Below, piece by piece: positions 1 to 64,000 of a stretch of 64,000 bases of DNA. The notes below the pieces were generated by a model. The model saw only the letters and a program-made list of their open reading frames with translations, did not search any database and had not been told where the DNA came from. The translations under genes and the position numbers were made by a program. Position 1 is the first letter of the stretch. Every line of letters begins with the position of its first letter. This stretch comes from Bacillota bacterium (GTDB lineage: Bacteria > Bacillota > Sulfobacillia > RBS10-35 > JAJYVN01), in the NCBI GenBank assembly GCA_021806565.1, contig JAJZXK010000005.1, positions 1 to 64,000 of the forward strand. Reading direction: 5' to 3'.

Positions 1-93
1 GTTGCAGGCGGCATTGAACGCCTCCATGGTACGCAGAAGCGCGACTGTTTGTTCGGGATCGGCGAGCAACTTCACCTGCACAACCTGCTTCAT
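1..93 (-). CDS. tnpB: IS200/IS605-family TnpB (OrfB) transposon protein, N-terminal fragment, truncated by window edge
   Basis: Reverse complement from ATG at 93 reads MKQVVQVKLLADPEQTVALLRTMEAFNAACN, typical TnpB N-terminus; runs off the window. Confidence 0.75.
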   Translation of the reverse strand, partial: MKQVVQVKLLADPEQTVALLRTMEAFNAACN

Positions 94-129
94 GTCCACA
101 GTATAGCACGTTCGCTGCATGCGAACACT

Positions 130-200
130 GGAGGGAGGCGCGCCCCTGTCCCACGGCTGAAGCCGGGGGCATCTACGGGTCGCGCCGGGATTTGGGTGAA
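130..200. mobile_element. Putative left-end region of the IS200/IS605 element
   Basis: Hairpin CGGC-TGAA-GCCG at 154-165 inside 'cccacggctgaagccgggggc', directly upstream of tnpB; resembles IS605-type subterminal hairpins. Confidence 0.4.
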
Positions 201-702
201 CGAAACACGCACGGCCTTGGAATGCCCGTTGCACTAACCGCAGTTGGCAAACCGCCGCGGCGCGGGCCCTCGCCGCCGCCTCCGCAAGAGCCGCCCAATC
301 ACCGCAAAGCAGGATCCGCCTGACCGCGCGCTGGACCGCGGCGCCACTGCGCGTGGTCGCCGGCTCACCCAGCTACGTCGTGGCCATCACGGTCCGATGC
401 ATCGCATTCAGGGTGGACGCAACGTCCGCGCCGGCATACAGTCGCCGACACGCTTCGAAGATATACGGTGATCTCAGGGCAGCGGGCGGGTGTGGAACGG
501 TAGATTTGCCCGACCGTCCGTTCGTCCGACCTCTGCGTGGACCGCAGGGGGTCGGCTTTGGCTGCATGTCGTCGTCCAAGCCCCGGAACCGCAGGCCCAG
601 CCCACGGCAGAGGCGTGCCCCGCCGTGACATCCCAGGCCCGGTTCCTCGGCGCGCGACGCAGGCGGGATCGCGGCGTGCTGCGCGCGAAAGGGTGGCGCC
701 AC

Positions 703-1186
703 GTGGCCAAACATCAGGTCGTGGTCGGTGTCTTCGGTTCGGAGGGTGACGCCGAGCAGGTCGTTTCCGCTCTGCGAAGGGAAGGCTTCACCCAAAGCGA
801 CATCTCCGTGATCGGCCCCGACCGTGGGAATCCCGACCCGACCGACCAGACAGGTCATACAGCCACCGGCAACTCGGCGACGACGTGGCATGGGCGCGGG
901 CCCTGCCGGGGCGGCCGGACTGCTGGCCACACTTGGCGCGATGGCCATCCCGGGCTTCGGCTCCGTTCTCGCACTTGGCCCGCTGGGCGCCAACTGGCGG
1001 CCGCGGCCGGCGACGGCTTGACCGGGGCGCTGGCCGACCTTGGCGTTCCGGCGTAAAGAGAGCGAGCATTACCAGCAGAAGGTCCGGCTGGGCAACTTCC
1101 CCGCCGTCGTCCAGACCAGCGGGGATACCGGACGCGTGGCCGATTGCAGGCGCGCAAGCGGCGCCGGCGATCTGCACATGGGCTGA
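703..1186 (+). pseudogene. General stress protein 17M-like/low-complexity stress protein, frameshifted
   Basis: Frame 1 VAKHQVVVGVFGSEGDAEQVVSALRREGFTQSDISVIGPDRG..., then frame 2 GAAGLLATLGAMAIPGFGSVLALGPLGA, then frame 1 GDGLTGALADLGVP, then frame 2 ESEHYQQKVRLGNFPAVVQTSGDTGRVAD..GAGDLHMG*: one family-like protein split over several frames. Confidence 0.65.
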
Positions 1187-1238
1187 CCGACACCCGAAAG
1201 CGGGATCGGGGCCGGGCCGCGTCCCAAACGTTCACGGA

Positions 1239-2117
1239 TCAGCCCCCGGCGAAGGCGCCGCGTTCGGCGCAAAGTCGCAGGACCGCGGCCTCCGGCCGGG
1301 CACCGAGGCGCACCGGCAGGAACGTCGTGCCGACCCCGCGCGACACGAACATGGCCTGCCCGCCGCGGCGATACCAACCACCGGCGTGGTACGGCCGCAC
1401 GCCCCGGCCGCCGGCCACCGTGAGCCGGTCGACGCCCAGGATCCGCACCTGACCGCCATGGGTGTGGCCCGCGAGGGTGAGCGGCACGCCCGCAGCGGCC
1501 GCGCGGGGGAAGATCGAGGGGTTGTGCGCCAGAAGGACGAACGGACGCCCCGGAGGAACCGCCGCGATCGCCTGTTCAATGCGATCGGCGCGCGTCGTCG
1601 GGTCGCCGACGCCGACCACCCACAGCCCGCCGTCCAGCTCTGCCGCCGCGTTGTGCAGCAGGGTGACGCCCAAGCGGCTGAGCACCTCGGAAAGGGCGCT
1701 CAGGCCGGCCTTGCGGTCGTGGTTACCCCAGACGGCGAAGGCGCGCACGGCACGGCCGCCATGGACCGCCATGGCGTGCAGCAACGGCGCCAGGAACGCC
1801 TCCACCTGCGACACCTCCGCGGGCCGATCGCAGAAGTCTCCGGTAAGGCAGAGCACCGGTGCGGCCAGGGCCTCGGGTCCCAGCATAGACGCCAGTTCCT
1901 GAGGCTTGAGCGACAAGGAACCCGCATGCAGGTCGCTGAGGTGGAGGACCGTCGTCTCCCCCTCCGGCCCCAGTCCCTCCAGCGGTACCTCCCAGGTGCT
2001 CACCTCCAGTAGCCGCGGTTCGACATAGCGGGCCCAGCCGAGTGCGACCGCCGCTAGGCCGACGGCGGTCGCCGGCAGGAGCCACAACCCGGAATGACCA
2101 CCCCGCGGCCGACTCAT
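1239..2117 (-). CDS. Metallophosphoesterase (calcineurin-like, YaeI/YkuE type)
   Basis: Motifs HLSDLHAG, LTGDFCD, WGNHD, LAGHTHGGQ. Confidence 0.9.
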   Translation of the reverse strand: MSRPRGGHSGLWLLPATAVGLAAVALGWARYVEPRLLEVSTWEVPLEGLGPEGETTVLHLSDLHAGSLSLKPQELASMLGPEALAAPVLCLTGDFCDRPAEVSQVEAFLAPLLHAMAVHGGRAVRAFAVWGNHDRKAGLSALSEVLSRLGVTLLHNAAAELDGGLWVVGVGDPTTRADRIEQAIAAVPPGRPFVLLAHNPSIFPRAAAAGVPLTLAGHTHGGQVRILGVDRLTVAGGRGVRPYHAGGWYRRGGQAMFVSRGVGTTFLPVRLGARPEAAVLRLCAERGAFAGG

Positions 2118-2440
2118 CGCCGTTCCACCTCCTGGGAGAGCACCTCGACCGGATAGCCCGCCTCGATGAAGGCCAGCACCTGAGACAAAACGCGCTCCAG
2201 CACCCGGCCGTCAGACCCGACCACCGCCACGGCGATACCGGCGCGCCGCATGTCGTCCTGGTGGTCCACTTCGGCCACCGACACATGGAAACGCTGCGCG
2301 CTCCGGCGCAGCAACGACTGGAGCACGGCACGTTTGTCCTTCAGGGAGAACGCCCCCGACAATCGGAGCTCCAAGCGGAGCACCGCAAGCACCAGCGCGC
2401 CATCCCCCCCGCCAGCATACGCCGAGGTCCGCTGCGCCAT
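2114..2440 (-). CDS. DUF503 family protein (YlxP-like)
   Basis: LRLELRLSGAFSLKDKRAVLQSLLRR..FHVSVAEVDHQD; start at MAQRTS. Confidence 0.85.
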   Translation of the reverse strand: MAQRTSAYAGGGDGALVLAVLRLELRLSGAFSLKDKRAVLQSLLRRSAQRFHVSVAEVDHQDDMRRAGIAVAVVGSDGRVLERVLSQVLAFIEAGYPVEVLSQEVERR

Positions 2441-2442
2441 GC

Positions 2443-3360
2443 TCACGGCGCCGTGGCGCCCACACCGCCAGGAGCCGCGCGCCACACGTCCCGCAGTAGC
2501 GCATCGGAGGCCAAGCGCTGCTCGACCATGGGCACATGGCCGCACGCCTCGAAGCTGACCAGCCGCGCCTGAGGCAGCCGCGACAGGTAGACCTCGGCGT
2601 CGGTATACGGCACGACGCGGTCGTCCGTCCCCCACCCGACGACCACCGGGGCGCGGATCCGGCCGAGGTGCTCCTGCAGGTGGGGAAAGCGATAGTAGTC
2701 GATGGCGCGGCACATCTCGCGCGCCCGACGGAAGCCCCACTGCAGATCGCGCTTCTCCTGCTCGGTCAGGTTCTCCAACCGCGCGACGACGTGACCGTAC
2801 ATCCTTGGCCCGAGCCAGCGGGTCGACACCAACCACACGACAATCGGGACCAGCAACCGCCCGATCACCGGCCAGCGCAAGAACCGGTAGCCGGCCGTAT
2901 ACCACTCGTGGAAGACGGCGGCCGGGGCGATCAGGCCGAGGCTGCGGAAGCGGCGCGGATACCTTGCGGCCCAGTCCAGCAGCACCGCGCCGCCGAAGGA
3001 ATGCCCCACGGCCGCCACCCGACCGAAGCCGTTGGCGCGGCACCACGCCTCGCACGCATCGGCATAGTCCGACGCGGCCAGCGGCCGGCGGGTCAGGCCG
3101 GACAGGCCGAAGCCGGGAAAGTCCAGGGCCGCCAGCGGCAGGTCCCGCCCGAGGCGCCCAAGCGTGCCGCGCCACTGCCGCCAGGAACTCGCCATGCCAT
3201 GCAACAGCACCAGCGGGCCGTGGTGGTCCGGCCTTGGTCCGGCCGCCACCCAGTGCAGGCGCACCAACTGCCGCCGGATCCGGATGCGGGTCTCCTGGTG
3301 GCGCAGCGCATCCGCGTCCGCCGCCCGGGCGCCGCCCATGCCACCGATCCCCTCCCCCAT
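2443..3360 (-). CDS. Alpha/beta hydrolase
   Basis: LVLLHGMASSWRQWR, nucleophile elbow GHSFGG, C-terminal CGHVPMVEQ. Confidence 0.88.
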   Translation of the reverse strand: MGEGIGGMGGARAADADALRHQETRIRIRRQLVRLHWVAAGPRPDHHGPLVLLHGMASSWRQWRGTLGRLGRDLPLAALDFPGFGLSGLTRRPLAASDYADACEAWCRANGFGRVAAVGHSFGGAVLLDWAARYPRRFRSLGLIAPAAVFHEWYTAGYRFLRWPVIGRLLVPIVVWLVSTRWLGPRMYGHVVARLENLTEQEKRDLQWGFRRAREMCRAIDYYRFPHLQEHLGRIRAPVVVGWGTDDRVVPYTDAEVYLSRLPQARLVSFEACGHVPMVEQRLASDALLRDVWRAAPGGVGATAP

Positions 3361-3373
3361 GGCTTGAGGGCCG

Positions 3374-3895
3374 TCAGAGAGCCGCACGCAGGGCGGCCAA
3401 CGCCCGATCGTAGTCCGGATGCTCAGTGACCTCGCCAACGTATTCGGCATGGCGCACCACGCCCCCCGCGTCCACGACGAACACCGCGCGGCAGTCCAGA
3501 CGCAGCCCCTGGATCAGTGCGCCATACGCCATCCCGCATGCGGCGTCCCGGTGGTCCGAGACCAGGGTCATGCGCGTGGTCCCGGACTCCTTGGACCAAC
3601 GCGATTGCGCAAACGGCAGGTCCATGCTCACGGTCACCGCCGCCACCCGGTCGCCCAGAGCGGCGACCGCCTCGTCGAAACGGCGTGTCTGCAGGTTGCA
3701 CACGGACGTGTCCAGGGACGGCACCAGGCTCAACAGACGGGGCCGGCCCGCCGTACGCTCCAGGAAGGGCCAATCGTGCAACCCCGCATCGACCACCGTG
3801 AAATCCGGAGCCCGGTCGCCCTCCCGGACCTGTGGACCGAGCAGCGTCACGGGCTTGCCGCCCATCGTCACCACGCCACTGCGCTCGTTGGCCAT
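3374..3895 (-). CDS. tpx: Thiol peroxidase (Tpx/peroxiredoxin family), resolving Cys replaced
   Basis: MANERSGVVTMGGKPVTLLG...PSLDTSVCNLQTRRF...MDLPFAQSRWSKES. Confidence 0.9.
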   Translation of the reverse strand: MANERSGVVTMGGKPVTLLGPQVREGDRAPDFTVVDAGLHDWPFLERTAGRPRLLSLVPSLDTSVCNLQTRRFDEAVAALGDRVAAVTVSMDLPFAQSRWSKESGTTRMTLVSDHRDAACGMAYGALIQGLRLDCRAVFVVDAGGVVRHAEYVGEVTEHPDYDRALAALRAAL

Positions 3896-4116
3896 ACCCT
3901 GCCCATCCCCTCCCTGCCGGCATCCTGGCAAGGCATCGCACTGCCCGCGCCGCAGAGGGCGCGTCGGGATGCCCCACCAGCCGGGCTTGGCCCATGATAG
4001 GTGGCCCCGGACGGCCATCGCAAGGAGGGCATCCCCAGGGTCGGCGCGGTTTGGCGCCAGAAGTGGCGAAGACCGCCGAGCGGCGCGACCCGTCGCCGCC
4101 GGCCTCCGGATGTGGT

Positions 4117-5334
4117 ATGCCTTCCGTGGCGCGCGCCCGCCGGCACGCCTTGCGCAACGCCGGCGCCCCCGCCGGCGGACGGGCCGCGCCACGGAAGGCG
4201 GGTGGCAGCGTGTCCGGCGGCGGCACCGCGGCGTGCGCGCGATGGCTGGGCGGCGACTGGCTGGCCGAGCGCGACGGTCCTGGGCCGGACTGGCATCCGG
4301 GCGCCCTGGGCCAGGGGGCCGTGCTGGCGTCATCTGGACGCGCGGCCATCGCGGATGTCCTGCGGGCGCTGGCGATGCCCGGATCGGTCGTGCTGCTGCC
4401 GGCCTACGCCTGCCCCGCCCTGACGCAGGCCGTCCTCCTCGCCGGCTGCCAGCCCGACTACTACCCCGGCGACATCTTTCTGCGCCCCGACTGGGCGGCG
4501 CTCGCGAGCCTGGCCAGGACGAAGCGTGCTGCGGCGGCCGTCGTGGTCCACCCCTGGGGCTGGCTGCAGGACGGCGACGCGATGCGCCGCCTGCGCGCCA
4601 GCGGCGTCGCGGTGCTGGAAGACGCGTCGCATACCCTGACCAACGCATCCGGGCAGCGGGTGGCGGGACCCGACGCCGCCACGGCGATGGCGGCCAGCCT
4701 GCGCAAGACGCTGCCGGTGGCCGCCGGCGGGCTGGGGCGCGCCTGGCAGGGCGCCCTACCGCCCACGGCGCCGGCGCAGGGGCCCGACAGCTTCGCGGCG
4801 GCAAGGCGGGAAGCCCTGCGGCAACCCGCGGGCCCGTCCCGGCACCGCGCGCTCCAGCGGGCCGAGTCGGTGTTGGACCGTCAGAGCGCGCCGCCGGCCC
4901 CGCACCCCTCGGTGGCGCTCGCCCTGCAGGAACTGGCGGAACGGCCCCCCGCGGCCGGGGTGGGCTGGCGCAGGGCCTGCCGTACCAACTGGTCGGCCCT
5001 GCGCGAGGCCCTGGCCGGCGGTGCCTGCAGTCCCTGGGCAGACACCCTGCCCGAGGGCGTCTGCCCAACCGGCTTCGTCGTGCGCCACCCCGACCGTAGC
5101 CGGCTGGCCGCCTGGCTGCTGCGCCAGGGGATTGAAGCGACCCTGCACTGGCCGGTCGCCCCAGTAGCGCGGCCGAAGCTGACGCGGCCGGAACGCCTGC
5201 TGGCCGGAAGCGTCCTGACCCTGCCCTGCGACGGCCGCTTCACCCCCGAGGACATGGACGCGATCGCGGCCGCCTGCCGCTCGCTGCCGGCGGGCGGCCG
5301 CACCAACGGTCATCCTCGCGAATCTCTTCAGTAG
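4117..5334 (+). CDS. DegT/DnrJ/EryC1-like PLP-dependent aminotransferase family protein
   Basis: SSGRAAIADVLRAL, VLLPAYACPAL, VLEDASHTL, SLRKTLP (candidate PLP Lys). Start codon uncertain. Confidence 0.7.
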   Translation: MPSVARARRHALRNAGAPAGGRAAPRKAGGSVSGGGTAACARWLGGDWLAERDGPGPDWHPGALGQGAVLASSGRAAIADVLRALAMPGSVVLLPAYACPALTQAVLLAGCQPDYYPGDIFLRPDWAALASLARTKRAAAAVVVHPWGWLQDGDAMRRLRASGVAVLEDASHTLTNASGQRVAGPDAATAMAASLRKTLPVAAGGLGRAWQGALPPTAPAQGPDSFAAARREALRQPAGPSRHRALQRAESVLDRQSAPPAPHPSVALALQELAERPPAAGVGWRRACRTNWSALREALAGGACSPWADTLPEGVCPTGFVVRHPDRSRLAAWLLRQGIEATLHWPVAPVARPKLTRPERLLAGSVLTLPCDGRFTPEDMDAIAAACRSLPAGGRTNGHPRESLQ

Positions 5335-6323
5335 GCGCCGCGGATCTGCGCGTGCACCCGCGTGCGGTACCACACCCGCAGCCGCTCCAGTTCGGCCGCC
5401 GAAAACGGGGGCGCGGCGACCGCCGCCAGGTTCTCCTTCACCTGAGCGGCGTTGCGGAACCCGGGGATGGCGCAGGTGATGCCGGGCTGGTCCAGGAGCC
5501 AGCGGATCGCCGCCCGCGCCATGCTGCCGCGGTCCGCCGCGATCCAATCCACCTCGCGGGCCAGGGCCGCCCCGGTGGCGAAGGGCAAGCCGGCGAACGT
5601 CTCCCCCACGTTGAAGCGCTGGCCGTCCGCATTGAAGTGGCGGTGGTCATCAGGGGCAAAGGCCTCGTCGCCGCGGAACTTACCGGTCAGAAGCCCGCTG
5701 GCCAGCGGCAGACGCGCCAGCACGGCGACTCCGGCGCCGAAGCAGGCCGGCAGCAGTTGCTCCAGCGGCTTCTGGCGAAAGACGTTGCAGATCACCTGCA
5801 GGGCGGCAACGCCGGTCTCCCGCCCGGGCCCCGGCAGGCACAGCATCCCCTCGTCCAGCGTCTCCACGCTGACACCATAGGCGCGGATCTTGCCGTCCCG
5901 CCGTAGCCGGTCCAGCACGTCGAAGACCCCTCCGTCCGCCAGGACCTCCGCCGGCGGGCAGTGGATCTGATACAGGTCTATGACCTCGCGCTCCAGCCGC
6001 TCCAAGCTGCGCTCGCACCATCGCGTCACCCGCTGAGCACTGTAGGTCGCCGGGTCGTGGATGTCGCCGGCGCGGCAGAACTTGGTGGCGATGTGGATCG
6101 GCCGTGCCGCTCCGCGGGTCGCCTGGGCAAGCAGCCGCTCCGCGCGGCCGTCGCCATAGACATCCGCCGTATCGAAGAAGTTGACGCCACCGTCCATGGC
6201 GGCCCGCAACCCTTCCAACGCTTCCACCTCGGGCACCGCTCCCCAGCCGCCGCCGATCGTCCAGGTTCCAAACGATACCTCACTGACCCGGATGCCCGCC
6301 CCCGCAATCGGGTGGTACCGCAC
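5328..6323 (-). CDS. Aldo/keto reductase
   Basis: RVSEVSFGTWTIGGG, NFFDTADVYGDGRAE, ATKF, IDLYQIHCP; GTG start proposed. Confidence 0.88.
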   Translation of the reverse strand: MRYHPIAGAGIRVSEVSFGTWTIGGGWGAVPEVEALEGLRAAMDGGVNFFDTADVYGDGRAERLLAQATRGAARPIHIATKFCRAGDIHDPATYSAQRVTRWCERSLERLEREVIDLYQIHCPPAEVLADGGVFDVLDRLRRDGKIRAYGVSVETLDEGMLCLPGPGRETGVAALQVICNVFRQKPLEQLLPACFGAGVAVLARLPLASGLLTGKFRGDEAFAPDDHRHFNADGQRFNVGETFAGLPFATGAALAREVDWIAADRGSMARAAIRWLLDQPGITCAIPGFRNAAQVKENLAAVAAPPFSAAELERLRVWYRTRVHAQIRGAY

Positions 6324-6483
6324 TCCGCCGCCCTCCCCACACACCGCATGCCGCCCTCGTTCCGGATGCGCAAACGCTCGCCCTGCCGCTTGCGCGCCAC
6401 GCCCCGGCGGCGGCAGGATGGCAATGGGGTCGCGGAGCGGTCCAGAGGGGGCAAACGGGTTGGGAGACGAGGCGTGCCAGGCC

Positions 6484-7479
6484 ATGGTGCTGTATGGCCG
6501 GGGCAGGATCGGTGAGGGCTTGCTCCGGTTCGAACGCCGGCAAGCACCCACACCCGGGCCGGGCCAGGTACGGTTGCGGGTGGCCGCCTGCGGCGTGTGT
6601 CACACCGACCTGCACCTGTGCGCCGGCGAGTTGCCGCCGCGCCCCCTGCCGGTCATCCCCGGCCACCAGATCGTCGGCCGCATCGACGCGCTCGGACCGG
6701 ACCTCGGCGGCGAGTTGAGGGTGGGCCAGCGGGTCGGTGTGGCCTGGCTGCACGAGACCTGCGGGCGCTGCCGCTTCTGCCGCACCGGCCGGGAAAACCT
6801 CTGCCAACTGGCGCGGTTCACGGGCTACGACGCCGACGGCGGCTACGCCAGCCACGCCGTCGCTCCGGCCGCCTTCGTGCATCCCCTGCCCGAGCGTTAC
6901 GGGGACGCGGAGGCCGCCCCGCTGCTGTGTGCGGGCATCATCGGCTGGCGGGCCATCCGCCGCGCCGGGATCCGGCCCGGGGAGCGGGTAGGGCTCTTCG
7001 GCTTCGGCGCCTCGGCCCACCTGGCGCTGCAGGTGCTGGCCGCCTGGGGCTGCGCCGTGGCCGTCTGGTCGCGCGGCGAGGCCCACCGCCGCCTGGCGGC
7101 CGGCCTGGGCGCGTCCTGGACCGGCGGGTACGACGCCGACGCCCCCTGGCCGCTGGAACGCGCCATTGTCTTCACCCCGGCCGGCGACACGGTCGTCGAG
7201 GCGCTGGCGCGGCTGGACGCGGGAGGCGTCGTCGCCATCGCTTCGGTACACCTGTCCGCGCTGCCCCCCCTGGACCACGACCAGTTGCTGTCCGGAGAGC
7301 GTGAGATCCGCGGTGTCACCGCAGCCACTCGGCAGGACGCCGCCGATTTCCTGCGGGCCGCCGCCGCGCTGCCGCTGCGGGTGGCTGTGACCCGCTTTCG
7401 GCTGCGCGAGGCGGAGCGCGCGCTGGTCGAACTGAGCCGTGGCCGCATCGACGGGGCCGCGGTGCTCGAGACCACCTGA
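6484..7479 (+). CDS. Zinc-dependent alcohol dehydrogenase
   Basis: CGVCHTDLH, GHQIVGRI, structural zinc CGRCRFCRTGRENLC, GLFGFGASAHLALQ. Confidence 0.9.
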   Translation: MVLYGRGRIGEGLLRFERRQAPTPGPGQVRLRVAACGVCHTDLHLCAGELPPRPLPVIPGHQIVGRIDALGPDLGGELRVGQRVGVAWLHETCGRCRFCRTGRENLCQLARFTGYDADGGYASHAVAPAAFVHPLPERYGDAEAAPLLCAGIIGWRAIRRAGIRPGERVGLFGFGASAHLALQVLAAWGCAVAVWSRGEAHRRLAAGLGASWTGGYDADAPWPLERAIVFTPAGDTVVEALARLDAGGVVAIASVHLSALPPLDHDQLLSGEREIRGVTAATRQDAADFLRAAAALPLRVAVTRFRLREAERALVELSRGRIDGAAVLETT

Positions 7480-7953
7480 CCGGCCCACGGGCACGAGGTG
7501 GGACGGTCCGCGGCGCCGCACCCCACACAGCCACCGCTTCCGGTACAATGGACCGGTCACCATGGGGCGGCGGCGACGGCCTCCAAGAGCGGACGTGCCC
7601 GGCGTGTGGACGACTCCGGGTCCCGCCCCCATACAATCTCGCCATGGCGGGGGAGGAACGCGGTGTGCCCATTCGGCGTCGGGACTGCACGGCACGCCAC
7701 CTCCCACACCTGGCCGCGCACCGGACCCCGCCGCCCGCACGCCGCAACCGCCCCTGCGCAGCAATCCCCCACCACCGCACCATCGCCACCCGGGCCCACC
7801 GAAACCTGCGACATCCGACCGCGGGCCGCCAGGCGCCGCCAGCCGTGCCCGCCGCGGCGCGCCGCCAAGCCCTGCCGGCGCATGGTCCGGATGGCCTGTA
7901 TGCGCAAGCAAGTGATGGCCAAGGAAGCGATGGCCAAGGAAGCGGGGCGCGTC

Positions 7954-8553
7954 ATGCATAGCAAAGGGCATCTGTTCGTCTTCATCGGTCCCGGGGGCAG
8001 CGGCAAGACCGCCATGATCTGCCGCATCCAGGCGGAGCGGCCCGAGTGCCGCTTCGTGCCGACGACCACCACGCGGCCCGCGCGGCCCGGCGAGGCGCAC
8101 GGCCGTGAATACTTCTTCGCCAGCGACGGGGAGTTCGAGCACCTGCGCCTGTGCGGCGGCCTGCTGGAGTGGGAACGCATCCACGGGCACCTGTATGGCA
8201 CATCCCGCCGGCGCATCGAGGAGGTGCTGGTGGCGGACGCCGTCGGCTTGACGTCCCTGGACTACAAGGGCGGCAGGGCGGTGCGCCATGCCTACCCCCG
8301 CAACACGACCACCATCTTCGTCCAGCCGGCGTCGCTGGACGAGTTGCGCACCCGCCTGGAGGCCAGGGCGGGCAGCACCCCGGAGGATGTGGCGGCGCGG
8401 CTGCACCGCACCGCCGAGGAGTTGCGGCACGCCGACGAGTTCGACCACGTGATCACCAACCGCAACGGCCACCTCGACGATGCGGTGGCCGCCGCGCTGC
8501 ACATCATGGAAGAGACGCTCGCGGCCGGCCGCCTGGCCGGCGGGCCGCGCTGA
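7954..8553 (+). CDS. Guanylate kinase-like P-loop protein (divergent paralogue)
   Basis: FIGPGGSGKTAMI, TTTTRPARPGEAHGREYFF, LLEWERIHGHLYGTSRR; start could lie upstream (7887-7954). Confidence 0.75.
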   Translation: MHSKGHLFVFIGPGGSGKTAMICRIQAERPECRFVPTTTTRPARPGEAHGREYFFASDGEFEHLRLCGGLLEWERIHGHLYGTSRRRIEEVLVADAVGLTSLDYKGGRAVRHAYPRNTTTIFVQPASLDELRTRLEARAGSTPEDVAARLHRTAEELRHADEFDHVITNRNGHLDDAVAAALHIMEETLAAGRLAGGPR

Positions 8554-8616
8554 TGGCCGCGCTGATGGCCGCGCGCGGACGCGGCCCCCGGGCGCAGCGA
8601 TCCATCCCAACGGGCC

Positions 8617-9471
8617 TCAGCGGATGCCGGTGAACACCACCCCCTGCGTGAAGTTCTTCTGAGCGAAAAAGAAGATGATGATCGGCACGATGGCGACCAT
8701 CAGCGTCCCAGCCATCAGGTCGTTCCAGGCGACGACGTGCCGCCCGACAAACACCTGCAATTGCAGCGTCAGCGGGTAGAGCTTGGTGTTGTTCAAGTAG
8801 ATGAGCGGACCCATGAAGTCGTTCCAGCTGCCGATGAAGGTGAAGACAAAGACGATCAGCATCGCCGGCTTGGCCGAAGGCAGCATGATCCGCGCATACA
8901 TGGACCAGTAGCCGCAGCCGTCCACCCGGGCGGCGTCGAAGATCTCGGAGTTCACCCCGGTGAAGAATTGCCGCATGAGGAAGATGTTGAACGCGCCGCC
9001 GCCGAGGAACGAGGGCACGATCAGCGGCAGGTACGTGTTGACCCAATGAATGTCCTTGAAGAGGATGAAGGTGGGGATCAAGAGCACCGTGGCCGGGAGC
9101 ATCATCGTGGACAGCAGGATCAGAAACAGCAGGTCGCGACCCGGAAAGCGCAGGCGGGCAAAGGCGAAGGCCGCCATGGACGCGGTCAACTCGACGCCGA
9201 CCACGTTGGAGACGGTGAGAAACACGGTGTTGCGCAGCGAGCGCAGGAAGCGCATCGTCTTCCAGGCGTTGAGGAACGGACTCAGTGTGAACGGGTGCGG
9301 AATCCACTGCGGCGGAAACAGCATCACAAAGGCGGTTCCCTTGAGGGCCGTGGAAACCATCCAGACCAGGGGCATCAGCAGCGCCACGGCGCCGACCGAC
9401 AGCACCACCGTCGCCAGAGCATCCCCCGCCCGTGTGCCGACATGACGTGAACTCGGCCCGCCGCGCATCAT
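8617..9471 (-). CDS. Carbohydrate ABC transporter permease (MalG type)
   Basis: Multi-TM; EAA-like loop EIFDAARVDGCGYWSMYARIMLPSAKPAM. Confidence 0.9.
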   Translation of the reverse strand: MMRGGPSSRHVGTRAGDALATVVLSVGAVALLMPLVWMVSTALKGTAFVMLFPPQWIPHPFTLSPFLNAWKTMRFLRSLRNTVFLTVSNVVGVELTASMAAFAFARLRFPGRDLLFLILLSTMMLPATVLLIPTFILFKDIHWVNTYLPLIVPSFLGGGAFNIFLMRQFFTGVNSEIFDAARVDGCGYWSMYARIMLPSAKPAMLIVFVFTFIGSWNDFMGPLIYLNNTKLYPLTLQLQVFVGRHVVAWNDLMAGTLMVAIVPIIIFFFAQKNFTQGVVFTGIR

Positions 9472-10448
9472 CCCGCCTCCTCCTTTCCGCGGATCTCGCT
9501 CTGGTAGAAGACCCACGCCCCGGAGGATCGGAAGACCAAGAGCGTCAGGATCAACAGCATGACGAGCATGATCCAGGCCATGGCGGAAGCGTAGCCCATC
9601 TTGAAGAACTCGAAGGCGTTCTCATACAGATACAGCACGTAGAAGAGACTGGCGTTATTGGGCCCGCCGCTGGTCATGACATACGCCTGCGTGAAGATCT
9701 GAAAGCTGCCGATGATGCCCAGGATCAGGTTGAAGAGGATGACGGGACTGATCATCGGCAGGGTGACGTGCCAGATGATGCGGACGCGCGAGGCACCGTC
9801 GATGCGCGCCGCCTCCTCCAACTCCGTCGGCACCCCCTGCAGGGCCGCGAGGTTGATCAGCATACTGCCGCCCACGCCCCACAGGCTCATCAGGATGATG
9901 GCGGGGATCACCCACCTCTGGCTATACAGCCACTGCGGCCCGTGGATGTGGAGCAGGCTCAGCAGGTAGTTGATCAGCCCGAAGTTGGGGTTGAACAGCC
10001 ACAGAAACAGCAGCGAGACCGCCACCCCGCCGACCAGGCTGGGCAGGTAATAGACGGTGCGAAACAGACCGATGCCGCGGATCTTGCGGTTGAGCATCAT
10101 CGCCAGCACCAGGCCTACGGTCAGGTTGAGCGGGATGCTGACCAGGACGTAGTACCAGGTGACGCCGAGTGACTTCCAAAAGAGCGGGTCATGCAGCAGC
10201 TTGGAGTAGTTGGCCAGTCCGACGAAGTGCATGTGGATGAAGTTATAGTTGGTCAGGCTGACATAAAAGGCGAACAGCACCGGAAACGCGATCAGTCCCA
10301 CCAGCCCGACCATGGCCGGGGTGATGAACAGATAGCCGGCGATCGCCTCCCGGCGGCCGAGGCGGGACCCCCGACGCGGGCGGCGCGTGAGGTCCGTCGC
10401 CGCACGGCCGCCACCCGCGTCAGTCCCGGTGTTCAGATGGACACCCAT
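9468..10448 (-). CDS. Carbohydrate ABC transporter permease (MalF/UgpA type)
   Basis: EAIAGYLFITPAMVGL, EAA loop ELEEAARIDGASRVRIIWHVTLPMISPV. Confidence 0.9.
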   Translation of the reverse strand: MGVHLNTGTDAGGGRAATDLTRRPRRGSRLGRREAIAGYLFITPAMVGLVGLIAFPVLFAFYVSLTNYNFIHMHFVGLANYSKLLHDPLFWKSLGVTWYYVLVSIPLNLTVGLVLAMMLNRKIRGIGLFRTVYYLPSLVGGVAVSLLFLWLFNPNFGLINYLLSLLHIHGPQWLYSQRWVIPAIILMSLWGVGGSMLINLAALQGVPTELEEAARIDGASRVRIIWHVTLPMISPVILFNLILGIIGSFQIFTQAYVMTSGGPNNASLFYVLYLYENAFEFFKMGYASAMAWIMLVMLLILTLLVFRSSGAWVFYQSEIRGKEEAG

Positions 10449-10523
10449 GCGGGAGCCTCCCCCCATGCCTACCGCGGCACGTCCCCGGCCACCGCACTGC
10501 GGCACCGGGGACGCGCACACCGG

Positions 10524-11831
10524 TCAGGACGGCGTGTGGTATGAGGCGTGCTTCTTCCACTGGGCCTCGATGGAAGCGATCGCCTTGGCCACGGTCATCT
10601 TTCCGGTGGCGACAGCCTGCCAGGCCGGGACGGTGACCTTGGTCGTGAACTGGTTGACGCTGTTCAGCGGCGGCGGGGCCGTGTAGGACTTGGTGGCATG
10701 GGTGAGCAGGTAGACGAACTGCCCCATAGGACCGGTCGCCGTCTGCGCGACGTCCTTGCGCACGGGGATCCCGTAACCGGTGGACAGCTTCAGGTGGTTG
10801 GCGGCCTTATCGGTGGCGACGTAGTGCAGGTACTCGTAGGCCGCCGCCGGGTCCTTGCAGGTCTTGGTGATGGACAGCGGATAGATGCCGACGTGTACCG
10901 GGTACTCCTTTTCCTTGACCCCGGGGACGACGACCCAGGAAAACGGGGTCTTATGGGCCTGCAGCGTCGCGACCGGATAGGGATCCACCAGCATCATGCC
11001 GAGGTTACCCGTCTGGAACATGGTGACGTCGCCACCGCTGCCGCCCAGGCTCGACACCGCGGCGGCCGACGGCGAGGCGCCCTGCTTGAATTGCAGATCG
11101 TACTGCCAGGCAAAGCTGGAAGTGAGTATCGGGTTGCTCAGGTTCAAATGGTGGCCGCCGCCACTGAACGTCAACGGCCCACCCTCGACCACCCCCAGAT
11201 ACTCCGAGGGAAAGAAGGGCGCGATCGGCCAAGTGTTCTTCTTGGTCTTCGTGTACGCCAAGAGCTTGGCAATCGCGCTGCGAAACTCGGCGAGGCTGAA
11301 TGGGCCCGTCTTGGGCGGCGTGACGCCGGCGGCCTTGAGCATGTCGAGGTTGCAGAACACGCCCTGCTGGCAATAGATCGCCGACGGGAAGGCGTAGGTC
11401 TTACCCTTGACCACATACTGCAGTAGCGCCTGCTGGTTGACGACCAGCGACCGCAGCTTGGTGTCGGTCTTGATGTACTCGTCCAGCGGCAGCAGGATGC
11501 CCTCTGGGCCGAACGGATCGACCTGGTACCAGTTGACGATGTTCGGTGCGCTTCCGGTGGCGAGCTCGACGGCCATTTTCTGGTTGGCGATGCCCTGGTA
11601 AACGACCTTGACGCGCTTCTGGCTCGCGTTGAATCCCGCGACGTTCTTCTTGTGCATGTCAGCCTGAGTCTTATAAACCTCCCAATTGCCATAGGTGATG
11701 ACGGTCGGGCTGTTCGCGCTCTTGGTGGAGGCGGCCGGTCCGCCGCAGGCTGTGAGGAAGGGGGCGGCAAGCACGGCGCCCGCGGCCAAACTACCCTGGC
11801 GGATCAAGGAGCGACGCTGCATCGACGGCAT
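10524..11831 (-). CDS. Extracellular sugar-binding lipoprotein (ABC transporter)
   Basis: Signal MPSMQRRSLIRQGSLAAGAVLAAPFLTACGG with lipobox; solute-binding type-1 fold sequence. Confidence 0.88.
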   Translation of the reverse strand: MPSMQRRSLIRQGSLAAGAVLAAPFLTACGGPAASTKSANSPTVITYGNWEVYKTQADMHKKNVAGFNASQKRVKVVYQGIANQKMAVELATGSAPNIVNWYQVDPFGPEGILLPLDEYIKTDTKLRSLVVNQQALLQYVVKGKTYAFPSAIYCQQGVFCNLDMLKAAGVTPPKTGPFSLAEFRSAIAKLLAYTKTKKNTWPIAPFFPSEYLGVVEGGPLTFSGGGHHLNLSNPILTSSFAWQYDLQFKQGASPSAAAVSSLGGSGGDVTMFQTGNLGMMLVDPYPVATLQAHKTPFSWVVVPGVKEKEYPVHVGIYPLSITKTCKDPAAAYEYLHYVATDKAANHLKLSTGYGIPVRKDVAQTATGPMGQFVYLLTHATKSYTAPPPLNSVNQFTTKVTVPAWQAVATGKMTVAKAIASIEAQWKKHASYHTPS

Positions 11832-12249
11832 CGTTTCATCCTCCCCGTGTGTATGGTCGGTCCTTTTCTGCCTGCCTCCTCTGGGCACCCGTTCGCCTCA
11901 GCAGATCCACGCCGCATCTACCCTGCCCGGTAGGCTCGCGGCGCGAATCCTTAGGGCGGCACCCACTGCATGAGTCCGTTCGGCATAGAACCCACAGAGT
12001 CCTCTGGCGGCGCCGCCAGCGCCGACGACTGGCAGGAAACCTATCCAACAGATGGCGAAATCCTGACTGAACGATCCAGGACACGCGGCAGATCCGTACA
12101 CGAAGCATCCGAGGCATGCGCCACGCTCCAGGCATCCGGCGGCGGGCCTCTGGCCCTGGCGCGAGGACAGTTTGGCTTCGGGCGATGCGACCGCGGTCAC
12201 GGTCCGGCTTCGGCGGAAGGAAGCCGCGCGGGCCACGAATGCGGTGCCC

Positions 12250-12783
12250 TCAGCGCAGGAACGCCGCGACCGCGGCGGCCGCGTCGGGCGCCCATGCGGC
12301 CGCCGCCAGCTCCACCCCGTCGGGTGGCGGCGGGCCGACGCGGATCGCCCGCACCCCGGCCGCCGCCGCCGCCTCAATGTCGGTCGGGGAGTCGCCGATC
12401 AACACCGACGCCGACAGGTCAAGCCGCAGGGTCCGCGCCGCCTCATGCAGGAGGCCTGGACGCGGCTTGCGGCAGCCGCAGCCGTCCTCTGGGCGGTGGG
12501 GGCAGACAAACACCCCGTCGATCCGCCCGCCGGCCACGGCCGCCTCGGCGAGCATGCGATCGTGAATGGCGCGGACGCCGTCGGCGGACACCAACCCGCG
12601 CCCGATGCAGGCCTGATTGGTGACCACCGCGCAGATCAGCCCCGCCCCGTGTGCGTGCGCCAATGCCGCCCGCGCCCCGGGCAGCCATTCGAAATCGTCG
12701 GGGCGTAGAACATAGCCGCCGACGATCCGGCGGTTGAGCACCCCGTCACGATCGAAGAGGATGGCCCGCCGCAACCCGTTCAC
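12250..12783 (-). CDS. gmhB: HAD-family D-glycero-D-manno-heptose 1,7-bisphosphate phosphatase (GmhB-like)
   Basis: AILFDRDGVLNRR, VVTNQACIGRG, CPHRPEDGCGCRKPRPGLL, VLIGDSPTDIEAA. Confidence 0.85.
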   Translation of the reverse strand: MNGLRRAILFDRDGVLNRRIVGGYVLRPDDFEWLPGARAALAHAHGAGLICAVVTNQACIGRGLVSADGVRAIHDRMLAEAAVAGGRIDGVFVCPHRPEDGCGCRKPRPGLLHEAARTLRLDLSASVLIGDSPTDIEAAAAAGVRAIRVGPPPPDGVELAAAAWAPDAAAAVAAFLR

Positions 12784-13760
12784 AGCTGGTAGAGAATGCG
12801 GCTGCCCGCACCCCAGAGGCGGAAGGGTAGCTCGCGATAATCCGCCAGGGCCGCGCGCAGCGCCGCCTGCCGCTCTCCCGGACAATACACCAGCAGGAAG
12901 CCACCACCACCGGCTCCGGTCACCTTGCCCCCCAAGGCCCCGGCCTCCCGCGCCAGCCCGTACATCCGCTCGATCTCGTCGGTGCTGATCCGAGTGGACA
13001 GGCTGCGCTTCAGGCACCATGCCTCGTGGAGCAGGCGCCCGAAATCGTCCAGGCTTCCCTGGAGCAGGAGTGCTTCGCCGAGTTCCGCCTGACGGCGCAT
13101 TTCACCGAGGGTGTCCAGGTTATGCCCGACCTTGGCCGCTTGATCCTCCAACACGGCCGACGCCGAACGACTGATGCCAGTGTAGAACAACAGCAATCGC
13201 TCGTCCAACCGGCGCAGGACGTCAAGCCCCACGTCGACCCGGTGGCAATGCACCGCGCCGTCTGGCTCGAACACCATGTGGCGCAGCCCGCCGAAGGCGC
13301 TGGCATACTGGTCCTGAACGCCGATCGGCCGCTCCAGCCGCCCCAGTTCGATGGCGCAGGCCTCCTGGGCCAATTGCGCTGCACCGACGGCCTCGCCGCG
13401 ATAGGCGTGCAGCGCGTTGAGCAGGCCGACCGTCACCGCGCTGGACGAACCGAGCCCGGTCCCCTCCGATGGAATGTCGGCGAAGGTCGCGAGTTCGATC
13501 CCACGCCCGACCCCGGTCAGGCGTAGTGCCTCACGCACCAGATCGTGGCGCACCTCGTCGATGTCCGCCACCGTCTCCGTGCGCGTATAGGCCACGCGGA
13601 TCTGGTCGTCAAAGCGGTCTTTGACCACCACGTAGATGAACTTGTCGATGGTGACACTCAGCACCGCCCCGGAGATGCGGCGATAGACCTCCGGGATGTC
13701 GGTGCCGCCGCCAAAGAAGCCGATCCGCAGGGGGGACTGCGCCACGATCAATCCGGCCAC
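12780..13760 (-). CDS. hddA: GHMP kinase, D-glycero-alpha-D-manno-heptose 7-phosphate kinase-like
   Basis: AQSPLRIGFFGGGTDIPEVY, GLGSSSAVTVGLLNAL, GGKVTGAGGGGFLLVYC. Confidence 0.82.
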   Translation of the reverse strand: MAGLIVAQSPLRIGFFGGGTDIPEVYRRISGAVLSVTIDKFIYVVVKDRFDDQIRVAYTRTETVADIDEVRHDLVREALRLTGVGRGIELATFADIPSEGTGLGSSSAVTVGLLNALHAYRGEAVGAAQLAQEACAIELGRLERPIGVQDQYASAFGGLRHMVFEPDGAVHCHRVDVGLDVLRRLDERLLLFYTGISRSASAVLEDQAAKVGHNLDTLGEMRRQAELGEALLLQGSLDDFGRLLHEAWCLKRSLSTRISTDEIERMYGLAREAGALGGKVTGAGGGGFLLVYCPGERQAALRAALADYRELPFRLWGAGSRILYQL

Positions 13761-14437
13761 TCCTCCTGCGCCGCGGCATAGGCCGCGGGTGTGCCAATGT
13801 CTCTCAGATACCCGCTCAACGGTACCCCTGTCGCCCGCCCCAGCCAGTGCGGCACCAGATCGCGGGCGATGTCCGCCGGATCCGGGGCCGTCAGTGCGTC
13901 CACCACGCGGCCCTCCATCACATACAGCCCGGCATTGGCCCACGTCCCGCGCGGATGGGCGGGTTTCTCCTCGAAACCGACGATGCGGCCGTCGGCGTCC
14001 AGTTCCACCACCCCGGTGGCCCTCAGGTCGGCCGGTTGGAACAGCCCCATGGTCAGGGGCCGGCCGGCGGCTTGGTGCGCCCGCCGCAACGCGCCCAGAT
14101 CCGCGTTGGTCAGATTGTCCGCATAGGCCACCAGGACCGGTTCGTCCGGCGGGAAAAAGTCGCGGTTGGCGCGCAGCGTACCCGCGCTGCCGAGCAACTC
14201 CGGCTCATGGACCGTCCGCGGGCGCAGCGACCCCGTGTAGCTGCGGACGAACGCCTCCACTTGGTCGGCCAGGTGGTGCGTGTTGATGCGCACCTCGTCG
14301 CAGCCGTATCGCCCCAGGAGTTCCAGCCACCGCTGCAGCATGGGGCGTCCCCGCACCTCGATCAGGCACTTGGGCGTCTGCAGCGTCAACGGCCTCAGCC
14401 GCGTCCCGAGCCCGGCCGCGAGCAGCAGGCAGCGCAT
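13748..14437 (-). CDS. hddC: Sugar-1-phosphate nucleotidyltransferase (HddC/RfbA-like)
   Basis: MRCLLLAAGLGTRLRPLTLQTPKCLIEV; adjacent to hddA-like kinase. Confidence 0.75.
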   Translation of the reverse strand: MRCLLLAAGLGTRLRPLTLQTPKCLIEVRGRPMLQRWLELLGRYGCDEVRINTHHLADQVEAFVRSYTGSLRPRTVHEPELLGSAGTLRANRDFFPPDEPVLVAYADNLTNADLGALRRAHQAAGRPLTMGLFQPADLRATGVVELDADGRIVGFEEKPAHPRGTWANAGLYVMEGRVVDALTAPDPADIARDLVPHWLGRATGVPLSGYLRDIGTPAAYAAAQEEWPD

Positions 14438-15366
14438 CAGACCTCGTACCTGCCGACATACTCCACCGTCTGCCGGATCCCGTCGACCAAACTGACCGTC
14501 GGGGACCAGCCGGTGGCCGCGACGAACCGCCCGCCATCCAGGGCGATGTGCGAAACCTCGCCGGGACGCGGCGGCAGGTGCAGGGACGCCACCTCCCGGC
14601 CCAGCACCCGCGCCAGGCCGTCGCGGATCTCCAGGACCGACACGCCGACACCCGTGCCCACATTGAAGATCTCGCCGCCGCCGACGTCGGCGAGGACCGC
14701 CCGGTTGGCGGCCACGATGTCGCTCACATAGACGTAGTCCCGCGTCTGAAGGCCGTCGCCGAAGATCTGCACCGGCTCACCGCGCAGGGCGGCGCGGGCG
14801 AAAATGCTGATCACCCCGGCCTCGCCGCGCGGGCTCTGCCGAGGGCCGTAGACGTTGGGGTAGCGCAGCACCGTGTAGTCGAGGCCATACAGCTGGCGGT
14901 ACAGAAACAGGTAGTGCTCCACGGTGTGCTTGGAGATCCCATACTGCGAGATCGGCCGCACGGGGGCGTCCTCGGTCACGGGCACCCGCTGCGGATTCCC
15001 GTATACGGCGCCGCCGGTCGACGCGTAGACCACCTTGCGCACCTTGGCCGCCACGCAGGCCTCCAACAGGTGGATGCCGCCGATCACGTTCACGGCGGCG
15101 TCGCGCTCCGGCTCCCGGGTCGAAACGCGCACATCCGACTGGCCCGCCTCGTGCAGTACCACCTCTGGCGCCACCGCCGCAAGCGAGCGCCGCACCGCGT
15201 CACCGTCCCGCAGGTCGATCCGCTCCAGGGCGGCGCCCGCCGGCACATTCGCCTCACTGCCCGTCGACAGGTCGTCCAGCGCCGTGACCTCATGCCCCGC
15301 CGCCAACAGGTGCTCCACCAGGTGCGACCCGATAAAGCCCGCGCCCCCGGTCACCAGGATCTTCAC
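14437..15366 (-). CDS. NAD-dependent nucleotide-sugar epimerase/dehydratase (GalE-like SDR)
   Basis: VKILVTGGAGFIGSHLVEHLL, YASTGGAVYG, YGISKHTVEHY. Confidence 0.88.
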   Translation of the reverse strand: MKILVTGGAGFIGSHLVEHLLAAGHEVTALDDLSTGSEANVPAGAALERIDLRDGDAVRRSLAAVAPEVVLHEAGQSDVRVSTREPERDAAVNVIGGIHLLEACVAAKVRKVVYASTGGAVYGNPQRVPVTEDAPVRPISQYGISKHTVEHYLFLYRQLYGLDYTVLRYPNVYGPRQSPRGEAGVISIFARAALRGEPVQIFGDGLQTRDYVYVSDIVAANRAVLADVGGGEIFNVGTGVGVSVLEIRDGLARVLGREVASLHLPPRPGEVSHIALDGGRFVAATGWSPTVSLVDGIRQTVEYVGRYEV

Positions 15367-15555
15367 GTGGTCCCCTCCAAGCGGCGGCACACCCCCGCCG
15401 TGTTCTCCCCCGCACCTCGCGTCACGGTTCGACGGTGGCGCACCGACGCCTTCGCCCTCCAGCCCGTCCGTCGAGATACTCCAGGCCACCACCGGCGGGC
15501 GGCTTCGAGCCGGGATCCGGCAGGAAACGGTCGGGACGGCGGCGGAGACGGGTCC

Positions 15556-16059
15556 TCACCGCGGGCGTGCCCGCAGCAGATACCAGCAGGCCGCCAGTTC
15601 CACCGCCACGCACAGGACCAGGGCGGGGGCGCCCCAGGATAGCACCGCGGCCGCGACGGTCGCCGCGTCCGCCAGCGCGGCGGCCAGTGAACCGAGCAGG
15701 GCCCCCAGTGCGGCCAGCCCGGTACCGGCCCGCGGCACGAGCCAGAGGCCGAGGGGCAACCAACCCCACCGCACGGCGGCCAACAGGACGATCGCCAGGA
15801 GCGCCGGCACGAGCGGCGGCCGCGCGGCATCCCGCGGCGGTCTCGCCGGCAATGCCGCCAGCACGGCGGCCGCCAGTCCCGGCGGGGCCTGCGGCGGATC
15901 ACCAAAGGCTCCCAGCGCGCCGACGGGATCGGCCCGGCGCCAGCGGCCGGCACAGGACCGGCAGGACGCCAGGTGGCAGGCCACAGCCCTCTTGTGGTCG
16001 GCCGGCAGGCTACCGTCGATCCAGCGGGGCCACAGGCGCAGGACCCGCGCGCAGTCCAT
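15556..16059 (-). CDS. Putative anti-sigma factor (zf-HC2) with TM helices
   Basis: CHLASCRSC (Hx3CxxC) zinc-binding motif, TM segments, overlaps ECF sigma gene. Confidence 0.75.
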   Translation of the reverse strand: MDCARVLRLWPRWIDGSLPADHKRAVACHLASCRSCAGRWRRADPVGALGAFGDPPQAPPGLAAAVLAALPARPPRDAARPPLVPALLAIVLLAAVRWGWLPLGLWLVPRAGTGLAALGALLGSLAAALADAATVAAAVLSWGAPALVLCVAVELAACWYLLRARPR

Positions 16060-16624
16060 CCCGCGTTCCACCGAAGACCACCTCGCCCAACTGGGTCGCC
16101 AACCGCTTGCGCACACGGTACAGACGGTTCTTGACGATGGTCAGCGGCAATCCGAGCGCGGCGGCGATCTCGCGTAGCGGCAACTCGCGGTCGTAGGCGA
16201 GGACCACCAACAGCCGCTGCTGTGCCGGCAGGTTCGCCACCGCCTCACGCACGGCCCGTCGGCGCTCGGATGCCAGAACGGTCGCCTCCGGCCCCGGATC
16301 CGCGTCGGCGAACGCGTCCCAGGACGCATCCACCGCCTCACGCGGCCGCGCGGCCCGGCGCCGGGCGGCGTCGCGGCAGACATTGACCGCGATCCGCAAC
16401 AACCAGGGACGCAGCGGGCGGGCGGGGTCGAAACGGTTGAGGCCCACGTACGCCCGCAGGAAGCACTCCTGGGTCAGGTCAGCCGCTTCGGACCGGTCAC
16501 CGGCGCACCAGCGCAGGGCGATCCCGTACACGCGGTCCTGATGGGCCTGGACGATCGCGGCAAAGGCGTTTCGTTCGCCGGCCAGGCAGCGGGCGACGGC
16601 ATCCCGTTCCACCGACCCGTCCAT
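16010..16624 (-). CDS. ECF RNA polymerase sigma factor (RpoE/SigW type)
   Basis: DLTQECFLRAYVGLNRFDPARPLRPWLLRIAVNVCRDAAR; LPLREIAAALGLPLTIVKNRLYRVRKRL. Confidence 0.92.
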   Translation of the reverse strand: MDGSVERDAVARCLAGERNAFAAIVQAHQDRVYGIALRWCAGDRSEAADLTQECFLRAYVGLNRFDPARPLRPWLLRIAVNVCRDAARRRAARPREAVDASWDAFADADPGPEATVLASERRRAVREAVANLPAQQRLLVVLAYDRELPLREIAAALGLPLTIVKNRLYRVRKRLATQLGEVVFGGTRDGLRAGPAPVAPLDRR

Positions 16625-16684
16625 GACCGCGCCCCCTGCCCGCCAGGCGATCCCCTATAGCCCATCTACGCAGGACGGGCCGGC

Positions 16685-16713
16685 CGGTCTGATGCGACCC
16701 AGGGATCAGACCG
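16685..16713. promoter_or_regulatory. Perfect 9-bp inverted repeat in divergent intergenic region (candidate operator)
   Basis: CGGTCTGAT - 11 nt - ATCAGACCG between the ECF sigma gene and the bactofilin-like gene. Confidence 0.4.
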
Positions 16714-16768
16714 CGCCGGCCGCGCCGCGTAGTAGCGTACGTCGGCATCGAAACGGGAGGACAACACC

Positions 16769-17821
16769 ATGGTAACGGTTTCAGTGCGGCGCGCGCGCCT
16801 TCTGGCCATGACCGCCTTCGCGGTCTGCCTGTTCCTTCTCTTGGGTCCGCCCGCGACGGCGGCGGCGCCCCCCGCGTCCACCGCCGCCGCGGGCTCCGGT
16901 CCGGCCCGACCGGCCCTGCCCCTGGACCAGCAACTCTTCGGGCAGGTCCAGATCCCCGCCGGCGCGGTCGTGCGCGAAGACATCCAGATGGTGGCGGGAA
17001 ACGTCCAGGTGGACGGCCGCCTCACGGGGTCGGTCTCCCTGGCCGCGGGGCAGATCGAGGTCGGTCCCGCCGGCCGGATCGACGGCTCGGTCCATCTGGC
17101 CATGGGCCAGGTGATCGTGCAGCCCGGCGGCAGCATCGGCGGCAGCGTCGTGCTCAGCGGCCGAGCGCCGCAGAGCAGCCTCTCCTGTCCTCGGGGCGGT
17201 CTGACCTGCGCGGTCCGCGGAACCGTGGCCCACTCAGTGACCATCCACCCCGGGCGCGACTTCATGTATGGCCACCCCTCGGGCAGTCGACTGCTCCGAG
17301 CCATGGCACCCTGGATCGGATGGCTGTGGTTTGGCTTCCATGTCTTGTCCTGGCTGGGCATGCTCGCCCTGGGCCTGCCCGTGGCCGCGCTGTGGCCGAA
17401 CGCCGTAGAGGCCACCGCCCTGCAGATGCGGCGCGACCCCGGCCGCAGCGTGCTCGTCGGGCTGGCCACCGCGGTACTGGCGCTGCCCGCGCTGCTTTTG
17501 GTCAGCATCACGATCATCGGCCTGCCGGTCGCCTTCGCCGCCGCAGCTGGATTGGTCGCCGTCTGGTTTTTCGGCTACATCGCCGTCTGGCAGTTGGCGG
17601 GCAGCGCGACCCTCGCCCGCGCCGGCCGCGCGGAGGCGCATCCTTTACTCAGCCTCGCCGCGGGTTCCATCCTGCTCTTTCTGGCCGGCTGGATCCCGGT
17701 GCTGGGAGGCCTGGTATGGCTGGCGGCATCCTGCCTCGGCATCGGAGCCACGCTCCTGACGCGCTTCGGTACGGGCACCCCGTGGCTGGGGCGGGGAGGG
17801 ACGCCGCCTCCGGCCGTGTGA
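16769..17821 (+). CDS. Bactofilin-like (polymer-forming) domain membrane protein
   Basis: Signal peptide; repetitive beta segment VAGNVQVDGRLTGSVSLAAGQIEVGPAGRIDGSVHLAMGQVIVQPGGSIGGSV; C-terminal TM helices. Confidence 0.78.
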   Translation: MVTVSVRRARLLAMTAFAVCLFLLLGPPATAAAPPASTAAAGSGPARPALPLDQQLFGQVQIPAGAVVREDIQMVAGNVQVDGRLTGSVSLAAGQIEVGPAGRIDGSVHLAMGQVIVQPGGSIGGSVVLSGRAPQSSLSCPRGGLTCAVRGTVAHSVTIHPGRDFMYGHPSGSRLLRAMAPWIGWLWFGFHVLSWLGMLALGLPVAALWPNAVEATALQMRRDPGRSVLVGLATAVLALPALLLVSITIIGLPVAFAAAAGLVAVWFFGYIAVWQLAGSATLARAGRAEAHPLLSLAAGSILLFLAGWIPVLGGLVWLAASCLGIGATLLTRFGTGTPWLGRGGTPPPAV

Positions 17822-17860
17822 CCCACCGCGCTGGGTCGGGAAAGGCGCGGCGGGACGGCA

Positions 17861-19222
17861 TCAGGAGGACCGTCGGCGCAGGTGGAACAACCGGGCCAGG
17901 CCGGCGAGGATCGTCCGCGCGGTCCGCAGGATGATCTGGGCGTCCAGCGCCGCGCTGGACCGTAGCGCGTATAGGGTGTCGAACTTCAGCTTCTCCTGGG
18001 GCAGCGTGTGGTAGTCGCCCTGCACCTGGGCCAGACCGGTCAGACCCGGCAGCACGTGCAAGCGCGTCGCGAAGTGCGGTACGCGCGCCACCGCCGCATC
18101 GTGCAGCGACGGACGTTCGGGACGCGGGCCCACAAGGCTCATCTCGCCGCGCAACACGTTCCACAGTTGCGGCACCTCGTCCAGGTGCAACTGGCGCAGC
18201 CAGCGGCCGACCCGGGTCGCCCGCGGATCGGCCGCCGACGCCAGCACGGGGCCGGTCGCCGCCTCCGCGTCGCGCACCATGGTCCGGATCTTGATCAGCG
18301 TGAACCGCCGGCCGTTGCGGCCGACGCGTTCCTGGCGATAGAGCACGGGCCATCCGTCTTCCGCCGCGACAAGCGCCAGCGCCGGAAGCAGGACGGGCAA
18401 CGTGATCGTCAAGAACAACACACTGAGACTGATGTCGATGAAGCGCTTCAGGATCTGCTGATACCCGCGGCCGCTCGGAGCCACCTCGATGACCAGCCGG
18501 CCGTCCCAGGCGCGGGGCCGGCTCTGCAACAGCAGCAGATCGAGCAGGCGGGGCACCACGAAGAGATCGAGGCCGCCCTCCAACGCCAGCAACGCCACGT
18601 CTTCCTTCAACTGACCCGGCAGGGTCTGATCGAGCAGCAGCCCTGACGCGCGGTGCTCGCGCACCACTTCCCGTGCCGTCGCCACCACCGCGCCCGCCCC
18701 CAGGCCTTCACAATTGAAATCGCCCACCAGCTTGAACGGCATGGTGTCTGCGGCCGCCGCCGCAACGCCGGCCGCCGGCCCGACATGCAGCAGCACGAGG
18801 GCGGGAACGCCGATGACCCGTTCCCAGCGACGGTACAGGACGCGCCGGTAGGCGTACAGGATCAGGAAGGTGTTGACGGCCGCCAGCGCGATGACGCTGC
18901 GCGGCACGCCGAAGCTGCGCACAAAAAACGAGGCCGCCATCGCCACGACGGCGTTGAGGGCCGCCAGCAGAAACAGGCTCTGGACCTGCTCCGGCCAGGG
19001 CGGCTGCCGTTCCTCGTATAGCCCGTATACCTGCGCCAACACGACCGCGGCCAGAACGACCAGCGGCAACGCCCCAAGCAGGGCATGCTCGTTATAGGCG
19101 GGCGGCGTCCCGAGAAAGCGCGTCAGCAGCGCCAGCCCGTAAGCCGCCGCCACCGCCGCGGCGTCGATGAGGATCAACCAGCCGGTCGGCCTTCGCCGAC
19201 GGCCGCCCGGTGCCACGCGCAC
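17861..19222 (-). CDS. Polyprenyl-phosphate sugar-1-phosphate transferase (WbaP/CpsE type initiating transferase)
   Basis: KRFIDISLSVLFLTITLPVLLPALALVAAEDGWPVLYRQERVGRNGRRFTLIKIRTM; LDEVPQLWNVLRGEMSLVGPRPERP. Confidence 0.92.
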   Translation of the reverse strand: MRVAPGGRRRRPTGWLILIDAAAVAAAYGLALLTRFLGTPPAYNEHALLGALPLVVLAAVVLAQVYGLYEERQPPWPEQVQSLFLLAALNAVVAMAASFFVRSFGVPRSVIALAAVNTFLILYAYRRVLYRRWERVIGVPALVLLHVGPAAGVAAAAADTMPFKLVGDFNCEGLGAGAVVATAREVVREHRASGLLLDQTLPGQLKEDVALLALEGGLDLFVVPRLLDLLLLQSRPRAWDGRLVIEVAPSGRGYQQILKRFIDISLSVLFLTITLPVLLPALALVAAEDGWPVLYRQERVGRNGRRFTLIKIRTMVRDAEAATGPVLASAADPRATRVGRWLRQLHLDEVPQLWNVLRGEMSLVGPRPERPSLHDAAVARVPHFATRLHVLPGLTGLAQVQGDYHTLPQEKLKFDTLYALRSSAALDAQIILRTARTILAGLARLFHLRRRSS

Positions 19223-19521
19223 AACCTCCCAACTTCAGCTATCGCTCCACCCACTTGACACTCCGCCCGCCACGACGCGACGCGGATGTCGACAATCCAC
19301 ACCCACATATGGAAGATTCGCCTCGAACCATCGCTGTCCTTTCGTGTGGAAGCCTGGAAGGAGTCTGGGGATGGCCGTAGGCCTTGCCAGGAACGGGCGG
19401 AAGGCCACAGACCGCAACTGTCGAATCCAAGCGGCCGACCCACAAACGTATCGGGGGTGGCGCCCGCTTGGCCCGACCAATCAAATCCAAGCGCCGGCAC
19501 TATGCGGCGTCCGGCCCCTCC

Positions 19522-21906
19522 ATGTGGTCCGAACCCGCGGCCAAGACGGCCGTCACCAAAGAACACACCGTGCTGGTCCTCGGCGCCCTGTTGGGTGTGT
19601 TGCTGGGTGTCTCCGTAACCTTTCGCGGGCTTTATTTCCCGGCGCAGCAACTCGCGGCGGTCGCCGTCGCCTGCGCGGTGGCTGCGGCCGTGGCTGTGGC
19701 CGGCCGGAGGCCGGGCCCGCTGCTGCGGCACCGGCTGGACTGGCTTGCCCTCGGCGTCTCCGCCAGCTACCTGCTCAGCCTGTTCGTCGCGGTCCACCCC
19801 AGCGCGGCCATCCACTCCTGGCTCGTCCACACCATGGACCTGCTGGTGTTCTGGGCCGCCGCCGAACTCGCCCTCCGCTCGGACGCGGCTCGGCAGGCAA
19901 TCCTGCACGGCCTGCTGCTCGGTGGCCTGATCACCGCAGCCACGGGGCTGTTGGGAGCGGCTGGTGTGCAGGGACACGGTTGGTTTGTCACCGACCGCAT
20001 CTTCACATCCATCCAGTATCCCGATGGTGCCGCCGCCTACCTGGCGGCCGTCGCCTTCCTGGCCCTGGGGCTGCGGTTGCGCAGCGGCCAGCCGCGCCTG
20101 CAGTTCGCCTACGCCGGCTTGGCCGCCATCTTGCTGTTCACGTTCGTCTTCGCCCTGTCGCGCGGCGCGGCCCTGGTCTTCCTCCCCGTGGCACTCCTGT
20201 TTGCGCTGATGCAGGAACGGACGCGGCGCCTCGAAGCGGCCGGCTCGATCCTGCTCGCGCTCCTGGCGGTCGCCGTCGGCTCCGTCCCGTACGTCCTGGG
20301 GTTGAAGGCAGCGCACCTCCGGCACGCCCCAGGCGCGGGCCCGGTGCTCACCGCGGTCGCCCTCACGATCGCGACCGCGCTGGCCCTGGAATGGATGCGG
20401 CAGTGGCTCGCAACCCGCGGCTCCCACCTGAACCGGTTCATACCGTTGGGGCTGCGCATCCTCGGCGCGGTCGCCCTCGCGGGCGCGGTGACGATCGCCA
20501 TTGGGTTCCACCACAGCGCCCTGACACGACTCGGACGCATCAGCCTGCACAGCTACAGCGCCTGGTCGCGCATACGCTGGTGGCTGGACGGCCTGCGCAT
20601 GGTCGCGATCCGTCCCATCCTCGGATGGGGCGGCGGTGGCTGGACGGCGGCCTACCACGCCTTCCAGAGCTACGACTACTCCTCCACCCAGGTACACAGT
20701 GGCTGGGTGCAGACGTGGGTCAACACCGGCAGCGTCGGCTTCCTTCTCTGGTGCGCCTTCTGGGTGCTCCTGCTTTTGACCACGCTTACCGCGCTGAGGC
20801 GCGCATCCCGAGATCAACGCCCCGTCCTCGCCGGCCTCGCTGGGCTGGTGGCGATGATCGGCGGCCACGCCTTCTTAGACTTCACCCTTTCGCTCCAGAG
20901 CATCAGCGTGGCCATGTGGGCGGCTTCCGGTATGCTGCGTTCGGCCGCGATGCCGCCCGCCACCGCCCCTGCCCCCGCCCGTCCACGCCAGCGCCACGCG
21001 CCCTCCCCCAGGGAATTCTGGACGCAGATCAGCGTCGGTACGGTGATGGTGGCCCTGATCACCTTCTCCCTCGTGCAACTGACGGCGATCGTCCACCTCG
21101 ACGCGGCCGCCCGCCTGGCCAGGCAGCCCAACCAACTTCCCGCCAGCCAAGTGCAGTTGCATCGCGCCCTCGTCGACGATCCCTGGTCTTCGGCGGTGGC
21201 CTATGACCTCGCCCAGGTGGACGAGACCATGGCCAACCAACTCATGTCCGGCGGCAAGCAGTCGCCCACCGTCGTACAGGGGTATCTGCAGCGCGCCAAC
21301 AACTGGTACCGCAACGCCGTCGCCCTCGACTCATACGACGCGGCGCGCCGCACCGCGTACGCCCAGTTCCTGGGCACGGTCGGACAGGACCCGCAGGCCG
21401 TGCGCGAACTCCAATCCGCCCTCGCCGACGCTCCATACAGCCTCGCGCAGTATTCGGCGCTCTCCACCGGCCTGATCGAGGCGGCGATCCAGGCCGCGCA
21501 TGGGCACCACACTAAGTCGGCCGCCACGTATCTCTCCGACCTGGCAAGCGTCGCTGGCAGCCTCAAGAGCCACAGCGCGGCCATCCCGCCGCGCGCCCTC
21601 GCTGAGAGCAAGGCGCTCCCCTCCGTAGTGCCACCGTTCCCCGCCACCGATCCCGGACTACAGCTTTCCGCTGCCGAAGCCAGCGCACTCAAGGGCCACT
21701 GGACGACCACCGCCCGAGCACTCAAGCCCCTGACCGCGGTCTCCGGGTCCCTGGGAGGCGAGGCCAACCTCTGGCTGGGCGTGGTGGAACAGCACACCAA
21801 GTCCGCGGGAGCAAAGACCCACCTGGCGGCCGCGCAGAAGCTCCTTGGCGCGCAGTATGCGGCACAGCTGAAGCTGGTACAGGGGGCGGTGGGTACGTTG
21901 GGTTAG
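19522..21906 (+). CDS. O-antigen ligase/polymerase-like membrane protein with long C-terminal (TPR-like) domain
   Basis: Multiple TM helices; WaaL-type loop ILGWGGGGWTAAYHAFQSYDYSSTQVHSGWVQTWVNTGSVGF; about 270-aa helical C-terminus. Confidence 0.8.
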   Translation: MWSEPAAKTAVTKEHTVLVLGALLGVLLGVSVTFRGLYFPAQQLAAVAVACAVAAAVAVAGRRPGPLLRHRLDWLALGVSASYLLSLFVAVHPSAAIHSWLVHTMDLLVFWAAAELALRSDAARQAILHGLLLGGLITAATGLLGAAGVQGHGWFVTDRIFTSIQYPDGAAAYLAAVAFLALGLRLRSGQPRLQFAYAGLAAILLFTFVFALSRGAALVFLPVALLFALMQERTRRLEAAGSILLALLAVAVGSVPYVLGLKAAHLRHAPGAGPVLTAVALTIATALALEWMRQWLATRGSHLNRFIPLGLRILGAVALAGAVTIAIGFHHSALTRLGRISLHSYSAWSRIRWWLDGLRMVAIRPILGWGGGGWTAAYHAFQSYDYSSTQVHSGWVQTWVNTGSVGFLLWCAFWVLLLLTTLTALRRASRDQRPVLAGLAGLVAMIGGHAFLDFTLSLQSISVAMWAASGMLRSAAMPPATAPAPARPRQRHAPSPREFWTQISVGTVMVALITFSLVQLTAIVHLDAAARLARQPNQLPASQVQLHRALVDDPWSSAVAYDLAQVDETMANQLMSGGKQSPTVVQGYLQRANNWYRNAVALDSYDAARRTAYAQFLGTVGQDPQAVRELQSALADAPYSLAQYSALSTGLIEAAIQAAHGHHTKSAATYLSDLASVAGSLKSHSAAIPPRALAESKALPSVVPPFPATDPGLQLSAAEASALKGHWTTTARALKPLTAVSGSLGGEANLWLGVVEQHTKSAGAKTHLAAAQKLLGAQYAAQLKLVQGAVGTLG

Positions 21907-21991
21907 GCTAGCCGGCGGAGCACATGCAGCCGGGGCCCCGCAACTCATTGGATCTACTGAAACCGATGACACTGGGAGTGTGGGGACGGTC

Positions 21992-22198
21992 ATGACACGG
22001 AGAGGCTTGGTCGGAATCGCCGCCACCGGGGCAGCGGCACTCACCCTGGGAGGCTGCGGCAATGCCAGCCAGGCCGGCCCGCTCACCTTTGCCAACCTTG
22101 GGAACGAGATCACTCTCGCCAACAATCAGAATGCAGAGTATGGGTGGCGGTCCGACCGCGCCGTCACCCTCCACCGCATGGCGGCCAACGTCGCATAG
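21992..22198 (+). CDS. Short putative lipoprotein or truncated N-terminus of one
   Basis: MTRRGLVGIAATGAAALTLGGCGNASQAG: twin-Arg-like signal plus lipobox, then stop after about 68 aa. Confidence 0.45.
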   Translation: MTRRGLVGIAATGAAALTLGGCGNASQAGPLTFANLGNEITLANNQNAEYGWRSDRAVTLHRMAANVA

Positions 22199-22460
22199 TT
22201 GCCTTTCATGCGGCGATCGTCGGGCACTGGATTCCGATCGACGTTGAGGTTCATTTGAATACCCGTATGCGCGACGGACGTCCGTCTGCTTCGCGCATCT
22301 GCGGAAGAGTGCCGCAGGATGGCGTTGTTCCGGTGCCGAAGTTGCGTAAGATGTCCCGGCACCCCGTGGAACGCGAACGCTGCTCTGAGCGCATGGACCC
22401 TCCGACACAGCAAGGCACGGGCATGCGCCGCGCAGACGCGCACTGCAGGAGGCGTCGCGG

Positions 22461-23531
22461 TTGTTCTTAGACTCGATCCAGGCGTTGCGGGGATTGGCGT
22501 CAATCTCTGTCCTGCTCTATCACACCAATACATACGCGATACTTATAGGAAACAATGCCCACACGGTGTTCCGGATCTTCTCGCTTCCCTTCTCTTACGG
22601 AGCCTGGTTGTTCTTCGCCCTGTCTGGCTTCCTGATGGCGTCCCTGATAGACAGAGGATACAGGTCCTTTCTACTGCGGCGAGTGTTGAGGATATATCCC
22701 TCCTACCTGATTGCGGGATGCCTCACCCTCTTTGCCAAGGTCCTAGTCTTCGGGTCTGTAAGCAACCCGCTTCTGCTGAAAGCCATAAGCCTTCTCCCTC
22801 TGGGCGCCACAGTTTACCCGCTCGGCGTCGAGTGGACGCTGATCTTCGAGATCTGTTTTTACCTTGTGTGTTCCGCCTTTGCTTGGACATACGGTCGGGT
22901 GGTGTTCCCTTACTTCCTGTGCGCGTGGGCGACAGTCATTGTCTCCGTGCGAGAACTCGCTCCCATCCACTATTCATTGGTGCCGACCATGCGCAACGTC
23001 CTCCTGGAACCCTTCGACCTCCTCTTCATTTTCGGCGGCCTACTGTTCTACCTCGCCAAGCGCGTGGGGTCCCAACCCATGCCGACAAGGCTCGCCGAGG
23101 GTGGGGCGGGACTGGTGATGCTGGTGGTGGCGTGCTTGCAAACAGGAACGTTCGTGCGCTGCATACTGCTCGGCGCTGCCTTCGCGTTGGTGATGCTATC
23201 AACGCTACCGTGGACAGCGACGCCTGGGAATCGATTGCAAGCCGTTCTGTGCCAGCTCGGCGATTACTCGTACGGCATCTATCTGGCTCAGGTACCGGTG
23301 GTTACCATCATTTACGCAGTGGCGATCACCCAGTATCACGCTCGCCTGAGCTCGCTGCTCGCAGTCATGGCGTTTGTGTCCGCCATGATTTTTGGCATAC
23401 TTATGGGCAAGTTAGACATGCATCTTCACGGAAAATCACGGGAATGGGCGAGACGCTGGGAGAGACGACACCCAGCCAGCTCCTCCACCGAAATACCGCC
23501 GACCCCTGCAACAACTCAGGGGATAGTTTAG
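22461..23531 (+). CDS. Acyltransferase 3 family (OafA/NodX-like) membrane protein
   Basis: DSIQALRGLASISVLLYHTN, FALSGFLMASLI, GVEWTLIFEICFY, YSYGIYLAQVPVV; TTG start; lower GC than surroundings. Confidence 0.88.
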   Translation: MFLDSIQALRGLASISVLLYHTNTYAILIGNNAHTVFRIFSLPFSYGAWLFFALSGFLMASLIDRGYRSFLLRRVLRIYPSYLIAGCLTLFAKVLVFGSVSNPLLLKAISLLPLGATVYPLGVEWTLIFEICFYLVCSAFAWTYGRVVFPYFLCAWATVIVSVRELAPIHYSLVPTMRNVLLEPFDLLFIFGGLLFYLAKRVGSQPMPTRLAEGGAGLVMLVVACLQTGTFVRCILLGAAFALVMLSTLPWTATPGNRLQAVLCQLGDYSYGIYLAQVPVVTIIYAVAITQYHARLSSLLAVMAFVSAMIFGILMGKLDMHLHGKSREWARRWERRHPASSSTEIPPTPATTQGIV

Positions 23532-24128
23532 CGACTTGCGCGAGTCGCCGATAACCAGGACATCCGTCGTCCACGGTCCGTCTTGGGCACATTGGTCTCG
23601 AAGCGGTGGAACGTGCGGCTGGGCGTCACCGTCAGACGACGTGTCTTGCCCAGGTGCTGTAGGTGCAGCGCGCGGCGTGCTGCGGGCCCGTTGCTGGCCT
23701 GTGCCTGCTCCTCCCGCGCCGACATGGGCCCAGAGTCCTTTCCGGCACCTATTGGTCCCTCATCGGTGCCCGCGCCGTCCTGGCCTTACGCGCCATCGCC
23801 CTCTCCCCGCTTCGGTGCTGGGAGGCTTCTTGCGCAACTCGCCGCGCGTTGGCCGGACCCGCTTCCCGCCACCTCACTGGGCTCAGGGGCAAGGCCGCCT
23901 GATCTCCACATTTGAGGGATGCACCGGCACGAGCAGGGAAAAACAGGTGTGGTGGCGATGCTCACGGCCGTACCGGCGAACCCACCGGGTGGGGGCCGCC
24001 ACCCAGTGGCCGGCGCCCCCCGTCCGATGCCGTCAGCGTCACCGGTTCGACATGCACCCACCACGACAGTAAAGATCAGGAAGCATCACGGTCGCGACCT
24101 GCCCAAGGCACAACGCCGGGTAGCGCAG

Positions 24129-25376
24129 TCACACTCCCCCCACCTCGACGCGGCGGTCGCCCCGCATCGCCACCGCCGTGTCGACGCGGATCTCGCAGCC
24201 GACGTTGGCGGTTCCCTTCCATGTCCGGTCGCGCCGCACCTCGAAGGTGATGCCACGGTCGATCCAGTCATAGAACTCGCGCGCGTTGGTGTGGGCAGCG
24301 GCGACGGTCACGTAGTGGCGGCCGGCCGGCAGCGTGCAGCGGAAGCGGTATTCCACCTCCACGTCATACCCGGGCTCCAGCACCCCCGTATCGATGCCGC
24401 GCCACATGGTGTTGGTGTCATAGGTCAACTGCGGCGTTTCCTCGTCGGTGTGCATGATGATGCCGAAGATCGGTGCCTCGACGCGTTCATGCACCTGGTA
24501 GCGGACGCGCAGGATGGCGTCCTGCCCAGCCCAGAGGGCGTCCACTTCCTCGCCCTTGCCGTCCAGGAGTTCCACCTTGGACACCTCGATCTCAAAGGTG
24601 CCGTATCGGCGCCCCTCGACCGCCTGCTTCTCCGTGGTCCGGCCCTCGGCCCCAAGGCTGCTCACCGCGTACGACGGCACCACATCGTGCGCAGGGCCGC
24701 TCTCGCGCACCACGCCCTGGTCGAGCCAGACCACCCGGTCACACAGCTCCTGCACGGCGCCGAGATCGTGGGACACCAACAGGATCGCCTTTTTCGCGTG
24801 CTTGATCTGGCGGATGCGCTCGAAACACTTGGTCTGAAAGCCCGCGTCCCCGACGCTGAGCACCTCGTCCAGGACGAGGATGTCCGGGTCCACATGCACG
24901 GCGACCGCGAAGGCCAGCCGCATGAACATCCCCGAGGAATAGTGCTTCACCGGCATGGACATGTAGTCGGCCAGACCGGCAAACGCCACGATGTCCGCAT
25001 ACAGCCCCTGCACGCGCCGCCGGCTCATGCCCAGCAGGCCCGCATTTAGGAAGACGTTCTCCTTGCCCGTGTACTCCGGGTGGAAGCCGGCACCCAGTTC
25101 CAGCAGCGCCACCATCCGGCCGTCCGCCTTGACCCGGCCGCGGGTGGGCCCGAGGATGCCCGCCACCACCTTCAGCAGGGTGCTCTTGCCCGAACCATTG
25201 CTGCCGACGATGCCGACCATTTCGCCGGGGCGCACCTCGAAGGACACATCGCGCAGCACCCAACTCTCCCGCCGCGGCCGGCGCCCGAGTTGCAGCACGT
25301 AGTCCTTCAGGGCGAGGGTGCGGTCCTCCGGACGGTAGAAGCGTTTGGCGACGTTTTCGACCACCAGGCCTGCCAT
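24129..25376 (-). CDS. wzt: Polysaccharide ABC transporter ATP-binding protein with C-terminal carbohydrate-binding (Wzt-type) domain
   Basis: Walker A GSNGSGKST, signature YSSGMFMRLAFA, Walker B ILVLDEV; C-terminal Wzt_C-like domain. Confidence 0.9.
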   Translation of the reverse strand: MAGLVVENVAKRFYRPEDRTLALKDYVLQLGRRPRRESWVLRDVSFEVRPGEMVGIVGSNGSGKSTLLKVVAGILGPTRGRVKADGRMVALLELGAGFHPEYTGKENVFLNAGLLGMSRRRVQGLYADIVAFAGLADYMSMPVKHYSSGMFMRLAFAVAVHVDPDILVLDEVLSVGDAGFQTKCFERIRQIKHAKKAILLVSHDLGAVQELCDRVVWLDQGVVRESGPAHDVVPSYAVSSLGAEGRTTEKQAVEGRRYGTFEIEVSKVELLDGKGEEVDALWAGQDAILRVRYQVHERVEAPIFGIIMHTDEETPQLTYDTNTMWRGIDTGVLEPGYDVEVEYRFRCTLPAGRHYVTVAAAHTNAREFYDWIDRGITFEVRRDRTWKGTANVGCEIRVDTAVAMRGDRRVEVGGV

Positions 25377-25378
25377 CC

Positions 25379-26149
25379 CTAAATCACCTCGGCCGCATCA
25401 CGACTGAGTCGGTTGAACAAGAGCCATCCCAGGGCGAAGACCACGATGCTCTCGGCACTGGTGAGCCAGACGACGCCGGACCCCGGCCAACGCCCCCAAT
25501 AGAGAATCGCGGTGAAGGCGTGAAACCAGACGGTGAGCGGGTTGAGCAACAGCAACCCGCGATACTTCACCGGAACCAGGTGCAGCGGATAGACGATCGG
25601 GGTCAGATAGAACCATGCGGCGAGCACCACCCCGATCAGGTGCTCCAGGTCCCGGAAGTGGACGACCAATCCGGCCAGCGCGAAACTCAAGCCGCAACTC
25701 CACAGGAACAGCGAGATCAGCAGCGGCACCATCGCCAGAACCTGCGGGCCAAGGGGCACCTTGACCTGCAGCACCAGAACGAGCACGATGAACGCTCCGT
25801 AGCTCAGGAACAGGTTGATGAGATTAGCGATCACGCTGGCCCCGGGGAGCAGAACCTTCGGAAACGCCACCTTCTTGACCAGCCCGGCGTTGGCCAGCAG
25901 CGATTGCATGCCGGTCGGCAGCGCCATGGAAAAGAACGTCCAGGGCAGCAAACCGATCAGCAAGAACAGCGGGTAGCGTGGGATACCAATCTGCATGATC
26001 GTTGAAAACACCGTCGTATACACAAGCATCAGCAGCAGGGGGTTTAGCATGGACCACAGGAAACCGAGGAACGAGTTGCGATAGCGAATCGCCAGTTCCT
26101 TCATCGCGAGGCGCAGCAGCGTTTCGCGAAAGCGCCACACGTCAGTCAT
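25379..26149 (-). CDS. wzm: Polysaccharide ABC transporter permease (Wzm/TagG type)
   Basis: LAMKELAIRYRNSFLGFLWSMLNPLLLMLVYTTVF. Confidence 0.9.
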   Translation of the reverse strand: MTDVWRFRETLLRLAMKELAIRYRNSFLGFLWSMLNPLLLMLVYTTVFSTIMQIGIPRYPLFLLIGLLPWTFFSMALPTGMQSLLANAGLVKKVAFPKVLLPGASVIANLINLFLSYGAFIVLVLVLQVKVPLGPQVLAMVPLLISLFLWSCGLSFALAGLVVHFRDLEHLIGVVLAAWFYLTPIVYPLHLVPVKYRGLLLLNPLTVWFHAFTAILYWGRWPGSGVVWLTSAESIVVFALGWLLFNRLSRDAAEVI

Positions 26150-29100
26150 ACTGCATCCCACCCGACTCCACCATCTGGAGGAAGAGGTCGCCGTAAGCAC
26201 GCACCATCTCCGTCAGGCAAAACTTCTGCAACCGCCCCCGGCCGGACGCGGCGCGGGCCCGGGCCGCGTCCGGATCCCGAAGCACCCGCAGCATGGCGTC
26301 GGCCAGGGCGGTGGGATCCTGCGGCGCGACCAACAGCCCGTCCACCTCCCGCCGCACCATCTCAGGAATCCCGAAGACATCCGTGGAGACCAGGGGCAAC
26401 TCGAACGCGAACGCCTCCAACACCACCGCCGGCAGTGATTCCTCCAGCGAGGCGCAGACGAATCCGTCGGCCGCCCGGTAGTATGGATAGACATCGGGCG
26501 TCTCGTCCACCACCCGGAAACGCGACGGGTCGGGGCTGGCGGCGATGGCCTGGCGCACCTCGGCCAGGTACGGCGACTCGCGCGCCCCCACGATCCAGAA
26601 CTCGCAGTCCCGCCCCTCACGGCGCGACAGCGCCTGCGCGGCGGCCTGGACGAAATACAGTTGACCCTTGCGCGGCGCGGTCGTACCGACGATCAGCCAG
26701 ACGAAGCGGCCCTCCGCGGCGCCCAGCGCCTGCCGTGCCTGCGCCCTGGAGGTTCCCGCGCAAAAGCGCTCCACGCGGGCCACATCCAGGCCGTTCGGGA
26801 CGGTGATCAAGCGAAACGGCCGTCCGACGGCCTCGGTGAAGATGCGCCGGGTGGCATCGGCCACGAACACCACGCGATCGGCCGAATCCAGGGCGTCCAG
26901 GGCCAGTTCGTAGGTGAACCCAGGCAATTGCCGGAAATACTCCCGCGGATCAACACTTTCATGAATGCTCCACACGCTGGGCAGGCCCGCCGCCCTCGCC
27001 GCCAACACCGCCCAATACCCGTGCAGCGTGTTGGCGTGGACCACATCCACGCCCGCCCCGCGCCACTCCTCGCCCAGACGGCCAAACCGCTCCCGCAGCA
27101 TGGCGGCGTTGGTGGCGCCGACCAGCGGGTGGGAAAAGATCCGCGGCGTGATACCGGCCGCCGCATAGCGCCGCTGCAGCGGGCCCTCCTGCGGGGACAG
27201 CACGTCGCACGCCCAGCCGGCAGCCGCCAACTCCTTGGCGATATTGTACTGGAACAGTGGAGCCCCTTCGACGTTGAGGTTGTGGCCGATCAGCGCGACG
27301 TGCGCCGGCCGCCGCCACACCGGCGGATCCAGATGGCCGGCTTGGATCTCGAACAGGTCGCTGTCCTGACGCAGGTTCTCGTTGTCGTAGGGGTCGCGGC
27401 GGCCGCTCACCCACATCTCCTCGAAGGCGGCCTCCTCGCGCGGATCGTCGCGGTAGCCGCGGCTGATGCCCTCGTGGTGCAGCAGTGCCGCATCCGGCTG
27501 ATACACCACCCGCAAGCCGCGTTCGCACACCCGCAGGCAGTAGTCCACGTCGTTGTACGCGACGGCGAAACGGGCCTCGTCGAATCCACCCAGTTCCTCA
27601 AAGAGCCCGCGCCGGGTGAGCAGGCAGGCCGCAGTCACCGCGCTGTAGTTGCGCATCACCTGGGCAAAGCTCAGGTAGCCGCCATAGTCCCCACCCGCCA
27701 GGCGGAAGGCATGGCGGGCCAGGCCGCGCGCGCCGCCGCCCAGCAGGACGCCGGCGTGCTGGATCCGGCGGTCGGGGTACAGGAGCTTGGCGCCCACCGC
27801 GCCGACCTCGGGATTCTGCAGGACGCCCACCATCGCCCGCAGCCAACGTGGTTCCAGCGCCTCGGTGTCGTCGTTGAGGAAGAGCAGGTACTCGCCGGAG
27901 GCGTGCGCCGCGGCCTGGTTATTGACATAGGCGAAGCTGAAGCGACCACTTTCCGGGTGCGCGATGCGCAGCACCTTGTGCTTCAGCCCTGCCAGGTAGT
28001 CGACCGTGCGCGGCTCGTCGCTGAGGTTGTCGGCGACGATGATCTCATAGTTCGAATAGTCGGTATGCTCCTGAAGGCTCTCGATGCACCGCTCCAGGAA
28101 CCGGCCGTTGTGGGTCGGGATAATGATGGACACCAGCGGCTCCGGGATCCCGGCGTAGTCGATGCGGAAGATGCCCAACCCCGCCTCACGGGCAAAGCGC
28201 GGCTGGGTCACCTCCCCCCGCAGGCCCCGGCGTACGAGGGCTTCGGAGACGGCCCGCCGCCCCGTCTCCAGGCTGTAGGACTTGGCCGAGGTCGACGCCG
28301 CGGTGGACTGCGGTAAGGCCCGCCAGTGGTAGAGGATACGCGGGATGTGCACCACCCGCGGCGACCGCTCCGCCGCCCGCAGGAGCAGGTCATAGTCCTG
28401 TGAACCCTCAAACCCCTCGCGGAAACCCTCCAAGCTGCGGAAGAGTTCCGTGCGCATCAAGAGCAGGTGGCTGATGTAGCTGTACGACAGCAGCAGTTCC
28501 GGGCTCCAGTCCGGCTTGAACTGGGGGGCGTAGCGCCCGCCGTTGGCGTCCACCTTGTCGTCGTCTGAGTAATAGAGGTCGGCACGCGACTGCTGCATCT
28601 CGCGCACCATCACCTGCAGGGCGTCGAGGGTCAGTTCGTCGTCGTGGTCGAGAAAGGCCAAATACTCCCCGCTGGCCGCGGCCGCGGCGGCGTTGATCGC
28701 GCGGGAGATGTGGTGTGGGGTGTCCAGCAGGACGAGCCGGAAGCGTTCGGCCCCGAGCCGCTCCGCATACTCCCGCAGCACCGGCCGCACGTGCTCCGCC
28801 GTGGAGCAGTCGTCAGCGACGCACAACTCCCACTGATCGTATGTCTGATCGACCACCGAGTCCAGGCAGCTACGCAGCCACTGTTCCCCGACGTTGTGCA
28901 CCGCGACCACGACGCTGATCCGAGGTGTGACCGTAAAAGCGGACCGTTCGGCCACCAGCGCCCGCCGCTTGGCGGACGTCAGCACGTGGCCGCGCAGCCA
29001 CTCCCCATAGGCGTCATACGCCGCAAGCTGCCGCGCCGCCACAGCGTCCGAAGCAAGCCCGGCGCGCCAAAAGCGCCAGGCGCTGCGGACCAGCTTGGGC

Positions 29101-30896
29101 CAGGCGCGCGGGTTACGCGGAATCCTGCCCTGGCGGGCGTAGTCCAGCCCGACGCGCAGGGTACCGCGCAGGCTGCGGACGGCCCGTAGCGGCAGCAGCG
29201 GCCGCGGCACAAAGGCGACGGTACCGATCAGCACCCGACGCCGACCGACTTCCGCGACCACCTCCACGCGTCGTGCCCAGCGCGGCACGAGGTGTGCACC
29301 GAACCGCGCCCGGAAGCCGGAGGCCAGCGCCGCCGGCAACGGGTGGGCCGTATACACGTCCGGCCGCTGCAGCCCCTGTTCCGCGACCGCCACCACCCGA
29401 CCGGACCAGCGCACGGTGATGCGGTCCAGCGGGGCGAATGGGCAGAAGGCCCAGCCACTTACCACCAACTCGCCGTGGCGCCGTACCGCCCCGGCGGGCT
29501 CCTCGACCTGCCCGATCACCTGGACCGGCAGGCCCGACGCCATCCGCACCGCCGGCGCCGGATTGGCTGGCGCGGGATTGGGCGGGGCTCCCGCGAGTTG
29601 GAGATTGCGAACCGCGTCCTCGATGGCGCTCGCCAGCCCGTCCCAGCGATTTGCCCCGCCCGCCGGCAACAGGGCCGTCAGGGACGCCAGGGACGCGCGC
29701 AGTTCTTCCAGGTGCCCGACCAAACCCCGCAACTGCTCGGCGACGCCGGCGGCCTGCGCGCCCTCGCGCACCAGGGTGTCCACCGTCTCCTGGGCGCGGA
29801 GCGCCTGGGCCTCCCTTTCCTGCAGCAGGGTGCGCTGGCGCTCCGCCTCCGCCTCCATGGCGCGGATGCGCTCGCGTGCCTCCCGCAACTCCGCCTCGCG
29901 CAGTTCGCGTACCGCCGCGGCGGCCGCGAGGTCCCGGCGCAGGCCCTCCACCGCATCGCGCGCCTGACCCGCTTCCACCTCGCCGCGCTCGATGTGCTCC
30001 CGAGCCGCCGCCACCTGGCCTTGCAGGTCCGCGATGGCGGAGCGCGCCCGCTCCAACTCCACGTCCTTGTCCTGGATCGTGCCTGCCGCCTCACGCAGTT
30101 CGGCGTCCTTGGCCGCGATCGTCGCGCGCGCCAGGGCAAGTTCCTCGTCCTTGGCCGCGATGGTCGCACGCGCCACGACGAGTTCCGATGCCTCGGTGTC
30201 CAGGAGTTCGTGTGGATCGAGCCACCAGGAGCGCGCCTGCAGGTCCGGCAGGGGCCCGTCGCCACAAAGCCCGAGCAGATACACGGGCGGAACGTCGTCC
30301 AGTGCCCCGGCGGGCAGGTCGGCCGGTCCGTCCGGGCCATCCTGGCTCCAAATCGCCGACAGACGCACGATCCGCTGGCCATGAAGGCGGATGTGCTTGA
30401 AGTGCGCCGCCAGCGCGGCGAGGAACTCCTGGCGGTCGGCCTCGTTGCGGTGAAAGGGGTTTTGATAGCCGCGCGCCTCGCTGTAGATGGCGCGATTGGG
30501 AGTCGAAACCAACAGCAACCCGCCCGGACGCAGCAAGCGGTGCGCCTCGGCCAGCAGGGCTCCGGGGTCCTCCAGGTGTTCATAGATCTCGAACGCCACG
30601 ACCAGGTCGGCGCTCGCGTCGGCAAGCCCGGTCCGGGTCGCGTCAGCGACCAGGAAGCTGAGTTGGGGGGCGGCGTACCGCACCCGCGCCGCCGCGACCG
30701 CCTCGGCCGAAAGATCGACGGCCCGCACCGAGCGCGCCACCAGACTGAGGCGGTGCGCACCATACCCCTCGCCGCAGCCGAGGTCCACAACATCCCGGCC
30801 GTCCGCCAGCCGCTGGGCCAGTGCATAGCGGTGCAGGTGCTCATACTGGGTCTCGCGCAGCCCGGCGCCGGGCACGTATCGTTCCTGCTCCTCCAC
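26142..30896 (-). CDS. 1584-aa multidomain SAM-methyltransferase + coiled-coil + GT2 modules + GT4 glycosyltransferase (WsaE-like)
   Basis: N-term VVDLGCGEGYGAHRLS; coiled coil; two GT2-type motifs PRISVVVAVHNVGEQWLRSCLDSV and PLVSIIIPTHNGRFLERCIESL; C-term GT4 HVALIGHNLNVEGAPLFQYNIAKELAAAGW...LPAVVLEAFAFELPLVSTDVFGIPEMV. Confidence 0.9.
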   Translation of the reverse strand: MEEQERYVPGAGLRETQYEHLHRYALAQRLADGRDVVDLGCGEGYGAHRLSLVARSVRAVDLSAEAVAAARVRYAAPQLSFLVADATRTGLADASADLVVAFEIYEHLEDPGALLAEAHRLLRPGGLLLVSTPNRAIYSEARGYQNPFHRNEADRQEFLAALAAHFKHIRLHGQRIVRLSAIWSQDGPDGPADLPAGALDDVPPVYLLGLCGDGPLPDLQARSWWLDPHELLDTEASELVVARATIAAKDEELALARATIAAKDAELREAAGTIQDKDVELERARSAIADLQGQVAAAREHIERGEVEAGQARDAVEGLRRDLAAAAAVRELREAELREARERIRAMEAEAERQRTLLQEREAQALRAQETVDTLVREGAQAAGVAEQLRGLVGHLEELRASLASLTALLPAGGANRWDGLASAIEDAVRNLQLAGAPPNPAPANPAPAVRMASGLPVQVIGQVEEPAGAVRRHGELVVSGWAFCPFAPLDRITVRWSGRVVAVAEQGLQRPDVYTAHPLPAALASGFRARFGAHLVPRWARRVEVVAEVGRRRVLIGTVAFVPRPLLPLRAVRSLRGTLRVGLDYARQGRIPRNPRAWPKLVRSAWRFWRAGLASDAVAARQLAAYDAYGEWLRGHVLTSAKRRALVAERSAFTVTPRISVVVAVHNVGEQWLRSCLDSVVDQTYDQWELCVADDCSTAEHVRPVLREYAERLGAERFRLVLLDTPHHISRAINAAAAAASGEYLAFLDHDDELTLDALQVMVREMQQSRADLYYSDDDKVDANGGRYAPQFKPDWSPELLLSYSYISHLLLMRTELFRSLEGFREGFEGSQDYDLLLRAAERSPRVVHIPRILYHWRALPQSTAASTSAKSYSLETGRRAVSEALVRRGLRGEVTQPRFAREAGLGIFRIDYAGIPEPLVSIIIPTHNGRFLERCIESLQEHTDYSNYEIIVADNLSDEPRTVDYLAGLKHKVLRIAHPESGRFSFAYVNNQAAAHASGEYLLFLNDDTEALEPRWLRAMVGVLQNPEVGAVGAKLLYPDRRIQHAGVLLGGGARGLARHAFRLAGGDYGGYLSFAQVMRNYSAVTAACLLTRRGLFEELGGFDEARFAVAYNDVDYCLRVCERGLRVVYQPDAALLHHEGISRGYRDDPREEAAFEEMWVSGRRDPYDNENLRQDSDLFEIQAGHLDPPVWRRPAHVALIGHNLNVEGAPLFQYNIAKELAAAGWACDVLSPQEGPLQRRYAAAGITPRIFSHPLVGATNAAMLRERFGRLGEEWRGAGVDVVHANTLHGYWAVLAARAAGLPSVWSIHESVDPREYFRQLPGFTYELALDALDSADRVVFVADATRRIFTEAVGRPFRLITVPNGLDVARVERFCAGTSRAQARQALGAAEGRFVWLIVGTTAPRKGQLYFVQAAAQALSRREGRDCEFWIVGARESPYLAEVRQAIAASPDPSRFRVVDETPDVYPYYRAADGFVCASLEESLPAVVLEAFAFELPLVSTDVFGIPEMVRREVDGLLVAPQDPTALADAMLRVLRDPDAARARAASGRGRLQKFCLTEMVRAYGDLFLQMVESGGMQYD
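30103..30186 (-). repeat. Imperfect 42-bp tandem repeat (2 units) in coiled-coil coding region
   Basis: Units 30103-30144 and 30145-30186 encode ARATIAAKDEEL / ARATIAAKDAEL. Confidence 0.8.
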
Positions 30897-30916
30897 GGAA
30901 GCAAACCCCTCCAGGC

Positions 30917-31894
30917 CTAGCGGGTGAGGGCCTTTTGCGCCCAGCGACCAGCAAAGCAGGGTTCGTCACACATCGAGCGCAGCCTGCACCAGCCGACGCT
31001 TTCCAGGTCTCGCCGCCGCTTGCGCCAACACCGGCCGAGGCCGGCGAGCGCTGCCGATTTGGCCGAGAGGAAGGTGCGCAGCCGGCCGTGGCGCAGGAAA
31101 AAAACCGCGGCCCCACATTCATACAGCAGATGCCCGGGCAGGCAGGTGAGCAGGGCGTTGCGCGGCAGGGCGCGCAGGTAGGCCCACTCCAGATTGCGCT
31201 GCCCGTACCAGACGTAAAACTCGGAGAGCCGCCCGATGCTGCTGGAACCATGGTGGTACACGACCGCCGCGGGCGCCAGCACGCAGCGGGCGCCCGCGCG
31301 CGCCGCCCGGAGGTTGAGGTCCGAGTCCTCGTGGATGCAGAACAGGTCTTCATCGAAACCGCCCAGACGCGCAAACCACTGCCGCTCGACCACCATGGCG
31401 CACCCGGGTGCGCCCAGCACCATCTGGGGTTCCGCCGGCACCGCGTCGGCGGATGTGCCCTGGCGGCGGTGCACGGGGATGCCGCAGCGGGTCCAGGTGT
31501 CCCCCAGGCTCTCCACCCGGTCCGGGTGGGCGATGGAACGCACCTGGCTGGCGACCATGTCCGCCGGCAGGGCGGCGCGGATCTGGGCCAACCAGTCTTC
31601 GGCCAGCACCACATCGGGATTGAGAAAGGCCAGATGGGTACCCGTGGCCTGGCGGGCACCCAGGTTGCAGGCCGCGGCGAAGCCGAGGTTGTGGGGACTG
31701 GCCGTCAACCGCACGGCAAGCGGGACCCGCCGCACGGCGGGAACGCTCCCGTCGGTCGAGGCGCTGTCCACCACCACCACCTCGTCAAAGGCCACCGATT
31801 GGCGGCGCAGCGACTCCAGACAGTCGCCGACGGTTGCCTCGCTCTGATGGGTGACGATCACGGCCGACACCCGTAGCGCATCGTCCCCCGCCAC
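30917..31894 (-). CDS. GT2-family glycosyltransferase (rhamnosyltransferase-like)
   Basis: RVSAVIVTHQSEATVGDCLESLRRQ, VVVDSASTDGS, HNLGFAAACNLG. Confidence 0.9.
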   Translation of the reverse strand: MAGDDALRVSAVIVTHQSEATVGDCLESLRRQSVAFDEVVVVDSASTDGSVPAVRRVPLAVRLTASPHNLGFAAACNLGARQATGTHLAFLNPDVVLAEDWLAQIRAALPADMVASQVRSIAHPDRVESLGDTWTRCGIPVHRRQGTSADAVPAEPQMVLGAPGCAMVVERQWFARLGGFDEDLFCIHEDSDLNLRAARAGARCVLAPAAVVYHHGSSSIGRLSEFYVWYGQRNLEWAYLRALPRNALLTCLPGHLLYECGAAVFFLRHGRLRTFLSAKSAALAGLGRCWRKRRRDLESVGWCRLRSMCDEPCFAGRWAQKALTR

Positions 31895-31945
31895 GCCGCC
31901 CCCTCCTCCGGCGGACGGCCCGGGCGCCCCGGCCGTCCGCTTCGC

Positions 31946-32887
31946 TCAGCCCGCGCGCCCGGCCGGGCGCCCCGGCCGCACCAGCGTAGGTACCACGGTC
32001 AGCACCCCGTACGCCGCGATCCCCAACCAGACGCAGGCGCTCCACACCGGGCCGTACCGGCGGGCGAGGTGCTTGCGGTAAAAAAGCCACATTGCGTGCG
32101 CAAACGCATACCTGGACCGCCAGCCGCCCTTGCGCGTGCTGCCGCCCTTGAAGTGCAGCACCCGTCCGACCGGCGCATACCAGACCTGCCAGCCCGCGTG
32201 CTTGGCGCGCCAGCACCAATCGAGCTCCTCGCCGAAGAGAAAGAACGATTCGTCCAAGCCACCGATGGCCTCAGCCACCTGGCGCCGCGCCATCAGGCAG
32301 GCGCCGGAGACCGCGTCGACCTGTGCCGGGGCGTCGACCGGCAGGTCGGCGGCGTTGTAGCGGGCAAAGCGGGCCGCAAGCGGACCGCCCCGCCACCGGC
32401 TCCAGCGCGCAACCCCGGTCAGGGTCCAGAAGGCGTCCAGGGGGCTGGGGATGCGCCGCCGGCAGGCCCGCTGCAGGGAGCCGTCCGGGTTTACGACCGC
32501 CGGGCCGGCGATCCCGGCCTGGGGATGCGCCCGCAAGAAGTCCACCAATCCGGATACGGTCCGCGCATCGCAGACCGTATCCGGATTGAGCAGCAACAGA
32601 TAGCGGCCCAGCGCCTCGCGGATGCCGAGGTTATTCGCCGCCGCAAAGCCCAGGTTGCGCCCCGGACGGATGAGCCGCACCGCCGGCCAATCCCGCGCCA
32701 GATACGCCGCCGTCCCATCGCTGGAGTCGTTATCCACCACGATGACCTCGCCGGCCGCCGCGACGGCCGCCAAGCATCCAGGCAGGTATTCGCGGCAGTT
32801 CCAGGCCACCACGATGACGCTGACCTCTGGGCCCACGGCACGCCCAGCCGCCTCCGCGTCCCGCCCGCTCCCTTTCCCGCTTGCCAT
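31946..32887 (-). CDS. GT2-family glycosyltransferase
   Basis: EVSVIVVAWNCREYLPGCLAAV, VVDNDSSDGTAAY, RNLGFAAANNLGIREA, FFLFGEELDWCWR. Confidence 0.9.
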   Translation of the reverse strand: MASGKGSGRDAEAAGRAVGPEVSVIVVAWNCREYLPGCLAAVAAAGEVIVVDNDSSDGTAAYLARDWPAVRLIRPGRNLGFAAANNLGIREALGRYLLLLNPDTVCDARTVSGLVDFLRAHPQAGIAGPAVVNPDGSLQRACRRRIPSPLDAFWTLTGVARWSRWRGGPLAARFARYNAADLPVDAPAQVDAVSGACLMARRQVAEAIGGLDESFFLFGEELDWCWRAKHAGWQVWYAPVGRVLHFKGGSTRKGGWRSRYAFAHAMWLFYRKHLARRYGPVWSACVWLGIAAYGVLTVVPTLVRPGRPAGRAG

Positions 32888-32895
32888 GGCTTGGC

Positions 32896-33351
32896 CTACC
32901 GGGCCTTCGTGGTCCAGTCGAACCCGATGGCCGGATCGTCGAAGGCGAGGCGCTTTTCATCCGGATCCTTGGGGTTGTACGACTCGGTGGTGAAATACAC
33001 GATGGCGGCCGGCTCGTTGCCCAGCACCCGGTAGCCATGGGCGACGCCTTTGGGTATCAGCACCAGAACGGGGTTTTCCTCTCCCATATACACGACCTGT
33101 GTCTGGCCCTGCGTCGGCGATCCGGGGCGGAGATCGTGCAGTACCGTCTGAGCGTTGCCCCGGGGAAAAAACCACAGATCGTCCTGCCGCTCATGATAAT
33201 GAAAAGCCTTGATCACTCCAGGATAGCTGAGGGAGAAGGACGCCTGGCCGAAGCGGCGCAGCAACGCGTCATCGTCGCGCAAGATCTCCATGAAGTAACC
33301 GCGGTCGTCCGGATGCCGCACCAAGCGCTTCACCACGACACCGTCGATCAT
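32896..33351 (-). CDS. rfbC: dTDP-4-dehydrorhamnose 3,5-epimerase-like cupin protein (short RmlC-like)
   Basis: GVIKAFHYHERQDDLWFFPRGNAQTVLHDLR, IPKGVAHGYRVLG, ESYNPKDPDEKRLAFDDPAIGFDW; in rml cluster. Confidence 0.78.
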   Translation of the reverse strand: MIDGVVVKRLVRHPDDRGYFMEILRDDDALLRRFGQASFSLSYPGVIKAFHYHERQDDLWFFPRGNAQTVLHDLRPGSPTQGQTQVVYMGEENPVLVLIPKGVAHGYRVLGNEPAAIVYFTTESYNPKDPDEKRLAFDDPAIGFDWTTKAR

Positions 33352-34211
33352 GCCTGCCGCCCGCCTCCTGTTGCGTCCAAATCCCGAAGCACCTCGGCCA
33401 GCGCGTCCTTCCAAGGCCGCGGCTCGATACCCGTCGCCGCCGTAAAGGCGTCCGTGCTCAGCACCGAATAGGCGGGGCGCCGCGCCGGCCGCGGAAACTC
33501 CGCCGTCGATACCGGCAGGACACGGGCGGCGAGGCCGGCCTGCGCGACGATCTCCCTGGCAAAGCCATACCACGTGCACTCGCCGGCGTTGCAGGCGTGA
33601 ACGGTCCCGACCGCACCCCGGTCGGCGAGGGCCCAAATCCACGCCGCGAGGTCATCGGCACAGGTCGGCCGCCCACGCTGGTCGTCGACCACCCGCAACT
33701 CGGGCCGCTCGGCCGCCAGGCGGAGGATCGTGCGCACGAAGTTGCGGCCGCGCGCGGCGAAGACCCAGGAGGTGCGCACGATGGTGTGGTCCCGCGGCAG
33801 CAGGGTGCGCACGGCCAACTCGCCGCCCAGCTTGCTTGCGCCGTAGGCCGATGTGGGTTGCAGCGGGTCGCCCGGCTCATACGGCCGGGAGGCGTCGCCG
33901 GCAAAGACGTAATCCGTGCTCACATAGATCAGGCGCGCACCGATGGCCGCACAGACCCGCGCCAGGTTGGCCGTTCCCTCGGCGTTGACCCGCCAGGCCC
34001 GCTGCCGGTCATCCTCACAGCCATCCACGTCCGTGTAGGCACCGGCATGCACGACCAGCGCCGGACGCACCCGCTCCACAGCCCGCGCCACGGCCTGCGG
34101 ATCACCGACGTCCAGGTCCTGGCGGCCCAGGGCCTCGACCGTCCCCGGCGCGCCCGCCGCGAGCGCCACCCCGAGTTGACCCTCGCCACCCGTGATCAAA
34201 TACTCAGCCAC
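33348..34211 (-). CDS. rfbD: dTDP-4-dehydrorhamnose reductase
   Basis: YLITGGEGQLGVAL, YVSTDYVFAGD, YGASKLGGE; GTG start. Confidence 0.92.
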   Translation of the reverse strand: MAEYLITGGEGQLGVALAAGAPGTVEALGRQDLDVGDPQAVARAVERVRPALVVHAGAYTDVDGCEDDRQRAWRVNAEGTANLARVCAAIGARLIYVSTDYVFAGDASRPYEPGDPLQPTSAYGASKLGGELAVRTLLPRDHTIVRTSWVFAARGRNFVRTILRLAAERPELRVVDDQRGRPTCADDLAAWIWALADRGAVGTVHACNAGECTWYGFAREIVAQAGLAARVLPVSTAEFPRPARRPAYSVLSTDAFTAATGIEPRPWKDALAEVLRDLDATGGGRQA

Positions 34212-35217
34212 CAGCGTCGGCCCCGACGCCGCCGTACTGCCGCCGGATGTAGGCCTGATACTCCGGTCCCAGAAGCGGCCGCCACCATCCGGGATGGTCG
34301 CGATACCAGCGCACCGTCTCCGCCAGTCCCGTCTCCAGGTCGGTCCGCGGAACCCAGTCGAGTTCGGACCGGCTGCGGCCGGCATCCACCGCGTAGCGGA
34401 AGTCGTGGCCGGGCCGGTCCGCGACAAACCGAACCAGATCCGCTGGGGCACCCGTCAAGCGCAGGATGGCGCGCACCATCTCCAAATTGGTCCGCTCCGC
34501 GCCGCCGCCGAAATTATAGACGCGGCCGGGCCGCCCGTGGCGCAACGCCGCCAGGATGCCGCGGCAGTGGTCCTCGACGTGGATCCAGTCGCGCACGTTG
34601 CGACCGTCCCCATACACCGGCACCGGCTCTCCCGCCAGGGCGCGCACGATCGTCAGCGGGATGAGCTTTTCTGGGAACTGGTAGGGACCGTAGTTGTTGC
34701 TGCAGCGCGTCACCACCACCGGCAGTCCGTGGGTCGTGTGGTGGGCGAGTGCGAGCAGGTCCGCCGCGGCCTTGCTCGCCGCATACGGGCTGCGCGGCGC
34801 CGGCGGGGAATCCTCGGTGAACTGCCCGCTTTCCCCAAGGGAGCCGTAGACCTCATCGGTCGAAACCTGGACGAAGCGTTCCACCCCTGCCGCGCGCGCG
34901 GTGTCCAGCAGGACCTGGGTGCCGATGACGTTGGTCTCCAAAAAGCCGCGGGCGTCGCGGATGCTGCGGTCCACGTGGCTCTCTGCCGCCAGGTGCAGCA
35001 CCGCCTGGGCGCCGGCCAGTGCGTCGGCCATGAGCCCGGCGTCGCGGATGTCTGCCCGCACGAAGCGGACCCGGTCGCCCAGCCCGTCGAGGTTGGCGGG
35101 ATTACCGGCATAGGTGAGGGCGTCCAGGGCGACGAGTTCATCCTCACCCTCAGCGCACAGCAGGCGGACCAGGTTGCTACCGATAAACCCCGCGGCGCCG
35201 GTGACCACGATCCTCAT
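34204..35217 (-). CDS. rfbB: dTDP-glucose 4,6-dehydratase
   Basis: MRIVVTGAAGFIGSNLVR, AAESHVDRSI, VSTDEVYGSL, YAASKAAAD, RCSNNYGPYQFPEKLIP. Confidence 0.95.
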   Translation of the reverse strand: MRIVVTGAAGFIGSNLVRLLCAEGEDELVALDALTYAGNPANLDGLGDRVRFVRADIRDAGLMADALAGAQAVLHLAAESHVDRSIRDARGFLETNVIGTQVLLDTARAAGVERFVQVSTDEVYGSLGESGQFTEDSPPAPRSPYAASKAAADLLALAHHTTHGLPVVVTRCSNNYGPYQFPEKLIPLTIVRALAGEPVPVYGDGRNVRDWIHVEDHCRGILAALRHGRPGRVYNFGGGAERTNLEMVRAILRLTGAPADLVRFVADRPGHDFRYAVDAGRSRSELDWVPRTDLETGLAETVRWYRDHPGWWRPLLGPEYQAYIRRQYGGVGADAGG

Positions 35218-35987
35218 GCCCGCACCCCCGCCGGAGTGCGGCCAGCCGGCATCCCGCCGGCCGGCAACTCCAATGCCAAGCGATTGGCCAACTGCAGGGA
35301 CGCGATCGTGCCCGCGTCGGTCCACCAGCCGGGCAGGATGTCGTAGTGCAGCGACTCTTCGGCGATGTACCGGTTATTGACATCCGAGATCTCCAACTCG
35401 CCACGGGCCGACGGCTGGAGGTCGCGGATGAACTCGAACACCCGCGCGTCATACATGTAGATACCGGTGACGCACAGGTCGCTGCGCGGCCGCGCCGGCT
35501 TCTCCTCGATGCCGACGATGCGGCCGTCGCGGACCTCGGCCACCCCGAAGCGCTGCGGGTCGTTCACCGACTTGAGCAACAGGCGCGCCCCAGCCGGCTG
35601 GGCGCGGAAGCCGTCCACAAACGGGGTGATGTCCGCCTCAAAGATGTTGTCCCCGAGAAGAACCACCGTGCTGCCGCCGCCGGCGAACGCTTCGGCGAGT
35701 GCCAGGGCCTGCGCGATCCCGCCCGGTTCGTCCTGGACCCGATAGGTAAAACGGGCCCCCCAGTCACGACCGCTGCCCAGCAGGTTGACCACGTCGCCCA
35801 TGTGCTCGAGGCCGGTCACCACCAGCACATCGGTGATCCCCGCCGCCACCAGCTTGGCGATCGGATAGTAGATCATCGGGTAGCCTCCGACCGGCAGCAG
35901 GTGCTTGTTGGTCACCTTCGTCAGCGGATACAGGCGCGATCCCGTGCCACCGGCCAGCACGACCCCGGACAGCCGCCCCTCCACCAC
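35214..35987 (-). CDS. rfbA: Glucose-1-phosphate thymidylyltransferase
   Basis: GVVLAGGTGSRLYPLTKVTNKHLLPVGGYPMIYYPI, LGDNIFE, ELEISDVNNRYI. Confidence 0.92.
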   Translation of the reverse strand: MVEGRLSGVVLAGGTGSRLYPLTKVTNKHLLPVGGYPMIYYPIAKLVAAGITDVLVVTGLEHMGDVVNLLGSGRDWGARFTYRVQDEPGGIAQALALAEAFAGGGSTVVLLGDNIFEADITPFVDGFRAQPAGARLLLKSVNDPQRFGVAEVRDGRIVGIEEKPARPRSDLCVTGIYMYDARVFEFIRDLQPSARGELEISDVNNRYIAEESLHYDILPGWWTDAGTIASLQLANRLALELPAGGMPAGRTPAGVRA

Positions 35988-36011
35988 GCGCCCCCCCCTT
36001 TCGTCGGCCGC

Positions 36012-36608
36012 TCAGGTCCGCAGCGGCACCGCCCGCATCAGCCACAGGTCCTGGATGCCCTCGGCCGTGCGTTTGCCCGCCCAAAGGCGGGCCTCGCGCC
36101 GAAAGCCGCAACGCTCGTAGGCCCGGATCGCCCGGGCATTCCACACCGCCACCCGCAGATGCACGCTGCGCAACCGCCAGGCGCCAAACGCCAACTCGAG
36201 GAAGCCGCTCAGGGCCGCCCCCCCGTAGCCGCGGCCCCAGGTCGCGGGGTCCCCCAGGCAGATGCGCAACTCGCCGCTGCGCCGCCGCCAGTTGAGGTCG
36301 CGCAACTCCACCCAGCCGAGCAACTGACCGGCGGCGGTCTCCACCGCGCGCACCACATGCCCGGCAGGCCGTTCCCGGTGGCTGGCGCTGCGCCCGAGCG
36401 GGCTGACGGCCTCCCCGCAGCACGGGACCCAGTCGGCGGCAGCGTCCGCCCCCGCGACACCTTCACTACCGAGATAGTGGCGCCGCACCTCTGGGTCGGC
36501 GGCCCAGCGCAAAAAGACGTCGGAATCCTCAGGGCGCAGTGGCCGCAACCGCACCTCGGGCATCGGGCGCGACGGCGCCGGAACGGGCTCAAGTGCGACA
36601 GCGCTCAC
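36012..36608 (-). CDS. GNAT-family N-acetyltransferase (RimJ/RimL type)
   Basis: VRLRPLRPEDSDVFLRW, GDPATWGRGYGGAALSGFLELAF, NARAIRAYERCGFRREAR. Confidence 0.88.
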   Translation of the reverse strand: MSAVALEPVPAPSRPMPEVRLRPLRPEDSDVFLRWAADPEVRRHYLGSEGVAGADAAADWVPCCGEAVSPLGRSASHRERPAGHVVRAVETAAGQLLGWVELRDLNWRRRSGELRICLGDPATWGRGYGGAALSGFLELAFGAWRLRSVHLRVAVWNARAIRAYERCGFRREARLWAGKRTAEGIQDLWLMRAVPLRT

Positions 36609-36745
36609 GTATCCACCTCGCGACCGTGCTAGCCCAGCCCCCCGCTCCGGGGGATGCGGCCGCAAACAGCCTCCGTTTTCGGTGAAGCACACGGAGCCTC
36701 CTGCGAACCACAGGTGGACGATTGTGGACCCGTCGACGCGGATCG

Positions 36746-37741
36746 TCACCGCAGGCGGCGGGCACGCGCCTCGTCGAGGATGGTCGCCACCAGCTGCGCG
36801 TAGCCCATGCCGGCCGCGGCGGCCTGGCGGGGCAGGTCGGAAAAGCCGGGCACCATGCCCGGCAGGGGGTTGACCTCGATCACCTGCGGCCGGCCCAACG
36901 CGTCCAGGCGCAGGTCGACCCGGCAGACATCCTGGCAGCCCAGCGCTTCATACGCCGCCAGGGCCAGCCGCTCCAATTCCCGTTCCAGCCCCGCCTCCAA
37001 CCCGGCCGGGCAGTGGTAGAAGCGGTCGGCGTCCCACTCCCGCTTGAACTGGTACGTATACACCGGTGGGTATCCGGGCGGGACGGCGCCGAAGTCGATC
37101 TCCATGATGGGCAGGATCCGCGGTCGCCGATTGCCCAGCAGGCCGACGGTGAACTCCCGGCCGGGCAGGAAGGCTTCGACCAGGGCCGGCTCACCATAGG
37201 CGGCATGGATCTCCGCGACCTGCGCGGCCGCCGCCTCCCGGTCCCGAACCAGCGAGCGCGGCGTCACCCCCATCGAACTGCCCTCGGCAAGCGGTTTGAC
37301 AAACAGGGGCGGCTGCAGGCCGAGGGCGGCGAACGCCATCCCCGGCGGCACCACGCAAAAGGGCGGCGTCGGTACACCGCAGGCCGAAAGCACACGCTTG
37401 GTCATCGCCTTGTCCAGGGCCAGCGCAAGCGTGAGCACGCCCGAACCGGTGTACGGCAGGCCGAGCAGTTCGCAGACCGCCGGCACCTGCGCCTCACGCC
37501 CAGGTCCACCCGAGCCCTCGGCAATGTTGAAGACGAAGTCGGGGCGCAAGGCGGAAAGCCGCGCCGGAAAGTCGGCTTCGGCCTCCACCCGCGGCGCCTC
37601 GTGCCCGCCGGCCTCCAGGGCCGCGCACAGCGCCAGCACGGTTTCCTCCGTGTCATACTCGGCCTGGACGCCGACGCGCGCACCGTCGTCCGCTCCGGAC
37701 GGCGCCCCGCGCCTCAGGTTATATGTGACCGCCACGCGCAC
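36746..37741 (-). CDS. D-alanine--D-alanine ligase-like ATP-grasp protein
   Basis: FNIAEGSGGPGREAQVPAVCELLGLPYTGSGVLTLALALDKAMTK, PLFVKPLAEGSSMGV, CRVDLRLDALGRPQVIEVNPLPGM. Confidence 0.88.
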   Translation of the reverse strand: MRVAVTYNLRRGAPSGADDGARVGVQAEYDTEETVLALCAALEAGGHEAPRVEAEADFPARLSALRPDFVFNIAEGSGGPGREAQVPAVCELLGLPYTGSGVLTLALALDKAMTKRVLSACGVPTPPFCVVPPGMAFAALGLQPPLFVKPLAEGSSMGVTPRSLVRDREAAAAQVAEIHAAYGEPALVEAFLPGREFTVGLLGNRRPRILPIMEIDFGAVPPGYPPVYTYQFKREWDADRFYHCPAGLEAGLERELERLALAAYEALGCQDVCRVDLRLDALGRPQVIEVNPLPGMVPGFSDLPRQAAAAGMGYAQLVATILDEARARRLR

Positions 37742-37887
37742 CGCCGCACCCCTCCCGACCCGGGAGCCGGGCGGGAAGATTGGCAGCGCGTGGTCCGACT
37801 CCTGCCGCCACAGCCGCCGCCCACCGTTTTTCCTCGCACCATGATACCCTGGCGGCAACGCCGTGGACCGGCGCGGGGGGGAAAGCG

Positions 37888-39063
37888 GTGGCGCAGGCGC
37901 AACTGGCACCGCAGGCGGATCCGGCCGCGCCCGCGGCGACGGCTCTGCCGATATTGGCCTTTGCCCACTTCCTCAACGACGGCTACGTCAACTACGTCCC
38001 TGGCATCCTGCCGGCCCTCATCGCCGCCGACCACATCCCGCTGGCCCTGGCCGGCGCCGTCGTGCTGGCGCTGCAGGGCGTCACCTCGTTGGCCCAGCCG
38101 CTGGTCGGGCTGTGGGCGGACCGCCAGGGGGGGCGCGGCTTCATCTGGATCGGTCTGGCCCTGGCGGCGGCCGGGGCCAGCGCGGTCGGACTGGCCCACG
38201 ACCTGCCGGTGCTGCTCTGCGTGCTGCTGTTGACCGGCATCGGCAACACCGTCTTCCACCCACAGGCCCTGGCGGCGGCCACCAGCGCCGGCGGCGGCCG
38301 CGGCATGCGCCTGAGCGGCTTTTTGGTCGGCGGTGAAGTCGGGCGCGGACTGTGGCCCGTGGCCATCAGCGCGCTGGTCGCCTGGGCCGGACTCGGGGCG
38401 CTGCCCCTGATCTGCCTGCCCGCGCTCGTGGCCGTACCGGCGCTGGCGGTCACCGCTCCGGTGCTGCCGCCGCGCCCGTCGCGGTCCAGCGACCTGCGCG
38501 GGCGCCTTGGACCGGCAGCCACGCTGGTGGGCTTCAGCGGGTTGCGGGCGGCGGCCGTCTTCGGGCTCTCCACCTTCGCGCCCCTCCTGTGGCACGCCCG
38601 CGGCGGATCGTTGGTCGGCGGAGCCTCGCTGCTATCGGCCATGCTGCTGGTGGGTGTGGTCGGCAACCTCGCCGGAGGCTGGATGGCCGACCGCTTCGGC
38701 CACCACCTGCCGCTGCTTCTGACGAGTCTGGCGGGGGCGGCGCTGGTGCCCCTGCTGGCCCTGGCCTCCGGCGCATGGGCCTTCATTGTCATGGGGTTGA
38801 GCGGCATCGTGCTCTTTGCCGGCTTCCCGCTGACGATGCTGGCGGCCCACGACCTCTTCCCCGAAAGCCGCTCCATGGCGTCGGGGCTCGTCCTGGGCGG
38901 CGGCAACGCCGTCGGGGCCTTCGCCGTCTTCGCCCTCGGGCCCCTGGCAGCGGCGGTCGGCATCCCGGCCGCCCTCTGGGCGCTGGCGGCCGGGCTGATC
39001 GCGGCGGCGGGGCTGTCCCGGCGCCTGCCGAGCGGGGCCGCGGCACCGGCAGCCTCCGGGTGA
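37888..39063 (+). CDS. MFS transporter
   Basis: AFAHFLNDGYVNYVPGILPAL (fosmidomycin-resistance-like N-terminus), about 12 TM; GTG start after a purine-rich RBS. Confidence 0.88.
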   Translation: MAQAQLAPQADPAAPAATALPILAFAHFLNDGYVNYVPGILPALIAADHIPLALAGAVVLALQGVTSLAQPLVGLWADRQGGRGFIWIGLALAAAGASAVGLAHDLPVLLCVLLLTGIGNTVFHPQALAAATSAGGGRGMRLSGFLVGGEVGRGLWPVAISALVAWAGLGALPLICLPALVAVPALAVTAPVLPPRPSRSSDLRGRLGPAATLVGFSGLRAAAVFGLSTFAPLLWHARGGSLVGGASLLSAMLLVGVVGNLAGGWMADRFGHHLPLLLTSLAGAALVPLLALASGAWAFIVMGLSGIVLFAGFPLTMLAAHDLFPESRSMASGLVLGGGNAVGAFAVFALGPLAAAVGIPAALWALAAGLIAAAGLSRRLPSGAAAPAASG

Positions 39064-39133
39064 GGGCGGCCCGCGAACACAGGGCGAAGCGAATGGGGTG
39101 CGCCGGCACGGCCGTTCGGACGGCCGGGGGCGG

Positions 39134-41332
39134 CTAGCGCAAGCCCAGCCAGGGGAACGGCAGCCAGTGCGGCCAGTGGTCCGGCGGGGACGGGGACGGG
39201 GAAGACGGGCCCTGTTGCGGCGGCGTGACGGAAGTCCCCGGCAGGCCGGTGATGCCGATGTAGTGACCCTGGTCGCCGCTGGCCGGGCTGACGGTCGTCG
39301 GCTCGGTACCGCGCAGGAAGAGTTCGTGCACGGTGGAGACCGCCGGATTGGGCAGCAGCCCGTCCACGGCGGACACACGCTCTTGCACCACGTCCTGCGG
39401 CCGCGTCCACCCGGCCTGTGGCCGGCCCTTCAGGGCGGCGGCCATGAAGTGCGCCCAGATCGGGCCCGCCAGCGAGTTCCCGTAACCCGGTAGGCGCGCC
39501 GGCTGGTCGTCCCCCACCCAGACGGTGCAGACCAGGCTCGGGGCGAAGCCGGCAAACCACGCGTCGCGGTGGCCGTTGGTCGTGCCGGTCTTGCCCGCAA
39601 GCGGCCAGTAACCGACCAGCGGCAGCAGTCGTTGGCCGGTGCCGTTTTTCATCACGCTCTCCATCAGGCTGTCGACAATGTAGGCGACGCCGGCGTCCAG
39701 GACGCGGTGCGGCGCCGGTGGGTGCGGCGCCCACACCACGTGGCCCGAAGCCGTCTCCACCGCATGCACCCCCCAGGGCGCGATCGCCATGCCCAGGTCG
39801 GCCAGGGGCACGTAGGCCGAAGCCAACTCCAGCGGCGTCACCCCGTAAGAGCCGAGCGCCAGAGGCAGCGTCGGCTGCATCGGGCTCCAGATCCCCATAC
39901 TCCGCGCGGTATGCATGACCGCCGCCGGTCCGACGGTCTGAGCCCACTTCACCGCCACCACGTTGACCGAGTCGGCCAGGGCCTGGCGGATGGTGAGGCG
40001 GTGGTAGCTGTAGCCGGAATAGTCCTTCGGGCAATAGGGCGTCGACGGGTTGGCCCCAGGGAAACAGACCGGGGCATCCAGGCGGCGGGCGGTCACCGGT
40101 TGGTGGGCGGCCACCACCGTCGCGTAGAGAAACGGCTTGAAGGTCGAGCCCGGCTGGCGGACGGCGTCGGTGGCGCGGTTGAACGGGTCGGTCGCGTAGG
40201 AACGGCCGCCGATCATCGCCCGCACCGCCCCGGTACGCGGACTGACGGCGACCAGGGCGCCCTGCGGTTCCAGCGTGCCGTTGGGGCCTGTTTGCCCTGG
40301 GGGCATATAGCGCGAAAAGGCCTGGTCCGCCGCCGTCTGGTCGCGGGCGCTCAGGGTCGTCAGCACGCGGTAGCCGCCCCGGCGCACGGCGGCCTCCAGC
40401 GACGGATCCTGCTGGGCGATCTGCGACAGCACATACGAGATGAAATAGCCGGCGGATGGCGCCGGCAGGCTCAGCCGGCCGCGGTGCAGGCCAAGCGGCC
40501 GGGCCGCGGCCGCCTTCGCCTCGGCCGGCGTGATGTCCCCCACCGCGGCCAGACGCTGCAGCACGAAGTTGCGCCGGTTCAGGGCGAGTTGCGGGTGCAG
40601 GAAGGGGTCGTACGCCCCGGGCGCCGCCGGCAGACCGGCCAACAGAGCGCACTGGGACAGGTCCAGCCGACTCAGACCGCGGTCGAAGTAGGTGCGCGCC
40701 GCCGCGGCGACACCGTACGCCCCCTCGCCGTAGTAGACGGTGTTCAGATACATGTTGAGGATCTGCGCCTTGCTGTGCGTCGCCTGGAGCCGCAGCGTGT
40801 AAAGCGCCTCCACCAGCTTGCGCCGCAGGGTGCGCGCCGGGGTCAGGTAGAGGTTTTTGGCCAACTGCTGGGTGATGGTGCTGCCGCCCTCGACGATGCG
40901 GCCCGAGCGCAGGTCGACCCAGGCGGCGCGGACGATGGCGACGGGGTTGATGCCGAAGTCCCGGTAGAAGTGGACGTCCTCGGTGGCGATCGTCGCCTGC
41001 TGCAACCGCGCCGGGATCTGGGACAGCGCAACCGGCTGGCGGTCCCCGGGGGCGAGCGTGGCCAAGACGCGGCCCCGCCGGTCCAGGATCACCGAGGGCA
41101 GGGCCGCGGCCTGGCTGCGCACGGGAAGCAGCGTCGCCGCCGCGGCCACCGCGCCGCAGACGGCGACGGCCGTCCAGCCCAGGGCCCGCACCCAGCGGCG
41201 CCCGGGCGTCGCCGCCCCCCCGCCCCCCCCCGCTTTTTCCCCCCCCCCCCCCGCCCCCCTCCGCCGCGGCCCACCCGCGGCCCCCCCGCGGCCTCCCCCG
41301 CCCCCCCCCCCCACCCGTTTTCTCCGCTCCAT
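39134..41332 (-). CDS. Penicillin-binding protein 1A (GT51 + transpeptidase)
   Basis: [50 protein letters not shown]; Gly/Arg-rich cytoplasmic N-terminus. Confidence 0.93.
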
Positions 41333-41399
41333 CACCCGCCGCCATATCCATGAGGATACCCGCGGCACCCCGCGGGCATCCTCCGCACCCGCAGCATCC

Positions 41400-43952
41400 T
41401 CAGCGGGCGCGGGCGACGGTGACCGATCCGGCCTGGGCCGTCGTATCGAGGGCGGCCAGGAAGGCCGGGACGTGCAGGGCGTCACTGTCCGCGGCCCCCG
41501 GAACCCCGCCGCGCAGGACCTCGTTCAACGCGTCCTCCGCCTGGCCGACGAAGGCCGCGGTCATACCGCTGCGCGCGGCCGAGCCGATCTCCTCCCAGTC
41601 GGCGCGGTTCTCCGCCGGCAGCACCACACGCCGCACCCCGGCACGTCGGGCCGCGAGCACCTTCTCCTTGATGCCTCCGACCGGCAGCACCCGCCCGCGC
41701 AGGGTGATCTCGCCGGTCATCGCCACATCGCGCCGCACCGGCCTGCCGCTCAGGGCCGACACCATCGCCGCCGCGACGGTGATCCCGGCCGACGGACCAT
41801 CCTTGGGCACCGCGCCCTCGGGGGCGTGCACGTGGATCTCGCAGCGGCGGTAGAAGTCCGCCGGCAGCCCGAACCGCTCCGCGTGGGCCCGCACGTAGGT
41901 GAGCGCGGCCTGGGCCGACTCGCGCATCACCTCGCCCAGCCGCCCGGTCAGTTGCAGGTCGCCGCCCCCCGGCAGCACGCTGACCTCGATGGCGAGCACG
42001 TCGCCTCCGGACTCGGACCAGCCGAGTCCCAGCGCCAACCCCACCTCGTCGCGGGCCGGCGCCCCCTGGTGGAAGACGTGCGGCCGGCCGAGAAAACGCG
42101 CCAGGTTGCGCTCCGTGATCGAAAAGCGCGCCCCGGGGCGCCGGACCACCTGGCGCACCACCTTGCGGCAGATGGACCCGAGTTCCCGTTCCAGGCCGCG
42201 GACCCCGGCCTCCCGGGTATAGCGGTCGATCACCGTGCGCAGGGCGCCGTCGGAAAGGCGCAGGCTCTCGCCGGTGAGGCCCGCGTCGCGTAGCTGGCGC
42301 GGCAGCAGGTGCCGGCGGGCGATGGAGACCTTCTCGTCTTCACTGTAGCCGTGGAGTTGGATCACCTCCAATCGGTCGTACAGGGCCCGCGGCAGGGGCT
42401 GCAGCGTGTTGGCCGTGGCGATGAACATGACCTCGGACAGGTCCAGGGGCAGTTCCAGGTAGTGGTCGCTGAAGGCCGCGTTCTGCTCGGGGTCCAGCAC
42501 CTCCAGCAGCGCCGCCGCGGGGTCGCCGCGGTAATCGGCGCTCATTTTGTCGATCTCGTCGAGCAGCACGACGGGGTTGCGCACCGCCGCCTGGCGCATG
42601 GCGTGCACCAACCGCCCCGGCATGGCGCCGACGTAGGTGCGGCGGTGGCCGCGCACCTCCGCCTCGTCCCGCACCCCGCCCAGAGACAGGCGCACGAAGG
42701 GGCGCTCCATGGCCCTGGCGATCGAGCGCGCCAGCGAGGTCTTGCCGCAGCCCGGGGGGCCGACCAGGCAGAGCACGGCGCCGCGGGCGGGACCGGGCGA
42801 CAACCGGCGCAGGGCCAGGTGCTCCAGCACCCGCTCCTTGATCCGATCCAGACCGTAGTGGTCTTCGGCCAGCACCTGCTCTGCCGCGTCCAGGTCAATC
42901 CGGTCCTCGGCCCGCACCTTCCAGGGGATCGCCAGCAGCCACTCCACATAGGTGCGCACGACGACCCCTTCCGCGGCCAGCGGCGGCATCTTGTCGAGGC
43001 GCTCCAGTTCCCGCTCGACGCGTTCGCGGACCGCGTCCGGCAGGTCCAGATCCGCCAGGCGCCCGCGCAACTCCTCGGCCTCACCCCGGCCGCCGGCGCT
43101 GTGGTCGCCAAGTTCCTTCTGGATCGCCTTGAGTTGCTCGCGCAGGTAATACTCCCGCTGGGTCCGCTCGATCTGCTTGCGTGCGCGCGCGGCGACCTCC
43201 CGCTCGACGTCGCCGACCTCCGTCTCCCGCACCAGCATGCGATGGAGGCGCAACAGCCGTTCGCGCACACCCGGCGTCTCCAGGATCTCCTGGCGGTCCG
43301 CCGGCCGGTGCAACGTCCGCGCCGCCACGGCGTCGCACAACCGCCCCGGCTCCTGCACCGGCGGCAGCGCCGTGTCCGCCGGCAGACGCAGCCCGTTGCT
43401 GCGCAGCCGCTCCACGCGCCGCAGCAGGGCGGCCCCGAGTTCGGCCAACTCGGGCGTCGCATCGGGGGGGGCGACTTCCTCCACGATCGGATCCACCGCC
43501 GCCAGCAGCAAATCGTCGCCCGAATCGCCGGGGCGGAATCCGGTCGCCCGTGCGCGACAGAGACCCTCGACAACGATGCGCACCGTCTGGCCGTTGTCGG
43601 CCCGCACCTCGCGCAGCATGCCCACGCTTCCCACCGCATACAGATCGTCCGGCCCGGGCTCTTCGCACTGCGGGTCGCGCTGCGCGCAGAAGAAGACCCG
43701 CCCGTCGACCGCCGCCGCCCGCTCGACGGCCCGCAACGACATGGTGCGGCCGATCTGCAACGGCATCCGGGCCCCAGGGAAGACCGCCAGTCCCCGAAGC
43801 GGCAGTACCGGGAAGATGTCGCCGGACTCTACCGCCGGCGTCTCCGCGGCGGCATGGCGCGCGCGGGTACGCGTCGACGTGCGACGCGTGCCGCTCTGGC
43901 CCACCGCCCGGCGTTGTGGCGCCCGGTCTGCCTCCTTGCGTGAAGCCGCCAT
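41400..43952 (-). CDS. lon: ATP-dependent Lon protease (LonA)
   Basis: [76 protein letters not shown]. Confidence 0.96.
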
Positions 43953-44211
43953 CGACACAACCCGCCCTCCGGGGCACACCGCCACCCGTCGTGCGCTGTG
44001 CGCCCGCTACTCCAAACGTATGGGAGAGACCGCCCGACGGCCCCTCCGAGATGACTACACGGCCAGACGGCCGCGATTTCGTCGACGCAAGGCCGGTTCT
44101 GTAGAACGGGGGGAAGTCCTGCCCTGGTCCACGTGGAGGGACTTGGATTGGCGAAACCTGGAGAGACCGTGCCGGCCCGCCAGGAGCAGCGGCTGGAGCC
44201 ACCGGCCCACA

Positions 44212-44259
44212 GCCGAAGCCCGCCGCCGCGGCGTCGATGCCGCGGCGGCGGGCTTCGGC
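44212..44259. repeat. Perfect 21-bp inverted repeat with 6-nt loop in lonB-lonA intergenic region
   Basis: GCCGAAGCCCGCCGCCGCGGC-gtcgat-GCCGCGGCGGCGGGCTTCGGC. Confidence 0.9.
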
Positions 44260-44324
44260 GGGAACACCGATCCGGTTCTAGGCAACGGGCGCCGCCGCAC
44301 GGGATGGCGGCCCGCGCCGCCGCC

Positions 44325-46106
44325 TCAACAGGGTGCCGTACGACCACGGGGGGCCGCGGTCACCACCTGCGGACCGGCCAGGGGACGGGGTTCGGATTCG
44401 GGCTCCGGCGCCGCGCCCTGCGGTACAGCGGTGGTCCTGGTCGCAGCGGCCAGGGGCTCCGCTGCGGCCACCGCCTCAGCACCTTCGTGCACAAGGGCCT
44501 GACCGAGTGCCTGGTCGAAGGTCGCCAGCGGGACCACCGCGATGCCCTCCAGTTCTCCGAAGCCCTGCTGCCAGTTCTCCTCGGGGATCAGCACCCGGCG
44601 CGCGCCGGCCTGGCGCGCCGCCTCGATCTTCGCGGGTACGCCGCCGACCGGCCGCAGTCGACCGTGCAGGGAGATCTCACCGGTCATGGCGACCGTGTGC
44701 TCCACCTCGCGACCGGTCAGGGCCGAATAGACCGCGACCGCCATGGCGACACCGGCCGAAGGCCCGTCAACAGGTATGCCGCCCGGAAAGTTCACGTGGA
44801 TGTCCCAGTCCAGCGGGTCACAGCCCGGGTCCAAGCGACGGCGCAACACGGTGAGCACATTGTCCAACGAGGCCCGCGCCATACCCTGGCGGCGCAACGT
44901 GCGGCCGTGGCTGGCCATCTCCTCTTCGTCCACCAGACCGGTCACCCGCAGGGTTCCCGCACCGGGACGCGCGGCGTGGGCGGCATACGCTTCCACCTCC
45001 AACAGGAACCCGATCTGCGGGCCCGCGACCCCCAGGGCGTTCACCACGCCGACCGCCGGGTGGGAGGGGATGCGGGGCAGCAGGCGCGGCGCGTACTGCC
45101 CACTGGTGACGACCCACTCGGCGTCGCAGACGCGGATCAGACTCCGCCCCTCGGACTGTGCCACACCCGCGGAGAGTTGCACGATGTTGACAGCCTCGCG
45201 CCCGCTCTGGGCGTAGCGCCGCACCACGTCCAGGACGCCGGCGTCGGCCGCCTTGCCCACCCGGCGGACGGCACTGTGCGCTATCTGCACGACCTCGTCC
45301 GGCTGCAGCGGCTGGAAGAACACCTCGAGGCAGCGCGAGCGGATGGCGGGGGGGATCTCCTCGGGGGACCGCGTGGTCGCCCCGACCATGCGGAAGTCCG
45401 CCGGCAGGCCGTTTTCGAAGATATCCCTAATATGCCTGGGAAGGTTGGGATCCTCCGAGTTGTAGTAGGCGGACTCGAGGAACACCTTCCTGTCCTCCAA
45501 GACCTTCAGGAGCTTGTTCATCTGGACCGGGTGCAGTTCACCGATCTCGTCGATAAAGAGCACACCGCCGTGCGCCTTGGTGACGGCCCCCGGCTTCGGC
45601 TGGGGAATGCCCGCGATGCCGAGGGGACCCGCGCCCTGATAGATCGGGTCGTGCACCGAACCGATCAACGGATCGGCGATGCCGCGCTCGTCGAAGCGCG
45701 CGGTGGTCGCGTCCAACTCCAGAAAGACCGCGTCGCGCCGGAACGGCGACTGGCCGCTGCGCTTGGCTTCCTCCAGAACCAACCGCGCCGCCGCCGTCTT
45801 GCCGACCCCTGGCGGCCCATACAGCAGCACATGCTGCGGATTCGGTCCACACAGAGCCGCGCGCAGAGCGCGCACCCCGTCCCGCTGCCCCACGATATCG
45901 TCGAAGCTGCGCGGGCGGGTCCGCTCGGACAGCGGCTCGGTCAGCGCGATCGCGCGCATCCGGGCCAACCGCTCGATCTCCTTGCGCGATTCGCGCTGCA
46001 CCGCCACGCGGCTTCCCTGCTGGGTCTTGAGCAGATTCCAGAAATAGAGACCGATGACCACGGCGAACACGAACTGCACCGCGGTGAGGATCACGCCGAG
46101 AGACAC
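44325..46106 (-). CDS. lonB: ATP-dependent protease LonB (sporulation-type, membrane-anchored)
   Basis: N-terminal TM, SFDDIVGQRDGVRALRAALCGPNPQHVLLYGPPGVGKTAAARLVLEEAK, GIPVDGPSAGVAMAVAVYSALTG; GTG start. Confidence 0.94.
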   Translation of the reverse strand: MSLGVILTAVQFVFAVVIGLYFWNLLKTQQGSRVAVQRESRKEIERLARMRAIALTEPLSERTRPRSFDDIVGQRDGVRALRAALCGPNPQHVLLYGPPGVGKTAAARLVLEEAKRSGQSPFRRDAVFLELDATTARFDERGIADPLIGSVHDPIYQGAGPLGIAGIPQPKPGAVTKAHGGVLFIDEIGELHPVQMNKLLKVLEDRKVFLESAYYNSEDPNLPRHIRDIFENGLPADFRMVGATTRSPEEIPPAIRSRCLEVFFQPLQPDEVVQIAHSAVRRVGKAADAGVLDVVRRYAQSGREAVNIVQLSAGVAQSEGRSLIRVCDAEWVVTSGQYAPRLLPRIPSHPAVGVVNALGVAGPQIGFLLEVEAYAAHAARPGAGTLRVTGLVDEEEMASHGRTLRRQGMARASLDNVLTVLRRRLDPGCDPLDWDIHVNFPGGIPVDGPSAGVAMAVAVYSALTGREVEHTVAMTGEISLHGRLRPVGGVPAKIEAARQAGARRVLIPEENWQQGFGELEGIAVVPLATFDQALGQALVHEGAEAVAAAEPLAAATRTTAVPQGAAPEPESEPRPLAGPQVVTAAPRGRTAPC

Positions 46107-46374
46107 GTGCCTCGCCCCCCTCCGGGTCGGCGGCGAGCCGCCGGGGGCTAGTATCCCTCCGGAGGGGTCGGGTCAACGGCCATGTCCTGGGCCGGGCGGT
46201 GCGACCCGGCGGGGACGGCAGTCCGTGGCGGCGCGCGGGCGGTGGCGGAGGCGCCATCGAACTCGGGGGGGCGGCCGCGGCTTCCACCACGGCAAGGGGC
46301 GGGCGCCGCACCCGCGGCCGCCCGCCCCCTCGCCGACCCAAACGCGCGCCTGGGACCAACCGTCCGCCCGCCGG

Positions 46375-47634
<1,260 letters not shown>

Positions 47635-47661
47635 CGCGTTTCGACCTCCCCCGGGGGGACG

Positions 47662-48321
47662 CTAGCGGCTACCGCCCTCAGCCTTCCCGGGACGGGCAGG
47701 CATGATCTCGTCGATGATACCGTATGCCTTGGCTTCCTCGGCTGACATGAAGTAGTCCTGCCTCAGATCGGCCTTGACCTTCTCCATGGGCTGGCCGGTG
47801 TGCTTGACATACAGCTCCGCAACCCGATCGTAGGCCTTGAGGAGTTCATCCGTCCAGATCTTGACGTCGGTCGCGCGGCCCTGGCCGCCTCCGCCCCAAG
47901 GCTGGTGGATCATGATACGCGAGTGCGGCAGGGCGTACCGCTTGCCGGGAGCGCCGGCCGCCAGCAGCACCGAGCCCATGCTCGCGGCCATCCCCACGCA
48001 GGTGGTCGCCACCGGCGGCTTGATGTACTGCATGACGTCGTAAATCCCCAGACCCGCGTCGACGCTGCCCCCCGGGCTGTTGACGTAGATCTGCACGTCG
48101 CGGTCCGGGTCCTCCGCCTCAAGAAACAGCAGTTGCGCGATGACCAGGTTGGCGACCTGGTCGTCGATCGGCGAACCCAGGAAGATGATCCGCTCCTTGA
48201 GCAGGCGCGAATAGATGTCGTAGGCCCGCTCGCCGCGCGCGGACTGCTCGACCACCATCGGCACGTAGGCGCGGATGTTCCGCCGGATCTCCTGCAATCG
48301 CGAGTAGCCCCACGCGCTCAT
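47662..48321 (-). CDS. clpP: ClpP protease subunit
   Basis: [65 protein letters not shown]. Confidence 0.97.
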
Positions 48322-49676
48322 GCTTCCCCGTCCTCCCCCGCGCCAGCCGGCGCGGCCGCGGCGCCTTCGTCCCCCGCCGAGCCGGTCGCCTCTGCGGCCA
48401 CAGCCCCGACCGGCCCCACCCGTTCCGTCATGTAGGTGAAGCCCCTGCCCTGGGCGAGCCGGCTCTGCAGGCGCCGCCGCGCCTCCGGCCGGTTCAGCCA
48501 CTCCCGCATCCGGGGCGCATCGCGCCCGGATTCCGCCGCGATCCGGTCGATCTCCGTGTCCACCACTTCCGCCTCGGGCACCCGCCCGGCGGCCTGCGCG
48601 ATCGCCTCAAGCACGAGCTGCCGCTTGGCCAGTTGCGCACCCGACTCCCGCACCTGGGCCCGCGGCCCTCCGGCGCCAGTGGCTTCCTGTTCCGCCAGGA
48701 TCGCCCGCCACTGCTCCGCGCTGACGCCGATCTCCTGGCGTAGGTTCTCCAGCAACTGCTCGACCTGCTCGTCCACCAGCACCTCTGGGACATCGACCTC
48801 GCTGGCGTCGGCGATCGCCGTCAGCCACTGCTCCGCAGCCGCCTGGTTGGCGCGCTGGTCCGCCACCTGCTCCAGTCTATTGCGCAGATCGGCCCGCAAC
48901 TCCTCCAGCGTGTCGTGCTCGCTGACGTCACGGGCGAAGGCGTCGTCCAGTTCCGCCAGCTCCGGCCGCTTGAGGTCGGTCAGGGTCACAGAGACCCGGG
49001 CCTCCTTGCCTGCCAGGCGCGGCGTGGCCTCCGTCTCAGGGAGGACGAACTTCACCTTCGTGGTCGCCCCGGGCATCATCCCCACAACGGCCGCGTCGAT
49101 CTCGGACCGCAGCGTGCCCGACCCGAGCACGGCCTGCCGCTGCGGCTCCTGGATCAGCCCCCCGCCCTCCAGTGTGCCCTGAACATGGAGTTCCACCAGA
49201 TCCCCGCCCTGAGCCGGACCGTCACATGGGGCCCAGGGGGCGTGGCGCCGCCGCATCTGCTCCAACGCCTGATCGACGTCGGCCTCGGCGACCTCGGACA
49301 CCTGGCGCTCGGGCTTGAGCGCCTCGTAGTCGGGTAGCCGCACCTCCGGTTGCACCGGCACCGTCGCGACGAACTCCAGGGGCTCGCCGTCGGCGTAGCG
49401 GCGCACATCGATCTGCGCCTGACCGATGGTCGGCACCGCCTGCTGCTCGACGGCAGCCCGGTAGAAGCGCTGGACCAGAGGATCGAGCGCCTCCTGCAGC
49501 ACCCGCTCGCGCCCGACCACGCGCTCCACCAGGGAAGCCGGCGCACGGCCCGGCCGGAAGCCCGGCACACGCACCTGCCGCGCCAGGCGATGCAGCGCCT
49601 CGGCGATCTCTGGCGCCATTTCGTCCGGAGCCACCTCGATCTGCAGGCTGACCCTGCTACCGCTCTCTGGTTCCAT
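48318..49676 (-). CDS. tig: Trigger factor
   Basis: [32 protein letters not shown]; position upstream of clpP-clpX. Confidence 0.94.
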
Positions 49677-49783
49677 GGTTGCCTTCAAACGTCCGTCGCC
49701 CCCAAGCGAAGCAGCGGGGGGGCGGCACCTGCCGCCCCCGCCAGCGCGGTCGCACCCGCGGCCGCCGCCCGATTCCCTTCATT

Positions 49784-51220
49784 CTAGCCATGGAGGAATG
49801 CGCCGGGCAAGATGCCGATCGCGACCGTCGCCACTGCGGCCAGGCCGGCGACCAGGGCGACGCCCGTCGGCAGCGGCGCGGCCGGCTCACCGTCGTCCGG
49901 CTGCAGCGCCGCCACCACCAACTTGAAGTACGGCACCAGGGCGACCAGCGTCGCCACCACCACCAGCACCGCCGCCAGCGGCCGCCCGCCGCCGGTCAAG
50001 AGCTGCAGCAGCCACAACTTCGCCAGGAACCCGCCGGTCGGCGGCACCCCGGCCAGCGACAGCAGGCAGATGACGAAGGCCGCCGTCAGCCACGGGTGGC
50101 GGCGCCCCAGCCCGGCGAGCGACGCCATGCCGTCCGCGCTGCGTCCATCGCCGACGGCCGCAACCACCGCGAATACGCCCAGTGAGGCGACGGCGTAAGC
50201 GATCAGGTACAGCAGAGCCACCGGCTCCCAGGCCGGCGGTGCCTGCAGCCCCTGGACCAGGGCGCAGGTGCACGAGGCCGCCTTGCCACTGACCCAGATC
50301 GCCGGCACCAAGAGCGCCAGCACCAATGTACCGGCGTTGGCGATGCCCGAGAAGGCGAGCAACCGCTTGAGCCCCGGCTGGCGCAGAGCCAACAGATAGC
50401 CGACGAACATCGAGACCACGGCGCTGACCAGCAACGCCGCCGCGAACGGCCCCGACAGGCCCAGGGCCCCGGCGGCGACCCGCGCCAGGGCGGCGAAGGC
50501 TGCCGCCTTGGTGCCCACGGCCATGAAGGCGGTGATGGGGGTCGGCGCCCCCTCATAGACGTCCGCCGTCCAAAGCTGCATCGGGGCCAGCGCGAGCTTG
50601 AACGCGAGGCCGGCCACCAGTAGCGCCAGCCCGACCGCGCCGAGCGGGCCGTGGCCGGCCCCCCGCACCGCCGGGCCGATCGCCAGGCTGCCGGTAGCCG
50701 CGTAGCTCAGGGCCGCCCCATAGAGCAACAGTCCCGAGCCCAGGCCGCCGAGCACGAAATACTTGAAGCCCGCCTCCGCGCCGCGCCCGTCGTGCAGCGC
50801 GAACGCCGTCAAGACGTAGAGGGCGAGCGACAGGACCTCGATGCCCAGAAAGAGCACGATCAGGTTGCCGGCCGCCCCCGCCAGCGCCATGCCGGCGGCC
50901 GACCAGAGCACCAGCGCCAGGTAGGCCGACCAGCGCCTGCCCCAGCCCAACGGCGCGGGTAACACCGTCGCGGCCACCGCCCCGGCGATCGCCACCAGGT
51001 CGGTGACCCGCGCCAGCGTGCCGCCGAGCACCGCGCCGTGGAACGCCGCCGGCAGGCCGCCGCCCGCCAGTGCGGCCGCAGCCGCAGCGGCCAGGACCAC
51101 GAGCGCCGCCCCCCGCAACAATCCGGCGGCGCCCTCCCAAAACAGGTCCAGCAGCAGCACGACCACCGCGCCAGCCCCGAGCAGCACCACCGGAGCCGCA
51201 ACCCCTCCGAGCCCCTGCAT
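49784..51220 (-). CDS. nuoN: NADH-quinone oxidoreductase subunit N
   Basis: Multi-TM proton-channel subunit; KLALAPMQLWTADVYEGAPTPITAFMAVGTKAAAFA. Confidence 0.93.
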   Translation of the reverse strand: MQGLGGVAAPVVLLGAGAVVVLLLDLFWEGAAGLLRGAALVVLAAAAAAALAGGGLPAAFHGAVLGGTLARVTDLVAIAGAVAATVLPAPLGWGRRWSAYLALVLWSAAGMALAGAAGNLIVLFLGIEVLSLALYVLTAFALHDGRGAEAGFKYFVLGGLGSGLLLYGAALSYAATGSLAIGPAVRGAGHGPLGAVGLALLVAGLAFKLALAPMQLWTADVYEGAPTPITAFMAVGTKAAAFAALARVAAGALGLSGPFAAALLVSAVVSMFVGYLLALRQPGLKRLLAFSGIANAGTLVLALLVPAIWVSGKAASCTCALVQGLQAPPAWEPVALLYLIAYAVASLGVFAVVAAVGDGRSADGMASLAGLGRRHPWLTAAFVICLLSLAGVPPTGGFLAKLWLLQLLTGGGRPLAAVLVVVATLVALVPYFKLVVAALQPDDGEPAAPLPTGVALVAGLAAVATVAIGILPGAFLHG

Positions 51221-51284
51221 CGCTGTGCGGCGGCGCCCCCGGGGGCACCGCCCTCCCCGCCTTCCCGTAGCGACTAGTCGGCCG

Positions 51285-52745
51285 TCAGACCCGGGCCGCG
51301 CGCGCGGATGCCACCGCGGCCGCCACCGCCGGGGCCGCTCGCTGCGGCACCGGACGCGGCCAGAGGCCGATCAACACCAGCAGGGCCGCGAGCGGCGCCA
51401 GGAGCCAACGCTCGCCGGCGCGCAGATCCGCCACATCCGCCTGCTCCCGCCGTTGCGGTCCGTGCAGCACCAACTGGATCAGGCGCAGCAGGTAGGCGGC
51501 GGCCAGCACCAGCGCCACCCCGCCGACGACCGCCAGCGCGGGGTTATATCGGAAGATGCCGACCAGCATCCACAACTCGCCGGGGAAGCCGGCCAGGCCG
51601 GGCAGACCGAGGGCCGCCATGGCCGCCAGCACCAGCGCCCCCGCCAGGGCCGGAGCGCTGCGCGCCAACCCGCCCATCTCGGCCAGGGTCACCGGGCCGC
51701 CCATGCGCGACTCCAGCATGCCGATCAGCAGAAAGAGGGCCGCCGTGAAGAGGCCGTGCGCCACCAGTTGGATCACCCCGCCGCTGATGGCCGAGGCACG
51801 CGCCGTCGTGAAGGCGATCGCCACCAGACCCAGGTGGCTGACGCTGGAATAGGCGAGCAGCCGCCGCGGATCGCGCGCGGCCAGGGCGCACAGCCCCCCA
51901 TACAGGATGCTGACCAATCCGACCGCGATCAGCACCGGGCGCAAGAAGGCCAGTCCGGCCGGCAGAAGCGGCAGGAGCAGCGCCAGCATCCCGTAGAGTC
52001 CCGCCTTGCTCTGCACCGCGGCGACCAGCGCGGCCGCAGGGGCCGGCAGGGAGGCGTAGGTATCGGCCACCCAACCGTGCAGCGGCCACAGCGGCGTCTT
52101 GACGGCGAAGGCGATCATCAGGGCCACCGCGACCGGGACGGCCACCGCGGACGGCACGTGCCGGCCGGCGCCGAAGCCTCCGGCGACGCCCAGTCCCGGC
52201 ATGTGGACGCGCATGGCGATCAGGGTCGCCAGGCCCAAGAGCAGCGCCACGCTGCCGCCGACGTTGTAGAGGAGGAAGCGCCAGGCGGCCTGCCGCGCCC
52301 CGGCGCCGCCGAACCCCAACAGGAGGAAGTAGGCGGGGATCAGCATCCCCTCCCAGAAGATGTAGAACAGCATGAGGTCGCGCGCCAAAAACAAGCCGCT
52401 GGCGGCCCCGCCCAGCAGGGTCAGCCAGGCAGTGAAGGCCGGCCCAAGTCGCAGCCCGGCCAGCGTGCACAGGAAGGTCAGCAGCAAGGTCATGGTGACC
52501 AAGAGCCAACTCAGCCCGGAAAGCCCCAGGCTGTAGCGCGCCACGCCGCCGTACGGCCCCGACAACCAATGCGCGCTCTCCCCGAGGTGGCCGGCGCCGG
52601 GCCAGAGGGCGATGCAAAGCGCCAGAGCGACGCCCGTCGCCGCCGGAGCGAGCCAGGATACCCTTCGGCCACCGACCGCCACGGCCAGCGCCGCGAGCGC
52701 CGGCAGGGCCCAGAGCAGAGTCAGCAAGGCCGCACACCCTCCCAC
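51285..52745 (-). CDS. nuoM: NADH-quinone oxidoreductase subunit M
   Basis: FYIFWEGMLIPAYFLLLGFGG, FAVKTPLWPLHGWVADTYASLPAPAAALVAAVQSKAGLYGML. Confidence 0.95.
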   Translation of the reverse strand: MGGCAALLTLLWALPALAALAVAVGGRRVSWLAPAATGVALALCIALWPGAGHLGESAHWLSGPYGGVARYSLGLSGLSWLLVTMTLLLTFLCTLAGLRLGPAFTAWLTLLGGAASGLFLARDLMLFYIFWEGMLIPAYFLLLGFGGAGARQAAWRFLLYNVGGSVALLLGLATLIAMRVHMPGLGVAGGFGAGRHVPSAVAVPVAVALMIAFAVKTPLWPLHGWVADTYASLPAPAAALVAAVQSKAGLYGMLALLLPLLPAGLAFLRPVLIAVGLVSILYGGLCALAARDPRRLLAYSSVSHLGLVAIAFTTARASAISGGVIQLVAHGLFTAALFLLIGMLESRMGGPVTLAEMGGLARSAPALAGALVLAAMAALGLPGLAGFPGELWMLVGIFRYNPALAVVGGVALVLAAAYLLRLIQLVLHGPQRREQADVADLRAGERWLLAPLAALLVLIGLWPRPVPQRAAPAVAAAVASARAARV

Positions 52746-52763
52746 AGCCCAACGGATCGCCCG

Positions 52764-54674
52764 CTAACGCACTCGCAGGGCATACAGCAACACCGCCGCG
52801 GTGCCGAGGAACATCGCCAGGGCGTAGCGGCGCACCAGACCCGACTGCCACATCGAAAGACCCCGGCCGGCCGTGGCGACGGCACCCGCCGCCAGGCCCT
52901 CCAGGGCGGGCCGCGCCGCGCCCTCCCAGCCGGACCAAAGCCATTCGGCCAGCGCGTGGGTCGGACGGATCAGCACCGCCTGCCAGGCCGCCTCCCAACC
53001 CCATTCGCCCCTGGCCAGTTCGCCCAGCGGCGAGGCGGTCCAGCCGTCCGCCGCGGCCGCACCGCTGCGGTAGCGGGCCCAGGCGGCCCCGAAGCCGATC
53101 AGGGCCAGCACCGTGGAGATGGCCATGCTCGACGGATCGAGCGCCACCCCCCAGGCGTGCTGCAGGCCGACCGCCGCCGCACCGCCGACGACGGCCAGCA
53201 CGGCCAGGACCGCCGTCGGCCAATAGAGACTCGCGCCCGTGGGCGCGTGGGCGGCGGCGCCGCGCGCCTCCCCGCCGAAGGTCAGGTAGTAGGCGCGGAA
53301 GATGTAGAACGGCGTGACCAGCGCCGCCAGGGCCAACAGCAGGTAGGCGGGCAGGTGGCCGCCGGAAAGCAGCGCCCCCATCACCGCATCCTTGCTCCAG
53401 AAGCCCGCAAACGGCGGGATGCCGGCCAGGGCCAGGGCGCCCAGAAGGAAGCCCCAGCGCGCCAAGGGCAGCACCCGCCCCAGACCGCCGTAGCGCCGCA
53501 TGTCGCGCTCGTCCCCGGTGGCGTGCATCACGAGGCCGGCGCACATGAACAGGAGGGCCTTGAAGAAGGCGTGCGTCACCACATGGCTGACCCCGGCGGC
53601 GACCGCCCCGAAGGCCACACCGGCGATCATGTAGCCGACCTGGCTCATGGTGGAGTACGCCAAGAGTCGCTTGAGGTCGTATGCGAACACCGCAGTGACG
53701 GCCGCGGCCGCCGCGGTCAGGGCACCCAGATCGCCCGCCACGGCCGCCGCGCCGGGCGAAGCGGCGAAGATGCCGCGGCAGCGCGCGATCAGGTAGACAC
53801 CCGCCGTGACCATCGTCGCGGCGTGGATCAGGGCACTCACCGGAGTGGGGCCCTCCATCGCGTCCGACAGCCACGACTGCAGCGGCAGTTGGGCCGACTT
53901 GGCCGCCGCGGCCAAGAACAAAAGCAGGGCCGCCGCTGTCGCCGCGCCGCCATGGCCGCGCAGCAGGGCCAGACCGTGGGAGCCGAGCACCGTCCCGAAG
54001 CCGACACCGCCGACCGCGCGCCAGATGACCGCGATGGCCAGCAGCAGGGCGACGTCCCCGACGGTGTTCAGCAGAAAGGCCTTGCGGGCCGCGACCACGG
54101 CCTCCGGCCGCTGATACCAGAAGCCGATCAGGAGGTAGGAGGCGAAGCCCACCCCGGCCCAGCCGACGAGCAGTAGCGGCAGGCTGCCGGCGAGCACCAA
54201 AAGCAGCATCGCGGCCACAAACAGGTTCATCCCCGCGAAGTACCGCCCGTAGTCGGCGTCCGACTCCCCGCCCATGTAGGCCAGGGAGTAGACGTGGATC
54301 AGAAAGCCCACCCCGGTGATCACCAGCACGAAGACCGTGGAGAGCCCGTCCACCCAGAGGTCGAGCGGCACCCGCAACCCGCCGCCGGCGCCCCAGACGC
54401 CCAGGACGACCCTCGCCCCGCCGTGCAGGGCGCCGTGCGTCCCGAACGGATCCTGTCCGGCGCCCGGACCGGCCGAGGCCATCGCCACGGCCGCGATGAA
54501 GGCACAAAGCACACTACCCGCGCCCACCAAGCCCTGAACCTGGCGCGGCAGGCGCACCAGAGCCAACAGTGCCGCCCCGGCCAGCGGTAGGAGCAGACAG
54601 AGCAACGCACTCAACCCGACGGCAGCGATCGCGGATCCCTCCCCCTGCGCCCCCGCGCGGGGGCGCCCCGACAT
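52764..54674 (-). CDS. nuoL: NADH-quinone oxidoreductase subunit L
   Basis: KSAQLPLQSWLSDAMEGPTPVSALIHAATMVTAGVYLIAR, LLAYSTMSQVGYM. Confidence 0.96.
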   Translation of the reverse strand: MSGRPRAGAQGEGSAIAAVGLSALLCLLLPLAGAALLALVRLPRQVQGLVGAGSVLCAFIAAVAMASAGPGAGQDPFGTHGALHGGARVVLGVWGAGGGLRVPLDLWVDGLSTVFVLVITGVGFLIHVYSLAYMGGESDADYGRYFAGMNLFVAAMLLLVLAGSLPLLLVGWAGVGFASYLLIGFWYQRPEAVVAARKAFLLNTVGDVALLLAIAVIWRAVGGVGFGTVLGSHGLALLRGHGGAATAAALLLFLAAAAKSAQLPLQSWLSDAMEGPTPVSALIHAATMVTAGVYLIARCRGIFAASPGAAAVAGDLGALTAAAAAVTAVFAYDLKRLLAYSTMSQVGYMIAGVAFGAVAAGVSHVVTHAFFKALLFMCAGLVMHATGDERDMRRYGGLGRVLPLARWGFLLGALALAGIPPFAGFWSKDAVMGALLSGGHLPAYLLLALAALVTPFYIFRAYYLTFGGEARGAAAHAPTGASLYWPTAVLAVLAVVGGAAAVGLQHAWGVALDPSSMAISTVLALIGFGAAWARYRSGAAAADGWTASPLGELARGEWGWEAAWQAVLIRPTHALAEWLWSGWEGAARPALEGLAAGAVATAGRGLSMWQSGLVRRYALAMFLGTAAVLLYALRVR

Positions 54675-54693
54675 GCCGCCCCCGCGTCCGCAC

Positions 54694-54996
54694 TCAGCCG
54701 CGCAACCACTTCAGCCGGTCGGCGTCCAGGTGCCCCCGGTTGCGGCCGAGCAGCACCGCCAGCGCCAGCCCGACGGCCACGTCGGCCGCCGCCACCGTGA
54801 TCACCACGAAGGTGAAGACCTGCCCGCCAAGGGCGCCGTAGTGTCGTGCCGCCGCCACCAACGCCAGGTTGGCGGCATTCCACATCAGTTCGATCGCCAT
54901 CACCATCACCAGCGGGTCCCGGCGCAGCAACACGCCGGCCGCCCCGATCACAAACAGCACCCCGCTCAGCCCGAGGTAGGCCGAAAGGTGTGGCAT
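54694..54996 (-). CDS. nuoK: NADH-quinone oxidoreductase subunit K
   Basis: YLGLSGVLFVIGAAGVLLRRDPLVMVMAIELMWNAANLALVA. Confidence 0.94.
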   Translation of the reverse strand: MPHLSAYLGLSGVLFVIGAAGVLLRRDPLVMVMAIELMWNAANLALVAAARHYGALGGQVFTFVVITVAAADVAVGLALAVLLGRNRGHLDADRLKWLRG

Positions 54997-55604
54997 CAGT
55001 CCCGTCCCCCCCCGACCCCGCGGCGCGGATCCATGGCGGCGTGGCTGACGTCCAGGGCCGGCCCTTCCGGCTCCGCCTCCGGCTCCGTCGGCGGCCGCCG
55101 CATCGCCTCGTCGTGGCCGGTGCTGAGCGCCACCACCCCGACGATGGCCGTCAACAGCGCCAGGGCCGTAGCCTCAAACGGCAGCAGGTACGGCCCGAAC
55201 AGCGCCTGGCCGAAGGCACTCACCCCGCCGAAGCCCGCCGGCAGCGCGTGCGGATTCGCCCCCGCCGCCCCGGCGCCGGCCGCCAGCAAGAGCACGGCGG
55301 CGATCACCACCCCCGCCCCGATCGTCCAGCCGAGCTGGCCCGTCAGCGGCTCCGGTTCCGCCGGGTCGGGCCGGGTGCGGGCGCTGAGCAGTCCGAGTAC
55401 GAAGAGGAAAAGGACCATCACCGCCCCGGCGTAGAGCAGGACCTGCACCAGCCCCAAGAACGGCGCGTGCAGCGTCATATACAGCACGGCCAGGCTGCAC
55501 AGGTGCACGATCAACCACAGAACGCTGTGCACCGGATGCCGCGCGGTGACCACCCCGATCGCCGCGGCGACGGCGGCGGCGCCGATGAGCGCGAAGCTGA
55601 TCAT
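54996..55604 (-). CDS. nuoJ: NADH-quinone oxidoreductase subunit J
   Basis: ARHPVHSVLWLIVHLCSLAVLYMTLHAPFLGLVQVLLYAGAVMVLFLFV. Confidence 0.94.
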   Translation of the reverse strand: MISFALIGAAAVAAAIGVVTARHPVHSVLWLIVHLCSLAVLYMTLHAPFLGLVQVLLYAGAVMVLFLFVLGLLSARTRPDPAEPEPLTGQLGWTIGAGVVIAAVLLLAAGAGAAGANPHALPAGFGGVSAFGQALFGPYLLPFEATALALLTAIVGVVALSTGHDEAMRRPPTEPEAEPEGPALDVSHAAMDPRRGVGGGRD

Positions 55605-56113
55605 CCGGCCATCTTCCCCCCCGCACCGGCCGGCGGCCGGACCGGTTCCGCCTCCGGCGCCACCACGGCCGGGTCGGGCACCGTCAACCACCGCTTGTCG
55701 ACCAGAAAGTCCTCGCGGCGGAAGGCGACGAAATCGTGCCGCGGCGTGAGCTGGATCGCGCCCGTCGGGCACGCCTCCTCGCACATGCCGCAGAAGATAC
55801 AGCGGAGCAGGTCGATCTCGTAGCGCCAGGCGTAGCGCTCCCCGGGCGACACCGCGGCGTCCGGCGGGTTTTCCGCCGCCTCGACCGTGATGCAGTGCGC
55901 CGGGCAGGCCGCCTGGCACAGTTCACAGCCGACGCACTTTTCCAGCCCGCCGTCGTGGCGGTCCAGGATGTGCAGCCCCCGGAAGCGCTCCGGCACCGGA
56001 CGCTCCCGCTCGGGGTAGTCCACCGTGACCCGCGGTCGGAACAGGTACCCGAACGTCGTCGCGAGCCCGCGCCCCAGCGACCGCACCTGTGAAAGGGCGC
56101 CCATCACCGCCAC
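55601..56113 (-). CDS. nuoI: NADH-quinone oxidoreductase subunit I
   Basis: Two 4Fe-4S motifs CVGCELCQAACP and CIFCGMCEEACP. Confidence 0.96.
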   Translation of the reverse strand: MAVMGALSQVRSLGRGLATTFGYLFRPRVTVDYPERERPVPERFRGLHILDRHDGGLEKCVGCELCQAACPAHCITVEAAENPPDAAVSPGERYAWRYEIDLLRCIFCGMCEEACPTGAIQLTPRHDFVAFRREDFLVDKRWLTVPDPAVVAPEAEPVRPPAGAGGKMAG

Positions 56114-57105
56114 CCCCCGCCGACCACGAACACCGAGATCCAGATCAGGTTCAGGAAACCGATCGGCACGAGTACTTTCCAGCCGAACTGCATCAACCGG
56201 TCATAGCGGATGCGCGGGAACGTCACGCGGATCCAGATGAACAAGAAGAGGTACAGCGCCATCTTGGTCAGGAGCCACCAGACCGACGGGCCGAGCCCGA
56301 ACGGGCCGTTCCAGCCGCCGAGAAAGAGCAATGCTCCCAGGGCACTGAGCGTAAACATGTTGATGTACTCCGCCATGACGAAGCTGGCGAAGCGGAACCC
56401 CGAATACTCCGTATGGAACCCCGCGACCAGTTCGCCCTCGGCTTCCGCCAGGTCGAAGGGCGCCCGGTTGGTCTCGGCCACCGAGCAGATGACGAAGATC
56501 ACAAAGCCGAGGATGTCGGGGATGAAGGCCCAGGTGTGCAGCGACTGCTGCGCGACGAGCCGAGGCAGGCTGAGCGAACCGCCGAGGACCACGGCCGAGA
56601 TGACGGCCATACCCAGGGCCAGTTCGTAGCTGACCATCTGCGCTGAGGCGCGCAGGCTGCCCAAGAGCGCATACTTGCTCTGGCTGGCCCAACCGCCCAG
56701 GCTGATCCCATACACGCCGAGCGAGGCGACCGCGAGCACGAAGAGCAGGCCCGTGCTGGGATTGGCGATGGAAAGCGGCAGTAAGAAGCCGCCGATGTGA
56801 AGTGCCGGCCCGAGCGGGATCACGGCGAAGGCGGCCAGGGCGACAAACAGCGTCAGGGCGGGTGCGACGTGGAAGACCAGACCGTCCGCCGCCAGCGGCT
56901 GGGCGTCCTCCTTGGCCAGCATCTTCAGCGCGTCGGCCAGCGGCTGCAAAAGACCCCACGGGCCGACGCGCACCGGGCCCCAGCGCAACTGAAAGTAGCC
57001 GATGACCTTGCGCTCCATCACCATGAAATAGGCGAAGGCGCTCATCAGCAACACAATCAGGATGACGGACCGGACCAATACGTAGCCGAGCGACATGCCG
57101 TTCAA
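56104..57105 (-). CDS. nuoH: NADH-quinone oxidoreductase subunit H
   Basis: MERKVIGYFQLRWGPVRVGPWGLLQPLADALKMLAKED; AETNRAPFDLAEAEGELVAGFHTEYSG. Confidence 0.97.
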   Translation of the reverse strand: MNGMSLGYVLVRSVILIVLLMSAFAYFMVMERKVIGYFQLRWGPVRVGPWGLLQPLADALKMLAKEDAQPLAADGLVFHVAPALTLFVALAAFAVIPLGPALHIGGFLLPLSIANPSTGLLFVLAVASLGVYGISLGGWASQSKYALLGSLRASAQMVSYELALGMAVISAVVLGGSLSLPRLVAQQSLHTWAFIPDILGFVIFVICSVAETNRAPFDLAEAEGELVAGFHTEYSGFRFASFVMAEYINMFTLSALGALLFLGGWNGPFGLGPSVWWLLTKMALYLFLFIWIRVTFPRIRYDRLMQFGWKVLVPIGFLNLIWISVFVVGGGWR

Positions 57106-59426
57106 CGTGCCGCCACCCCCGCCGCAGCCGGCACCGCGGTGACGCGCACGCGCGGGCCGAGCCGGTTGCCGCCGAAGTCATGGGCGGCCAGGACCACCCA
57201 CCCGGGGAGCACGCCGGCGTCCAGGCGCACGGTGCCCCGCACGGTGGTTCCCGCGCCGTGCAGGTGCACCGCCGCGCCTTCCTGCAGCCCGAGCCGGTCC
57301 GTCCCCTCGGGATTCAGCCGCACCTCGCCCGCAACGTGCACCGGTTCCAGGTTCGGGTCGAAGGCCGCGGTCCCGCCACCGGCAAACAGTCGCGGCCGCA
57401 GCAGCAGCCCGAGTTCCTCGCCGGATCCACCGCCGGGACGTTCGCCGCCGGCTTCGGGCAGGCGCACCCGGGCCGGCGTCTCCGCCTCCGGCGGGGCCTG
57501 GTCGGCCAGGGTCACATTCAGGGCCGCCGCCAGCCGCCGCAGGATCATGCCGTCCGCCAGGGCGCCGGCCGGCCCGGCGACCGCCCGCGCCACCGGCTGG
57601 CTCTGCCCGACGAGGTTGCTGGTATGGCCGGCCTTCTCCAGCGCCCCCAGGGCCGGCAGCACGACGTCCGCCCGCTGTGCGGTCTCGGTCAGAAACAGGT
57701 CCTGAACCACCAGGAACGGCACCGCGTCCAGGGCGCGGTCCGCCAGTTCGCCGTCCGGGAAACTGCGCAGGGGGTTGGCTCCCACCACATACAGCGCCTG
57801 GAGGTCGCCGGAGGCTGCCGCGTTCAGGATGCCGGCGGCGTCGCGGCCGGGTTCCCGCGGCAGTTCCGCCCCCCAGACGGCCGCCACCTCGGCCCCCGCC
57901 CCGACGGCGTGGTAACCCGGCAACAGGTCCGGCGCCAGCCCGGCCGCCTCGGCGCCACGGGCGTTGGCAAACTCCCCGACGACCAGCAGCGGGGCGCCGA
58001 GCGCCGCCACCGCCTCCGCCAGGGCCGGCCCGCCGCGCCCGTTCCAGATGACCAGGGGCGATTGGGCGGCTGCGAACTCCGGGGCCAGTTCGGCCACACG
58101 CCGCGCCAGTTCGTCCGGCGCGCAGGCCACGCGCCGGCTGGCCGCGTGGCGCAGGTTGCGCACCGGGCCGAGGTCGATGACCGTGGCCCGCCGTGCGGTG
58201 CGCCGCAGCCGGATGTCCAGGACCGGGGCCTCCTCCAGGGGGGACGTATCCAAAAGCAGCACCAGGTCCGAACGGTCGAGGTCGGTGATCGCGGCCTCCG
58301 AAAGACCGATGGCCGCCGGGGCGGCAAAGCCCTGGTAGCCGACGCGCCAGTCCACATCGTTCGTGCGCAGCCCGAGGCGCGCCAGTTGAGACAGGGCCAG
58401 GGACTCTTCGTCCGTCAACCGTCCGCCGCCCAGGACGGCCGCGGGCCCCGCCGTCAGTCCGGCCGCGGCCGCGCTGAGGGCCTCTTCCCAGGTCGCCGCC
58501 CGCAACTCGCCGTCGCGGCGCACCAGCGGGGTGGCGAGGCGCTGCTCCGCCAGCGTGTGGCCGAAACCGTAGCGCCCGCGGTCACAGAGCCAGCCGGCGT
58601 CGACCGCCTGGTTCTCCCGCCACAGCAGGCGCACGATCTTCGGACCGCGCAGGTTCACCGTCAGGTTGCACCCCAGGGAACAGCCCTGGCAGACGGAAGG
58701 GACCGGCCGCACGTCCCAGGGCCGGGCCTTGAAGCGGTAGGTGTGGCTCGTCAGCGCCCCGACCGGACACAGTTCGGTGTTGTTGCCGGAGAAGTAGCCG
58801 GCGTAGGGCTCACCGGCGCCGGTGTCGATCACGGTGCGGTCGCCGCGCTCCTTGAGCACGAGGTTCTGTTCGTGCAGCACCTCGTTTTCGTAGCGCACGC
58901 AGCGCTGGCAGAGGATGCAGCGCTCCTGATCGAGCACCAGGAAAGGACCGAGGTCTTCGGCCTTGTGCCGCAGGATCTTTTGCTCGGCGAACTGGCTCTT
59001 ACCCGGGCCGTATGCCAGGGTGAAGTCCTGCAGGTCGCACTCGCCGCCCTTGTCGCAGACCGGGCAGTCCAGCGGGTGGTTGATCAGCAGGAACTCCAGC
59101 ACCTGCTGGCGCGCCAGCTTGGCCGGGTCGCTCATCGTCTCGATCTTCAGACCCTCGAAGACCGGCGTCGTGCAGCCGGTGGTCACGATGGGCCCACGGG
59201 TAGCGACCGGCGGTCCCTCCACCTGCACCATGCACACCCGGCAGGCGCCGACCGGCTCCAGCCGGGGATGGTAGCAGTAGTAGGGGATGGGGCGGCCGAC
59301 CTGACGGACCGCGTCCACGATCAGCGTGCCGCGCGGGAAGGTGTACGGCTTGCCGTCGATGGTGCAGGACACCGTACTGGGCGGCGCGGCCGGGGCCTGC
59401 GGCCCGGCGGAGGGATTGCTGCTCAT
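57102..59426 (-). CDS. nuoG: NADH-quinone oxidoreductase subunit G
   Basis: CYHPRLEPVGACRVCMV, HPLDCPVCDKGGECDLQDF, CILCQRCVRYENEV, and N7-type CQGCSLGCNL...C. Confidence 0.96.
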   Translation of the reverse strand: MSSNPSAGPQAPAAPPSTVSCTIDGKPYTFPRGTLIVDAVRQVGRPIPYYCYHPRLEPVGACRVCMVQVEGPPVATRGPIVTTGCTTPVFEGLKIETMSDPAKLARQQVLEFLLINHPLDCPVCDKGGECDLQDFTLAYGPGKSQFAEQKILRHKAEDLGPFLVLDQERCILCQRCVRYENEVLHEQNLVLKERGDRTVIDTGAGEPYAGYFSGNNTELCPVGALTSHTYRFKARPWDVRPVPSVCQGCSLGCNLTVNLRGPKIVRLLWRENQAVDAGWLCDRGRYGFGHTLAEQRLATPLVRRDGELRAATWEEALSAAAAGLTAGPAAVLGGGRLTDEESLALSQLARLGLRTNDVDWRVGYQGFAAPAAIGLSEAAITDLDRSDLVLLLDTSPLEEAPVLDIRLRRTARRATVIDLGPVRNLRHAASRRVACAPDELARRVAELAPEFAAAQSPLVIWNGRGGPALAEAVAALGAPLLVVGEFANARGAEAAGLAPDLLPGYHAVGAGAEVAAVWGAELPREPGRDAAGILNAAASGDLQALYVVGANPLRSFPDGELADRALDAVPFLVVQDLFLTETAQRADVVLPALGALEKAGHTSNLVGQSQPVARAVAGPAGALADGMILRRLAAALNVTLADQAPPEAETPARVRLPEAGGERPGGGSGEELGLLLRPRLFAGGGTAAFDPNLEPVHVAGEVRLNPEGTDRLGLQEGAAVHLHGAGTTVRGTVRLDAGVLPGWVVLAAHDFGGNRLGPRVRVTAVPAAAGVAAR

Positions 59427-60706
59427 CGGATCGCCACCTCCTGGCGGGCCATGGGGCACGAGCCGTGCTCGTGCGCCACGAACGCGTCGCGGAAGGCCCG
59501 CAGGGCCGACTGCAGATAGGTCACCGAAAAGTCTCCCAGCAGGCAGAGGCACTTGCGGCCGCCGATCCCCTGGCACAACTGCTCGAGCCGTTCGGTGTCC
59601 CCCGGCCGGCCCTGCCCATGTTCCATGCGGTACAGCACCTTCTCGGTCCAGCCCGTGCCCTCGCGGCAGGGGGTGCACTTGCCGCACGACTCGTGGTGGT
59701 AGAAGCGCGCCCCCAGGTAGGCCACGTGCACCGGGCAGTCGCGCTCGTCACACACCAGCATGCCGGCCGACCCGAGCATGGAGCGGATGGCCATCATCGA
59801 GTCGAAGTCCAGCGAGACGTCAAGGTCCTTGGGCTGGATCAGGGCGGAACTCGCGCCGGCCGGCAGGATGAACTGCAACTCGTGGCCCGGTTCGAGCCCG
59901 CCGGCGTGCTCCTCGATCAGTTCGCGTAGCGGCGTGCCCATCTCGATCTCGTAGTTCCCCGGCCGGCGCACTCGGCCGCTGACCGAGCAGATCTTGGTAC
60001 CCGGGCTCTTTTCGGGCCCGATCGCCGCAAACCAGGCGCCGCCGTTTTCGACGATCCCGGGCAGGTTGGCGATCGTCTCGACGTTGTTGATCACCGTCGG
60101 CATGCCGTAGAGCCCGGCGGCGGTGGGGAACGGCGGCTTGGTGCGCGGATGGCCGCGCTTGCCCTCCAGCGACTCCATGATCGCGGTCTCCTCGCCGCAG
60201 ATGTAGGCACCGGCGCCGCGGTGCACGACGATCTCGTGACTGAACCCGCTGCCGAGGATGCGCTCGCCGACCAGACCGGCATCGCGGGCCATCTCCACCG
60301 CGCGCTTCAGGATCGCGTATCCCTCGTAGAACTCGCCGCGCAGGTAGACGAACGTCTTGGCCATGCCGCAGGCGTAGGCGGCGAGCAACGCGCCCTCGAT
60401 GATGCGGTGCGGGTTGCGCTCGATCAGCATGCGGCCCGAGAACGAGCCCGGCTCGCTCTCGTCGCCGTTGAGGATGAGGTAGCGGGGCCGGCCGTCGTTG
60501 GGCAGGGTGCTCCACTTGAAGGCGGCGCCGGCGCCCGCGCCGCCGCGGCCGCGCAGGTTGCTCGTCTTCACTTCGTTGAAGACGTCCTCGGGCGACATGC
60601 CCCCGAGCGCCTTGGCCAACGCCGCGTAGCCACCGCGACCGCGGTAGACGTCCAGCCGCGTCAGATCGTGGGTGTCCATCCCCTCGGTCAGCAGCTTGCG
60701 GATCAC
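59423..60706 (-). CDS. nuoF: NADH-quinone oxidoreductase subunit F
   Basis: RGRGGAGAGAAFKW, NGDESEPGSF, ESCGKCTPCREGTGW. Confidence 0.97.
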   Translation of the reverse strand: MIRKLLTEGMDTHDLTRLDVYRGRGGYAALAKALGGMSPEDVFNEVKTSNLRGRGGAGAGAAFKWSTLPNDGRPRYLILNGDESEPGSFSGRMLIERNPHRIIEGALLAAYACGMAKTFVYLRGEFYEGYAILKRAVEMARDAGLVGERILGSGFSHEIVVHRGAGAYICGEETAIMESLEGKRGHPRTKPPFPTAAGLYGMPTVINNVETIANLPGIVENGGAWFAAIGPEKSPGTKICSVSGRVRRPGNYEIEMGTPLRELIEEHAGGLEPGHELQFILPAGASSALIQPKDLDVSLDFDSMMAIRSMLGSAGMLVCDERDCPVHVAYLGARFYHHESCGKCTPCREGTGWTEKVLYRMEHGQGRPGDTERLEQLCQGIGGRKCLCLLGDFSVTYLQSALRAFRDAFVAHEHGSCPMARQEVAIR

Positions 60707-61173
60707 GCCGGATCCCCCCCCTGGCCGCGCAGCCGCGCCAGCGCACCCTGCTTATCCAGCGGCCCCTCCATGCGCTCGTTCCAGAGGCAGCTGGGGGCAT
60801 GGTCGCATGCCGCCAAGCACTCGACCACCTCCACGCTGAAGGAGCCGTCCGGGGCGGTCTCCCCCGGGCCGACCCCCGTCTCGGCGCGCACGTGCTCGAG
60901 AATCTCCTCGGCGCCCTTCATGGCGCAGGCCAGGCTGCGGCAGACCTGCAGGCGCCGCGTGGCCGGCGGGGTGCGCCGATACATGCTGTAGAAGGAAAGC
61001 ACCGACTCCACGTCGCTCGCCGTCAACCCGAGCAGTTCCGCCACGGTCTCCACCGTCTGCGGCGTCACCCAGCCGTCCGCCTCCTGCGCCTGCCACAGAA
61101 GGGTCAGTAGGGCGGAGCGTGGGGACGGATAGCGCGCGACGGCGGCACGGGCGGTCTCCAGGTCCAACGGCAT
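60703..61173 (-). CDS. nuoE: NADH-quinone oxidoreductase subunit E
   Basis: CRSLAC and CLAACDHAP 2Fe-2S ligands in NuoE fold. Confidence 0.95.
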   Translation of the reverse strand: MPLDLETARAAVARYPSPRSALLTLLWQAQEADGWVTPQTVETVAELLGLTASDVESVLSFYSMYRRTPPATRRLQVCRSLACAMKGAEEILEHVRAETGVGPGETAPDGSFSVEVVECLAACDHAPSCLWNERMEGPLDKQGALARLRGQGGDPA

Positions 61174-62339
61174 CAGCGGTCCACCTCGCCCATGATCATG
61201 TCAAGGCTGCCGACGGCGGCGACGGCGTCCGCCACCAGCGCCCCGTCCAGCACGTACTTGAGCGCCTGCGTGTTGTAGAAAGAGGGCGCCCGCACCCGCA
61301 TGCGGTAGGGCCGGGGACCACCGTCGGCCACCACGTAAAAACCGAGTTCACCCCGCGGGCTCTCCACCGCCTGGTAGACCGCCCCGGCGGGCACCCGGAA
61401 CCCCTGGCTGGCCAGCTTGAAGTGGTGGATCAGCGACTCCATCGAGGTCTTGAGTTCCTCCCGCGGCGGCAGGGTGATCTTGCGATCCGCCGACTTCCAC
61501 GGCCCGGAGGGCATCCCGTCCAGGGCCTGGCGCACGATGCGTGCGCTCTGTTCCATCTCGTCCATGCGCACCAGGTAGCGCGCGTACGAGTCACCCTCCG
61601 TGCGAGTGGGGATGTCGAACTCGAAGTGCTCATACCCGCTGTAGGGCGTAACCCGGCGCAGGTCGTGCGCCACCCCCGCGGCCCGTAGCGCCGGCCCGGT
61701 TACGCCGAACGCCCGGCACTGCTGCGCCGGCAGGAGGCCGATGTCGCGGGTTCGCCCGACGAAGATCGGGTTATCGTCCAGAAGCGAGCGGAAGTCGTGC
61801 ATCCAGCGCGGGAACTCCTGCAGAAAGCGCTCGACCATGCCGGGAAGCTGCGGCGGCAGGTCGTACAGCAGCCCGCCCACCCGGATATACGAAAGGTTCA
61901 TGCGCACCCCGGCCACGGCCTCGTACATGTCGAGGATGGCCTCGCGCGCCTGAAACGCGTAGAAGTAGACGCTCATCGCGCCCAGGTCCAGGGCGTAGGT
62001 GCCCAGCCACACCAGGTGCGAGGCGATCCGCGACAGTTCGCTCATCAGCACCCGGATGTACTGGCCGCGCGGCGGCACCTCGACGGACAGCAGCCGTTCG
62101 ACCGCGAGGCAATAGCCGAGGTTGTTGATCAACGGCGACAGGTAGTCCATGCGGTCGGTGTCCGTCACCGCCTGTTGCCAGGTATGGTGTTCGGCGTTCT
62201 TTTCGATCCCGGTGTGCAGGTACCCGATCTCGGGGACGCAGTGCACGACGGTCTCACCGTCGAGTTCGAGCACCAACCGCAGCACCCCGTGCGTGGCGGG
62301 GTGCTGCGGGCCCATGTTCAACACCGTCGTCTCGGCCAA
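61173..62339 (-). CDS. nuoD: NADH-quinone oxidoreductase subunit D
   Basis: NMGPQHPATHGVLRLVLELDGETV, GYLHTGIEKNAEHHTW; C-term SLDMIMGEVDR; TTG start proposed. Confidence 0.95.
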   Translation of the reverse strand: MAETTVLNMGPQHPATHGVLRLVLELDGETVVHCVPEIGYLHTGIEKNAEHHTWQQAVTDTDRMDYLSPLINNLGYCLAVERLLSVEVPPRGQYIRVLMSELSRIASHLVWLGTYALDLGAMSVYFYAFQAREAILDMYEAVAGVRMNLSYIRVGGLLYDLPPQLPGMVERFLQEFPRWMHDFRSLLDDNPIFVGRTRDIGLLPAQQCRAFGVTGPALRAAGVAHDLRRVTPYSGYEHFEFDIPTRTEGDSYARYLVRMDEMEQSARIVRQALDGMPSGPWKSADRKITLPPREELKTSMESLIHHFKLASQGFRVPAGAVYQAVESPRGELGFYVVADGGPRPYRMRVRAPSFYNTQALKYVLDGALVADAVAAVGSLDMIMGEVDR

Positions 62340-62380
62340 GGCGGATCCACCCCTCACAGGGACAGCTGCCGGGACGCCAC

Positions 62381-62923
62381 CTACAGCGCGTATGGACTGT
62401 CCGGGTTGAGGGCGCGCGGCCCCTCCAACGGGTAGTCCCTGCGCAACGGATGCCCGTCCCAGTCGTCCGGCAGCATCAGCCGCCGCAGATCCGCATTCCC
62501 GCGCCAGCCGACGCCGAACAGGTCGTAGATCTCCCGCTCGGGCCAGCCGGCCCCCGGAAACAGCGGCTCCCAAGACGCGAGTTCGCCGTCGGCGGCGACC
62601 GCCGTCTCCAGGCGCACCAGCCGACCGCGGTCCAGGTCACGCAGGTGCGCGACGATCGCGAGGCGCTGCGGACGCTCCGGGTAGTCGCAGCCCGCCACGT
62701 CGCAAAAAAAGTCGAAGCCCTGGGCCTTAGCCGCCGCGGCCACCTCGAACCACCGCTGTGGCGCCACCACCAGGGTCGGGACATCGGACGCTCCGGACCC
62801 GCCCTCCACGCCAAGCACGGCGGTCACCCCGTCCGCGACGGCGGCGACCACCTGCTGCACCCAATCGGGCAATGGCGGCGGCGGGGACTCGTTCGCTGCG
62901 GCGGCCGTCTCCTGATCAGCCAC
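62381..62923 (-). CDS. nuoC: NADH-quinone oxidoreductase subunit C
   Basis: [50 protein letters not shown] start. Confidence 0.94.
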
Positions 62924-63419
62924 GTATGCCCACCATCCCCGGCCTGCCCTGCGGGCGCGCCTCGCCCCGCGTGATCCGCTCCTGAAGCGCGACCAGGGCC
63001 TGCAGCACCGCCTCCGGAGTCGGAGGGCAACCCGGCACGTAGACGTCGACCGGCAGGATCTGATCGACGCCCTGCACCACGGCATAGTTGTTGAAAGTAC
63101 CACCCGAGCAGGCACAGGCGCCCATGGACATGACCCACTTCGGCTCGGCCATCTGTTCATACAGATGGCGGATCACGGGCACCATCTTGTGGCAGACCCG
63201 CCCGGAGACGATCATCAGGTCGGACTGCCGCGGCGAGCCCCGGAACACCTCCGCGCCGAAGCGGGCGGCATCGAAACGCGGCGTGACCAGGGCCATCATC
63301 TCGATGGCGCAGCACGCCAAGCCCATGGTCAACGGCCACAGCGAGTTGCGCTGCGCCCAGCGCGTCATCTGATCGACGGTGGTCATGAAAAAGGGCAGGT
63401 TGCCGTCCTCGGCGTTCAT
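62916..63419 (-). CDS. nuoB: NADH-quinone oxidoreductase subunit B
   Basis: [46 protein letters not shown]. Confidence 0.97.
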
Positions 63420-63769
63420 CGCCAATCCAGGCCCCCCTTCTTCCAGACGTACGCGTAGCCGATGGCCAGAACGACGGCGAACACGGCCATGTCCTCCAGG
63501 CCGCGCGCGCCGAGGGCCCGCAACCGCACGCCCCAGGGATAAAAGGCGATGGCCTCGACGTCCAGGATGACAAACAGCATCGCCACGAGGTAGAACCGCA
63601 CAGGAAACCGCGGCGCCGCACCCTCGGCGCCCGTGATGCCGCACTCGTATGGCATGCGGCTCGCCCCGGTCTGCCGGGCCGCGCGGATCCGGCCGATCCC
63701 CGCCGTCACCGCGAAGACCACCACCGCCGCCACGCCGAGGTACAAGGCCACCGCCTGGTACTCCGACAC
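63416..63769 (-). CDS. nuoA: NADH-quinone oxidoreductase subunit A
   Basis: [40 protein letters not shown] start. Confidence 0.95.
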
Positions 63770-63837
63770 TGGTGCATCCCCCTCCGAGCCCGGTGGTCCG
63801 ACCACCGCGGCCGTCCATTCGGCCATTCGCCGTAGCG

Positions 63838-63866
63838 GGTCTAGACCCTTGTGCCTTTTGTCACAA
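63838..63866 (-). promoter_or_regulatory. Candidate sigma-A-like promoter for nuo operon
   Basis: Minus strand TTGTGA - 17 nt - TAGACC upstream of nuoA; partial consensus only. Confidence 0.3.
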
Positions 63867-63902
63867 TCTCGCGCACGGGAGACGAAACCCGCGCCAACCG
63901 AA

Positions 63903-64000
63903 CTAGCCGGCGTCCATGCCGACCAAAATAAGATTGGCAAGCACCAACAGGTGCACCGCCGTGCACCAAGCGCACAACCGGCCGACCGCGAACAACTCCA
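63903..64000 (-). CDS. Vitamin K epoxide reductase (VKOR) family protein, C-terminal fragment truncated by window edge
   Basis: Reverse translation ELFAVGRLCAWCTAVHLLVLANLILVGMDAG*, with the CxxC motif of VKOR C-termini; absent from ORF track because it lacks a start in the window. Confidence 0.75.
   Translation of the reverse strand, partial: ELFAVGRLCAWCTAVHLLVLANLILVGMDAG

Follow-up and report, generated by a model that had tools for sequence, protein, structure and literature searches.

A single open reading frame joining a methyltransferase, a coiled coil and three glycosyltransferase modules as a candidate glycan polymerase/terminator in a Bacillota genome

The window (the whole stretch of DNA analysed, 64,000 nucleotides) belongs to a host assembly of 4.0 Mb in 213 contigs with an estimated completeness of 92.6%, and the ORF under study lies on the contig labelled C88. 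The ORF at 26142-30896 runs on the minus strand from a GTG start codon, has 0 internal stops and sits in a single open frame of 1607 codons. A preliminary description had its coordinates and length right, gave no strand and missed a beta-sandwich at residues ~476-562. Domain composition, catalytic motifs, gene order, coiled coil and envelope-type markers were computed. Features are listed by window coordinates, strand and identity, with the basis in parentheses where recorded:

17861..19222, minus: Bac_transf (WbaP/WsaP-type) initiating sugar-phosphate transferase
19384..21906, plus: Wzy_C O-antigen-ligase-type protein with a long C-terminal region; candidate for transfer to protein or wall
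24129..25376, minus: wzt, ABC ATPase with a Wzt_C domain (family match)
25379..26149, minus: wzm, ABC-2 permease, ATG at 26149, 8-nt overlap with the ORF stop
26142..30896, minus: whole ORF, 1584 aa, methyltransferase, coiled coil, beta-sandwich, GT2, GT2, GT4 (ORF list, Pfam, AlphaFold)
26145..27311, minus: GT4 module (GT-B), residues 1196-1584, EX7E = E1486/E1494 (Pfam, alignment, AlphaFold, Foldseek)
27327..28133, minus: GT2 module 2 (GT-A), residues 922 to ~1190 (Pfam, alignment, AlphaFold)
28212..28916, minus: GT2 module 1 (GT-A), residues 661 to ~895 (Pfam, alignment, AlphaFold)
29211..29471, minus: beta-sandwich, residues ~476-562, possible carbohydrate-binding domain (AlphaFold)
29667..30215, minus: coiled coil, residues ~228-410, 14-residue units in register at its start (heptad score, AlphaFold)
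30097..30187, minus: 42-bp tandem repeat, 2.2 copies, at the coil start, one unit equalling two heptads (repeat search)
30438..30842, minus: SAM methyltransferase domain, residues ~19-153, motif D38-x-G-x-G-x-G44 (Pfam, sequence, Foldseek)
30917..31894, minus: stand-alone GT2, candidate adaptor transferase (family match)
31946..32887, minus: stand-alone GT2, candidate adaptor transferase (family match)
32896..35987, minus: dTDP-rhamnose genes, RmlC-, RmlD-, RmlB- and RmlA-like (family match)

The two GT2 genes and the Rml genes lie upstream of the ORF on the same strand. The initiator and the Wzy_C ligase lie on its wzm/wzt side. As unassigned sequence intervenes and the distance exceeds 4 kb, they are linked to the ORF by analogy. 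Directly upstream of the rml genes (36012-37909, minus) are GNAT acetyltransferase and D-Ala-D-Ala-ligase-like ATP-grasp genes. A 411-aa ORF between the ligase and wzt (22319-23554, plus) has no family match and may be no gene; a 1119-aa ORF at 37992-41351 (minus), of odd composition and without a Pfam match, is probably the shadow of a real gene in another frame.

Pfam placed Methyltransf_11 at residues 37-129 of the 1584-aa ORF (E 1.1e-21), Methyltransf_23 at 19-153, Glycos_transf_2 twice (best at 661-793, second GT2 at 922-1140), and Glyco_transf_4 (1215-1374) plus Glycos_transf_1 (1384-1549), which make up a complete GT4. Foldseek matched the N-terminal part to class I methyltransferases and the C-terminal part to GT4 enzymes including MshA, BshA, PglA and HepE. 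Residues 455-1584, modelled by AlphaFold with relatives (mean pLDDT 87.7), form a confidently predicted beta-sandwich, two GT-A-type modules and one GT-B-type module; judged from the model, the beta-sandwich is a possible carbohydrate-binding domain. Residues 1-640 were modelled at a mean pLDDT of 67.9, the reliable parts being the methyltransferase and the long helices, which are mostly confident. The helices span residues 228-303 and 309-409 (pLDDT ~85-91 over residues 250-360), and the 14-residue units occupy residues 236-291. By heptad score, a hand-made measure, residues 241-410 reached 0.375; 1000 composition-matched shuffles averaged 0.259 (sd 0.019) and peaked at 0.329. The 3.5-residue hydrophobic periodicity of the coil was exceeded by 3/1000 permutations. 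Ala and Arg are abundant in the coil, which also contains some Gly; at 0.1485 nm per residue, its ~170-180 residues give an estimated length of 25-27 nm. Pfam, heptad score and AlphaFold together bear out the architecture proposed in the preliminary description (SAM-methyltransferase, coiled coil, two GT2 modules and a full GT4).

The conserved catalytic motifs, whose inactivity the same description had named as a ground for refutation, are intact. In an alignment of the GT region with 49 rows, one of them not independent of family building (the profiles were defined by the same set), 164 columns were at least 90% conserved. The expected active-site acids of the GT2 region were kept (D695, D696, D750, D752, D753 and D834; D1010, D1116 and D1118), and the EX7E motif of the GT4 (E1486-x7-E1494) was conserved in 49/49 rows. 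The window protein differs from the family at about a dozen other conserved columns of this alignment. A second alignment of 39 rows agreed on the intact GT motifs, and the methyltransferase motif D38-x-G-x-G-x-G44 was read directly from the sequence.

Searches of the host genome (92.6% complete) returned one Spo0A_C match and 45 SLH matches over the cut-off, and no match to LpxC or Omp85. By these sequence markers the host appears to be a spore-forming, monoderm, S-layer bacterium; on that basis an S-layer or cell-wall glycan is a likelier product than an O antigen, and an LPS O antigen is unlikely given that neither LpxC nor Omp85 was found. The locus resembles the slg clusters of Geobacillus and Paenibacillus, which group wzm and wzt with a GT/methyltransferase of several domains and also contain rml genes, a WsaP-type initiator and a WsaB-type ligase (PMC2943079). 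Among loci with the GT core, 42/81 also had Wzm and/or Wzt within the fetched stretch; near about half of the cores neither was found, though many of those contigs are short. In Cohnella and Paenibacillus (L029, L037) the fused ORF is accompanied by wzm/wzt and rml genes, with an initiator nearby in L029 and a Wzy_C relative in L037; an initiator or Wzy_C relative is also found in L088. The product could instead be a capsule, an exopolysaccharide or a secondary cell-wall polymer, the initiator and Wzy_C genes belonging to another pathway; such a product would suit the unassigned sequence between these genes and the ORF, the position of the ligase on the other strand and the many glycan types exported by Wzm/Wzt systems (PMC11231755). 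We consider it rather unlikely, however, as the gene content fits slg loci, related Paenibacillaceae loci carry the same gene types and the host genome encodes many SLH proteins.

Likeness to WsaE of Geobacillus stearothermophilus NRS 2004/3a (S-layer rhamnan; PMC2943079) was assessed from its published description, by domain content and locus layout. WsaE shares the N-terminal methyltransferase and two GT domains, and its locus shares overlapping wzm/wzt genes, rml, a WsaP-type initiator, a Wzy_C ligase (initiator and ligase several kb off in the window) and a Gram-positive S-layer-type host. The window ORF differs in adding a long coiled coil, a beta-sandwich and a GT4 within the same chain, whereas WsaE consists of a methyltransferase and two GTs and the third GT, WsaF, is separate (PMC2943079). 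WsaF is GT4-like, and Pro stands where EX7E would have its first Glu, in contrast to the canonical EX7E of the window GT4; no WsaF chain was found among the 60 PDB matches listed. Assignment of the GT4 as a WsaF-type rhamnosyltransferase was rejected on these grounds (E1486 kept, no WsaF among the matches listed). With a GT4 that lacks the WsaF signature, the likeness is thus one of role and not of membership.

Terminator proteins of O-antigen synthesis offer further parallels. ORF6 of K. pneumoniae O7 shares the N-terminal methyltransferase, the coiled coil, two C-terminal GT2 modules, an Ig-like domain (compared with the beta-sandwich of the window), wzm/wzt and dTDP-rhamnose genes (PMC11231755); it carries a kinase (methylphosphate cap) and has its Ig-like domain before the coil, whereas the window protein has no kinase, its beta-sandwich after the coil and an added GT4. 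WbbB of K. pneumoniae O12 and Raoultella terrigena combines polymerase, terminator and coiled-coil ruler in one polypeptide (PMC11231755, PMC9587256). It differs in its beta-Kdo cap (GT99) and its polymerisation modules (GT102/GT103), where the window protein has a methyltransferase with GT2, GT2 and GT4; the window N-terminus is a class I methyltransferase by Pfam and Foldseek and not a WbbB-type GT99. In WbdD of E. coli O9a the methyltransferase lies at the far end of a coil of ~200 Å (PMC5082667, PMC11231755), compared with ~25 nm estimated here; WbdD has a kinase and no polymerase, WbdA being a separate protein, whereas the window protein has polymerase modules on the same chain. A WbdD-type kinase beside the methyltransferase was sought with Pfam and AlphaFold and not found; Pfam returned no kinase match anywhere in the ORF, and the gap from methyltransferase to coil is only ~75 residues. 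The WbdD coil separates terminator from polymerase by ~200 Å, and the modal O-antigen length rises when the coil is given insertions and falls when it is truncated (PMC5082667). The proteins of K. pneumoniae O12 and O7 likewise carry the terminator at the distal end of the coil and the polymerase modules at the other (PMC11231755). The window protein has the corresponding features, namely a terminator-type domain distal on the coil and linked Wzm/Wzt, with Wzt_C in wzt. The parts of the ORF are familiar from the assembly of O antigens and S-layer glycans; their arrangement is new. The polymerase/terminator/ruler reading of the preliminary description is plausible, fits the evidence and has strong experimental precedents (WbdD, WbbB, ORF6 of O7), but is supported in part: its one-polypeptide form is not novel, since polymerase, terminator and coil ruler in one polypeptide are already known from WbbB of K. 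pneumoniae O12. The principle as such is established by WbbB, ORF6 of O7, WbdD and WsaE.

The ORF probably encodes one enzyme that both polymerises and terminates a glycan, within an S-layer (slg-type) or cell-wall pathway that depends on an ABC transporter and would use dTDP-rhamnose. By analogy with the systems above we infer rhamnose use, methyl capping, ruler function, the order of steps and the acceptor as follows. The WbaP/WsaP-like enzyme would load the first sugar on a lipid carrier, and the two stand-alone GT2s would add an adaptor. The GT2, GT2 and GT4 modules would then add up to three linkages per repeat, dTDP-rhamnose probably supplying at least part of the chain. The methyltransferase, held ~25 nm away by the coil, would methylate the non-reducing end once the chain reaches it; methylation would stop growth at that point, and coil length would thus bias chain length. 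The capped end would be bound by Wzt_C, the chain exported by Wzm/Wzt and the Wzy_C ligase would move it onto a surface protein or the wall.

Methylation by WsaE in vitro was independent of chain length (PMC2943079). A length-determining factor is thereby left open for S-layer glycans, and the coil could, by analogy, be that factor. By the same observation, the window methyltransferase might decorate rather than terminate: it would modify sugars within the repeat, the coil would only oligomerise or scaffold, and chain length would be set elsewhere. The missing kinase domain, the widely varying coil lengths of relatives and the existence of GT2-GT2-GT4 proteins without a coil agree with such a role. 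We nevertheless judge it unlikely, because a coil between methyltransferase and polymerase is a hallmark of terminator proteins (PMC11231755), the presence of Wzt_C in the adjacent wzt suggests that a modified end of the chain is recognised, and relatives carry different capping-type domains in the same N-terminal place.

That assembly or sequencing error joined two adjacent genes, a concern of the preliminary description that the 213 contigs and the two adjacent ORFs of Nitrospira and Paenibacillus oryzae might encourage, is extremely improbable and was rejected, as the same fusion recurs in isolates of Cohnella, Paenibacillus and Mastigocoleus and the window ORF is one open frame. The same order (methyltransferase, coil, GT2, GT2, GT4), with domains confirmed by Pfam, was found in Mastigocoleus testarum, Cohnella zeiphila and Paenibacillus alkalitolerans, all recorded as strains (isolates). 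Nitrospira and P. oryzae have a methyltransferase-coil ORF and, immediately after it, a GT2-GT2-GT4 ORF; these systems differ from the window protein in using two genes and in coil length (only ~36 residues in Nitrospira-type loci, ~150 in P. oryzae). Split-gene loci L010, L013, L036 and L088 have the same modules in the same order near wzm/wzt; adjacent genes of the two types were seen in L010, L013, L015, L027, L036 and L045, and also in L088. Over aligned rows the window methyltransferase was 30-35% identical to the unfused ones of Nitrospira and P. oryzae, compared with 17-22% to the other fused ones. On an ML tree of 50 cores the label "MT fused" required 6 changes, as many as supported branches force; the changes may be losses or gains, and the label came from an in-house profile, so that fusions with an unrecognised methyltransferase were scored unfused (L021: Methyltransf_24).

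No close full-length orthologue was found among 60 relatives of the host, a 200-genome phylum sample searched with query residues 1-696 gave partial matches only, and a plasmid search returned no record covering 80% of the query. The GT2-GT2-GT4 chassis itself is common, occurring in at least ten phyla; the C-terminal GT4 noted in the preliminary description is present, and its description as an addition to the chain is not odd in that setting. Alternative N-terminal domains on the chassis include Methyltransf_24 (L021), an extra GT2 (L023, L040) and sulfotransferase-like domains, above the Pfam cut-off in L032 (7107-8555) and L049 (7111-9036) and below it in L016 (5641-8565) and L033 (1329-2816); the latter domains would possibly make sulfate caps. 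Among larger relatives, L043 (2682-9299) has a second GT4, and L019 (6381-12356) and L020 (6747-12368) have a methyltransferase after the GT4.

Family coils of at least 60 residues reach lengths of up to 442 residues. The 42-bp repeat of the window coil was not significant (145/2000 codon resamples scored as high). Tandem repeats (18 nt or longer) in the coil DNA of the family had periods in multiples of 21 nt in 26/28 cases, much of this periodicity being due to the heptad protein sequence, since resampled synonymous codons still gave repeats. At a match of at least 85%, a cut-off picked after a first look at the repeats, they occurred in 11/41 family coils against a codon-resampled mean of 1.3 (max 4); without this cut, 16 coils had repeats against a resampled mean of 11.5 (max 15; 50 replicates), a small excess. 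Control coiled coils had repeats in 1/7 and 1/15 (Fisher p 0.15 against the second set alone), and these are too few for repeats to be called special to rulers. With a post hoc cut and few controls, heptad-multiple DNA repeats were accordingly not established as a special property of ruler coils. Where related N-terminal regions differed by indels of at least 5 residues, the indel length was divisible by 7 in 27/60 cases, the pairs being non-independent. Repeats in relatives' coils had periods from 21 to 147 nt in multiples of 21, some 98-100% matched, suggesting duplications of whole heptads; examples are L055 (7887-8936), L025 (5178-7217), L047 (4977-12095), L020 (4346-5986) and L085 (2674-6837).

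We tentatively suggest, as a possibility only, that a conserved GT2-GT2-GT4 polymerase has been joined repeatedly, through a coil, to interchangeable caps (methyltransferases, sulfotransferase-like domains or extra GTs) in many phyla, and that the ruler grows heptad-wise by tandem duplication. If so, glycan length could evolve, and would do so in quantised steps, and the S-layer glycans of Gram-positive bacteria would gain a length factor that WsaE seems to be without. WbbB, the polymerase/terminator characterised as a single chain, belongs to the O-antigen synthesis of Gram-negative bacteria. If an apparent S-layer monoderm has a counterpart, built from three GT modules and a methyl-cap domain, the ruler mechanism would reach S-layer or cell-wall glycans as well; the fused, split and cap-swapped relatives of the window protein form a natural series of ready-made coil-length variants.
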